64,000 nt of DNA, from positions 5,817,815-5,881,814 of the forward strand of contig CM057161.1 of assembly GCA_029962745.1 (NCBI GenBank). The letters are read 5' to 3'. The notes under the pieces are model-generated. The model worked only from the letters and a program-made list of their open reading frames with translations. It did not search any database and had not been told where the DNA came from. This DNA is from Echinometra lucunter (Eukaryota > Echinodermata > Echinoidea > Camarodonta > Echinometridae). The position numbers and the translations under genes are program-made. Of this stretch, positions 1 to 64,000 are shown piece after piece; positions within the stretch are counted from its first letter, which is position 1; every line of letters begins with the position of its first letter.

Positions 1-156
1 CTCATGCATGACGTGACAGATCAATCTCATTTTCAAACAGAAGTTAGTCAGTAAGTGTAGGAACACTCCTGCCAAATGATTTTCCTAAAAACGTCTTCGT
101 TAAAAAGTTATGCTATTTTGAATTAGGGGGAGTTCCTTTTTTTGTTGTGTTTATTT

Positions 157-1290
157 TCAAACCATGATCTTTGTATCATACCTTAATTGCTCTTTGACAT
201 TGTTTCCATAACTTGAAATGATAGTTTTAATGTGTCCTCCAATGCTTCTGATGACCTCCTGAATGCGATGTGGCTTGCTGGAGATGACTGAGAGACTCAC
301 TGTACTCCACAGAAATTTATTTCTCTTGGACCTGTTTAATGGCTTACCCCAGTGCCTTGGAATTGAATGGTTGCCTGTCTGCGAACTTGTCTTTCACCAC
401 CTTCGAGAAATTTTCTATGGAATTGGGATCAGGGCTGTTCCCATGCCAGTCTAGTCTAGAACTCTGAGTTTGTTCTTTGACAAGAAGTCCATTACATCCT
501 TGGACCTTTGACATGGAGCACCATGCATCTTACATGAACATCTTGCATTTGTGGGTATCCATGCTGGTTTTCAGCCTGTAAGAGTGTGACATATTTGGGA
601 CCATTCGTACTGGTGGTGGGTGGTAGGAAGAACAGACCTGGGGCCTGTAACACAAAGGTTTGCGATCGATCGCAAATTTAAAGCAACCATTCTGATTGGT
701 CCAGGGTCACCTTTTTGAACGAGATAGGCATGAAACAATGGTCTTGATTGGCTGTTACAACTTTGCGATTGATTGCAAATCTTTGTGTTACGGGGCCCAG
801 ATGTTCCAGCATGGGACACTTACCCTATACCATGTGGCTTGGGGGATGTTTCATTTTCGCAACTATGTAGCATAAAATCTCCTTCCTATAGGTCTTCGGA
901 CATGGGATTTGCGAGGCCCAAATTTTTGCACAATTGATTTATCATAAAACAAAACTTTGGTCCAGGCTTGTACAGCCAAGGACTCGTGTTTTCTGGCAAA
1001 GCTGAGCAGCTTCACCTTCATTTCCTTAGTGAGAAGGGGTTTACGGGCAGGTTTATGTGACCTGGGGCCAAATTCTCTCCTCAAACGGCGAGATGAGCTA
1101 CTCGTACTGCCATTTGCCCCTGTGGACTGCAAAACTGCCTCGATCTTTCGACAAGAAGTTGAAAGATTCTTTACAACGCATAGCATGGTCTTCACGTGGG
1201 GTAGATTTTCTTGGACAACCACTTCTCTTCTGGTCAGAAAATGACCCATTTCTTTGGAATTTTGAAATGGTATTGCACACAACAGTTTTG
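157..1290 (-). pseudogene. Tc1-like (Tc1/mariner) transposase remnant
   Basis: Read on the minus strand, broken frames give a Tc1-type order of motifs: PRKSTPREDH near the N-terminus, PARKPLLTKEMK and KVLFYDKS (first catalytic Asp region) near 930-1080, VRRPIGRRF, then MFM-stop-DAWCS (second Asp) near 530-550, LDWHGNSPDPNSIEN (the Glu of a DD34E triad) near 400-450, and a C-terminal tail ending at a TGA at 157-159. Frameshifts, in-frame stops and the MITE at 640-798 mean it cannot encode an active enzyme. The family cuts and pastes DNA at TA dinucleotides. Terminal inverted repeats were not confidently found. The motif order makes the family secure; the exact limits are approximate. Confidence 0.85.
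640..798. mobile_element. MITE (CTGTAACACAAAG ends) inside the Tc1 remnant
   Basis: A 159-bp element with inverted ends: the left reads GGGGCCTGTAACACAAAG followed by TTTGCGATCGATCGCAAA; the right, reverse-complemented, reads GGGCCCCGTAACACAAAG followed by TTTGCAATCAATCGCAAA. It separates the central and C-terminal parts of the minus-strand Tc1 transposase, so it inserted into an existing Tc1 copy. There is no coding capacity. The flanking duplication is not clear, so the superfamily is not assigned. Confidence 0.75.
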
Positions 1291-1592
1291 CTGCAACCAG
1301 TCGTCTTAATGATTTGACGTTCAGAGTAGCCTTCTTGATGGAGGGTTAATATTTCAGGCCCTTTGATCCTGACTTAGACTGGCTTTTTTGCCCATGCTGC
1401 AAGAGAGACAAAATGCCCTAGAAGATGCTCTAAAATGCCTCATTCATATGGGTTTGTGCCATCTCTTGCGTTACTTGATCACTTTAGTGAACATGCTATG
1501 TAATCACGATAATCATTCAATGAGACGAAAGAATGTATTCCAAATTATTTAAACACCCACAAATTCCCACTTATGCAAATGATGGGTAAAAT

Positions 1593-2830
1593 GTGCTAAT
1601 TCTTCCCTTGAACTTTTCCCTTTATCTACTTTCATTCCCTCTCTTATTTTCTCTTTCCACCTCACTTTCTCCCCTTCACCTCTCACTCTTTCCTATCTCC
1701 CATTCTCCCCTTCACTCTCCTGTCTATTTACTCTCTTTCCCTCTTTCATTTTCCTTCTCCACCTCACTCTCTCCCCTCCCCTATCCCTCACTCCTATCTC
1801 TCATTTTCCCTCTCCAGCTCACTCTCCATCCCTCTTCTCACTTCTGCAACTCTCATTTCATTCTTATTTCATTCTTATTCTCTATTTTCCATCCCTCTCC
1901 TCTTCTCCCTTCTCCCTCCTTATGATCGCAGTCTTCCTCTCCCCCTCCTCCTATCCCGTTCTCTCGCCACCCCCTCTCAGTCTCTCTATTTACTCTCTAT
2001 ACCCTGGTTTGTTGACCTTGTTGACTTGGTACATTTATGGAGTATCCACATCTTAAGCTTGGGTAATAATATCCAAGTCCTTTGGAAGCGCAAAGAGACG
2101 TTACATCATAATGTAATATGCGCTATACAAGAACTGTATATTATTATTTATTATTGCAGGTGCAAAAGATTCCAGTCGCCACCCTCACGACCTTGGAATA
2201 TGCTTGGATGAATTCCCTGGCTTCCTCTAACTCCAGTTTTCTTTTTGCCCTCTCCCTATTTTTTTCTTCTTCATTCCATTCCCCTCCCTCATTCTTTCTT
2301 TCATTCTCTTCCTATTCTCTCACTCCCTTTCCTTCTCCCCAACACCCCCTGTTTCTTTATATTAACTATCATGTCCTAATTCTCCCCTCCTCTCTCTCCT
2401 TTCCACTCTCTTTCCACTCTTTCATTTTCCTTCTCCACCTCGCTTTCTCCCTTCCGCTCCCACCTTCGTATCTCTCATGTTTCCTCTCCATCTCCCCCTT
2501 CTTAATATCCAGTCTCTTTCTTAACATGCTTACTGACCTGGAACATTAATGATGCATTTACATCTACAGAGTGATGTTCATCGCGACCTCCGACTTCTAC
2601 TTTCTCTCGGTGAAGTTCCTTGATCTCTCTCCTCCCTCTTTTTTCTGTCCTTTCTCTCTCATTCTCTCCCTTTCCTCTTTTTTCTTTCCTTTTCTCCTCA
2701 TTCCCATTCCTATTACTCACCCAGGCTTTCATTTCCCCACTGTTTGTCGCTCTCTCTCCAATTTTCTTTCTCAGCCTATCTCTCCTTCACTCTTTCCCCT
2801 CTCTCTCTCTTGCATGCGTTCCAGAGAGCG
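1593..2830 (+). repeat. Polypyrimidine (CT-rich) low-complexity blocks
   Basis: The plus strand is dominated by C and T in three blocks, about 1593-1990, 2225-2520 and 2605-2830, separated by ordinary sequence with an ATT-rich patch near 2140-2155. Open frames through here translate to Ser/Leu/Phe/Pro-rich strings (and Arg/Glu/Lys-rich on the other strand), as expected from composition rather than coding. Such homopyrimidine tracts can form triplex DNA. Confidence 0.85.
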
Positions 2831-3379
2831 TTCACCATCTACCCAAGATTTCCACCGCAGCCCTGAACTTCTAAAATCACCCTTAGTGAATCTCATGATG
2901 ACTTTTAATAGCCTCTTAGTTGGTTTTCTAGCGGATCAATTTGAGAGTACAATTACCAATTAAACGCAACCAATGTCCTGCAGACAACATCCTATACAAA
3001 TTAAAAAGTCGCCAACAAGAAGCATGATACGCCAAATCACACCTATTTTTTTTTTCCTTGGGAACTGGGATAGGAAATACAAGCATTCGGTGTTGTGCCT
3101 TTTCTTTATATTGTTAATAAGTGTCCCATTTCAAGTGGTAATTTGTTGACAGGCAGAAAAGGGTAAACTCGTAGCATGATAAAGAGTTGATTTGCTCTTA
3201 ATTGGCGAATCATCCGGTATAGTTTAAATAGTTTTCAAACTAACCGCTAAAAAAAGGTTAACAGTTAACATCAACAAAGGCAAATGAACTGAAGTGAATT
3301 AAAAACTATTACATGAGTAAGAATATAAAACAGAAAGAATGAAATATGGTCCACACATATTCTCTTTTCTGTTCGAAAG
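2831..3379. other. Unassigned intergenic sequence
   Basis: AT-rich sequence with no convincing ORF, inverted repeat or known element. A T-run lies near 3049-3057. Confidence 0.5.
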
Positions 3380-4020
3380 GACCGAACGTGAATAATTATT
3401 TTAAATCCTTGGGTTGATAAACAGCAACAAGGAAATCGCTTCAGCAGGTTCACTTAAAGATTCGTGTATTTTTTTTTTTTTTTTTTTGGGGGGGGGGGTA
3501 TGTTGAGGAGATGAAAGATAAAACGATAGCGAGGGCAAAATGTAATCAGATCACTGAAATTGCCGAAAATGGTAAAATGAAGACTTTCAGATTACTCATT
3601 TCGCCCGAGGGTAAAATGTTCTGATAATGAGTTTCAGTTCTACCATCAATCAAGACATAAATGTCCCGTATCAAAATATGAAAGATGTATATTATGAAAT
3701 TTGTTTTATAAAAAAAATAAATTTTTCTGATCTTGAATGCTGATTTTTAAACCCTCCGGTTGATAAATAGTGAGATGGAAAACCACTAAACAGCAGATTT
3801 AAGGATTCGCGCGCGCTCGCGCATGTGGGTGGGGGTGTGCGTGCTTATGTGTGTGTTATGTGTGAAATAAACATGTGCGCAGTATAATCCATCTTCCCAA
3901 ACAATAATCAAAGAGCCGAAATTGCCGAAAATGGTAAAATGAAGGTCTTCAAATATCCGATTCGCCCAAGGCTAGAAATTTCCGATAATGCATGTTTGAG
4001 AAAACACATCAATCACAACC
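3380..4020. repeat. Diverged two-copy tandem duplication (~360 bp unit)
   Basis: Two blocks share a recognisable order of phrases: GGTTGATAAACAG followed by TTAAAGATTCG near 3410-3465 matches GGTTGATAAATAG followed by TTAAGGATTCG near 3760-3808; and GAAATTGCCGAAAATGG near 3557 matches the same phrase near 3918, each followed by TTCGCCC. The homopolymer run at 3471-3499 falls in copy 1, and a GC/GT-rich stretch takes its place in copy 2. No coding potential. Confidence 0.65.
3470..3499 (+). repeat. Poly-T/poly-G junction
   Basis: An uninterrupted run of T passes directly into a run of about 11 G. Similar T-to-G junctions occur near 9261-9290. The G-run could form a G-quadruplex; it is also a likely site of sequencing error. 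Confidence 0.8.
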
Positions 4021-4619
4021 TGAACATTTCTTAATCACATTTTATGTCCAGCATTAATACTCAATTCCTGTAATAGGTGAAAACTAATCTGTGTTTGCAT
4101 TTGACATCTGCGGGAAACTTTTCGCTTACGAAAAATTCAGCAATATACATTTGCAAAGTTTAATCCATCTTCACCAATAATTGTTGCTGAATTTGCGCAG
4201 AATCCTGGAAGGGTTGTCAATTCTTTCAAGGAAGAAGTGATCTGATTACTTTGTCCTTAGTAGCATGACGTAACTCAATACAACAATGCATATTGAACAC
4301 TGACAGGTATCATGGCCGAGGGTACAGCTGAGACCCAGTTGAAAGAAGGGTCATAAGAACCGCACTTTACGCAACAAGTTAAAGTAAACATGAAAAGACC
4401 TTGGAATTTTACATCAATCTTTTTTTAAGAAAGGAAAAAGGTTGTTGACAAAATATGAGCCAATCGTCTTATACTGCTGACTACCATCAAGAAATGATAA
4501 TTTAATGAGTTCAAGACATCGATATAAACTAATACAATCAGGTAAACATAGCCATCACAAAAACTAAAGTCGTGCATAACTATAGTTAGTAAAATTCCTA
4601 TTTGAAATGCTATTAAACC
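4021..4619. other. Unassigned sequence
   Basis: No supported gene. A phrase near 4152-4180 (GCAAAGTTTAATCCATCTTC) echoes the sequence at 3878-3897, so a third, very decayed unit of the neighbouring tandem duplication may extend here. Confidence 0.4.
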
Positions 4620-5511
4620 AGAGGTAGGATGAGGGAGGGTGTGTGTGAGGGTGTGTGAAGGGTGAAGGGTGTGTGGGTGTGTGTGGGGGTGTACTCGTGT
4701 GTGAGTTCGAGCCAGGAATTTCGGCAAAATATTTTGATCACCCCCCCTCCCACTCCTCGAAACCACCGGCGTATAAATCCACTTTGAGGAGTGGGGGGCG
4801 GGGGGGATGATTGACTTTTTTGCCGATTTTTTTTTCTGTCGAACTCACTCTTAAGTATAAACCACACGCCCTCACCCGCCTGCGCAGACCCCCTTACACA
4901 AAATTTTAATTTTTATCTTGTGAGCAAGCGAAGCGAGCGAGCCAAAAATTATCACTTTTCTGGTTTTCAATCGCATTTTCAAATAGAAATTCTAAAATAT
5001 GATGAGCGAGCGAAGCGAGCGAGCCAAAAATAACCACTTTTCTGGTTATCAATCACATTTTCAAATAAAAATTCTAAAATAGTGATGAGCGAGCAAAGCG
5101 AGCGAGTCAAAAAATAACCACTTTTCTGGTTTTCAATCGCTTTTTCAAATGAAAATTCGAAAATATGACGATCGAGCGAAGCGAGCGACTAGCCAATCGC
5201 ATTTTCAATCGCATTTTTCTAAAAAATAACCACTTTTCTGGTTTTCAATTGCTTTTTCAAATGAAAATTCGAAAATATGACGATCGAGCGAAGCGAGAGA
5301 CTAGCCAATCGCATTTTCAATCGCATTTTCAAATAGAAATTCTGGAATATGATGGTTGTTTGAGGCAGATTATTGAAAATTATATTTCAAGATTAATTCA
5401 AATATTTCTTCCTTAAAAAGTGTGTGTGTGGGGGATATTTGTACACGCCATTCCCCCCCTCTCAAAAAAGTGTGTGGGGGATATATCCCCCATCCCCCCT
5501 GTATTTACGCC
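4620..5511. mobile_element. Composite of two head-to-head GGCGTAAATCC-family MITEs
   Basis: Positions 4768-5511 are bounded by GGCGTATAAATCC on the left and GTATTTACGCC on the right. Its order of segments is the reverse complement of the 385-bp element at 40871-41255: poly-G/CCCC block, a unit with GCGAGCGAG, GTGTGGGGGTCTGCG, ACTC-GTGTGAGTTC, ATCATCCC and CACTCCTC. Positions 4620-4767 hold the matching end of a second copy in the opposite orientation, so the two copies meet at 4768. There is no transposase. The internal repeat is expanded (next entry). Confidence 0.7.
4915..5360 (+). repeat. ~83-bp minisatellite with GCGAGCGAAGCGAGCGAG core, five copies
   Basis: Successive units start near 4920, 5003, 5086, 5165 and 5281. 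Each has GAGCGAGCGAAGCGAGCGAG, then ACCACTTTTCTGGTTTTCAA, CAAATAGAAATTC and AAAATATGA. The fourth is enlarged by a partial internal duplication. The related MITE at 40871-41255 carries a single diverged copy, so this array arose by local expansion inside the transposon. Confidence 0.85.
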
Positions 5512-6119
5512 AATGCTCGAAACAGATTTACCCCGGTGTTTAGGAACCATTTGGGTCATTACGATATTTGAGATGCTGTTTACTCTAGTGAAATCTTCCA
5601 ATTGACTAATGAACAACAAGTTCTTAGATACTGTGATATAATAATTTATCGGGCTGTTTAAAATAGAAAACAAGTTCTATTCACCAGCGTTCACTATGAA
5701 ATTACTTTTACGGGCATACTCACTGTAACTTTTCAATTTGAAGCTTTCATATTTGGGAATACTGTTTTGATACCCACGGTATTTCAAATGCTTTCAAGAC
5801 GAGAAAATAAGAATTGAGAATATCTTCCTCTTTTGAGCATAATGATTCAGAACCTAGCTCGAAAATACTTTAATGTGACACAGGGATCAAGTCGAATCAT
5901 ATTTAAGTATTTCGGAACGTACTTCCATGTCACTATGTAACCATAGCAAGCAAGCTGATCAGGCAAGAAATCCAAAGAAAAAAAGAGAGTAGCTGGCAGG
6001 AGGAAAGAAAGAAAGAAAGGAAAAAAGTAGGGAGGAGAGAGATGAAACGGAGACAGATGGTGATGAAAAAGTGGTCTCTAAATCATTAATTGGCCGGCCG
6101 TCCTACTGTGGCAGTTTAA
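5512..6119. other. Unassigned sequence
   Basis: No gene or element recognised. A purine-rich (GAAA)n patch lies at about 5996-6050. Confidence 0.4.
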
Positions 6120-7110
6120 GGAGCATCATCAATTGTGTATCGGTTTCATTGATAGATTTCGAGGAAACCGAGAGGCACTTGATGAGATTTCAAGACTGCC
6201 TTCTGGCGGAGCCTAACTTCTCTCAACAGCATTGGACAAAAGGTTCAATCGTCCGCTTCTTTCGAGCGTTATCCCTTTTTGGGCATATTAATATCAAACA
6301 AGTATTATATCTTGTACAGTTATGGTCAAAATTACGTATTCTCTACTCCAAAATGCGCATAATATTATCTGAGTTGCGAAGAGAAGCATGTACGTTAGTC
6401 GAACACGTAGATGTACCCCTATTGTTGATTTGGGATATTTTTTTTCAAATTATTTTTTTCTTGGAGTAGACCAATGATTTTTTTTTCATTGAATTTATAT
6501 TTCGTTTCTCAATGCTCTTTGTAGTTTTTATGTTAAAATTTCCTATCGCCGAATAACCTATCGTGAATTACTGTGCGTATCCAAATTCTGTGCCATATCT
6601 TTCTATTGTAGGTCGTATTTTGTTAGGGAGTATGTCTTTCGAGGAAACTTAGAGGCAATTGATGATATTTTAAGACTACCTTCAAGTTAAAAGGACCAGA
6701 GAATGGGTCCATTTCTTTCTAGGATTAAGTATGCCGGGGAATTTTTTTGCCATTGTCAAATTGTGTCCAATTAGCTTTCCCCCAATTTTTGCCCAACTAC
6801 TGCCTAAATAGAAATCGTTTTATACTCAACAACATGCTCACATGTAAAAGATACCAACTGTTTTGTGGATAAACTTGCTCACAATGTCTAACGCATATTC
6901 TCTGTTGCTCACTTTAAGGATTTCCCGTAAGTATTTTTTTTGTAACTGCTAGAACGAACAGAGTATATAGCATGAAGTGCAATATTCAAAAAGCAAAGTT
7001 TTTTTTTTTGCTTACTAATCATAAAGTTTGCATCGATTTCATAGAAGATTCGAGGAAAATTAGTTTTTGCTGAGAGGATTTAAGGCTGCCTTCTGGCGGT
7101 ACCCAACACC
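6120..7110 (+). repeat. Three spaced copies of a ~55-bp motif
   Basis: The phrase CGAGGAAAC followed by GAGGCA, TTGATGA, ATTTCAAGACTGCC and TTCTGGCGG occurs at 6159-6211. A diverged copy lies at 6639-6692 (CGAGGAAACTTAGAGGCAAT), and a third at 7050-7100 (ends GGCTGCCTTCTGGCGG). Spacing is about 480 and 410 bp; the sequence between is not obviously alike. A 132-residue ORF at 6071-6469 covers only the first copy and resembles nothing I know. It could be a decayed large-unit tandem repeat or remnants of one repeated element. Confidence 0.55.
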
Positions 7111-7351
7111 TTTCGGAAGGAACGGTTGAAGGGCACAGACCATCCATCCATCCACTTCTTGCTTGTCAAAATCAAATAAAGTTGAAATCTTTTTCACAAT
7201 CTGGACAACTCCAAATTGTAAAAATTCTCTTCTTTCCTTCTTTTCATTAGCTGTCTAGTTTAACCATTATCATTTTCTTTGTTATGCATGGCCCATCGAA
7301 CAGAATGCTGTTCTTAAGTTGAAAGACAAATTGGGCAAAATTCTTCGGCTA

Positions 7352-7505
7352 GGGGTGTGTTTCATAAAGCTGTTCGTAAGTTACGAACGACTTTACGCAC
7401 TGAGTGCTAATCAGATTCTAATTCATTTACATGTAGCACAAGAAGGTATCACCAGTCGTGCGTAAAGTCGTTTGTAACTTACGAACAGCTTTATGAAACA
7501 CCCCC
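7352..7505. mobile_element. MITE with TTTCATAAAGCTGTTCG ends
   Basis: A ~154-bp near-palindrome. The left arm GGGGTGTGTTTCATAAAGCT continues through GTAAGTTACGAACGACTTTACGCAC; the right arm is its reverse complement with few changes and ends in GAAACACCCCC. The arms are ~50 bp and the ~50-bp centre is unrelated. Non-coding. The tight arm match suggests a fairly recent copy. Confidence 0.85.
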
Positions 7506-8419
7506 AGGACTTTAAAATGGGATTCTTTCAATTTTGTGGCTTCCAAGCATAACAGTTGTCAAGTGTTCATGTTCATATACAACTGTTCTTACAGTGAGCC
7601 TTAACACTACATAATCCATCTAAAGCAAACTATATGAAAAAGGGGGAAAAAAACAAACACAAAAAACCTAACAAGTAAATAAAGGAAGAAGAAAGCAAGC
7701 CGATAAAAGAAACAATATTTCTGACCCAGTTATCGTCCTACGAACATCTGCTCATTGCTGTTACTTTACGTTTACCTTGACTCACAGGCAAAATTCTCTA
7801 CTTCCTGATTCAATATTTATCCTCCGTTTTATCATTTCATCATTCTCTTGTCATCCAACACAAAAAGGTTTCTTTGGCAAAAATTATTACCAAGTACGGT
7901 ACTCCGCAGCGATCAACTTTTCTAACAATATATTGCTTTTACATACAACTTTCATCACGTACATAGCAGTTTAAATAATGCATACCTTACAAACATGAAA
8001 GGTTATAGAAAGGATTCGGGGATTAAAGAGGTTTTTGATTTATTAAAAATAAAGAGCTATTGCTGATAAAAGGCATACATTACATTCTTCCATAGAATTA
8101 AGATATCCAACAGTATATTACAGAATTGACGGCATACTTATTTGGAAGCATATTTCTTATGTCAAATCTATTTTAAAGAATATTCTTTCTGTTTCTTTTT
8201 TTCTACAGCTTATCTAAAACACCTTCTGTTGGAAAGCATCATCGAGAATTTCACTGTGTAATGTTTGCTTGAATTCATGTATACATAGCAATGATATTGA
8301 AGTAAGAATCGAGCGGAAGCTCTCCTCTTTTGCTATTTTCCCCATTTTATGTATTGCATGAAGGGTATTTGTATACATCGAGTTGGTATTCATTAAGAAA
8401 ATACAGAAAAAAATGAAAA
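7506..8419. other. Unassigned sequence
   Basis: AT-rich, no supported gene. The 65-residue frame at 7777-7974 has no recognisable motif. Confidence 0.4.
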
Positions 8420-8552
8420 AGAAATAAAGGAAGATATGAATAAGAGAAAGAAGAGTAGATACAGAGCGTAAAAGAAAACAAAAGAGGAAGAGAAGAGAGG
8501 AAAGGGAGAGAAGGAGTTTAATAAGGGAGTGAAAGAGATACAGGAAGAGGCC

Positions 8553-8586
<34 letters not shown>

Positions 8587-8840
8587 GAGAGGAAGGCAGA
8601 TTGTGGAAGTAAGAGAGAGAGAGAGAGAGAGAGAGAGAAATGTCAGTATATACTCAGTCCTGAAACTACTGCAGTTAATAGAAGGCAAGCGTTATTTTAT
8701 TTAACTGCAAGAAAACAGGAAAATAAAGGAAAGGCAGAGAATAAGGGGGAAGAAGAGAGAGGGGGAGAGAGAGAGAAGAAAGAAAGAGAGAGAGAAAGAG
8801 GGAGAGAGAGCAGAGCAGAGAGGGAGAGAAAAAAGTAACT
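8420..8840 (+). repeat. Purine-rich tract with (GA)n microsatellites
   Basis: The plus strand is almost all A and G, with perfect (GA)n at about 8555-8582 and 8613-8638 and imperfect GA/GGA runs at 8740-8832. The minus-strand ORF at 8701-8928 (Ser/Leu/Phe-rich) is a by-product of this composition. Confidence 0.85.
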
Positions 8841-9260
8841 CTACACAGCATTTCACCAATTCCTCAAAAGCAGAAGATCGATGCTGTCTTCTCATTTTAA
8901 GTAAAGGCCTGCGGGTTGAATCCGACACCTATCATTATCTACTGAGTGCATTACGAAGCAAGATTCCTTATAAAAGGATAGAGGAATCTTTGTAATACCC
9001 ACTTTGTGCGAACAAATTACTCAAATTCAAGACAAGTGGAAGGAGAAACTGTACTATTCAGGATGGGTCGTTAAGCTGTCAATTATCGTTTTAGGCGGTT
9101 TTGTAAGGTAATAATCGTATAATACTAAAAGATTTTCACTCCATCTGAGCGATTCCTGAGAGAAGTTATTGCCAGGTATTTATCATGTTTCTTAACGTTT
9201 TAGTCTGTGATTTTGCCCTTCTCCTTCTTTAACCATTTCACCACAACACTCTTCTTCTTC

Positions 9261-9554
9261 TTTTTTTTTTTTGGGGGGGGGTGGGGTGGGGGGTTCACCA
9301 TTTCCGTTACAAGTCAACACCGAACTAATACTACCAATTACCAGAGATAACTATCCCACTACTACTCCTAATTTTACTGCTACTATTACTAATACTACTA
9401 CTACTACGACGAGGACGGCGACGACTACTACTACCACCACTACTAATAATACTACTACTACTTCTATACTACGACTAGTTTTAATTCTTCTCCTTATACT
9501 ACTTCGACAACAACAACAACTACTACTTCTGCTGCTACTACCTTTTCTGTTCAA
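9261..9554 (+). repeat. Poly-T/poly-G run followed by ACT/CTA trinucleotide repeat
   Basis: A T-run changes to a G-rich run with interspersed T at about 9262-9292, then an imperfect ACT repeat runs from about 9350 to 9540. The 117- and 67-residue ORFs here are Thr/Leu or Val/Ser-rich repeats from the trinucleotide and should not be read as genes. Confidence 0.85.
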
Positions 9555-9559
9555 ATTTT

Positions 9560-11300
9560 ATACTTCCCATATTCTTACTACATGGAGAGAATTAGTAGTT
9601 CAATTCAAAATTTGTCATTTTTGAATGCAAATGATTGATTATTATCACACATGTTGATTCAGGCCAGCCCAGAGCTACAGGTATAGAATATCATCTCCAT
9701 GATGTCCTTGAAAGAGTGAACTGAAGGTTTATGCTGGGTCTTGTTGGAAAGGGTGCCTCTTGCCTGCGGACTCTTTTAATAGAGTAAGCTGTCCTACAAA
9801 AAACATCAAGTGGCATTAATAGTTCTTCTCAGTGATTTGAGATCTGAATACCTTGGAGGGAAGACAAGCTGTACATCCATGCCTTCTGTCGCTTATATGA
9901 ATTTTGGCAAGGAGCACCACTTTTCCTTACAACAGCACGGAAGAAAGCAATGCTGCGGATGAGGAAAGATATTATAAATTTTGATGTTTCGTATTCATGT
10001 TATTAGGTTAACCTGAATTCGGCTGAACATCTACGAAAATCTGACGTTGGACTAAATATTAAGAAGTTTGTCCGTGCATCGACTAGAGTTGACAGCATCT
10101 GAAACCACTTTCACACTTGCAGCTTTCATACCCATTTTATTCACAAAAAAATTAGTCATCGAATTATGAAATCATTGTTTGAATTCCTCCATGCGACGAA
10201 ATTGATATTTTCACTCAAGTTTCAATCAATCCTTGGACTGATTTCCATTGTGGAAATGTCATTGGCAAACGTATTACAAAAACAAAGATTCGATGGGAGA
10301 TCAAATATTTCCTAATAATCCAAAACTAGGTATCAGTGCAAACGTTCCACTGGTAATTATACTCAAATTGTCATCTATACATTCCTAGGGGAATACTGAC
10401 TCGATGGAAGAAACGAATAGAACGAGTGTTTAACAAACCAAAAATGTTTGATTAAAACTTTTCAAACAGTTCATCCAACTCCCGATAGAAGATTTTCAAT
10501 ATTCCCTCTTGACAGTGTCGACGGAACTCCATATCGAGTTGACACAGTTGAAAGAAAATCAAATGGCGGGACAGACGCAATTCGATGCAGTTATGGCTGA
10601 CAATTGAAAGTGAACCATAACATAGAGGATCGTATAACGAATGTGAACCCTATCAGTATCACTATCGTGAATTCGGCGCCTTCTGTAATGTCATTCAGCA
10701 GCGTCACACAGAAATTATGTTTTGGTGAAAGTAAAGTTTCCCCAACAAGTCCTAAAATTTCGTCAAAATAATTCTTCAAAACTTTGAATAAAAAATAAAG
10801 TAGGAGGAGGGGTAAACTATTTTGGGTGTTGTTTAGATAAGAAATGCTGCTTGGATTTTGACAGGAGCCTCAGGCCCATTGCGCAACCCGAAAATCCGTC
10901 AATAATGTTTTCATGGATATATCGATGTTATGATGTTTTTGCCTTCCCGAAGGACATTTGGGTGCGACTCAAGAATATTTTGAAGAAACGAGAATAAGGG
11001 TCTCGAATTACTCAAATCTATCGAGAAGGTAAAGGCAGAGGCTTTATATAGGGTACCAGAGGGTCACAACATTCTCCCATCATGAAAGGAGAAACAAGAA
11101 CTTGAATTTCCAAACACGAAACGAAAAATTTAAAGACAACAACAAAAACAAATGGGAAAACAACGATATCATAATTAAAGAGGGAATTACATTCCACCAA
11201 CCCACCGTGGAAATGATAGAGGTGCCTCAAAGGTTTATATATTATAGTTTCTCCTTGACGATACCTTTTAGGACTTAAATTAAACCACAGATAAACTTCA
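9560..11300. other. Unassigned sequence (1.7 kb)
   Basis: No transposase, RT motif, long inverted repeat or convincing exon seen. Frames at 10591-10779 and 11018-11230 (minus) are short and featureless. Confidence 0.4.
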
Positions 11301-11304
11301 ACCG

Positions 11305-11560
11305 ATGTGTTGGCTCAGTAGGTAGAGCGTCCGCCTCACAATCGGGAGGTCGCGGGTTCGAACCCCGGCCGCGTCATACCAAAAGACGTTAAAAGATGGG
11401 AGTTGCTGCTACCTTCTTTGGCGTTCAAGAATTGAAAAGGATAGAGCAACGTCGATCTGGCGCTGCTCAGTGGCTGCTGGGCCCACGATCAATTGGGCAA
11501 AAAAGAATTTCCTTTCTCGGACAATAAAATCTGGAGAGGAGAAATGTATATGAAACAAAA
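11305..11560 (+). mobile_element. tRNA-derived SINE, tRNA-Val(CAC)-like head
   Basis: The head folds as a tRNA: D stem GCTC/GAGC in TGGCTCAGTAGGTAGAGC (A box), an anticodon loop CTCACAA giving CAC (Val), and GGGTTCGAACCCC (B box and T loop). The acceptor stem has G-T wobbles and one T-C mismatch, the anticodon stem has a C-T mismatch and the T stem a G-G mismatch, so this is a retroposed tRNA-like promoter rather than a working tRNA. An unrelated body of about 180 bp follows (ACGTTAAAAGATGGGAG through AATAAAATCTGGAG). A SINE relies on Pol III and a partner LINE; the partner is unknown. The 3' limit is uncertain. Confidence 0.75.
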
Positions 11561-12035
11561 CCCATTGTCATTCTGCTAAAAAATTCGTAATATTCCAACA
11601 ACAGAAAGATTGCCAAAGAATACAAAAGCTCCACAAATTGATTTCCATCCCAACCAGCCTACTTCCTCTAGCTATCCAAGTTAAAATGAATAATTGAGAT
11701 CTGAAGGATGGATGCTTCCAAAATTTCCTTTGTTAATGTATTCTGATTTTACTGAATATACACCATCATTTTTCATTTTTCATGATGGCTGACCAAAAAA
11801 ATGTTTCCTTGGCATGTGGCTTGTAAATTGAGACCTGAACGGCTTGAAACATTGTGCACGGAAATGATTGATTATGTCACGTTTGTATGAAGACTTCAAA
11901 TTTCCAGATGGGTTGATTTGGATCTTGCTATTTTTATAAACCTCTTGAATTTTAGTATATGTGTGTGCTTTTTTTTTTTTTCTTCTTCTTTCTTTCTTTC
12001 TTTTATAGGTTGCTCTTTTTACTTGTACTTGTAAT

Positions 12036-15000
12036 ATGTCATTCCAACTACCTACATTTAATTTTGATTTGAAAGATTTGCTAGAATCATGTAATGATGG
12101 AGCTAATGATACATGTAACTTTGACACAGCTCTAATGAATAATATAGTAGACAAAGATACAGAGTATTATTCACCTGATCAACTTAATAACGAAATTTCA
12201 TTACTGGATAAGCAATATATATCATTAATGCATATGAATTGTCGCAGTCTCAACAGAAATTTTGATACTATGTCTGAATTTCTAGATTTGTTGAAGTGTA
12301 AATTTGACTTTATTCTGGTCAGCGAAACATGGCTTTCGAGAGGTCCAGATTGTCTGTTGTCACTTAGTGGTTATGAATACTACGGGAAAGGGCGACCATC
12401 CCGTGGAGGAGGTGTTGGGATATATGCCAAAACTACATTTCATGTTAAGGAAAGACCAGATTTATCTGTATTTAACGAAAATATTGAATCTTATTTCATT
12501 GAGGTAGCTCATAGTAATGGTAAAAACCTGATCATTGCAGCAATTTATAGACCACCTTCTCAAAGCTGTGTTGACTTTATCGCAGATCTTAACAATATTT
12601 TAGAGAAAGTTGGTCGTGAAAACAAGACATGCTACTTTTTAGGTGATTTCAATTTAAATTTATTGGACATACACTTTGATCAACATGTCAACTCTTTCTT
12701 GGAAATGGTTTTATCTCACTCTTATGCCCCTCTCATTACCAAGGCAACAAGAATAGTTCAGTCTAGTTCAACTCTTATTGACAACATTTTTGTGAATGAT
12801 ACAAGCCTAGTATTGAAAAGTGGTATATTGCTGGCAGACATCTCAGACCACCTTCCAGTTTTTGTCTTTAGTCGGTCAAAACATAGTGAATGGTTCAAAC
12901 GCAAACCATGCAATAAAATTTATACAAGAGACATGTCTCGCTCAAACTTTGATAAATTTAGGGTTGCCCTGGCTGAGCATTCTTGGGAATATGTGATGCA
13001 TGAAGAGTCATGTGATAAAGCATATGAAGTGTTTCTCAATGAATTTGATATCATACATAACTCTTGTTTTCCTTTGAAAGAGAAGCGTTATCGAAAAAGG
13101 GAATCTAAACCATGGATTACTACAGCAATTTTAAAATCATGTAAGAAAAAAATAATGTTATACAAAAATATTTAAAGAACCCTTCTGCATACAGGAAAAA
13201 GGTATACCGAAAGTATCGAAATACTTTAACGACAATTATTAGAAAATCAAAGGAATCTTATTATGCAAAGCAGTTCGAAGAGAGTAGTTGCAGTAAACGG
13301 ACTTGGAATATTATTAATAACATCTTGAATAGAGGGGAAAAGAGAAAGGAACAAGTTTGTTTTTGTGGTGAAAATAATAAAAAACTTATAGATCCCATTG
13401 ACATAGCAAACAAGTTCAATGAATATTTCATAAGTATTGGGACAACGTTTACAGATACAAGTAATATTGACTTGCTAAAGTGTAGGTATTATATGGAGGG
13501 TCAGTATCAACAATCAATGTTTCTAAAACCAATAAAAGGTCATAAAATCCTAGATATTGTGAAGGCATTGAAAATTGGTAAGAGTCCTGGTCATGATAAC
13601 ATTACTGTTTCTGTCATCAAAGAATCAATAAATTTTATTGTTGCTCCACTAGTACATATTTTCAATCTTTCCCTCTCCACTGGTAAATTTCCTCACAGTA
13701 TGAAGCTGGCAAGAGTGACTCCGATCTATAAGAAGGGCTCTCTCGATCAATTTTGTAATTATAGGCCGGTGTCCCTCTTGCCTGTTTTCTCTAAAATATT
13801 AGAAAAACTGTTTTATTCTCGATTGTTGTCTTATATTGAGAAACAAGGGATATTGTCAAACTTTCAGTATGGTTTTAGATCTGGTCATTCAACTATACTG
13901 GCTTTGACATACTTTTTGGACCAGATATTTACTTCTCTTGATGAAAGCAAACATTCAGTATGTCTGTCATTGGATATCTCTAAGCTTTTGACTCAATTAA
14001 TCACCAAGTTTTATTATCCAAGTTGGAATATTATGGTGTGAGAGGTTTAACATTACAGTGGATAGAGGATTACTTAAAGGAAAGAAAGCAATATGTTGTT
14101 TATAATGATGTAACTTCATCTGAAAAAGAACTGATATGCGGGGTACCCCAAGGGTCCATATTGGGGCCACTGTTGTTTATTCTATATATTAATGACTTGC
14201 CAAATGCTTCCTCAACTTTGTCATACATTCTGTTTGCAGATGACACTAATGTCTTTTTAAGCGAGAAGAAACTAGATATTCTTATCGATAATATGAATAA
14301 AGAAATACAAAATGTTAACACATGGTATAAAGTGAATGGTTTAAGGATTAACACAGAGAAAACTAATTTTATGCATTTTGCTCCATTGAATAAGCAATAT
14401 GATAAAAAATTACTTACTCTTAAGTTTGCTAATTCACAAGAGCCTTTAAAGCAAGTACATAGTAATCGCTTCTTAGGAGTCACTATTGATGACAAGTTAT
14501 CATGGTTGATGCATATTAATGACATTGCACTGAAGATTTCGAGAATTATCGGAGTAATGTCAAAATTGAAGTTCGTGTTACCATCAAAGATACTCCTTCT
14601 ACTCTACAATTCATTAATTTTACCTCATTTACAATATGGTAATATGTTATGGATTAATGCATCGAACACTTTGTTAAATCGTTTACATTTGTTGCAAAAA
14701 CGTGTAATACGCATAGTTGCTAAATCTCATTATTTGGCCCATACCAACAATCTGTTCAAACAATTTAGGGTTCTGACTGTATATGAATTAAGTAAGTTAC
14801 AATTGGGAGAATTCATGTACAGGTCTGAAAAGGGGTTATTGCCCAACTCATTCCAGAACTGGTTTAGATGTAACAGTGATGTACATCATCACAATACCCG
14901 AAACTCTAAGAAGCTGCATAGTATTTATTACAGGACTGCTATTGGTCAAAAAAGTGTCAAATATCAGGGTTACCTTACATGGTCTGCTTTAGATGACAGT

Positions 15001-15069
15001 ATCAAACAATCTGCATCGTTACGACAGTTTAAGTTAAAATATAAAAAGTATCTTTGTCATTCTAAATAG
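12036..15069 (+). pseudogene. LINE endonuclease/reverse transcriptase with two 1-base frameshifts
   Basis: Endonuclease (about residues 60-290): LMHMNCRSLNRN, SETWL (metal-binding Glu), AIYRPPSQ, LGDFNLN and SDHLPV (catalytic Asp-His). Reverse transcriptase: RVTPIYKKGS, NYRPVSLLPVFSKILEKL, QYGFRSGHST, LSLDISK, then GVPQGSILGPLLFILYIND and FADDTNVF (catalytic Asp pair), GLRINTEKTNFM. One base appears lost near 13168 (frame shifts from ending 13175 to running through 14041) and another near 13983, just before the first catalytic Asp motif; otherwise the frames are open. About 1,010 codons in total, normal for ORF2 of this group. The ATG at 12036 is the first in frame. It is probably a recently inactivated copy, or an active one with two sequencing errors. 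Confidence 0.9.
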
Positions 15070-15175
15070 TCCATCATTTTTAGTCATAATAGTAATAATT
15101 ATACATGTACGTTTCAAATCGCAATTATGTTTTTCATCAGGTCAATCTCATCAAATTATAAAACCAGACATTTAA

Positions 15176-15888
15176 AGGGAGAGCCCACCCTGAGGATGGA
15201 TGTTGGTTCGGGTGATGGTGGAGAGGGGGGAGGGATGGGTCGGTGTTGGGGAGGGGGCTCGGTCGGGTGAGTTCAGGTTGGGAATAGAGGTTGTGAACTT
15301 CTTGGTCCTGTGATTGGTCGGGGTGGGTTGGCGGCTCTTCGTGACGTGGCATCCGCTTCCTTGTGGAGTTTTTTGTGAACCGTGTATAGTGGCAGTTAGC
15401 ATTCGCTGACTGCACTCTGCACGCTTCAGGGCGCAGAACGGTCATGTCAGTGATCCCATTGTTCTGTGCTCTGGAGTGTTGGGGAGTGGTCGGTAAAATA
15501 ATGCTGACTGGGTTTATGTACAGTTATTGCTTGTGTAGAGTGTGTGTGTTAGGGCGTGGTTGCGTGCGTGTCTATTTGTATGTGTATATCTAAGGATGTT
15601 TTGGGATGTTTCAGAGGTTTTAGTATCGAGTGAGTGGGGGGGGGGGGATGGGCTCGGGTGCTGTGTTACGGGGCTGCCGACTTGTCCGTACTTGATTGCA
15701 GGGAGAGGGGTTCACGACTTTCCTGTTTTTCGATGGGATTTTTTTTTCTTTCTTTTTCCTTCTTCTTCCTCTCTTTCTTTCATTTCTTCTTTTCTATCTT
15801 CTTTACTCTTTTTGCTTCTTTTTCTTTTCTTTTTTCTTTTTTTCTCCCTTTTTTTTCTTCTTTTTCTTCTTCTTCTTCTTATTTTTCT

Positions 15889-15920
<32 letters not shown>

Positions 15921-16033
15921 TTCTTTTTCTTCTTCTTCTTCTTCTTCTTTTTCTCCTTCTTTTCCCCCGCCCTGTCCCTCTTTTCCTTCTGCCTTTTACT
16001 CGGCCACACATGTTCTCAGGGTGGACTTCCCCT
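15176..16033. mobile_element. TTAA-flanked non-autonomous DNA element in the LINE 3' UTR
   Basis: Bounded by TTAA at 15172-15175 and 16034-16037. The ends are inverted: left AGGGAGAGCCCACCCTGAG, right (reverse complement) AGGGGAAGTCCACCCTGAG, 16 of 19 matching. TTAA duplication with no footprint is typical of piggyBac-type elements. There is no transposase; the 858-bp body is G-rich on the left (15200-15300) and a long TTC tract on the right. It interrupts the LINE 3' UTR, so it came later than the LINE. Confidence 0.75.
15739..15968 (+). repeat. (TTC)n polypyrimidine tract
   Basis: About 230 nt nearly free of purines on the plus strand, with long runs of TTC/CTT. The ORFs here (Phe/Ser/Leu-rich plus, Lys/Arg-rich minus) are compositional. 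GAA/TTC tracts of this length are known to form triplex DNA. Confidence 0.9.
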
Positions 16034-16046
16034 TTAAATAATTAAC

Positions 16047-16083
16047 GGGGCTAGACTAGACAAGCTTTGCTTTTTCTAGCCCC
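16047..16083 (+). other. 3' UTR stem-loop of the LINE
   Basis: GGGGCTAGA (16047-16055) pairs perfectly with TCTAGCCCC (16075-16083) around a 19-nt loop, about 140 nt before the pentanucleotide tail. Stringent LINEs use a 3' stem-loop for recognition by their reverse transcriptase (known for eel UnaL2). The same role here is inferred. Confidence 0.6.
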
Positions 16084-16446
16084 GCCCACATTATGCTCTC
16101 TTCTTCTCCCCCTTTTCTTGTATATTTCTATGTAAATTCATGTGTTTTTATTGTTTTATGTGTTTGAATTTGTGATTTATATTGTATTTGTATAATTTTC
16201 TGATTTTTAATGTGGAAATCAATAAAATGAAATGAAATGAAAAATTTTTGACTTACTTTCTTCATTTTTTTCTCCTACATCCATTTGGACTGTACAGATT
16301 ATTTACAAAACAATTTACATTATACACCTGTAAACACAAAACAATGATAGGCCATGGGCTAGTGGGGGTCATAGTGCACCCCCGGTGTGACTTACGGAAA
16401 TGGTTATTTTCATGTAGCCCTAGGTCTAACGATTCAGAAAATTGAT

Positions 16447-18141
16447 GTTGCCAGCAAAAAAACTGGGATGGAAGATACCCCCCATGGACTTTTTGACCAC
16501 GCCCACTTTTACAGCTGATTGTAGAAAATTAGGGGTATTGATAGTTTGTAACTGCTCTAACTTTGCAATTCTTCACATATATATGTTGTATGACCCCTTA
16601 AAATGTCGGTCTAATTGAGTTCTACAAGTTTGTGCTGCGTTTTATGCAAATTTTTATGGTGAAAAGGTCACCAGAGGTCAAAAGGTCACAAATTTTGACC
16701 TTTATCTCTTTAAAATAGAGCAAATGCAGGGATTTTTTTATTACAAAGACCCTATAACAAATTTTTTTCATTGAAATTTGATTAAAATTGAAAGTTACAT
16801 ATGTCCAATCATGTTTTTATTCAATACCAGAAAGTTAATGTTGCCAGTCAAAAAACTGGGATGGCAGATGCCCCCATGACCACGCCCACTTTTACAGCTG
16901 GTTGTAGAAATTTAGGGGTATAGATAGTTTGTAACTGCTCTTACTTTGCAATTCTTCAGAAATATATATCATATGACCCCTTAAAATCTCGGCCTAATTG
17001 AGTTCTACAGGTTTGTGCTGCATTTTATGCAAATTTTTATGGTGAAAAGGTCACCAGAGGTCAAAAGGTCATAAATTTTGACTTTATATCTCCAATATAG
17101 AGCAAATGCACAGATTTTTTTATCAGAAAGACCCTATATCAATTTTTTTTTTCATTGAAATTTGATTAAAATTGAAAGTTACATATGTCCAATCATGTGC
17201 TTATTTAATACCAGAAAGTTAATGTTGCCAGTGAAAAAATTGGGATGGAAGATACCCCCATGACCACGCCCACTTTTACAGCTGGTTGTAGAAATTTAGG
17301 GGTATAGATAGTTTGTAACTGCTCTTACTTTGCAATTCTTCAGAAATATATATCATATGACCCCTTAAAATCTCGGCCTAATTGAGTTCTACAGGTTTGT
17401 GCTGCGTTTTATGCAAATTTTTATGGTGAAAAGGTCACCAGAGGTCAAAAGGTCATAAATTTTGACTTTATATCTCCAATATAGAGCAAATGCACAGATT
17501 TTTTTATCAGAAAGACCCTATATCAATTTTTTTTTTCATTGAAATTTGATTAAAATTGAAAGTTACATATGTCCAATCATGTGCTTATTTAATACCAGAA
17601 AGTTAATGTTGCCAGTGAAAAAATTGGGATGGAAGATACCCCCATGACCACACCCACTTTTACAGCTGGTTGTAGAAATTTAGGGGTATAGATAGTTTGT
17701 AACTGCTGTATGTTTGCAATTCTTCAGAAATATATATTATATGACCCCTTAAAATGTTGGCATAATTGAGCTCAACAAGTTTGTGCTGCATTTTATGCAA
17801 ATATCTTTATGATTAAAAGGTCACCAGAGGTCAAAAGGTCACAAATTTTGACCTTTATATCTCCAATATAGAGCAAATGCACGGATTTTTTTATCACAAA
17901 GACCCTACAGCAATTTTTTTTCATTGAAATTTGATTAAAATTGAAAGTTACACATGTCCAAGCATGTTTTTATTCAATACCAGAAAGTTAATGTTGCCAG
18001 TGAAAAAACTGGGATGGAAGATACCCCCATGACCACACCCACTTTTACAGCTGGTTGTAGAAATTTAGGGGTATAGATAGTTTGTAACTGCTGTACGTTT
18101 GCAATTCTTCAGAAATATATATCATATGACCCCTTAAAATG
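16447..18141 (+). repeat. Left-arm tandem repeat, 4.4 units of ~385 bp
   Basis: Each unit holds, in order, TGTTGCCAG, AAACTGGGATGGAAGATACC, CCACGCCCACTTTTACAGCT (CCACACCC in inner units), TTAGGGGTATAGATAGTTTG, TATGACCCCTTAAAAT, GTTTGTGCTGC, the AGGTCA cluster, GCAAATGCA and TTGATTAAAATTGAAAGTTA. Units 2 and 3 are almost identical. The last breaks at CCCCTTAAAATG, where the inversion begins. Confidence 0.9.
16665..16701 (+). promoter_or_regulatory. Nuclear-receptor half-site cluster (example; repeated in other units)
   Basis: AGGTCA at 16665-16670, 16675-16680 and 16683-16688, then TGACCT at 16696-16701. Spacings are 4 and 2 bases (DR4, DR2) and an inverted pair with 7 bases. Equivalent clusters occur in left units near 17050, 17433 and 17818 and in right units near 18505, 18890, 19275, 19660 and 20045, some with a degraded fourth site. 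AGGTCA is the canonical half-site of many nuclear receptors. Function is inferred from sequence only. Confidence 0.4.
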
Positions 18142-18216
18142 ACCTCTGGTGACCTTTTTACCATAAAGATATTTGCATAAAATGCAGCACAAACTTGTTG
18201 AGCTCAATTATGCCAA

Positions 18217-20290
18217 CATTTTAAGGGGTCATATGATATATATTTCTGAAGAATTACAAACGTACAGCAGTTACAAACTATCTATACCCTTAAATTTCTA
18301 CAACCAGCTGTAAAAGTGGGTGTGGTCATGGGGGTATCTTCCATCCCAGTTTTTTGACTGGCAACATTAACTTTCTGGTATTACATAAGCACATGACTGG
18401 ATATATGTAACATTCAATTTTAATCAAATTTCAATAAAAAAAAAATTGTTATAGGGTCTTTGTGATAAAAAAATCCCTGCATTTGCTCTATATTGGAGAT
18501 ATAAAGGTCAAAATTTGTGACCTTTTGACCTCTGGTGACCTTTTCACCATAAGGATATTTGCATAAAATGCAGCACAAACTTGTTGAGCTCAATTATGCC
18601 AACATTTTAAGGGGTCATATGATATATATTTCTGAAGAGTTGCAAAGTTAGAGCAGTTACAAACTATCTATACCCCTAAATTTCTACAACCAGCTGTAAA
18701 AGTGGGTGTGGTCATGGGGGTATCTTCCATCCCAAATTTTTGACTGGCAAAATTAACTTTCTGGTATTAAATAAGCACATGACTGGACATATGTAACATT
18801 CAATTTTAATCAAATTTCAATTAAAAAAAATTGTTACAGGGTCTTTGTGATAAAAAAATCCCTGCATTTGCTCTATATTGGAGATATAAAGGTCAAAATT
18901 TGTGACCTTTTGACCTCTGGTGACCTTTTCACCATAAGGATATTTGCATAAAATGCAGCACAAACTTGTTGAGCTCAATTATGCCAACATTTTAAGGGGT
19001 CATATAATATACATTTCTGAAGAATTGCAAACGTACAGCAGTTACAAACTATCTATACCCCTAAATTTCTACAACCAGCTGTAAAAGTGGGTGTGGTCAT
19101 GGGGGTATCTTCCATCCCAGTTTTTTGACTGGCAACATTAACTTTCTGGTATTAAATAAGCACATGACTGGACATATGTAACATTCAATTTTAATCAAAT
19201 TTCAATTAAAAAAAATTGTTACAGGGTCTTTGTGATAAAAAAATCCCTGCATTTGCTCTATATTGGAGATATAAAGGTCAAAATTTGTGACCTTTTGACC
19301 TCTGGTGACCTTTTCACCATAAGGATATTTGCATAAAATGCAGCACAAACTTGTTGAGCTCAATTATGCCAACATTTTAAGGGGTCATATAATATATATT
19401 TCTGAAGAATTGCAAACGTACAGCAGTTACAAACTATCTATACCCCTAAATTTCTACAACCAGCTGTAAAAGTGGGCGTGGTCATGGGGGTATCTTCCAT
19501 CCCAGTTTTTTGACTGGCAACATTAACTTTCGGGTATTAAATAAGCACATGATTGGACATATGTAACTTTCAATTTTAATGAAATTTCAATGAAAAAAAA
19601 ATTGCTATAGGGTCTTTCTGATAAAAAAATCCGTGCATTTGTTCTATATTGGAGATATAAAGGTCAAAATTTGTGACCTTTTGACCTCTGGTGACCTTTT
19701 CACCATAAAAATTTGCATAAAACGCAGCACAAACCTGTAGAACTCAATTAGGCCGAGATTTTAAGGGGTCATATGATATATATTTCTGAAGAATTGCAAA
19801 GTAAGAGCAGTTACAAACTATCTATACCCCTAAATTTCTACAACCAGCTGTAAAAGTGGGCGTGGTCATGGGGGCATCTGCCATCCCAGTTTTTTGACTG
19901 GCAACATTAACTTTCTGGTATTGAATAAAAACATGATTGGACATATGTAACTTTCAATTTTAATCAAATTTCAATGAAAAAAATTTGTTATAGGGTCTTT
20001 GTAATAAAAAAATCCCTGCATTGCTCTATTTTAAAGAGATAAAGGTCAAAATTTGTGACCTTTTGACCTCTGGTGACCTTTTCACCATAAAAATTTGCAT
20101 ATAAACGCAGCACAAACTTGTAGAACTCAATTAGACCGACATTTTAAGGGGTCATACAACATATATATGTGAAGAATTGCAAAGTTAGAGCAGTTACAAA
20201 CTATCAATACCCCTAATTTTCTACAATCAGCTGTAAAAGTGGGCGTGGTCAAAAAGTCCATGGGGGGTATCTTCCATCCCAGTTTTTTTG
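18217..20290 (-). repeat. Right-arm tandem repeat, ~5.4 units in inverse orientation
   Basis: The same unit as the left arm, reverse-complemented, beginning CATTTTAAGGGG at 18217. Inner units carry GGGTGTGGTCAT and outer units GGGCGTGGTCAT, mirroring the CCACACCC/CCACGCCC order of the left arm. Confidence 0.9.
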
Positions 20291-20520
20291 CTGGCAACAT
20301 CAATTTTCTGAATCGTTAGACCTAGGGCTACATGAAAATAACCATTTCCGTAAGTCACACCGGGGGTGCACTATGACCCCCACTAGCCCATGGCCTATGA
20401 AGATAAGTTTTTGTTTCAATTACTGATTGATTAATATGCACTGGAATATTTACTGAAGGCATGCTTCATAAATAGTTTTGAGGATTACAAGAAAAGCATG
20501 GGAAATATGCTCATAATTAC

Positions 20521-22009
20521 AGTGTGTCCCAGAATAAACGAAACCGAGACTGATCGATGTTTAATCATATCTTAATCACAGTTATGATTAATAAGTGGCA
20601 CATCTTTGTAAATCTTAAACCCTCTTCTTTCATGCGATGTCACTCATATTATATATATTTCACGTGTGAGTGAATAAAGACAATGTGAAGTTGGGTAACC
20701 AAAAATTCGTTTGACCAACGATGTTTGAATTTCAAAGAGATAATCACATTTCTAGAAAGTTCATTTTCTGCCCTTTCGTTTGACACCTCAATCGGGAAAA
20801 ATGAACCAGGAATGACAGAGATAACTTAAATTGAAATATTGATTGCATTTCCTAGATTTTAAATCATTTGTATCTTAACTTCTCACCAATTGTTCGCGCA
20901 AATTATTCGCACGAATGGATGCGGAGATGGTCACGAGTGATCTAAAAACTTTCGTTTAGAGACTCCTCCTATGCCACTCTCCTCATCTTCATTGCCCATC
21001 ACCACCCCACCCCACCCCACCCCCATCCCCAATCCCTCCCGGAACCCAAACTCTACAATCCTCCAAGTTCCCATCTCCCTTCCTCGTTATGCACGTGTGA
21101 TGCTGTGTGTATTGTGTTGGTCGTTTGTTCTTTTGATGGATAGATTTAAGAAACAACTTTGCATAACCAATAAATTGCATGTTAAAACTCATCCCTCCCA
21201 CCTCCTCATCCCCACCCCATCCTTAACCCCACTCGAAACTCCAAATCATTAACTATTCACCCCTCACACTTCCTCTCGCTCCCTCTGTATGCGTGTTTGT
21301 GTTGATGTTATGGTCGTTTGTTCATCTAATAAACTTATTTAGTCAAATATCACTGCATAGCTGTCAACGCTTAAAGAATTAATTTCTTTCCGTAAAAGCT
21401 ATTCATGAATTGAACCAGACATGACACTGCTAGACAGAACATGCAGAAACAACATCAGCAACTCTCAGAAGGCTCTCGAGCTCAGAACGTCCCTATTTTG
21501 CAACTAGAAACACTCATTGATTAGTCTGTTGTTAACTGCAATATGAATTATGTTAATAAAAGCCTACTTCATTATTAATCAGCTGTTATCATTTTTGTCA
21601 CTCCATTTTCTTGATGATCAACCATGCATGAAGTCTTTTATCTTCTTTGTTCACTGCTAGGACAGGCAGCGAATGCAAAGGGATTCATGTAATAAATCAT
21701 GGAAATGCAAGCAGTAATATTAAAGAACAGTGAATGAACTGTTCAGAAGTATATTTTCATATCACAGTAACAGAAATATTTTCATATCTATCTCTTTGAA
21801 TCTGAGGTATGGTTGTGCGAAGGACTTTTTGGTAGCCCTTCTTCATATAATTCTAATTCACTCATGCGTGAAGTATGTAGCATATGAGTGGTATCTAATG
21901 AAAAAGAGGGTCTAAGCTTTACAAATATGTATTAGTTATTAATCATAATTGTGATAAAGATATGAATAAAAATCGATACATCTCGGTTTCATTATTTCTG
22001 GGACACACT
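20521..22009. mobile_element. 1.49-kb DNA element with ~170-bp terminal inverted repeats
   Basis: The left end AGTGTGTCCCAGAATAAACG is matched in inverse by CATTATTTCTGGGACACACT at the right. Similarity continues about 170 bp inward through ATTATGATTAATAA, CCCTCTT and a CACTCAT/GAGTGAAT block. The interior has no transposase; it holds a two-copy CCCCACC-rich duplication (about 20985-21200 and 21190-21345, each followed by GGTCGTTTGTTC). No flanking duplication could be fixed, so the superfamily is open. Confidence 0.75.
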
Positions 22010-22207
22010 ACATTATACTTTTTCTGCAATATCAACTACACTTTTAAGCGCTGTATTCATGGTACTGGATACTTCAAAGGTGTGAAAGTAATTGAAAACA
22101 GATATGAGGATCAATTCTTTTCTGCTGTGCATTTAGAAATTCATCTCACAATACTTCTACAGTTTCCTGATTTCGTGATGTAATCAATACTATTGCTATA
22201 TTCTTTT

Positions 22208-23417
22208 TACTGTGATGGTTAATGATCTTCCTGACATGCCTGATGTAATATCTAAATGACAAGCCAAATTAAGCTTTATGCTAGTGATACACCCCTCATC
22301 TACAGTAACTGTCATTCGCATGAAGTAGAGAGCGTTTTGGATACTGAACTACAGTAGGTCAACAAATGGGTGTATGCCAACAAATTGGCTATAAATCCCC
22401 ATAAATCACAGTTCATACTTTTTGGATCCTCGCAAAAACTGGCAACTGTCTCCGTGCCTGTTCAGTTACATTTAGACGACCACCAGCTTTCCCCCGTTGA
22501 CACCAACAAATACTTTGGCGCCTGCTTGGACGAAACTTTAACTCGGAAAGAACATGTAAAACACACAAGTAAGAAAGTAGCATCAAGAATTGCACTTCGT
22601 AGTCGAGCCAGAAGATGCTTAACTTTTGACAGTTTGAAGCTACTTGGTCGAATTGTCCTCAGAATACCAAGTGCATGCTGATAAGTCAGCATAAGAAAAT
22701 TGTAAGGATGCGTGTTGGAGCAAATCCTCTCACTGATACTGTACAAGTTTTGAATCGCCTTCGCTGGGTGCCAATCGAGAAAAAGGTGGATATTTCGCAA
22801 ATGCAAAATTATGTTCCAAGCACTGAATGATGTTGGTCCATTGTATCTTGCTAATCTATTCAAAACGTCACAGTCTGTCCGTGACCACAGAACTCGGAAC
22901 AGTACAAATTTAGGTCTTTAGATACCCAGTACCATGGGCAAACTTTCCTTTTCTCACGAAGGCACCGCCTTTTGGAACAAGCTACCATTAAATCAGAAAT
23001 GCATGTTAAAATCAATTTAAACACGCCTTTGCAAATTTGTAATGGAGTCTTGTTTAGACACAGCTTATATCATCCGGTTTCTTTTCAGTATTGCTGCTCA
23101 TCTAGTGCTCAAACTTATGTCAAGAACCTTAAAAGTCTTTTTTTTTATTCTAAAGAACTCTGAACACTACCATTCATTCATCATCCCTATCTCTACTTGA
23201 TTCTGAGTCTGTCTTTAACGTTTAGCATGCAGGTCTGATAATTATTTTTAAAAATGTTTTTAACAACGAAAAATTGTTCGTTGTTATGTATGTATATAAT
23301 GTCTGTTTATTATCTATGTTTTTCCATTGTTATTCTGTAAAATGCCTCTTAGGAGAAGAGTTCTCTTTTTAACTGAAAGATTTACCCTGTATAAACAAAA
23401 GGAATGAATAAATGACT
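22208..23417 (+). pseudogene. Decayed L2/CR1-like LINE, RT C-terminal region and 3' tail
   Basis: Broken frames follow the usual order of a LINE reverse transcriptase C-terminus: VNDLPDMP near 22217, a lost FADD-like region near 22275, VNKWVYANKLAINPHKSQFI (22357-22415), a YFGACLDETL block, KKIVRMRV, LNRLRWVPIEK, and WNKLPL near 22975. Many frameshifts are present. The 3' end has CCCTGTATAAAC and GGAATGAATAAATGA near 23385-23417, as in tails of this LINE type. 5'-truncated and inactive. Confidence 0.75.
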
Positions 23418-23438
23418 ATAACATCCTTTACGTATATT

Positions 23439-23441
<3 letters not shown>

Positions 23442-23496
<55 letters not shown>
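23442..23496. repeat. (AT)n microsatellite
   Basis: About 27 perfect AT dinucleotides just after the LINE tail. Confidence 0.95.
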
Positions 23497-23499
<3 letters not shown>

Positions 23500-23689
23500 A
23501 TGTAGCTATTACTGGCTGTGTTGCCCCAGATCAGTAATTGAGGAAGATTGTTGTTTTGCCAGCATCGTATTCGTCATGTTCGTCCCGGAGCAGGGTGTTT
23601 TGATTTGGGAGAGTGGCTGAGCCTGATATCGCTCCGACTGCTCTGATGCTGTCCATATGTTTTCTTTGCTAATGGCGGAGCGAGGAGGG

Positions 23690-23770
23690 GTGGTGGTGGT
23701 CGGGGGGGGGGGGGGTGGGTGGGAGGCGTGGGGTAGAGCTAGGGAGGCTTTCAATCGCGGGGGGGGGGCA
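23690..23770 (+). repeat. G-rich stretch with two long G-runs
   Basis: GGTGGTGGTGG leads into G-runs of about 13 and 10 bases near 23701-23714 and 23760-23769. Overlapping short ORFs on both strands are compositional. Confidence 0.8.
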
Positions 23771-25660
23771 TATTGGGTTTGAGTACAAATATACCTTTCA
23801 TGATAGTAGATATGTATGCAATTTTCAAGCCATCGTGGATAACGTATTTGTCAATTATAGGGTCACAATATGGAAAACTTACCTCAAAATTGGCGAGGTA
23901 TTAAGCATTTTTTGGGAAAAGGGCCTTGAAATTGTAGGAAAAATAAATATCTCTCTTGGCAAAAACTTTACCGAATATCTACAGGGTGAAATGGGTGAAA
24001 TAGGAGAGAACAAGGCAATCGTCTGTTAGAAAAATTGAAATCTGGAGACTTTTACCATCTTCTTTTCAACGGTTGCCACCCATTTCACTCACTCACTCTC
24101 TTTTTCTCCCCCTTTTCCCTCTCCTAAGTGCCCACCCGCCCGAAGCTTCGCCACTGGTCTGATCCACTCAATCTCTTGACGCCTCAAAAGATGAAACATA
24201 TTTTGGTGCACGACTTTACGTCATATTTTGCAATACCGCCGTACTCATAATTGAATCCTTGTGGTAGAAACAATAACAAAACAACGTATTGTCCGTATGA
24301 AACCTATACTGTTCAACTTGTCATGAATTTAGTGGGTTCTTGGTAGACATAATTAGCAACTATGTAAGTCTGTAAAATCTAATTATGTACATGAGACTTC
24401 CAAACATATAAAAATCGTATCGTATTGTTGGTATCAAAGCTTTATTATCAAATGAACAAAATAATCATGATATACAATCAAGAATATCATATGTGAGGGA
24501 TCATAAGAAAATCTAGCCCTTAAAACAAAAGATATTTAATTTATCATTGTTTCTTATAGCAGAAACAGAAAACATTTGGAGCGATAAAAAGCAGTGGTGA
24601 CTGTTCAAAACATATAGCTAGGCCTAATATGAAGTTTTTAATAACTGGATCTAAATTTTTCCTCCCTCTAGTACCAAAACAATGTCTGTCCTCATTATTA
24701 GATAAAACTGAAACTGAATAAATACGAGAAGCCATGATATTAAAAAAGTAATGTTATTCTCGTCCTTTTTCAATGAGAAATGCACTTCAAATTTAACTCA
24801 TTATCCAAAACATTTTCATCACGCTCTGCCAAGTTGTGTTGCTTAGAGAATGGTTAGTATCTGTCAACGAGTAATAGCAAATGCCTTTTCTCACTTTTTG
24901 CTTAATTGCATCTTAAGATATTAAAAGCAACTAACTGCTGGCAAGAAGAAGCAAAAAATCTTAATTCCTCATGAGCCATGTTAGCAGTTGTAAGCTTTCC
25001 AACATCAGCAGATGTTAATCCAGATACTCAACAAAGCAAGAGCGCTAGCAATAACATCTACCGGATAACCTTTAATTTTATCATTTTTTTTTTAAACCAA
25101 AGAAAAGTCTAGTTTTGCTTTTCCTGCTATTTATTTATACGACGAGAGTTTGAATCTGCAACCCAAAAGTTCTAAAAGGGCATTTGCTGAATCTTTACGA
25201 GTTTTCTTTTTACTGTTGTAGCCTTGGCGTTGTGCAGTAGGGACTCAGCAATTGATGATATCCCACATCCCACATGAGATGTATATTTGCTCACCTGAAT
25301 CTTATTGAAGGGAATTTATTTCGGGCGGCGATGGCACGCCACGTAAACGTATTCCCCGCGCTCTGTTCTAGTCATTTGGCGGCATCTTTGACATGTTTGA
25401 TGGATTTGAACGCAGTTTCACTTCACATCCAAGTGCAGATCGTGGACTTGTTGCAGTCTTAATTTTACACAAAAGTCGATTTTTTAAATGAGGTTTATGT
25501 TTTTGCCGGAGCATCAGGACCTTATTACATTTCACACGGCAGGAGCAGAATTTAGACTGATTTCTCTGATTTGATCTTGAGAAACACCAGCTGCATTCCG
25601 TTGGATAGCTCTTCAGAAATATGGGCCCCATTCTTAATCTGTTAATAATGATTTTTTTTA
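23771..25660. other. Mostly unassigned; possible minus-strand 3' end near 24420-24735
   Basis: A 63-residue minus ORF at 24544-24735 is followed on the minus strand by AATAAAGCTTTGATACC and a short ATACGATACGAT repeat near 24410-24440, the look of a LINE or mRNA 3' terminus. The ORF itself matches no motif I know. Nothing else is supported; the frame at 25274-25462 is featureless. Confidence 0.3.
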
Positions 25661-25667
25661 AAACAAC

Positions 25668-25842
25668 ACATGCACACGTTGGTATCAATATGCATATAGC
25701 ACATCACTTTATTTGATAGACAATAAAACAGCAATGTAGATAAAATGCCTTGCTCAAGGGCATAAGTGCCGTGCCGGGGATCAAACTCCAGACCTTCGGC
25801 GTCTCCAGTCAAGCGCCTTAAACCACTCGACTACGGCACCTC
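25668..25842 (-). mobile_element. tRNA-derived SINE, Ser/Leu-type head
   Basis: On the minus strand 25766-25840 reads as a class II-like tRNA head: GTAGTCGAGTGGTTTAAGGC (A box), then GGAGTTTGATCCCC (degenerate B box) closing on GGCACGGCAC. Directly after comes TTATGCCCTTGAGCAAGGCA, a phrase widely seen in tRNA-derived SINEs of fish and invertebrates, then an AT-rich tail with AATAAA. The head sequence has decayed relative to a working tRNA. Confidence 0.7.
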
Positions 25843-26668
25843 TAATGATTGTGTTAATCTGGTTACTTTCGGTACGATATCTCTTGGTGAACAGCGTATA
25901 CCTATATTCTGACCTGAAATCACTATATTCTGATAAAATAGATTATTACCTCCTTTTTTCTTGATCATGATACCGTCTTAAATCTCGAGAGAGTTTTCCA
26001 AAGTGCCTCCGATCCGAGAAATTGATCCAAGAAGTTTGTATTCATTTCTGGAGTGGAGAAGAACAGAAAATGCTTATTATCTTGAAGATGAGATGCCATC
26101 AACACGCTGATCTTTTCGACGTCAGCATATAGAGCACATGTCCAAAATCCTAGCCCATTTACCTATTTACATTATTGTTTAGCCACATCTGGCACGCAGA
26201 AAGGATTTAGATATAAAGGTTACAGGATCAGTCTAGGAGTTCTTGCGACGGATCTCTTTAGGTAGTCCGCAACGATAGCCTTTCAAGGTTGTTGTAAAAT
26301 CGGATTTTTAAAGATCATGTAAACTTGAGTTTTGGTCATGTGATTACAATGATAAATAACCTACGAAATTCTCAAAATAATTTGAAAGGTTGACTGAGTA
26401 GTTGATAAACCTTCATGATGAGTACCCTGAGGTTTCGAAATCCTCGTAAGGACAAGAATCAACCAAATCTTGTTGAAAAATAGCTGCTGTGCATTGCACA
26501 CAGAAATTGGTATAAGGGACTACATACAAATTTTCTGGCCGAACACTCAATAAGTTTCTTGCTATATTGCTATAATCATGTCAAACATGTCAAATAACGG
26601 GAATTTGAAGAGTAATCCTTTTCAGGGTTTTCTTGCAAAGTGACATAAAGAAGACTGATGAACCTCAA
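25843..26668. other. Unassigned sequence
   Basis: No gene or repeat recognised. Confidence 0.4.
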
Positions 26669-26673
26669 AATTC

Positions 26674-26917
26674 TATGGTGGCCCTGAAGTACGCTCAACA
26701 ACAGGTCATGTGTGACGTGAATTTTGCGGCCAATGGACGCAAAATTCGCGACCCGGGACACGAATTTTGTGTCCCAGTGGCGAAATTCGCAACCCGGGAC
26801 ACGAACTTTGTGTCCCAGTCGCAAAATTTCGCAACTGGGAGGCAGTGATTGCGCCCATTGGCCGCAAAATTCGCGGCGTACATGACCTGTAGTCGAGCGT
26901 CCTTCAGGGCCACCATA
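26674..26917. mobile_element. Foldback element A, 21-bp palindromic repeat family
   Basis: The ends TATGGTGGCCCTGAAG and CTTCAGGGCCACCATA are inverted and the arms match for ~65 bp. The core is a 21-bp-period repeat: AAAATTCGCGACCCGGGACAC, GAATTTTGTGTCCCAGTGGCG and AAATTCGCAACCCGGGACACG in register, each alternating an AAATT-centred and a CCCGGG-centred palindrome. AATTC lies just outside both ends (26669-26673 and 26919-26923), a candidate target duplication. ORFs across it show a 7-residue period (NFAANGR, NFVSQSQ, NFATGRQ) purely because 21 bp is seven codons. Confidence 0.8.
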
Positions 26918-26923
26918 CAATTC

Positions 26924-27470
26924 ATCTTCACCTCCTCCCAGAACTCAAGCTTCCCTTAAAACAAATCACTCTAAGTAAACACTCAAATCACTTACCATGC
27001 TTACAGTGAAAACTATTGCACAGTCATGAGCAAGAAAACCATCGGGGGAAAGGGGTGAAGAAGATTTATGCTCCGCTCACAGCATATTTCTTATGTTGAT
27101 CATATTTCGTTGATTGCGTCGCATGCCCACGTGGAGGGTGAGTTCTTTTATAGATCCGCACGTTGGGAACATAATCAATTACAGGCCCATTTAGGCAAAG
27201 GCAAGTGCCGTGACGCGAGTATCATTATTATGATGTATGTTTGCATTATTAAAGAAAAAACAACAACAGAAAGTGGGTCGGATACACATTTCAGTGTATG
27301 TGCTCGCTGTTGAATGTGAGAGTTTTTTTCATTCACGGTTTAAGTAATACTGGGTGTGGTAGAAGTGGTAGTGCAGTGGTGGTGGTTGTGGTGGTGATGA
27401 TAGTTGAGGTATTGATAGTGGTAGTGTTATAGTGGTGGCAGTATTAGCAGAGACCGTAGAAAAAAACCAT
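26924..27470. other. Unassigned; GGT/GTG-rich at right
   Basis: No gene supported. 27350-27440 is a GTGGT-rich imperfect repeat that leads into the next microsatellite. Confidence 0.4.
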
Positions 27471-27471
27471 A

Positions 27472-27475
<4 letters not shown>

Positions 27476-27522
<47 letters not shown>

Positions 27523-27565
27523 TAGTAGTAGTAGTTGTAGTAGAAGTAGTAGTAGTAGCAGTAGT
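27476..27565. repeat. (AT)n followed by (TAG)n microsatellites
   Basis: Perfect AT repeats at about 27476-27519 and an imperfect TAG repeat at about 27522-27565. Confidence 0.9.
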
Positions 27566-28107
27566 ATATAATGCAAAATTCCATACTGTGAACAATTTAA
27601 GTACAATTTAATGTAGAACAATCGCTTCTTCCCGATATTTCACAGACGATTATCACTTCTGTTACATTTTAAAAACGTTCAAAAAACTTGGTGTACTAAG
27701 ATTCAAAAGCAGTTGCTATTTCTGGAAAGTATTGAAGCAGGTGTTTTGTTGACTGCTCTTCAACCACAAGTGAATTTACGCTGGCGGTTAGTGAGAGTAT
27801 TAAGTAATTTTCCAAAAAGAGTTCCAGATATTGAAATATATTGTAGGAAAGCTTAACAAATTTTAAATACTACGCTTCATGCTTTAGTGAATAAATGGAG
27901 ATAGTTAAAGAATTCCTAACGATTTACTTGAAAAAAAGAAAAACAATGTTTAAATTTGAATGTAATGTGACTGATAAAATCAGTCAAATAAATATCCATA
28001 AATGCTCAGTGATTTCATGGGAGAAGTTGTATATTGAGTAAAGGTCTATAGATGCTCTTCGCACGCTCTTCACATTTCTATCATTCAAAACTGTCCCTTC
28101 CATTCTA

Positions 28108-28335
28108 AAGGGGTATTCATTGCAATCAACTGAAAATCAAAATTTGCAACTGATTCTAAAGTTGCGCTCGATTTGCGATTGATTGCAAGACTTGCGCGTG
28201 ATATCAATATAAGGCGCAATATTTTCTTGCAACAGGAGTTTCGATCAATTACAAATTTGCAAGTTATATAATCGCAAGACTTTCGAATGCTTTTGAGAAC
28301 TTGGAATTAATTGCATCTTTCTTGCAACACCCCTT
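28108..28335. mobile_element. Possible MITE with AAGGGGT ends
   Basis: AAGGGGTATTCATTGCAATC on the left and TTGCAACACCCCTT on the right are short inverted ends. The ~228-bp interior contains several TTGCGATTGATTGCAA-like phrases related in flavour to the arms of the 640-798 MITE. The arms are short and imperfect, so this is tentative. Confidence 0.45.
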
Positions 28336-28906
28336 AATCTAGTTATTTAAGGGATGTGGTGGTGGGGGAATGGGGGAAGTGTCCCCCAATATTCCTTAGC
28401 TAACTTACGTGTTTATCGGCAAAATGGACACAGATTCAGATTATCACCCTGTTCTTATCATGTGAACTGCAAACCACGAAATCTCGAGAAAACCAATTCA
28501 TGATGGCATACTTAGGAAAGGCCCCTCGATATCATTTTCTTCATATCATGACGAATATGACCCCTCCAAACATCCTGTCCCATAGTGCTAGTTACGCCTT
28601 GTTTTTGGCTGAGCAGATCATGCATGGCGGTAGCTCGCTATGTAATGTGCTCGTAATCTGAAGAGTTTGCCATATAATCAAGTGAAACCAATATCCCAAA
28701 ACAGAGGAGTGTCCAATACCTGACTACAGTTGCATTTGTCACCAGATGAACCGTGTATTCTGCCTTGCAGGGGTACAAAATTCCCGGACAAAATCCTGCT
28801 TGAAAAAGGAAGGAAGAAAGAAAAGAGGGATTAGAAAAGCGGGGAATAAGGATGCCCCTTGACGAATTCCACCCATTTCATAGATGATTTTCCTGCCCTT
28901 TCTGAG

Positions 28907-28946
28907 GGAGAGAGAGAGGGAGAGAGAGAGAGAGAGAGATAGAGAG
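28907..28946 (+). repeat. (GA)n microsatellite
   Basis: A nearly perfect GA repeat with one GATA interruption. Confidence 0.9.
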
Positions 28947-28949
28947 AAA

Positions 28950-31900
28950 GAAAATCAGCTTTTTGTTCTAGATACGCGGCGTGTAATCCGATACTTACGG
29001 ATCTGCCAAACCGTCGGACGCTGGGTTGCTGTCCATTTGGTATTAGGTGTCAATGAAAATGAATGATGGATTTTCCACCATGCATGGTTGCATGCATCAC
29101 CTGTGGCATGAAGTTTGCCCCGAGCCTTAAAATTCCCGCTTGACAAGAAGAGGTATGAAATACCCCGGTCGCACCTCCAAGCCGAGCCATATCAACGAAA
29201 ACATATTACTGGCCTCGTCGGTGTAACTGGAGTATAAGACTGCGTCCAGATTCAGATTTTCTCGCGATTTTATCTCAAGACGATCTTATCTATGTACTGA
29301 TATACGATTCTATGCGGTGTGAGATACTTTGTTGAGATTGGGCACACACTTAATAGTGAGCCATCTGACGCTGTAAGGAGAGCAAAATATCTATTTTTAT
29401 GTCAGATCTCAAACTGCAAAATTGCATGAAAGCCTTATTCTAGTTAAACTGTTATAATCTGAAGTGGTATGAATAAATCGCAACCTTTATGATTTGAAAG
29501 GTACTGGACACTCAGTGAAAAGTAATCAGCACGCAATTATGATATAATGCAATTTGAACTTGAAATTGAATATAATCTGAATCTGAAATTAAAAAATGAA
29601 ACGTGAAAGGAATTAAAACTGAAGATGCATTAGCGTGTCAATGGAATGAAAGGTGAATGCAACTCAGTATAACAACGAGAAAACATGCCAATCGTCATGA
29701 TGGTGTGAAAGATAAGTCCGATTCTGGCGGTAGTTCGTGCCTCGTGCTTCTTCTGACGGGTCACAGTAATCCTCCAGGGCCAGAGGCTGAGACGACTACG
29801 GGGTTGATTTAGGCCTTGAGGGGTGTAAAGTACAAACCGGAGGGTGAAGTCAAAAGTGGAAAATGTCCTGGAAGAAACTTGGGGTAGGAGGGGGAGGATA
29901 CAACCTATATTCCCCTGTATTCCTAGTAAAATTCAACTTGCAAAAGTCCTACAATAGCGTGCGCCTTCCGTTTTTCAAATATTTGCCCTAGTTAGAGACA
30001 TGTGTGCTTGATATTTAATTCAAAACAGATGAAGAAGTAGACAAAAAAACCCTGGGTCGTGGCAAAGTGCAATATCCCCCAACATGCCGCAAACCAACAA
30101 TTTCAGTCTGTCTCACACGCGGGTTACTTTCAATGCTTCGCCTACTACTTTCAGTGAGACTGATTTGCTCATTGACTTGTACAGTTGAACACAGACAAAT
30201 CCACTCCTATCATCATCATGATCATCTCCTATTCCATACTTAGAGCAACAAATTTTCTCGGATATCCGGTAAAAAGAGCGCAGACTGATCGAAAAGCGCC
30301 GAAAAGCACAGAAAACCACTCCACCTGGAAATAGGCTAAAGCTGTAGAGTTCGTGGCGTACTGTGTATTCTAACGTCGCGAGGGCGGGCGAAGTGATGAC
30401 GCCCACGGGCAAGAAACTTAGCCTATCCAAATAATATGCAGGTGTCAAGCTCTAGTGCACTAGCGTATAAGAAGGAGCGGATAAAGGGGACTTTTTGTCC
30501 CCTCTTGACAGACTTGCTGATCGCCTTTACATTGCACATGTCTGTACCCCTCAGAAAAATGGGAGGGCAATCCAGCCGACGTGAACAAAAGAAGTTGTGG
30601 CACATCATTTCTCCATAGTCCCTTTCTACCCAAAACAGTAACCAACTCTACCCCGGATATAAAGTGTGTTCTTAAATAAGGAAACCAAGCTTCCCCAGCA
30701 ATATCTTATAGAATAACATACCACTACATCATAAAAAGGACAAGTTCTTTTCCTTTCATATGACACACAGCTCAGAGGATGAAGCTATGGGCAATCGAAT
30801 TATGATTATTTATCATTTAAATAAAAAATACCGAAAGTTATTTGCACGCGAGATTGATGATCATCCTCTCTTTGCTCTCATTTGCGAGGACAGACACGGG
30901 AGGTTTGATGTGGCAGAACTTTGGAGCACAATGTGGACCCTAATTCTGTTCCAAAACTACAAAAATGTTGCCTGATGAATAAAAGGGCATCAAGAAAAAT
31001 CTCCTTTGTCTTTAAGCTTTGTTTATTTTGTTTTATTGTATAATCAAATTCATTTCTTCGGTGCGCAAACTAATTTTGACACTACTCAGTATTGTTCGTA
31101 TTCATTAGGGGCAATACCACAACATATCTCACCAAAAGAGGAAGAAATGATTTGTGACATGAAGCATACTTACTAGTACAAAATCATTTCTCGACGGTAT
31201 TTTGACGGTAAAATCCGGATTTCCCTCCAAACATATTGTATAGACCTCTGGAAAATGAGGTGCTTGCCCCTCCTGGTATGAACGTCTCAATACGCCAATG
31301 CATCAGTGCAACTTTTAATCTGTATCTGTCCTACTTTCCCCCTCTTTCTTTTCTTTTTTTGTTTCCTACTAGAACGTTGTGTGCACCCGAAGGAGCACTT
31401 ATCGCCCCCTTTGGCGCTGTGCCATGAATAGATAATTGAAAAAATTCTTCATCTAAAGTAAACTCATCATATAAAGGTATTACTCTAGAGGTAATATCAA
31501 CCAACATGAAATTTTTGTTAATCCAAATCTAATTAATTTCTAACATAAGAACTTCGATATTGTTATCCTTTAAAATGACGCCAAATCATCTTTCTTCGCA
31601 AGTGTAAGATAATTCAACTAAATGGAAATAAAAGGTATACATTTTCCTCTACGAACTTTAGCGTCATCGTTTTATACTTCTTGTCATGAATGTCTTGCAG
31701 AACTCTTTCCTTCATTTTTTTCCATAGATATTTAGTTCATGTGACATCATTGGCCCAGGGTGGAACATTTTGGAAACTTAATCTTATGAAGATCGTGCAG
31801 TTCGTTTTTGTGTTTCTAAAATCATCGCCACGCCATGACAATGTTCTCCTGTTTGATATCTTCTTTTAAATATCTTCACGACAACAATGGTGCTTAAATT

Positions 31901-32999
31901 GATTTTCATTCTGTATCTCTTTCAGATGTTGAAATTTGCAAAGTGTTCATATCTTAGAAAGATTGTAAAGTCATTCTGTGACGTCAGTGGTGCAAGTTCC
32001 TTCTCAAACTTGTATAAAGGGCATTGAAATCATCGGCATACAGGGCTTTCTATTTTGGAAATTTTTATTTCCCTCCACCTTTTAGAAATATTTCATTGCT
32101 GTCCTGTTGAGTGCAACTGTGTTCATATCTTCCTTAGATCTCTTGCTGTCATGAATATGAATACTTACGGCACTTGTCCTTTTTTTTTTTTTATAGATTA
32201 AGTAAGGTTGAACTCTTTTACGTGGAATAGTATGCTGTTTAATAAATGACGTTCTAACGTTCTAACATGTCATTGCTATCTCAGGCATTATTACTGTTTT
32301 TTATCTTCCTTAGATTACCCAATATTTATTTTTGTTCACGACAAATATTTAGGAAACAGTATAAGAGAGGCTATGGATGTCTTTATGATATTTGAAAATA
32401 TTATCTTATTATGATAATTATTATTTTTGTCTAAAACGATTATTCCTTTTCAGGTGTTCTCATTTCTCTGTCCCGATGTATATATATATATACCCGCATA
32501 ATCATAAAAAGTAACTTAGCATTCTTTGCCTGTTCCTACCTATATCATCTTGCATTAATCTGTACTTCAGTCTGTTACTTCACGGTTTTCACACGTTTGA
32601 TATGTTACAAATATTCAGTCTGAATATTGATGAGGCAAATTTTAATGCATATTACCGCTTTTCATATGCCATGACGCATTATTTATAAAAAACCGAACGT
32701 CCTCACAATTCCTTTGCGCTAGCAGAGTGCCCTAGAATCCATAGTGACCTCGTGTAATTCGGAATCGTCTTTTTTCCTTCTCAAGCTCACCCAAAATACC
32801 ATCCTCCAAATAACATGATAGTAGAAGATATATATTCTCCTCTTTCTCTTAATGGGGCGAATCCGTGGCACTTCAAATTTCCTACCGTGACGTGAATACA
32901 ATATGCATGAAAATTCAATGACATCTTCCTCTTTTCTTCTCCCCCTTAAAAAAAGAAAATAAGCATTCTGTAAATAGATTGTCTTTTTTTTAAGGGATA
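28950..32999. other. Unassigned sequence (4 kb)
   Basis: No recognisable gene, transposase or RT motif. The longest frame is a 111-residue minus ORF (30113-30448) without motif. A small hairpin (31143-31191) and a short (TA)n at 32480-32492 are the only structures seen. Confidence 0.4.
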
Positions 33000-33290
33000 A
33001 GATCAAAAGCACCCTAAAGAGATATATTTTTTCTTGTTTCCCTTTCCCCCTTTTGTTGGAATAGGAATACAGTATTTAGGCAGTCTTTTTAGAAAGGGGT
33101 AAATGAGAAGTACCATAAAGATATGCATTTAGTAGTACTATAAAGAGATATAATCAGAAAAATGATAAAAATCTTGCTCTTTCCTAGGAAAACAGCAATA
33201 GACGGTCTCCGTTAAAAAGGAGGCATAATTAAAAGTGCTATAACGAGATGATTTGCCAAAAGTCTTGTGTTCTTTGAAATATGTAGTTGA
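33000..33290 (+). repeat. Degenerate short tandem motif AAAAGYRCTATAAAGAGAT
   Basis: Related phrases occur at about 33003 (AAAAGCACCCTAAAGAGATA), 33107 (AAGTACCATAAAGATATG), 33133 (TAGTACTATAAAGAGATATA) and 33229 (AAAAGTGCTATAACGAGATG), with TCTTG-containing spacers. Roughly 100-bp spacing and heavy decay. Confidence 0.4.
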
Positions 33291-35790
33291 CGTAAAGAAA
33301 CATTAATTTTGTAATGAAACCATCCAGTTTATATACATGACGTCTAAATTTCAAATGTATATAGTTTGTGTGGAATCAGTTTCACCTGGAAAGTTTGAAG
33401 GTATCTCGTTTTTACTTCATTTGGAAGATCGACAAAATTAGATACAGGACGGAAATTTTGGAAGTTGAAATTGTTTGCATGAATCAAGCATCAATTCAAG
33501 TTAACATCTAAGGCATTCACGTTTATAAGACACTATATCGAGGTTAAAACAAAAAACAAATACATTTTTTGGCTGACTGCTAGATGGCAGCTGCTTTTAT
33601 TAGATATTTAAATGGACTAGAATTTGAAAAAACTCGGGGACAAAATATAATGACGTCTTTTTGTGACCAGTTACGTAAGAGAGGAGATTCATAAGCTAAT
33701 ATGAATGTCTCGTATCAAAGATATGACCTTCTTTGCCTTTCCAATCAAACTGTGCGGAATTTTGATTTTTACATATATATTTCAGATTTTCACCGACACA
33801 GAGCCATTTATTTCAACCAGCTGCACGCCTGAGAATAACACTGTCAGAGGTACTAACAGGGCAGTTGTTTTGGATCGCATCACAACACCACCTCTCTTTA
33901 TGGAAAAATATCCTCTAGTCTTCCACATCGCAAGTCTTGATACGCGACGTTTTTAATCGCTAATTGGTTCTTATTTCCTAGAAACGGGCAGCATGATAAA
34001 AATGGACTAGACACAACCTCAGGGAGCAATGCATCATTCGGGAAAATATTTTCGTGAATTGCGAGATGTCGATATCATTAAAAGGGGTCACGTGCGTTTG
34101 GCCACACAAAAACACGAGAGCCTGGTCTACAGTTGCACGCAACTTGAACAGCCTCTTTGTGATAGGAGTGTTTGTCTGAATTTTCCTCACCTTATCTTTT
34201 CTGTTATTCATTCGTCCTTTTGATCCAGTTAGTTTGCTCCAGGTCTCAGTTTAAATTCAATTTTTGATTATCACTCCTTGATCGATTGATTTATTTGATA
34301 CATAATATTAGCTGTGATGATAAGATTGGAGCATTATCATTTTTTGGTATATGCCAGGAAGTTGAACCTTCGTATCTTTGTCGTCCCTATGGTATCATGG
34401 AGCATCAGTTTAATAGAACGGGCTTATAATTTTAGAAAAGGGCTATATTACCATTCACTAGTTCGGAGGGTGCTTACAGAATCGTACAGTCTTGTAAAGT
34501 CTGAGCTAAAATTGATGCATTTAGCGATAGGATAGTGTATATTATATAATGTCTTGGTTATGTAAAACGTCATAACTTTCAGTCTCTGCAGCTAAATAGC
34601 TACCTTTCAGAGGTAACAGGTCGAGTTTTGCAACATCTTTGTCAGAGGAAAATGTAGCATTGTATAAATGCATTTGCCTCGTGAATCCTGGATCTCTAGG
34701 GTCCTTGCTTCACCCAGTTTCGGTTCTTTGAAACGCATTGGCCTAAGGCGTTTAAAGCCTGTATAAGGATTTTGATGGTATTGACAGAGTTCCAGCTGGT
34801 TTTATAATTTTAATGATGCAGAAAATAATGGAGGTTATGTCCTTTCAATACGGAGATCTAATTCATGATCTCTTGAAAAGGGGACACATGAATAGGCAAA
34901 CTATAATAGACCCAAAGCTCTTATCTCGACATCGCTCTAGGAGCAAATCATCAGAAGATACCAGTTTCAATACAAAATTCCTTTAAAATCCTTTCTTCTT
35001 GAAGTTCCCGAATATCGAAATAGTTTGGACACAGCGCGCTAAATATAAATGTAGCATTTATGAAAGATCATAGATCTTGGGGGAAATCCCGAAATCGAGA
35101 AATCTAAGATTTGAGGGAAAATGAATTCACATGAAGAAGATTAGACCTGATTCAATGGCGCTCCATTAATTAAAGGTTAGAATAAATACATTGTTGAACA
35201 TGTTGCATGTCTCTATGTCTATGTAGGAAAACATTGTTTTGAAACTGTATGTATTTCCTCATCTGAGAAAGGCAAGTGGAGGATCAAGAGTTCTCTAATA
35301 TATGCGACACGCCTGTCAAAAATTTTGCTTGAGGGAAAGGAGGGGGGGGGGGGGGATGGTTAGGCTGCGATCCGCCACTGAAAAAATTACACATTCATCC
35401 TAGGGCAACCAATCGAATGGAAAATGTTTGGTTTTTTTGTGGTCGGTGAACTTTTCTCCTTTCCCGAAGTGCAATAGCAGATGATGATTACAACCTTGCA
35501 CTTGCGGTTTAGCTGGCAATAGCCTCAGCCACACCGCAAAACCACTATTACTCCGATATCAAACCGACCAATGTCGCTATTAGGAGTGATGTAATTATTG
35601 CATTCAGTCTGTCATCCAGCGGGTGTCTGTCTTGACGGTGTGACCTGGGTAACGGGTATCAACTATCGAGCAGAAAAAGGCCGCTGGCTGTGTGAAAGGC
35701 TGGTGGCCACAGACAGTTGCGGAGCGAATGTAATTTGAACGAGTGACGCAAGTTTGCACACATGTCGATTGGCCGAACGGAAACTTTTAG
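33291..35790. other. Unassigned sequence (2.5 kb)
   Basis: Ordinary AT-rich sequence with no supported gene; one G-run near 35340-35354. Confidence 0.4.
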
Positions 35791-35798
35791 CGGTAAAT

Positions 35799-36020
35799 GG
35801 GGGGGGGGGGGGGGGGGGGGGGGGGAAGGGGGAGGGGTGCGGATGTTGAGTTTGGAGGCCAGAGAGAGAGAGAGAGAAAGAGGGAAAACAAACTAGAGAA
35901 AGAGAGAGAGAGAGAGAGATGGAGAGGGGAGAAATAAAATGAATGCCAGAAGAACTTTAGAGAAAGAAGAGAAACACAAAGATAATGATAGACATGGAAG
36001 GGTATGAAAGGTAGGGGAGA
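35799..36020 (+). repeat. Poly-G run (27 nt) and purine-rich tract
   Basis: About 27 consecutive G at 35799-35825, then GGGAGGGG and (GA)n runs to about 35925 and purine-rich sequence to about 36020. The minus-strand ORF at 35787-36032 (Leu/Ser/Pro-rich) is a composition artefact. A G-run this long is error-prone in any sequencing technology. Confidence 0.85.
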
Positions 36021-36035
36021 GAGAAAGATCAAGAA

Positions 36036-36870
36036 CGGTCAAGCAGCATCTGGTAAGCTACCGGACAAAATATGAATACACAAAATACGTTTCCAGACAG
36101 CCATATATGAAATGCATAATGTAAATAATAAAAATTGCGAGCTACAGAGAGCTGCATTTTATCGGATAGGAAATGATACATACCTAGATGACAAAAGCTG
36201 AAGAAAAAAAAAATCCGAAATGTTTTGGTTACCACGGAAAATGCATTTTTTTCCCGTTAAATTGAAAATACAAATTGGAAAGTGAAAAAAGAAAGATAGA
36301 CTGAATAGATTCGTTAAAAAGTGCATTGAAAATGCATTCAAAGCTATTCCAGGAGCAATTTGAGAAACAAATGTCAGTTATTTATTCATGTTATGGTTTG
36401 ATATGATCGGCGCCAAAGCAATCATTTGGATGTCCCTAGGGCCCATGCTGTTAACATGGTAAAGCACGGAGTATTGCACTTTCCACAGTAGCTGCCAATC
36501 CTCAGGTCCAGACTAGTCGAGGAAAACAGAGGCATTAAAGGAGAATGATACCCTGGGGAAAAATCAGTTTTAATGAAAAGAGAGGATAGAGATAAGCTAT
36601 TAAAAAAAGTTCTATATAAAAAATGGTTACGAAATGAGAAAGTTACGAAAGTTTGAAAAGTCTCAACTTACTTTCTATGGTGATCCTCACGTGGACAGTG
36701 TTGCTTCAAAATGGCAGGTTTAGAAGGACAACTCTCCATAATGTTTTGCACACAAAATTTCGTATTTTCCCCATATCTCAAAGTGTAGCTTGTCTTCTTC
36801 TTAGCTCAAGATATATCGTGGAAAAACGCATTTGACACAACATATGTTGAGTTCACAGGTTTCATTCTCT
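36036..36870. other. Unassigned sequence
   Basis: No gene or element recognised. Confidence 0.4.
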
Positions 36871-36884
36871 TTTATGCTAGGTTC

Positions 36885-38031
36885 TAATCTGTACTGCTGT
36901 ATGGAGCTGAGACATGGCCACTGACAGTACAACAAGAAAAAGTTCTTGATGGACTATATACTCGTCTACTGAGAATAGCCCTGAGCGTTTCTGGAAGGAC
37001 CGTGTAAGAAACACAGATCTCTACGCAGGCCTGCCAAAACTGTCTGACAAACTACGTGCTAGAAGGTTGAGGTTAGCAGGGCACAATGTTGTATGGTGGC
37101 CCTGAAGTACGCTCGATGACAGGCCATGTGCGACGCAAACTTCACGACCTAGGCGAGAAATTGGCGATCTCAGTCACCAGTTTCGTGACCCAAGACCTGA
37201 AATTCATGTCCCGGGACCCGAAATTCGTGACCCGAGGCGCGAACTTTGCGACAAGGGTTGCAAACTTCACGCCCTGTAGTCGCGAAATTCGTGATTTGGG
37301 TCCTGAATTTCACTGACTTTGGGTCGCAAACTTTGCGACTTAGGTCGCATATTTGACGACCTAGGGTCGTGAATTTTTTGTACATGTCTGAGCGGCCATG
37401 TGTTGACAGCTGACACAAAGTCACACACGTGCACTACAGACATGCACGTGCTCATCGTATACTACACAGGATATTCACATCCTTCGTACTCGCACCGCTC
37501 AGCCATATAAAAAAAATTCACGACCCTAGGTCGTCAAATATGCGACCTAAGTCGCACAGTTTGCGACCCAAAGTCATGAAATTTAAGACCCAAAGTCACG
37601 AATTTCGCGACTACAAGGCGTGAAGTTTGCAACCCTTGTCGCAAAGTTCGCGCTTCGGGTCACGAATTTCCGGTCCCGGGACATGAATTTCAGGTCGTGG
37701 GTCACGAAATTGGTGACCGAGATCGCCAATTTCTCGTCTAGGTCGTGAAGTTTGCGTCGCACATGGCCTGTCCTCGAGCGTACTTCAGGTTCGTCATCCA
37801 GAACTCCCTCCGAGCCCACTCATTCTTTGGGAGCCATTTCAGGGCAAAAGAGGCAAACGTGGTAGAAAGCAGACTAACTACATCAGCATGTTAAAGAGAG
37901 ACACAGGTCTAGACAGTGTTGGGGAACTCAAGACTGCCAGGCTGGACAGACTGGCTTGGAGGGGATACATTCATGGTGCCCGTGAAGACATTGGCTAATT
38001 CAGCCTATGTTCTCCTCGACCTAGTAGTAGT
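36885..38031 (+). pseudogene. 5'-truncated LINE, RT C-terminal region, with 11-bp target duplication
   Basis: Left part translates LLYGAETWPLTVQQEKVLDG, TRLLRIALSVSW (one frameshift), LPKLSDKLRARRLRLAGH; right part, after an inserted element, LWEPFQGKRGKRGRKQTNY, ISMLKRDTGLDSVGELKTAR, LDRLAWRGYIHGAREDIG and a stop. These are standard C-terminal phrases of invertebrate non-LTR reverse transcriptases. ATGCTAGGTTC flanks it at 36874-36884 and 38032-38042, and the 3' end is a short TAG repeat, as expected of target-primed reverse transcription. Confidence 0.85.
37092..37797. mobile_element. Foldback element B, 21-bp palindromic repeat family
   Basis: Arms of ~300 bp (37092-37385 and 37508-37797) are inverted and share the terminal phrase TGGCCCTGAAGTACGCTCG with element A (the extreme right end has drifted). 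Each arm is a chain of about eleven 21-bp units in perfect register, for example AAATTCATGTCCCGGGACCCG, AAATTCGTGACCCGAGGCGCG and AACTTTGCGACAAGGGTTGCA. A ~120-bp unique centre holds GACATGCACGTGC. It lies inside the LINE reading frame between RLRLAGH and LWEPFQG. Confidence 0.85.
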
Positions 38032-38352
38032 ATGCTAGGTTCCCACTGCCGATACGATCAACTCGACTGTCCCAATCTCTCAAAACCTAGTCTGCAAAAA
38101 CAGACATAATTATGACACCTGAACACAATTCCATGAGGCTGTGAATGAGCCTACCCATGGCAGTCTCTATTACAGTCAAATAATTTGAAACCGCAAGTGA
38201 CTTGCCATAACTAGGCTCATTCAGGGCTTCATGGAATTGTTGTATTCAAGTGTGAAAATAATGTCTGTTTTTGCAGACTAGGTTTTGAGAGATCGGGACA
38301 ATCGAGTTGATCGGATCGGCAGTGGGAACCCACCATTAAGGTCACGAGAGAC

Positions 38353-38354
<2 letters not shown>

Positions 38355-38388
<34 letters not shown>
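38355..38388 (+). repeat. (GA)n microsatellite (copy 2 at 51587-51622)
   Basis: A perfect GA repeat; copy 2 is slightly longer. Confidence 0.9.
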
Positions 38389-38389
<1 letters not shown>

Positions 38390-38390
<1 letters not shown>

Positions 38391-40870
38391 ACGAACGTAG
38401 TAGTTTTGTTCCAAAACATGGTACGTGGTATGTTCATAGATTCATAACGGTGAATAGTTTATTATAATTCCATCTGGATTTTTTCAAATTGAAAGACTAA
38501 GGAAGGGTTTAATTTTTCAAGAAAATATACATGATGCTCATTGAACATGCTGAATAGAGACTTTGCAGAAGCATCTTGAAATTTGGCAAAGTGTCTAACG
38601 GGGAGTGAGAAGGGGATGGGGGATGGGGTCCAACATTGGAAATCATCAACGCTAGGTTAAAAAAAAGGTCGGGTGCCCAGGCCTTCTCAATCCCTCTTCA
38701 ACGAGCCCTAAAATGTCGTTGACATAAGCTGCATCTATATTTTGAACCTATCCCATCCCATGGGATACTCGAGGCATCAACAAAGTACTGCTACGCTATT
38801 ACCTTGACTTATTCTAAGCTGCCTGATGGCTCTTGAAGCGTTCAAGGAGATATTGCTTACCAGGTACGTTTGTACTTACCTTGCGAAGTGTGACAAATGT
38901 AGATTAATCAGATAACGTCTGGAAAGTCGCGGACACCAATGCCTCGGCTAAATCTTGAAAGAGAAACCTTTCTTTGATGAACAGTCCTGGGTTGTAGCAC
39001 TGGACCACGACTCCTCATTCGGAAGCGCCCAATGCGTAAGACGCCATTAATCGTGAAAAAGGGGCTTACCGGCCAACTTCGGTGTTAAGAAGTAAGCAAA
39101 TCATACGCCAGTGTGCTCAGATTCCCAACGTAATAGTCTGTTTAACGATATTATCTTCCGACCACCTAATCTGTCAAAATACCGAACAGAAAGAAAGAAA
39201 TAGATGACTCCTTACAGCGATTGATGGTAAGAGGGACGCTCCATCGTTCTTATGACCGGGAAAGTAATTTATTGTCACTTTTTACACTGTTTCTTGGTTG
39301 AATTTATAACAGATGTGTTTAATTTGTCTAATTTGATATTTTTAGTTCTGGAATGGTCTTGTAAGCACGAAGAAACAACAATAAAGAGGAAAACAATGCT
39401 TCACAAAAAACCCCCAAAGATTTGCAAAATATCGGACTGATAATAAAAGTTCTTAAAAGGACGAGACAATCGTACAGCAGTCATATGATTCATCTTAAAC
39501 TCTACATTAGAAATGTTTTACTTTCTATTTACAAGAAACGCAGATGCTAATAGTTTTCGTCAAAGAGGTACATGGCGGACTTGGTTGTGTCAACAATTAT
39601 TTTCTAGGTCCTCACTGAAAAAACCGTCTAGCGTTAAAAATGACCCCCAAACTTTCACTTTTAAAAGCAATATTTATGTCTGATAAGATTTCATGACAAA
39701 TATGTTTATCTATAATCCCTCTTTTTTTTTTATTTTTTTTTTTACTTATCTTTTAAAAGTCTTTAATATCTTAAACTTTACAGTTCATTCTTCGATTTAA
39801 ATTCTTTAAAAAGAAAATCACTTGTGGAAAGCTTGTGGAGCTTGAAGAGTTGAAAACCTGCAAATAAGGCAATAGAGAGTAGGCCCGATGCCTGGGATCT
39901 GTTCCTTCCATTGCCATCATCAATGCTATTTCTGTACATCTCATTGTGAAGTGCAAACCACGATCCACGCCAATTGGTTTTTCTGAGAGGTCTGAAGATT
40001 TATCATAGCACCACATGCCCACAGGCAGTCCTGTCTGAAGTGTCTATTGGTTTTTCATATCCGGAGCGCAAATGAGCCTTTCACGGTCCCACTGGGTAAT
40101 TTTCTTGTCTGGGGTATCTTCCGGTGCTCTAACCAAGATTGCCGTCCCCCGGTGTCTAAGTGCTTCTTAATCGCTCCGGGCCTTTGTCCAGGCTAATATT
40201 TGTTTACATATTAGATTCATGCTGTTATTCCAATCTATGATTAAGTGGAGCTGACACATTATGTTTCCTTTTGAGGCATCTTTCTATTTTTATTTCATTT
40301 GCCCTGTTTATGAAAGTGATTAATTGCTGCCAGTTTTACTGGCATATTACTGAATAGAAAAAAAAAGTATTGATTCCCGAAGTTATCTGGGTAAGAGCGC
40401 CTCGTGAACGAGATGGTAATTTCTTACGAAGGGGTGTCAGTACTTATTTTCCGAAAAGCGATGAAAGTGTAGAACCAAGCTTTATTCTTTGCAGCGATAT
40501 ATGCGAACAATGTAGGAAAATGACAGAACCGATTTAATAAATTGAACACATTTTCTCAAGTAACACAAACATCATAACATGAGCTGGAGAACACGGACTT
40601 AACCAGTCTTTATACTTAGACCCCAATATTAGAATAGACAAAATAGGGTTTCATGCTGGAAATGATATAATAAGCTTTCATTTGCATTACTGCTCCAGAA
40701 AGGGACACAGTGGGACTAACAGCTCTACGCTCATAATTTTAATCTGCTGAGGTTTGAAAATAAGTTTTAATTTCTTCCTCGTTTCAGATTTTCCCTAAAG
40801 GACTACTTAAAATGGTTCAAGATTCGCCGAAGCAGTGTTGCCGAACAACAAGGATTATGGGCTATACATT
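38390..40870. other. Unassigned sequence of copy 1 (copy 2: 51623-54082)
   Basis: No known element. It includes the candidate exon-like ORF at 39771-40022. Copy 1 has 17 extra bases near 38650-38666. Confidence 0.4.
39771..40022 (-). CDS. Exon-like ORF of unknown function (copy 2 at 52986-53237)
   Basis: An 83-residue frame, open back to a TAG just upstream, with balanced composition (for example GVDRGLHFTMRCTEIALMMA). About 380 bp around it is free of indels between the two copies while neighbouring sequence has several. I recognise no family; a chance ORF is at least as likely, and there is no clear splice context. Confidence 0.15.
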   Translation of the reverse strand: MGMWCYDKSSDLSEKPIGVDRGLHFTMRCTEIALMMAMEGTDPRHRAYSLLPYLQVFNSSSSTSFPQVIFFLKNLNRRMNCKV

Positions 40871-41145
40871 GGCGTAAATCCGGGGGGGGGGGGGGAATGG
40901 GGGTGATATATCCCCCCCACTTTTCCTAGGGGGTGTGTACAAACATCCCCCCTCATTTTAAGAAAAAATAAATGATATTGTAATAATCAGTTGGTGATTT
41001 TTTTTTTATAAAAATGTCATTAAAGACGGTCATATCGTGGAATTTTTATTTGAAACACTCTTAAAAACCATAAAAGTGGTCATTTTTCGCTCACTCGCTC
41101 GCAAAATAATAATATAATGTGTGTGGGGGTCTGCGAGGGGTAAAT

Positions 41146-41177
<32 letters not shown>

Positions 41178-41255
41178 ATACTCAAGTGTGAGTTCACGGA
41201 AAAAATTGGCAAAAAAAGGTGATCATCCCTTCACTCCTCAAAACGGATTAACGCC
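40871..41255. mobile_element. GGCGTAAATCC-family MITE, copy 1
   Basis: GGCGTAAATCC at the left and GGATTAACGCC at the right are inverted ends of a 385-bp element. Inside are a G-run of about 14, CCCCCC blocks, one unit equivalent to the 83-bp minisatellite of 4915-5360 (CGCTCACTCGCTCGC core) and a (GT)n at about 41151-41178. Non-coding. Confidence 0.75.
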
Positions 41256-41725
41256 GGTGGGGCTATATCATGTACATGTATATGTAGAACTGCGGTAAAT
41301 TGTAAGATACAACGTAGTTGCTGATCATTCTTTTGAACAATGATATGGTGCACCCCTTTTCTAATACATGAACACGATCTGAATATTTATAACGAATGAG
41401 CCTCTTTTTGCCAAGCTGCTCAAAACCGCAAACATCTTAAAAAACGACTTAGACACTACTGAATTTCTTTTTCCCTCAAAAAGTTAATCAACTCGATCTC
41501 ACAAACTTTTGAGAAATCAACCGATTTCATCACTCCAATGTATATCCCACAGAAATCATATACCGATTTCGTAATACGTATTCTTGAACAGTTCTAGCAT
41601 TTCAAACATGTCAAATGGCGGTAGACAAGGCTGTTGAAGTCGTATTTTATTTTTTTAATAATCGTATTTATCGCAAATTCATCATGCTCATGGCTCATCT
41701 GAACGTGGACTAAAGCATTACTTCA

Positions 41726-41885
41726 GGGGAGCGTTTCATAAACATTTGTTGTCTGACAAGTTGTCAGATCTGACAACTTTCCTTGATTTTGATTGGCTGA
41801 GAAGCATCATTACTATGGTAACTGTCGGATAAAACAGACTTTGTCGGATAAAACATCCGACAAGTCCTTTCATGAAACGCTCCCC
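41726..41885. mobile_element. MITE with GGGGAGCGTTTCAT ends, copy 1
   Basis: A 160-bp element: the left end GGGGAGCGTTTCATAAAC and right end CATGAAACGCTCCCC are inverted, with TCTGACAAG and TCCGACAAG blocks inside. It is 37 bp longer than the same element in copy 2. Confidence 0.85.
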
Positions 41886-43590
41886 AGGATGTTCAGTATT
41901 TCCAAAGAAAGCTGGAAACCTAAAGATTCAAGTGCATGTACGGGTGAATCATTGAAATTTGTAACACTGTGGGTTTAAGCAGCTCTTTAAGGTTTAATAT
42001 TTGAAAATCTCAGCCGTATTATTTCCTGGAAACTTAAGATCCTTTCCTTTTTTTATATAAAGACACTGCTCTTTGACCGTCACTTTTTATTCCAAGCGCC
42101 GCAAGATTAAAATCCTTTAATGACCTTGGTATTTAGCGAGCAAACTGCTCCTCCAAGAAGCTTTCAATCAATAAGGATACTTTGAAACATGATCGTCTGA
42201 GGGCGTGATTAATTACCTGGTGAAAGAGTTGCTTGGTCTACTTGAAACGTCTAACCAAGATTGCTTGCTAGTCAAAACATAAGTGTTTTGGACCTTGTCT
42301 ATACGAATGTTTTTGACCTAGAACTCACGGTAGCAGTAGTATAGCAGAGGTAGTAGTGCTGGTGAGAGTAGTAGTAGTAGTAGTAGCAGCAGAAGTAAAA
42401 GGTTACAAGCAGTACACCTCAGTAGATTACACCGAACAGGGTTTCCTTTTTATGACGCTATACATGTAGCTGTCTCGTTCTTGATACCGCATGCCTCCTT
42501 TCTCATCAGTAAAGCGTACTCAGTGCCACACTGTATGGACAGCGAAATGTCATTTCATTTGGCTGTCCACCCACTGGAAATCTAGGTGTAATATGAAACT
42601 AGGCGAGAGGTCTCCTATATCTTGAAAAAAGGGAAAAATCAAAATAAATAACAAACAAATAAGATTTGGGGAGTCAGTCTCAACAGGCAATCCGTTTAGG
42701 CCATTCATGTTCACATATGAAGATGAAAAGACGTTGGTAATACTTAAGGCAAACTTCAACTGAAATGTTCTCTGTACATGTCCTTGGTGAGTGAATATTC
42801 AAGACTGGAGGATTTCAGTAACACCATGTGGTAATCTTTAATAGTAAAAGGCTGTTGACATTTGTTTTTCCCAAAACATCCAACTTTTGATAAATAAATT
42901 ATTGATAGAGAATGAAAATAAATAAAAGTAAGGAAAGATAATGGTGGAATTAATTTTGTAAGAACATTTCCACAATACTATTTTTTGACTTTCATTTTCA
43001 GTGTTTGAGGTAAATCAAGGTGAAATACAAAAAAAAAAAAAAAAAAATGTGGAAAGAAGAGTGACTGATGTCAGAAAATTTGTAAGCAATTCTAGAAAGT
43101 TTGAAGAAGTTAGTTCTGAAAAGGCCTGTTGGTATTTCTCCAGTCAAAGGGGTAGTTCTGAAAAGAGGCTTTGGACTTCTTTCGGTAAAGCAGTATATCT
43201 GTTTCGACGCGTTTCGAACAGTATGCGCTGTTCATCATCGGGATATAAACCCTCTATTCCTGTAAACGTCCTACAGGTGGGCTCTTTTGGTAAAAGCATA
43301 GCTATATCATCAGGCTAAGGCTTCCACGTGGTGAATACCGAAAGCCTATAATTTTGAAAGTTTCAACAGTGCACCTATGCTTACCGATCCGAAAGTTGAC
43401 TTCAAGTACTTAATACTCATCCTAATTAGCACCTTATTTAGGTTTGAGAAAATATAATAAGTATTTTGCTCTTGTCCAGGAGAGAAGTTTGGTATATTTT
43501 CCGGAACTCTTTATCTTTTCACTGATATAAAGTCATGAACGTTAAAGTTATAAAGTAACACCTACCAGCCTACGTAAAATACCGGAATAG
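41886..43590. other. Unassigned sequence of copy 1 (copy 2: 55058-56750)
   Basis: Holds an AGT/TAG repeat at 42340-42395 and an A-run at 43029-43048. The 69-residue minus ORF at 42550-42759 is identical in copy 2 but unrecognised. The frame at 43001-43318 contains two partial repeats of GTTCTGAAAAGG and the hairpin motif described under findings (43194-43247). Confidence 0.4.
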
Positions 43591-44824
43591 TCGGTTTGAC
43601 AGTCCTATTTAACTAACAGTGTAACCTAGAAAAGTTCTTTCCGTTGAAGTTTTTTGGCTGATTTATAATCCTAAGTGGTCTATGAACATTTTCAGCTTGG
43701 TTGCCTAAACAGCAACTTTGAGCAATTTGCATAATTTGCATAAATCTGTATTACAGCGCAAAGACAACCTGCACAGAATGTTCAAACTGAATTACGTGCT
43801 AATTGTGTATGTGCGCTGATACGGAACTACGAGATATGGATGCACATCCAATTAATTAGGGGTTTGTGAGACATGGAAATCATTTCAGTGTTATTTTTAC
43901 AATTAAAAATCACGCTTTTGTACTAAGAATCATGTTGATATCAACTTGATATCTATAAACAACTGTGATTGTACTTTTTTGCACCTAGAATGAGAGTAGG
44001 CCTGCTCCTAATGAACAGGTATTAATGTGCGCTAGCAGGTTGGCAGCCTTCTTGTATTGTTTTAGTTCCTTTTGGGGTACCTCTTCGTGTAATGTTGGCC
44101 GTATGGATTAAATCAACGTTATTTCAACACCCTAACACCACAAATATGTTTCCAATTCAATTGTAAATTTCAAAAACATGTTTTTTCTAAAATATGATAC
44201 GATTGTTGCAGTCATATAAGGTGCATAATTATGGGCATATGTATCTATTCAATTATAAGACTTTGTATTTTTTTTAAAGCTAGAGCCCAAATATTTTCAA
44301 CCATTGATATGTGCTTCTGTGCGTGAACGCTACTTAAGCCCGTTTTTTCAAAGGATGGGCCTAAACGAAGGATATTTACCGCTGTTAGTACCATTCTTAA
44401 TGATTGTAAGACTAAGGTTTAAATCATTTAAATAACGAAGTTGACATTTCCTTGATTTTCAGTACTAAACCCTGACCTGTAATTGCAAAAATATGTTAAA
44501 ACTTTATTCTACATCCCTACAAAACACATCAGTGTACCCCGTTTCGTTTTATCAAAGGCTGAATTCACAAGATTGACAACGCTATTAAAGTTCCGTAACA
44601 CCACACATACACAATTAGTACGTAGATAAGTTTACACAATCTGTGTAAGTTATCTTGGGTGGCATATCCTGTATCCATACAGATTTATTCAAATTATGCA
44701 AATTGCTCAAGGTTGCTGTTTGGGCAACCAAGTTGAAAATATTCATAAACCACATAGGAGCCTAAATCAATGAAAAAACTTCAACGGAAAGAACCTTTCT
44801 AGGCTTGTAAATTGTCAAACCGAC
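43591..44824. mobile_element. 1.2-kb foldback-type element with ~250-bp inverted arms, copy 1
   Basis: The left arm (from TCGGTTTGACAG, through TTCTTTCCGTTGAAGTTTTT, CAGCAACTTTGAGCAATTTG, and GCTAATTGTGTATGTG) is repeated in inverse at about 44570-44824 (CACATACACAATTAGTACG, CAAATTGCTCAAGGTTGCTG, AAACTTCAACGGAAAGAA). No ORF inside. The ends are fuzzy and no target duplication is set. Confidence 0.7.
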
Positions 44825-45216
44825 CAGAATGCTTAATGTTCTTGCAGGCACTTATCTGTCAGTTGCGTGGTTGATTTGCTTTTGTGGCTGCAGCTGATGG
44901 TGGGGCGGGTAAATACCGTGCAAGAATGGCAATCTTTCGTGCACCAGCTACATAGCATTGCGTGTCTCTCCTTTTGCTTCTGTTTATTTTTTCAACAACG
45001 ATAACAATAGCAAAAAGGGACATTAAAGTGCTTTTCTCTCGCAATGTACCGCATGGAGGTTGAGAAAGCTTAGCGACTTATTTCTTCCGGGGTTTCCTGT
45101 CCATGGGGCCGGTCCACGCACCAGAGTCAAATCGTCGTTCCTTCTTCACCCTCTCTGTCTTCTGCCTCCCTCTTCATCTTGTGTTGATTAAAGTCACGTG
45201 TACGTTCAGACACCAT

Positions 45217-46744
45217 GGCCCGTATTCACAAAGGTGTACTAAGTTAAACATGTTAAACCGTGGTTTAAATCAGTGGTCTAATTATGGGTAGCCAAATGTA
45301 ACACAAATCTCTAACAGTTTTATCAGCATTTTTGGTACTCACACTATTGAAAACTGCCTAGGAATGATAAGTACAGTAATTTTCTTGACCACTGAAGCAT
45401 GAGACCAGAAGTCTAGTAAACATAAGGAACATAACAGCATAGACAAATTTGTTACATTTGGCTACCCATCGTTAAGCCACAGATTTAAACTAAGGTTTAA
45501 GTTACTACATCTTTAAAAAAAAATATTTGTATGTTTTATTGAATCATAAAACCAACAATAAGAAAAATTACAATATTTACAAATAATTACAACAGATCAG
45601 GATATTGTAACAAACAAACAAGATAGAAAAACCGAGTATAAAAAAAGAGGGCAGAAAAACTGTGGACAATACAATACTGTACAGTTGCTTAATACATGTA
45701 GGGGAATTCCCCAAAAGACTCCATAATTATCTTAAGGCTGTGCCATAGAGTCCTATACAAAATTAAAAAAAAAAAAACCCAGATCTTTATGAGCATAAAT
45801 AAACCAAACTAATAACATGTACTATACATGCAAAAGAATTTCTATCATGCAACCACATTATAGACCCATATATACGTTTCCAAAGATTAGGATTACACCT
45901 CAAATTTCCATTTTTTGAAGTGGATGGAAAGTTTGTTTCTTTTCTTGGCCAAATGATATTCCAATTCCAATTCTTCTGTTTCTTGACAAACAATTTAAAT
46001 GCTTCTATGTTTGGTAAGAAATCTTTGAATTTACATATGTATATGAAATATTTCACCAATAAAAATAGATAGGATAAGAATTTATCATTGGGGACTCCAA
46101 AAAGCTTGTCAAAGTTGGTCATGGTAAAATTATAATCATGTTTATGTAATATTACGGTATGCAAATGTTGCCAAATAGGGAAAACTACTTCACAATCACA
46201 AAAAATGTGAAGAATAGTTTCTTCAAATTTACTACAGAAATCACAATTAGGTGAATCCCTCCTTTTAATCTTAAAAAGAAAGTCAGTAAAAGCAATACAT
46301 CTATGAAAAACTTTAAAATAAAAAGAACGAATTTTTGTGTCTATAGAGCATGTAAAATTACAAATATGTAACTTTTCCCAATGAATACTGGGGAGGAAGG
46401 GTTAACTTAGCGTCCCAGAAATCATAATGCTTAATAGGAGACTGTTGACACAGAGAGTATTGTAAGCATAACTGGGTAACTTTTTGATGGCTAATAATTT
46501 ACAATTAACATACATGAATATCAACATTTTCAGAACTAGGATCCAGCCACTCTTCAGGAATACACTTAACTAAGAAATTAAATTTTATTCGATCGGTTCG
46601 AGGTATATTGAAATCCAAGACCAATTCTTCAAATAACTTATGACCAGGAAATGGTGGATTAAGGAAATCAGAAATTGTACCAATATTATTGTTACTCCAG
46701 ATGCCATAATAAAAAAAGTTACTACATCTTTGTGAATAGGGGCC
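45217..46744. mobile_element. MITE (GGCCCGTATTCACAAAG ends) interrupted by a LINE, copy 1
   Basis: The left arm GGCCCGTATTCACAAAGGTG continues through TTAAAC and GGGTAGCCAAATGTAACA; the right arm is its inverse (TGTTACATTTGGCTACCC, AAACTAAGGTTTAAGTTA, CTACATCTTT) and closes with GTGAATAGGGGCC beyond the inserted LINE. Arms are ~85 bp. Confidence 0.8.
45515..46715 (-). pseudogene. 5'-truncated L1/Tx1-type LINE fragment, copy 1
   Basis: AAGTTACTACATCTTT (16 bp) flanks it at 45499-45514 and 46716-46731 as a target-site duplication. The minus strand encodes the C-terminus of an L1/Tx1-type ORF2, including WEKLHICNF, FHRCIAFTDFLFKIKRRDSP and the zinc knuckle CDFC...H...C (C-x2-C-x8-H-x4-C). Frames are broken in this copy. 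The 3' end on the minus strand has AATAAAACATAC. Confidence 0.85.
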
Positions 46745-49700
46745 CGTATCAGATTTCTTATTCTGCTCCCCCTTCTGCCATTCACCTTCCTTCCAGTACT
46801 GTTTGTAGTGTATTGTTTTCCCTTAAGATGTGCCCCTTCCCGTTTTTCTTCCGTCTTCTGATTGTTTCATTCCATTTATCTGTTTATTAAGGTTCCTTTC
46901 TTTGATTCCTTTCATTCTTCTCTATACTCAAATTTCTAGACTGTAAACACCCTTTCTTCCCTGTCTTTCTTGTTTTAATCCAGAGCCATCCAGTGCTACA
47001 CTCAAATCAAAACATTTAAATGGTATCTTCCTAAGTTTTTGAATTTACTTTTTCGCCGTCGTCAATACCCTGCTCTGTTTTTAAAATGCCTTTTTTGGCT
47101 AGTGCTACGTTAGTTTTAATCTCTCTGACATTCTATGCATCACAAAAGAAAAATAACTTAGTATGGATTTTCAATAACTGAGAAAAGAAATTGCGTACAA
47201 CTTTCTATTTCTTCCAAGTTGTATAAAAAGCTGTTTGTAAGCTTCCGAGCAGCGTATGCGTAATTTGCAACGTAATCTCATCAACAGCATATTATTTTCA
47301 ACCATGCCTACAGATATCTCTGCGAGGGCTTGCGAGTGGAGGGGTTAAACATTGACAAATTACGTGCATCTCTTGTATGTCTCCAGGCGAATGTTTTTCC
47401 AAACCAGATGTGATATTGGTGTATATGTATTATATGTCTGAAAACAACCAGCGGCAGAACTTCGTCGTCATTTTCTTTATGAATAACTGGGTAATCTCCC
47501 GTGCCCAGGAGGACGTGAACATAATCAATGTGGCCCCCGAGCTGCTTCTCGTGCTGTGCATGTATAGCACTACACCAGGTTCTCATTCTTCTCTGCACCA
47601 AAATTGCTGTTGATGCCTGTGCACAGGAGCATGGATCTGCAATGACCAAGTAATCGGCGAAATGTTCTTTTCCTACAGTTTCCTACGCGAGAAATGTCTT
47701 TTCCAACATGTTCTTTGTCTCATTCTAAGAGGGTGGACGAGAAATTGGGAGAGAAATATTCACAATCATTATTACATAATGATTATAGAAGGAACATTCG
47801 AACGTAATTATCTTATCTATCACTCTTAGCAAGTCTTTTCCATAGAATAAAACTAAGATCAATAGTCTTTTCCTCGACCGAAAGTGGAATATGATTTTTT
47901 TTTAAAGATTTTAACTTTTCCTTTTATATAGGAAAGTCATTATCAACAATGTGACATATAGATGTCAGACTACCTATCAAATTAGCCATTTGGTTTAATT
48001 GTACGCCGAGTTTTATGCGAATCTAATGCGTAAAAGGTACAACCACGTACCCCCTCGCCAGAAAAAGAAAAACACCTCTTCGTGTATGAGATATATAAAA
48101 ACGTGGATAGTTTTAAAAAAAATAGGACAGGAGGATAAGGAGTGGCAATCAAGTCGAAAATCCGGCTAAATCAACCTAACTACAAGGACTGTTTTTCAAT
48201 TCCTTGGAATTTTGATATGAGCTCATTGGCTTAATTGGCGAAACATTTAATTAGGGGGATACAGTGAACTCATCCCTGCTGTAAGGTGTTGTCTTAGATG
48301 TCACCAGAATGCTTGAAGAATCCTGGTGACCCCGATTGAGAAGGAAACCCAGTGGTTGCCCCCGAAAAGGAAAGAATATCAAGATCAAGTTCAAACCGTC
48401 AAACATTCGTCCCAAATGAATGCTTTGGGTGTATACAGACGCAGGAAATTGGCTGCCGAGCGAGTCCGGGATTAGGTTCGAGCACCAGTGGAACGAAATC
48501 GAGAGAAATGTCCTCAAGACATTTTTCCTAAAAGACGAACATCGACTTTTGTTTTTGAGAGGCATTATTCGGCTGCGACCAAAACAACTGTTTGAAAAAG
48601 CAATGCACTGCTTTCGAAGAATTATTTGTATACTGATTCCATTTTGGACGTTCTTAATGGGTTGTATTATAGACAAACAGACGCAAAATGTAATTTTATG
48701 AATTTGTCCCATCCCAGAGATATCAATGATATCATGCTGCCTACGGCTAAAGTACATAAATGAAGCTATATATGAGGCAGTCTCACGCTGACATTAGATT
48801 CTCGTTGCAATAAAATGCTTATATTCGATTAGAAGGTGTTCATTTATTCCATTATAATAAGACAGAGACTGCAAATTCATTTCAGAAACAACTTCATTAA
48901 CAACTGCAACAAGTCTTTCTCGTAATGTACAGGAAAACTTCAGATGTGATGTATTTTTTTTTTCACCACAAAAAAAAAAAGAAAGATCATACTAAATGCA
49001 AAAACATCGTTTTTGAAATTCTGATGTATGGTCTCTCCGATTATACATGCTGAAAGGGCAGGTAGCATAACGATGGAATCAGCTGTCAATAAACTAAAGG
49101 CCTAGTATCGTAGATTAGAATAGGCAGAGTTTTATTTGTAAGTTTCCTTTTATTTGATGTGTAAATTATTTTTTTTTCTTATAAAAATATTACCACATGA
49201 AGAATTGAAGAGAACATTATCCCAAGGCAATAATCATTCTCACGTTCGACAAACAATAAGAAAAAGACGCGGCGGAGTACAATTAGTTTAGCACAGGACT
49301 GAACGAATGACGTAGGCAAAGTCAGAAAATCCTAGTGCCTTAATCCAATAATTGACAAAGGATAATGTTATGCCCCTTAATATATTTTTTCTTCTGGCTC
49401 CAGGCTCACATGACTTTTGCTGGGAATGATTTTCCATTTCATTTCCATTAGTAGTGTATTCTGAATCAATCGACTTAGGCGGAAAGACGGCAGTCTTCCC
49501 GAAAACTGTCTATGGTGGCGCCTTCATTTTTGGAAACAGGAAGACGGTTTGATTCAGTCCTCCAAAGATGTCGGCACATGAACATTTTTTTCACTGTATT
49601 TATACCTATGTGTCTAGTCATGAATATTCGGCCTACCTTAAGAAGAATGTAATACGCAAGTAAAGAAATATTTGGTACTTTTCAATACTGTTAGGGGAAG

Positions 49701-50684
49701 AAAAAGACCCACCAAAATGTAATAAGGGTTATCTTTAAATACAGGATTTTTCGGGGTGGGGGGGAGCGGGCGCCAAAATATTAAACGATATAAGTCTATA
49801 TATGGAATAATCTTTCCGTTTAGCCAAGTTTTAGGTACAGATTCAAAATATTTTATTAAGTTAATTTAAAAGTCATAATTTGTTCAAAATGTTTTATAGT
49901 ATGCGCAAACCTCAGTACGTTACAATATAAATAATTTTTCATGCCTTACGCTTTCATTCTTTAATGGTAGAAATAATTGAAGATTAACAACTAATGATAA
50001 AAACCTTAGAACTAACTATTTTTATAAAATGTACATAAAATTTTTTTGTTGAGGGTACGGGTTGAATCTATGGAGCTTTGGGCATAAGTAATAGCATTAT
50101 TGAAATCACCTCTACACCACTGATGTTAACCAGAGTTCCCCGAGGCAATGTATGCTGGTATATTAACCTACATTGATTATGTTCGAACCTCGCTGATGTG
50201 TTTTGATTAATGGTTAGTTTTGGTATGAAATGAAGTGTTATTGGCAAGAATATCAAACCATGACGCACATTAGCGAAATTGGACTCGGCAGATGAACCAG
50301 AAGTTACGGAGGTAGAGTGATTATGTATAATTATTACGGTAAAGGTAAGATGAATGAAGAAACTAAATTGAACGACCGACCAGAGAGATGTTCCTTTCCT
50401 GTTTACGTCGTGATGGTACATAAAGACACTGCTTAGGGCTTGTACAAGAAAGATAGAAGAGCGAATGGAAAGCTGAGCTGCAGAAAGGAGTCAAAAGGAA
50501 AAGAAAAAAGAAAGGAAATGTAATAGGTAATAACCATTTTGACCCAGGCCTTTCATTTGAAGCCGAACAAGAAGAAAATTTTAAAAAAGTGGTATTCAGT
50601 TTGATCCAGGCTTTCATTTCAAGAAGATGTGTTTTTCTCTGTGCATTTAGAATACTTAAGATGTATTTGTCTGACTGACTAACT
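46745..50684. other. Unassigned sequence of copy 1 (copy 2: 59922-63820)
   Basis: About 4 kb without a known element. It includes the GC-richer candidate ORF at 47308-47649. The 168-residue minus ORF at 48251-48757 is broken in copy 2. A purine-rich patch lies at about 50487-50520. Copy 1 has 11 extra bases near 47231. Confidence 0.4.
47308..47649 (-). CDS. Candidate exon-like ORF, unknown (copy 2 at 60474-60797)
   Basis: A 113-residue minus frame in a stretch less AT-rich than its surroundings; the shared part includes GHIDYVHVLLGTGDYPVIHK. The plus strand is also open here (47377-47613 and, in copy 2, 60543-60818). A single A indel (AAAA against AAA near 47600) changes the N-terminal part between copies. 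I recognise no family. Because both strands are open and one copy shifts frame, coding is uncertain. Confidence 0.2.
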   Translation of the reverse strand: MVIADPCSCAQASTAILVQRRMRTWCSAIHAQHEKQLGGHIDYVHVLLGTGDYPVIHKENDDEVLPLVVFRHIIHIHQYHIWFGKTFAWRHTRDARNLSMFNPSTRKPSQRYL

Positions 50685-50698
50685 TGTCAGGAGAACAA

Positions 50699-50765
50699 GG
50701 ATCTTCATTTGATGAAGATCCCATTCTCTCCATTAGACCAGATTGTCTTCGACATGTTCGAAGAA
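50699..50765. other. Two short adjacent palindromes (copy 2 at about 63847-63912)
   Basis: GGATCTTCAT and ATGAAGATCC flank 3 bases at 50699-50721, and CTTCGA/TTCGAAG pair near 50747-50763. They are conserved in both copies. Role unknown. Confidence 0.4.
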
Positions 50766-51000
50766 AATCTAGGCTCTTCTGCTGTTGCATTTACAGGGTA
50801 CTGACATGCTGTCGTGCTTCGCACCCTTATTCATTCTCCATGACTCCCTTCGCTATTTCCTTTCTCTCTTTCTATACTTCCTGAACATTTCTATTTCTTT
50901 CAATGCCTCTCTTTCCCCTCTTTATTCTCACCTTTTTCATTTCTCATCATCCGTTCTTCTTCTTAGTCTCTCTTCCTCATCACTCCTGACCACTCTCCTC

Positions 51001-51500
51001 NNNNNNNNNNNNNNNNNNNNNNNNNNNNNNNNNNNNNNNNNNNNNNNNNNNNNNNNNNNNNNNNNNNNNNNNNNNNNNNNNNNNNNNNNNNNNNNNNNNN
51101 NNNNNNNNNNNNNNNNNNNNNNNNNNNNNNNNNNNNNNNNNNNNNNNNNNNNNNNNNNNNNNNNNNNNNNNNNNNNNNNNNNNNNNNNNNNNNNNNNNNN
51201 NNNNNNNNNNNNNNNNNNNNNNNNNNNNNNNNNNNNNNNNNNNNNNNNNNNNNNNNNNNNNNNNNNNNNNNNNNNNNNNNNNNNNNNNNNNNNNNNNNNN
51301 NNNNNNNNNNNNNNNNNNNNNNNNNNNNNNNNNNNNNNNNNNNNNNNNNNNNNNNNNNNNNNNNNNNNNNNNNNNNNNNNNNNNNNNNNNNNNNNNNNNN
51401 NNNNNNNNNNNNNNNNNNNNNNNNNNNNNNNNNNNNNNNNNNNNNNNNNNNNNNNNNNNNNNNNNNNNNNNNNNNNNNNNNNNNNNNNNNNNNNNNNNNN
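51001..51500. other. Assembly gap, exactly 500 N
   Basis: A round-number run of N marks a scaffold join of unknown true size. ORFs drawn through it (50785-51671) have no meaning. Confidence 0.99.
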
Positions 51501-51584
51501 TTTTTGCAGACTAGGTTTTGAGAGATCGGGAAATCGAGTTGATCGGATCGGCAGTGGGAACCCACCATTAAGGTCACGAGAGAC

Positions 51585-51624
<40 letters not shown>

Positions 51625-54082
51625 ACGAACGTAGTAGTTTTGTTCCAAAACATGGTACGTGGTATGTTCATAGATTCATAACGGTGAATAGTTTATTATA
51701 ATTCCATCTGGATTTTTTCAAATTGAAAGACTAAGAAGGGTTTAATTTTTCAAGAAAATATACATGATGCTCATTGAACATGTTGAATAGAGACTTTGCA
51801 GAAGCATCTTGAAATTTGGCAAAGTGTCTAACCGGGAGTGAGAAGGGGATGGGGGATGGGGTCCAACATTGGAAATCATCAAGGTCGGGTGCCCAGGCCT
51901 TCTCAATCCCTCTTCAACGAGCCCTAAAATGTCGTTGACATAAGCTGCATCTATATTTTGAACCTATCCCATCCCATGGGATACTCGAGGCATCAACAAA
52001 GTACTGCTACGCTATTACCTTGACTTATTCTAAGCTGCCTGATGGCTCTTGAAGCGTTCAAGGAGATATTGCTTACCAGGTACGTTTGTACTTACCTTGC
52101 GAAGTGTGACAATGTAGATTAATCAATAACGTCTGGAAAGTCGCGGACACCAATGCCTCGGCTAAATCTTGAAAGAGAAACCTTTCTTTGATGAACAGTC
52201 CTGGGTTGTAGCACTGGACCACGTCCTCATTCGGAAGCGCCCAATGCGTAAGACGCCATTAATCGTGAAAAAGGGGCTTACCGGCCAACTTCGGTGTTAA
52301 GAAGTAAGCAAATCATACGCCAGTGTGCTCAGATTCCCAACTTAATAGTCTGTTTAACGATATTATCTTCCGACCACCTAATCTGTCAAAATACCGAACA
52401 GAAAGAAAGAAATAGATGACTCCTTACAGCGATTGATGGTAAGAGGGACGCTTCATCGTTCTTATGACCGGGAAAGTAAGTAATTTATTGTCACTTTTTA
52501 CACTGTTTCTTGGTTGAATTTATAACAGATGTGTTTAATTTGTCTAATTTGATATTTTTAGTTCTGGAATGGTCTTGTAAGCACGAGAGAAAAACAACAA
52601 TAAGAGGAAACAATGCTTCACAAAAAACCCCCAAAGATTTGCAAAATATCGGACTGATAATAAAAGTTCTTAAAAGGACGAGACAATCGTACAGCAGTTG
52701 TATGATTCATCTTAAACTCTACATTAGAAATGTTTTACTTTCTATTTACAAGAAACGCAGATGCTAATAGTTTTCGTCAAAGAGGTACATGGCGGACTTG
52801 GTTGTGTCAACAATTATTTTCTAGGTCCTCACTGAAAAAACCGTCTAGCGTTAAAAATGACCCCCAAACTTTCACTTTTAAAAGCAATATTATGTCTGAT
52901 AAGATTTCATGACAAATATGTTTATCTATAATCCCTTTTTTTTTTTTTTTTTTTTTTTACTTATCTTTTAAAAGTCTTTAATATCTTAAACTTTACAGTT
53001 CATTCTTCGATTTAAATTCTTTAAAAAGAAAATCACTTGTGGAAAGCTTGTGGAGCTTGAAGAGTTGAAAACCTGCAAATAAGGCAATAGAGAGTAGGCC
53101 CGATGCCTGGGATCTGTTCCTTCCATTGCCATCATCAATGCTATTTCTGTACATCTCATTGTGAAGTGCAAACCACGATCCACGCCAATTGGTTTTTCTG
53201 AGAGGTCTGAAGATTTATCATAGCACCACATGCCCACAGGCAGTCCTGTCTGAAGTGTCTATTGGTTTTTCATATCCGGAGCGCAAATGAGCCTTTCACG
53301 GTCCCACTGGGTAATTTTCTTGTCTGGGTATCTTCCGGTGCTCTAACCAAGATTGCCGTCCCCCGGTGTCTAAGTGCTTCTTAATCGCTCCGGGCCTTTG
53401 TCCAGGCTAATATTTGTTTACATATTAGATTCATGCTGTTATTCCAATCTATGATTAAGTGGAGCTGACACATTATGTTTCCTTTTGAGGCATCTTTCTA
53501 TTTTTATTTCATTTGCCCTGTTTATGAAAGTGATTAATTGCTGCCAGTTTTACTGGCATATTACTGAATAGAAAAAAAAAGTATTGATTCCCGAAGTTAT
53601 CTGGGTAAGAGCGCCTCGTGAACGAGATGGTAATTCTTACGAAGGGGTGTCAGTACTTATTTTCCGAAAAGCGATGAAAGTGTAGAACCAAGCTTTATTC
53701 TTTGCAGCGATATATGCGAACAATGTAGGAAAATGACAGAACCGATTTAATAAATTGAACACATTTTCTCAAGTAACACAAACATCATAACATGAGCGGA
53801 GAACACGGACTTAACCAGTCTTTATACTTAGACCCCAATATTAGAATAGACAAAATAGGGTTTCATACTGGAAATGATATAATAAGCTTTCATTTGCATT
53901 ACTGCTCCAGAAAGGGACACAGTGGGACTAACAACTCTACGCTCATAATTTTAATCTGCTGAGGTTTGAAAATAAGTTTTAATTTCTTCCTCGTTTCAGA
54001 TTTTCCCTAAAGGACTACTTAAAATGGTTCAAGATTCGCCGAAGCAGTGTTGCCGAACAACAAGGATTATGGGCTATACATT

Positions 54083-54350
54083 GGCGTAAATCCGGGGGGG
54101 GGGGGATGGGGGTGATATATCCCCCCACTTTTCCTAGGGGGTGTGTACAAACATCCCCCCTCATTTTAAGAAAAAATAAATGATATTGTAATTAATCAGT
54201 TGGTGATTTTTTAATAAAAATGTCATTAAAGACGGTCATATCGTGGAATTTTTATTTGAAACACTCTTAAAAACCATAAAAGTGGTCATTTTCGCTCACT
54301 CGCTCGCAAAATAATAATATAATGTGTGTGGGGGTCTGCGAGGGGTAAAT

Positions 54351-54384
<34 letters not shown>

Positions 54385-54463
54385 ATACTCAAGTGTGAGT
54401 TCACGGAAAAAAATTGGCAAAAAAAGGTGATCATCCCTTCACTCCTCAAAACGGATTAACGCC
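54083..54463. mobile_element. GGCGTAAATCC-family MITE, copy 2
   Basis: Same element as 40871-41255, differing in G-run and (GT)n length and single bases. Confidence 0.75.
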
Positions 54464-54934
54464 GGTGGGGCTATATCATGTACATGTATATGTAGAACTG
54501 CGGTAAATTGTAAGATACAACGTAGTTGCTGATCATTCTTTTGAACAATGATATGGTGCACCCCTTTTCTAATACATGAACACGATCTGAATATTTATAA
54601 CGAATGAGCCTCTTTTTGCCAAGCTGCTCAAAACCGCAAACATCTTAAAAAACGACTTAGACACTACTGAATTTCTTTTTCCCTCAAAAAGGTAATCAAC
54701 TCGATCTCACAAACTTTTGAGAAATCAACCGATTTCATCACTCCAATGTATATCCCACAGAAATTATATACCGATTTCGTAATACGTATTCTTGAACAGT
54801 TCTAGCATTTCAAACATGTCAAATGGCGGTAGACAAGGCTGTTGAAGTCGTATTTTATTTTTTTTGATAATCGTATTTATCGCAAATTCATCATGCTCAT
54901 GGTTCATCTGAACGTGGACTAAAGCATTACTTCA

Positions 54935-55057
54935 GGGGAGCGTTTCATAAACATTTGTTGTCTGACAAGTTGTCAGCATCATTACTATGGTAACTGTCGG
55001 ATAAAACAGACTTTGTCGGATAAAACATCCGACAAGTCCTTTCATGAAACGCTCCCC
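54935..55057. mobile_element. Same MITE, copy 2, with 37-bp internal deletion
   Basis: Ends are intact, but the segment between GTTGTCAG and CATCATTACT present in copy 1 is missing. The lost piece includes an inverted GTTGTCAGATCTGACAAC palindrome half, consistent with a hairpin-mediated deletion. Confidence 0.85.
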
Positions 55058-56750
55058 AGGATGTTCAGTATTTCCAAAGAAAGCTGGAAACCTAAAGATT
55101 CAAGTGCATGTACGGGTGAATCATTGAAATTTGTAACACTGTGGGTTTAAGCAGCTCTTTAAGGTTTAATATTTGAAAATCTCAGCCATATTATTTCCTG
55201 GAAACTTAAGATCCTTTCTTCTTTTTTTATATAAAGACACTGCTCTTTGACCGTCACTTTTTATTCCAAGCGCCGCAAGATTAAAATCCTTTAATGACCT
55301 TGGTATTTAGCGAGCAAACTGCTCCTCCAAGAAGCTTTCAATCAATAAGGATACTTTGAAACATGATCGTCTGAGGGCGTGATTAATTACCTGGTGAAAG
55401 AGTTGCTTGGTCTACTTGAAACGTCTAACCAAGATTGCTTGCTAGTCAAAACATAAGTGTTTTGGACCTTGTCTATACGAATGTTTTTGACCTAGAACTC
55501 ACGGTAGCAGTAGTATAGCAGAGGTAGTAGTGCTGGTGAGAGTAGTAGTAGTAGTAGTAGTAGCAGAAGTAAAAGCTTACAAGCAGTACACCTCAGTAGA
55601 TTACACCGAACAGGGTTTCCTTTTTATGACGCTGTCTCGTTCTTGATACCGCATGCCTCCTTTCTCATCAGTAAAGCGTACTCAGTGCCACACTGTATGG
55701 ACAGCGAAATGTCATTTCATTTGGCTGTCCACCCACTGGAAATCTAGGTGTAATATGAAACTAGGCGAGAGGTCTCCTATATCTTGAAAAAAGGGAAAAA
55801 TCAAAATAAATAACAAACAAATAAGATTTGGGGAGTCAGTCTCAACAGGCAATCCATTTAGGCCATTCATGTTCACATATGAAGATGAAAAGACGTTGGT
55901 AATACTTAAGGCAAACTTCAACTGAAATGTTCTCTGTACATGTCCTTGGTGAGTGAATATTCAAGACTGGAGGATTTCAGTAACACCATGTGGTAATCTT
56001 AATAGTAAAAGGCTGTTGACATTTGTTTTCCCAAAACATCCAACTTTTGATAAATAAATTATTGATAGAGAATGAAAATAAATAAAAGTAAGGAAAGATA
56101 ATGGTGGAATTAATTTTGTAAGAACATTTCCACAATACTATTTTTTGACTTTCATTTCAGTGTTTTGAGGTAAATCAAGGTGAAATACAAAAAAAAAAAA
56201 AAAAAATGTGGAAAGAAGAGTGACTGATGTCAGAAAATTTGTAAGCAATTCTAGAAAGTTTGAAGAAGTTAGTTCTGAAAAGGCCTGTTGGTATTTTTCC
56301 AGTCAAAGGGGTAGTTCTGAAAAGAGGCTTTGGACTTCTTTCGGTAAAGCAGTATATCTGTTTCGACGCGTTTCGAACAGTATGCGCTGTTCATCATCGG
56401 GATATAAACCCTCTATTCCTGTAAACATCCTACAGGTGGGCTCTTTTGGTAAAAGCGTAGCTATATCATCAGGCTAAGGCTTCCACGTGGTGAATACCGA
56501 AAGCCTATAATTTTGAAAGTTTCAACAGTGCACCTATGCTTACCGATCCGAAAGTTGACTTCAAGTACTTAATACTCATCCTAATTAGCACCTTATTTAG
56601 GTTTGAGAAAATATAATAAGTATTTTGCTCTTGTCCAGGAGAGAAGTTTGGTATATTTTCCGGAACTCTTTATCTTTTCACTGATATAAAGTCATGAACG
56701 TTAAAGTTATAAAGTAACACCTACCAGCCTACGTAAAAATACCGGAATAG

Positions 56751-58006
56751 TCGGTTGACAGTCCTATTTAACTAACAGTGTAACCTAGAAAAGTTCTTTC
56801 CGTTGAAGTTTTTTGGCTGATTTATAATCCTAAGTGGTCTATGAACATTTTCAGCTTGGTTGCCTAAACAGCAACTTTGAGCAATTTGCATAATTTGCAT
56901 AAATCTGTATTACAGCGCAAAGACAACTTGCACAGAATGTTCAAACTGAATTACGTGCTAATTGTGTATGTGCGCTGATACGGAACTACGAGATATGGAT
57001 GCACATCCAATTAATTAGGGGTTTGTGAGACATGGAAATCATTTCAATGTTATTTTTACAATTAAAAATCTCGCTTTTGTACTAAGAATCATGTTGATAT
57101 CAACTTGATATCTATAAAACAACTGTGATTGTACTTTTTGCACCTAGAATGAGAGTAGGGCCTGCTCCTAATGAACAGGTATTAATGTGCGCTAGCAGGT
57201 TGGCAGCCTTCTTGTATTGTTTTAGTTCCTTTTGGGGTACCTCTTCGTGTAATGTTGGCCGTATGGATTAAATCAACGTTATTTCAACACCCTAACACCA
57301 CAAATATGTTTCCAATTCAATTGTAAATTCAAAAACATGTTTTTTTCTAAAATATGATACGATTGTTGCAGTCATATAAGGTGCATAATTATGGGCATAT
57401 GTATCTATTCAATTATAAGACTTTGTATTTTTTTTAATGCTAGAGCCCAAATATTTTCAACCATTGATATTTGCTTCTGTGCGTGAACGCTACTTAAGCC
57501 CGTTTTTTCAAAGGATGGGCCTAAACGAAGGATATTTACCGCTGTTAGTACCATTCTTAATGATTGTAAGACTAAGGTTTAAATCATTTAAATAACGAAG
57601 TTGACATTGCCTTGATTTTCAGTACTAAACCCTGACCTGTAATTGCAAAAATATGTTTAAACTTTATTCTACATCCCTACAAAACCCATATTTTATGGAA
57701 GTATCACACATCAGTGTACCCCGTTTCGTTTTATCAAAGGCTGAATTCATAAGATTGACAACGCTATTAAAGTTCCGTAACACCACACATACACAATTAG
57801 TACGTAGATAAGTTTACACAATCTGTGTAAGTTATCTTGGGTGGCATATCCTGTATCCATACAGATTTATTCAAATTATGCAAATTGCTCAAGGTTGCTG
57901 TTTGGGCAACCAAGTTGAAAATATTCATAAACCACATAGGAGCCTAAATCAATGAAAAAACTTCAACGGAAAGAACCTTTCTAGGCTTGTAAATTGTCAA
58001 ACCGAC
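56751..58006. mobile_element. Same foldback-type element, copy 2
   Basis: Matches 43591-44824; it carries about 22 extra bases (CATATTTTATGGAAGTATCA region) near 57686. Confidence 0.7.
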
Positions 58007-58398
58007 CAGAATGTTTAATGTTCTTGCAGGCACTTATCTGTCAGTTGCGTGGTTGATTTGCTTTTGTGGCTGCAGCTGATGGTGGGGCGGGTAAATACCG
58101 TGCAAGAATGGCAATCTTTCGTGCACCAGCTACATAGCATTGCGTGTCTCTCCTTTTGCTTCTGTTTATTTTTTCAACAACGATAACAATAGCAAAAAGG
58201 GACATTAAAGTGCTTTTCTCTCGCAATGTACCGCATGGAGGTTGAGAAAGCTTAGCGACTTATTTCTTCCGGGGTTTCCTGTCCATGGGGCCGGTCCACG
58301 CACCAGAGTCAAATCGTCGTTCCTTCTTCATCCTCTCTGTCTTCTGCCTCCCTCTTCATCTTGCGTTGATTAAAGTCACGTGTACGTTCAGACACCAT

Positions 58399-59921
58399 GG
58401 CCCGTATTCACAAAGGTGTACTAAGTTAAACATGTTAAACCGTGGTTTAAATCAGTGGTCTAATTATGGGTAGCCAAATGTAACACAAATCTCTAACAGT
58501 TTTATCAGCATTTTTGGTACTCACACTATTGAAAACTGCCTAGGAATGATAAGTACAGTAATTTTCTTGACCACTGAAGCATGAGACCAGAAGTCTAGTA
58601 AACATAAGGAACATAACAGCATAGACAAATTTGTTACATTTGGCTACCCATCGTTAAGCCACAGATTTAAACTAAGGTTTAAGTTACTACATCTTTAAAA
58701 AAAAATATTTGTATGCTTTATTGAATCATAAAACCAACAATAAGAAAAATTACAATATTTACAAATAATTACAACAGATCAGGATATTGTAACAAACAAA
58801 ACAAGATAGAAAAACCGAGTATAAAAAAAGAGGGGAGAAAAACTGTGGACAATACAATACTGTACAGTTGCTTAATACATGTAGGGGAATTCCCCAAAAG
58901 ACTCCATAATTATCTTAAGGCTGTGCCATAGAGTCCTATACAAAATTAAAAAAAAACCCCAGATCTTTATGAGCATAAATAAACCAAACTAATAACATGT
59001 ACTATACATGCAAAAGAATTTCTATCATGCAACCACATTATAGACCCATATATACATTTCCAAAGATAAGGATTACACCTCAAATTTCCATTTTTTGAAG
59101 TGGATGGAAAGTTTGTTTCTTTTCTTGGCCAAATGATATTCCAATTCTTTCTGTTTCTTGACAAACAATTTAAATGCTTCTATGTTTGGTAAGAAATCTT
59201 TGAATTTACATATGTATATGAAATATTTCACCAATAAAAATAGATAGGATAAGAATTTATCATTGGGGACTCCAAAAAGCTTGTCAAAGTTGGTCATGGT
59301 AAAATTATAATCATGTTTATGTAATATTACGGTATGCAAATGTTGCCAAATAGGGAAAACTACTTCACAATCACAAAAAATGTGAAGAATAGTTTCTTCA
59401 AATTTACTACAGAAATCACAATTAGGTGAATCCCTCCTTTTAATCTTAAAAAGAAAGTCAGTAAAAGCAATACATCTATGAAAAACTTTAAAATAAAAAG
59501 AACGAATTTTTGTGTCTATAGAGCATGTAAAATTACAAATATGTAACTTTTCCCAATGAATACTGGGAGGAAGGGTTAACTTAGCGTCCCAGAAATCATA
59601 ATGCTTAATAGGAGACTGTTTGACACAGAGAGTATTGTAAGCATAACTGGGTAACTTTTTGATGGCTAATAATTTTACAATTAACATACCATGAATATCA
59701 ACATTTTCAGAACTAGGATCCAGCCACTCTTCAGGAATACACTTAACTAAGAAATTAAATTTTATTCGATCGGTTCGAGGTATATTGAAATCCAAGACCA
59801 ATTCTTCAAATAACTTATGACCAGGAAATGGTGGATTAAGGAAATCAGAAATTGTACCAATATTATTGTTACTCCAGATGCCATAATAAAAAAAGTTACT
59901 ACATCTTTGTGAATAGGGGCC
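58399..59921. mobile_element. Same MITE with LINE insertion, copy 2
   Basis: Identical arrangement to 45217-46744 with minor indels. Confidence 0.8.
58697..59892 (-). pseudogene. Same LINE fragment, copy 2, longest open version
   Basis: Flanked by the same 16-bp duplication (58681-58696, 59893-59908). One frame runs 59073-59963 for 296 residues, but its first ~22 residues come from the MITE end and flank, so only about 270 residues are LINE. It begins near FFYYGIWSNNNIG, carries the CCHC knuckle and ends KKWKFEV-stop. Being open in one copy and broken in the other, it is a decaying retroposon, not a host gene. Confidence 0.85.
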
Positions 59922-62900
59922 CGTATCAGATTTCTTATTCTGCCTCCCCCTTCTGCCATTCACCTTCCTTCCAGTACTGTTTGTAGTGTATTGTTTTCCC
60001 TTAAGATGTGCCCCTTCCCGTTTTTCTTCCGTCTTCTGATCGTTTCATTCCATTTATCTGTTTATTAAGGTTCCTTTCTTTGATTCCTTTCATTCTTCTC
60101 TATACTCAAATTTCTAGACTGTAAACACCCTTTCTTCCCTGTCTTTCTTGTTTTAATCCAGAGCCGTCCAGTGCTACACTCAAATCAAAACATTTAAATG
60201 GTATCTTCCTAAGTTTTTGAATTTACTTTTTCGCCGTCGTCAATACCCTGCTCTGTTTTTAAAATGCCTTTTTTGGCTAGTGCTACCTTAGTTTTAATCT
60301 CTCTGACATTCTATGCATCACAAAAGAAAAATAACTTAGTATGGATTTCAATAACTGAGAAAAGAAATTGCGTACAACTTTCTATTTCTTCCAAGTTGTA
60401 TAAAAAGCTTCCGAGCAGCGTATGCGTAATTTGCAACGTAATCTCATCAACAGCATATTATTTTCAACCATGCCTACAGATATCTCTGCGAGGGCTTGCG
60501 AGTGGAGGGGTTAAACATTGACAAATTACGTGCATCTCTTGTATGTCTCCAGGCGAATGTTTTTCCAAACCAGATGTGATATTGGTGTATATGTATTATA
60601 TGTCTGAAAACAACCAGCGGCAGAACTTCGTCGTCATTTTCTTTATGAATAACTGGGTAATCTCCCGTGCCCAGGAGGACGTGAACATAATCAATGTGGC
60701 CCCCGAGCTGCTTCTCGTGCTGTGCATGTATAGCACTACACCAGGTTCTCATTCTTCTCTGCACCAAATTGCTGTTGATGCCTGTGCACAGGAGCATGGA
60801 TCTGCAATGACCAAGTAATCGGCGAAATGTTCTTTCCTACAGTTTCCTACGCGAGAAATGTCTTATCCAACATGTTCTTTGTCTCATTCTAAGAGGGTGG
60901 ACGAGAAATTGGGAGAGAAATATTCACAATCATTATTACATAATGATTATAGAAGGAACATTCGAACGTAATTATCTTATCTATCACTCTTAGCAAGTCT
61001 TTTCCATAGAATAAAACTAAGATCAATAGTCTTTTCCTCGACCGGAAAGTGGAATATGATTTTTTTTTAAAGATTTTAACTTTTCCTTTTATATAGGAAA
61101 GACATTATCAACAATGTGACATATAGATGTCAGACTACCTATCAAATTAGCCATTTTGGTTTAATTTGTACGCCGAGTTTTATGCGAATCTAATGCGTAA
61201 AAGGTACAACCACGTACCCCCTCGCCAGAAAAGAAAAACACCTCTTCGTGTATGAGATATATAAAAACGTGGATAGTTTTTAAAAAAATAGGACAGGAGG
61301 ATAAGGAGTGGCAATCAAGTCGAAAATCCGGCTAAATCAACCTAACTACAAGGACTGTTTTTCAATTCCTTGGAATTTTGATATGAGCTCATTGGCTTAA
61401 TTGGCGAAACAATTTAATTAGGGGGATACAGTGAACTCATCCCTGCTGTAAGGTGTTGTCTTAGATGTCACCAGAATTGCTTGAAGACATCCTGGTGACC
61501 CCGATTGAGAGGAAACCCAGTGGTTGCCCCGAAAAGGAAAGGATATCAAGATCAAGTTCAACCGTCAAACATTCGTCCCAAATGAATGCTTTGGGTGTAT
61601 ACAGACGCAGGAATTGGCTGCCGAGCGAGTCCGGGATTAGGTTCGAGCACCAGTGGAACGAAATCGAGAGAAATGTCCTCAAGACATTTTTCCTAAAAGA
61701 CGAACATCGACTTTTGTTTTTGAGAGGCATTATTCGGCTGCGACAAAACAACTGTTTGAAAAGCAATGCACTGCTTTCGAAGAATTATTTGTATACTGAT
61801 TCCATTTTGGACGTTCTTAATGGGTTGTATTATTAGACAAACAGACGCAAAATGTAATTTTATGAATTTGTCCCATCCCAGAGATATCAATGATATCATG
61901 CTGCCTACGGCTAAAGTACATAAATGAAGCTATATATGAGGCAGTCTCACGTGACATTAGATTCTCGTTGCAATAAAATGCTTATATTCGATTAGAAGGT
62001 GTTCATTTATTCCATTATAATAAGACAGAGACTGCAAATTCATTTCAGAAACAACTTCATTAACAACTGCAAAAAGTCTTTCTTGTAATGTACAGGAAAA
62101 CTTCAGATGTGATGTATTGTCACCACAAAAAAAAAGAGATCATACTAAATGGCAAAAACATCGTTTTTGAAATTCTGATTTATGGTTCTCTCCGATTATA
62201 CATGCTGAAAGGCAGGCAGCATAACGATGGAATCAGCTGTCAATAAACTAAAGGCCTAGTATCGTAGATTAGAATAGGCAGAGTTTTATTTGTAATTTTC
62301 CTTTTATTTGATGTAAATTATTATTTTTTTTCTTATAAAAAATATTACCACATGAAGAATTGAAGAACATTATCCCAAGGCAATAATCATTCTCACGTTC
62401 GACAAACAATAAGAAAAAGACGCGGCGAGTACAATTAGTGTAGCACAGGACTGAACGAATGACGTAGGCAAAGTCAAGAAAATCCTAGTGCCTTAATCCA
62501 ATAATTGACAAAGGATAATGTTATGCCCCTTAATATATTTTTTCTTCTGGCTCCAGGCTCCACTGACTTTGCTGGGAATGAATTTTCCATTTCATTTCCA
62601 TTTGTAGTGTATTCTGAATCAATCGACTTTGGCGGAAAGAACGGCAGTCTTCCCGAAAACTGTCTATGGTGGCGCCTTCATTTTTGGAAAAAGGAAGACG
62701 GTTTTCATTCAGTCCTCCAAGATGTCGGCACATGAAACATTTTTTCACTGTATTTATCACCTATGTGTCTAGTCATGAATATTTCGGCCTACCTTAAAGA
62801 AGAATGTAAAACGCAGTAAAGAAATATTTGGTAACTTTTCAATACTGTTAGGGGAAGAAAAAGACCCACCAAAATGTAATAAGGGTTATCTTTAAATACA

Positions 62901-64000
62901 GGATTTTTTCGGGGGGGGGGGGAGCGGGGGCGCAAAATATTAAACGATATAAGCTATATATGGAATAATTTTTTCCGTTTAGCCAATTTTTAGGTCTACA
63001 GATTCAAACTATTTTTCTTAAGTTAATTTAAAAGTCATAATTTGTTCAAAATGTTTTATAGTATTGCGCAACCTCAGTTACGTTACAATATAAATAATTT
63101 TCATGCCTTACGCTTTCATTCTTTAATGGCTAGAAATAATTGTAAGATTAACAACTAAATGATAAAAACCTTAGAAATAACTATTTTTATAAATGTATAT
63201 AAAAATTTTTTTTTTGGAGGTACGGGTTGAATCTATGGAGCTTTGGGCATTAATAATAGCATTATTGAAATCACCTCTACCCCACTGAGTTAACCAGATT
63301 TCCCCGAGGCACTGTATGCTGGTATATTAACCTACATTTGATTATGTTCGAACCTCGCTGATGTTTTTGATAATGGTTAGTTTTGGTGAAATGAAGTTGT
63401 TATTTGGCAAGAATATCAACCATGACGCACATTAGCGAAATTGGAATCGGCAGATGAACAGAAGTTCGGAGGTAGAGTGATTATGTATAATTATTACGGT
63501 AAAGGTAAAGGATGAAGAAACTAAAATTGAAACGACCGACAGAGAGATGTTCCTTTCATGTTTACGTCGTGATGGTACATAAAGACACTGCTTTAGGGCT
63601 GTAGAGAAAGAAAAAGCTGAGCTGCAAAAAGGAGTCAAAAGGAAAAGAAAAAAGAAAGGAAATGTAATAGGTAATAACCAATTTTGATCCAGGCCTTTCA
63701 TTTGAAGCCGAAAAAGAAGAAAATTTTTAAAAAAGTGGTATTCAGTTTGATCCAGGCCTTTCATTTCAAGAAGATGTGTTTTTCTCTGTGCATTTAGAAT
63801 ACTTAAGATGTATTTGTCTGACTGACTAACTTGTCAGGAGAACAAGGATCTTCATTTGATGAAGATCCCATTCTCTCCATTAGACCAGATTGTCTTCGAC
63901 ATGTTCGAAGAAAATCTAGGCTCTTCTGCTGTTGCATTTACAGGGTACTGACATGCTGTCGTGCTTTCGCACCCTTATTCATTCTCCATGACTCCCTTCG

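Follow-up and report, generated by a model that had tools for sequence, protein, structure and literature searches.

The window, a 64,000-bp stretch of contig C11 in the 743-Mb, 2266-contig assembly of the sea urchin Echinometra lucunter, contains a 4050-bp palindrome (16348–20397) that is near certain to be a foldback element, here termed FB1. As described in an earlier note made from the sequence alone, the palindrome is real and consists of inverted arms built of ~385-bp tandem units (384–386 bp, with a first unit of 393 bp), and its outer ends are essentially identical. The outer 296 bp of the arms are 100% complementary, the cap and first unit of the left arm align to those of the right with 479 matches, no mismatches and two gap columns of 481, and units L2 and R2 align with 377 matches, six mismatches and two gap columns of 385. 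Apart from the first unit, the units of this copy are about 91–99% alike, and the L2/L3 and R3/R4 pairs, judged by their identities (Table 1), look like recent tandem duplications. Coding capacity is absent, as had been claimed, the longest stop-to-stop frame being 64 aa.

Several details of the earlier description shift. The outermost A/T pair of the reported interval (16347–20398) belongs to the TGA target duplication. The arms differ in length by about 1.2 units rather than one, based on repeat counts from Tandem Repeats Finder (4.4 copies in the left arm and 5.6 in the right). The supposed 75-bp spacer (18142–18216) is not unique DNA; it is right-arm unit sequence that has no partner on the left, and the arms join directly at 18140/18141, where a TG is common to both unit sequences, leaving this copy without the 1.2-kb core that typifies the family. 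The cap exists, with a length of 87 bp rather than 100 bp, and is followed by the distinctive first unit; folded as a single strand it gave a z-score of −1.69, with 13 of 200 shuffles as good.

Table 1. Components of the FB1 copy in the window
Feature	Position	Strand	Remarks
Left target-site duplication	16345–16347	.	TGA/TGA flanks
Left cap	16348–16434	+	Terminus TAGGCCATGGGCTAG...; identical to right cap
Left arm first unit, L1	16435–16827	+	393 bp; distinctive
Left arm unit L2	16828–17211	+	
Left arm unit L3	17212–17595	+	98.7% to L2
Left arm unit L4	17596–17980	+	
Left arm partial unit L5	17981–18141	+	Cut at centre
Palindrome centre	18140–18141	.	Direct unit joint; TG shared; core absent
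Right arm partial unit R6	18140–18377	-	Takes in the alleged 75-bp spacer
Right arm unit R5	18378–18763	-	
Right arm unit R4	18764–19148	-	99.2% to R3
Right arm unit R3	19149–19533	-	
Right arm unit R2	19534–19917	-	
Right arm first unit, R1	19918–20310	-	No mismatch to L1; two gap columns
Right cap	20311–20397	-	Terminus ...CTAGCCCATGGCCTA
Right target-site duplication	20398–20400	.	TGA

Other repeats surround the palindrome. Upstream lies a LINE (12009–15069) whose overlapping frames encode endonuclease and reverse-transcriptase domains and which, by eye, seems to terminate in a short repeat tail near 16245. Just beyond the right end there are two repeats of about 220 bp in inverted orientation (20521–20742 and 21789–22009; 77% alike). 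Further away are a minus-strand fragment matching the Tc1-type transposase domain HTH_Tnp_Tc3_2 (863–1345), a tRNA-Val (CAC) gene or tRNA-like repeat (11304–11376), and two tracts of degenerate, partly inverted 21-bp repeats (26664–26927 and 37084–37803), with related sequence in the middle of a nested element described below (L037). A sequence of 12.7 kb occurs twice (38268–50852 and 51501–64000; 97% identity), once on either side of a gap of 500 N (51001–51500), an arrangement that looks as if the assembly had put two haplotypes in tandem.

FB1 copies and their insertion sites

The element is not single-copy; a single copy was the outcome that the earlier note had named as speaking against its reading. 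The cap is present many times in the genome, with 359 matches (172 + 187) to a 19-bp end motif at ≤3 mismatches compared with 22 (13 + 9) for the reversed control. Among the 100 end-motif places listed (exact matches), 78 form 39 facing pairs, 893–12,050 bp long with a median of 5233 bp. Copies were examined at 20 fetched end-motif places and then in four more. In a typical copy the left arm (cap, first unit and n further units) leads to a ~1.2-kb core, beyond which m units in inverted orientation are closed by a first unit and a cap, and, as the earlier note had suggested might be found, copies with the same cap differ in unit number, with 2–15 full units per arm. Long inverted arms with internal tandem repeats were found in the 18 elements with both arms counted, three of which have equal arms. 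The core is kept whole or in part, in either orientation, by all 16 fetched copies with both caps that were compared, and is absent from the short copies L040 and L041 as it is from the window copy. It contains a ~72% diverged unit and, with a longest frame of 89 aa (L016), looks non-coding.

Large copies were considered as autonomous candidates and rejected: in L009, with about 5 kb of extra sequence, no frame is longer than 131 aa (threshold 100 aa), the C3 copy of 12 kb owes its length to a nested second element, and L039 has 15 units in one arm. Among the copies examined, FB1 itself encodes neither a DDE transposase nor an XPG-type nuclease and is, as far as seen, non-autonomous.

The FB1 termini (TAGGCC...GGCCTA) are flanked by identical 3-bp sequences in 20 of the 21 copies with both ends (four of 25 copies, with a single end only, were left out of this count). 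The remaining copy has TAT/TAA flanks. When the flanks of copy L024 are joined minus one TTA, they align to an unoccupied related repeat at L022 with one mismatch and one gap in 121 columns, and the two loci are 90% identical over 791 columns. Because the joined flanks match the unoccupied repeat, FB1 inserts with a 3-bp duplication, and the target duplication and empty site sought by the earlier note are both in hand, the latter as one site in a related repeat. FB1 thus has dispersed copies, a target duplication and an empty site, the marks of a mobile element, and its structure, copy number and insertion are directly observed.

These same observations dispose of the proposal that the palindrome arose by inverted duplication at one locus or is an artefact of assembly, to which we give almost no credence: palindromes are hard to assemble and the window does hold the duplicated 12.7-kb stretch around a 500-N gap, but unlinked loci carry this structure too, with their own target duplications and, in one copy, an empty site.

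Within an element, the first units of the two arms average 98.0% identity (18 pairs), compared with 96.2% between different elements (762 pairs), and first units are ~90% alike to middle units. This is in line with the earlier suggestion that the arms are young or homogenised by conversion. Of 40 first units, 14 have their nearest relative in the opposite arm of the same element and 26 in a different element, the opposite arm being unavailable for a few of the 40. Of 111 middle units, 66 are closest to a unit in another element, 36 to one in the same arm and nine to one in the other arm. First, middle and last units fall into position classes. Based on this pattern of nearest relatives, the arms are somewhat coupled, yet much of the unit variation is common to copies.

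Families with related ends and their coding sequences

Nested within the 12-kb FB1 copy is a second foldback, FB2, flanked by CAA/CAA, with an end that is 78% alike to the FB1 cap over 37 bp. A pattern excluding the FB1 end identified 136 related ends (72 + 64) in the genome and none in the control, and the 100 of these listed include 27 facing pairs (54 ends), of which 13 are 6.3–6.5 kb long. Identical 3-bp duplications flank two FB2 copies, and the flanks of a third agree at two of three bases. The ends of FB1 and FB2 can be aligned over about 125 bp, as far as a common CAGAAAA...TGTTKCCAG stretch, a box that recurs once per left-arm unit of FB1, and the FB1 end matches the end of an FB2 copy on C4 at 144 of 248 columns. 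In the window copy the TGTTGCCAG box lies ~100 bp from the FB1 end and once in each unit of the left arm, five in all. A third end type, FB3 (TAGTCCATGGG), pointed to coding sequence with frames of 392 and 362 aa separated by one stop. Over terminal bases 1–11, FB1 differs from FB3 by one mismatch and from FB2 by two. The Repbase rule combines ≤1 mismatch at these bases with equal duplication length (PMC4455052, as given in part of that source), and on its end-base part FB1 agrees with FB3 and not with FB2.

FB2 (L042, L037) has 2.1-kb inverted arms that lack 385-bp units and are about 80% alike in the nested copy, whose middle resembles reverse-transcriptase debris by eye. Two FB2 pairs of 18 kb and 11.8 kb, of which 14.4 and 7.8 kb were read, held FB2 repeats and a LINE frame and no transposase match. 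Two further lines were dropped. The C3 core that received FB2 does not offer a clean empty-site case, other cores carrying about 5 bp more beside the site. The end motif also has a subterminal copy in inverted orientation, which is unusual in FB1 (two of 500 shuffles as good) but not in FB2 (174 of 500) or FB3 (410 of 500) and was therefore set aside.

Some FB2 and FB3 copies carry a DUF6589-type protein that is RNase H-like by a weak model match. The 362-aa piece of FB3 had 54 matches in the genome, merged by hand into 34 loci. Six of these 34 loci lie within 10 kb of listed FB2/FB3-type ends, compared with 0.08 on average, and never more than 2, when loci were placed at random 2000 times, an approximate expectation in which some chromosome sizes are approximate, loci on small contigs were not placed and 100 of the 136 ends were used. 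At C4:24667206–24675976, an element bounded by two FB2 ends and flanked by ATA/ATT contains transposase matches (24672155–24673167) and, downstream of them and on the same strand, a nuclease match (24670064–24671269), with internal stops in both. The same order occurs beside single ends at C12:512714 and C14:14703014, such that an XPG/FEN-like nuclease follows the transposase in three FB2 copies; the remaining three loci (C2:13987823, C12:21008308 and C7:29714703) had no nuclease match listed. Additionally, nuclease matches lie downstream of FB3-like transposases at C3:32864483, C12:19687851, C33:23737 and C615:9098, and a 1595-aa open frame at C16:22242209–22245805 has both transposase and nuclease matches, all five loci being identified by their protein matches. 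The domain identities of both proteins rest on models of homologues, and a fold model was used for the second domain because Pfam did not recognise it in the proteins scanned. With the transposase, Foldseek returned no match to the model at E ≤ 0.001 and the best PDB match by sequence had E = 0.65. The Pfam model PF00867 (XPG_I) had three matches in the genome, which were taken as host genes.

No transposase was found between FB1 caps among the 100 ends listed, and the one transposase locus that comes within 10 kb of these lies 7.1 kb outside an element. The search for an autonomous partner sharing the cap, as the earlier note had framed it, has produced possible partners with caps that are related and not identical. 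FB2 and FB3 are the likely drivers of FB1 because their ends resemble those of FB1 and they carry the remains of enzymes.

Probable assignment and proposed mobilisation of FB1

The preferred reading, to which we assign a probability of about 0.78, is that the window palindrome is a cut-and-paste DNA transposon of the foldback type, itself non-autonomous, and that an AcademX-type enzyme supplied by FB2 and FB3 mobilises it in trans. The nuclease of AcademX elements is XPG-type. Their layout of transposase plus nuclease and their target duplication of 3 or 4 bp, as outlined in part of PMC10045372, are matched by the 3-bp duplications of FB1 and FB2 and by the putative DDE transposase of the related-ended FB2 and FB3, joined in three FB2 copies by the nuclease, while FB1 differs in being gene-less, with ~2-kb arms of tandem 385-bp units and listed pairs that span 0.9–12 kb. 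Since this transposase, nuclease and duplication length fit AcademX, FB1 is most likely an Academ-type foldback: FB2 and FB3 would be AcademX-type, an assignment made apart from the Repbase Academ entries, and FB1 their foldback derivative moved in trans. The Academ link of FB1 itself, set by layout and duplication length with domains identified by models, is graded as probable because no transposase was found inside the FB1 ends listed.

PIF/Harbinger elements duplicate TWA, a rule that FB1 does not follow, with TTA in three of its 20 identical duplications and TAA in none. This weighs on the proposal that FB1 is moved by some other superfamily with 3-bp duplications (PIF/Harbinger, Zator or EnSpm), FB2 and FB3 not being its drivers. 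The proposal draws on the absence of a transposase between the listed FB1 caps and on the 3-bp duplications also attributed to Harbinger and EnSpm in part of PMC12730594 and to Zator in part of PMC10045372, and we consider it unlikely, as the FB1 ends are TAG..CTA and not CAC..GTG and the similarity of FB1 to FB2 extends well past the terminus. The Zator-like transposase model PF07592 had no match in the genome, an absence that says little because its control of 14 genomes was equally silent.

TU of sea urchins and FB of Drosophila are foldbacks with short-unit arms and longer target duplications. The likeness of FB1 to them noted earlier holds for the design only, FB1 differing in its 385-bp units and 3-bp duplications, and the latter speak against a Mutator-type affinity such as has been suggested for many foldbacks. 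Most foldback assignments have been to relatives of Mutator or P, according to the portion of PMC4079207 available, and the foldback closest to FB1 in design is Tetris of Drosophila virilis, described there as having arms of tandem ~220-bp units, 8–10-bp duplications, a unit number that varies between alleles and three structurally complete copies. Tetris and FB1 share an outer domain followed by tandem units in the arms, a variable non-coding middle and the lack of an autonomous partner, none having been found for Tetris (PMC4079207). FB1 differs in the length of its unit and duplication, its distinctive first unit and its hundreds of ends. On the strength of this common design FB1 could be a Mutator-kind foldback moved by a MULE-type transposase, as proposed for Tetris, but this is highly improbable given 3-bp rather than 8–10-bp duplications in 20 of 21 copies and the DUF6589-type protein matches in related-ended elements.

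Under the AcademX reading, FB1 would be moved in trans by the DUF6589-type DDE transposase and XPG/FEN-like nuclease of FB2 and FB3, and the repeated 385-bp unit may multiply a subterminal recognition site. The model for this role of the unit is Galileo, a member of the P superfamily and different from FB1 in that respect, whose long arms have internal tandem repeats and repeated binding sites (PMC3688188, in the part available); the TGTTGCCAG box repeated through the left arm of FB1 is a candidate binding site of this kind. Unit number probably changes by unequal exchange, the arms may stay alike partly through pairing and conversion within an element, and the core would have been lost from the window copy by deletion. 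A further conjecture, which we think improbable, is that foldback arms arose in AcademX because the nuclease handles extruded hairpins or cruciforms, with each unit adding a recognition site and long inverted arrays being favoured and not just tolerated.

We know of no description of foldback Academ elements. Academ was named in none of the papers listed by a search combining it with foldbacks, and a search for Academ with XPG was equally empty, and since these searches gave nothing relevant, an Academ foldback looks undescribed in the literature searched, Repbase entries apart. Many foldbacks have no known driver, and FB1 points to a third, nuclease-carrying type of transposase. With a gene-less element and coding relatives with related ends held in the same genome, the drivers of foldbacks and the role of the tandem units in their arms become testable questions.
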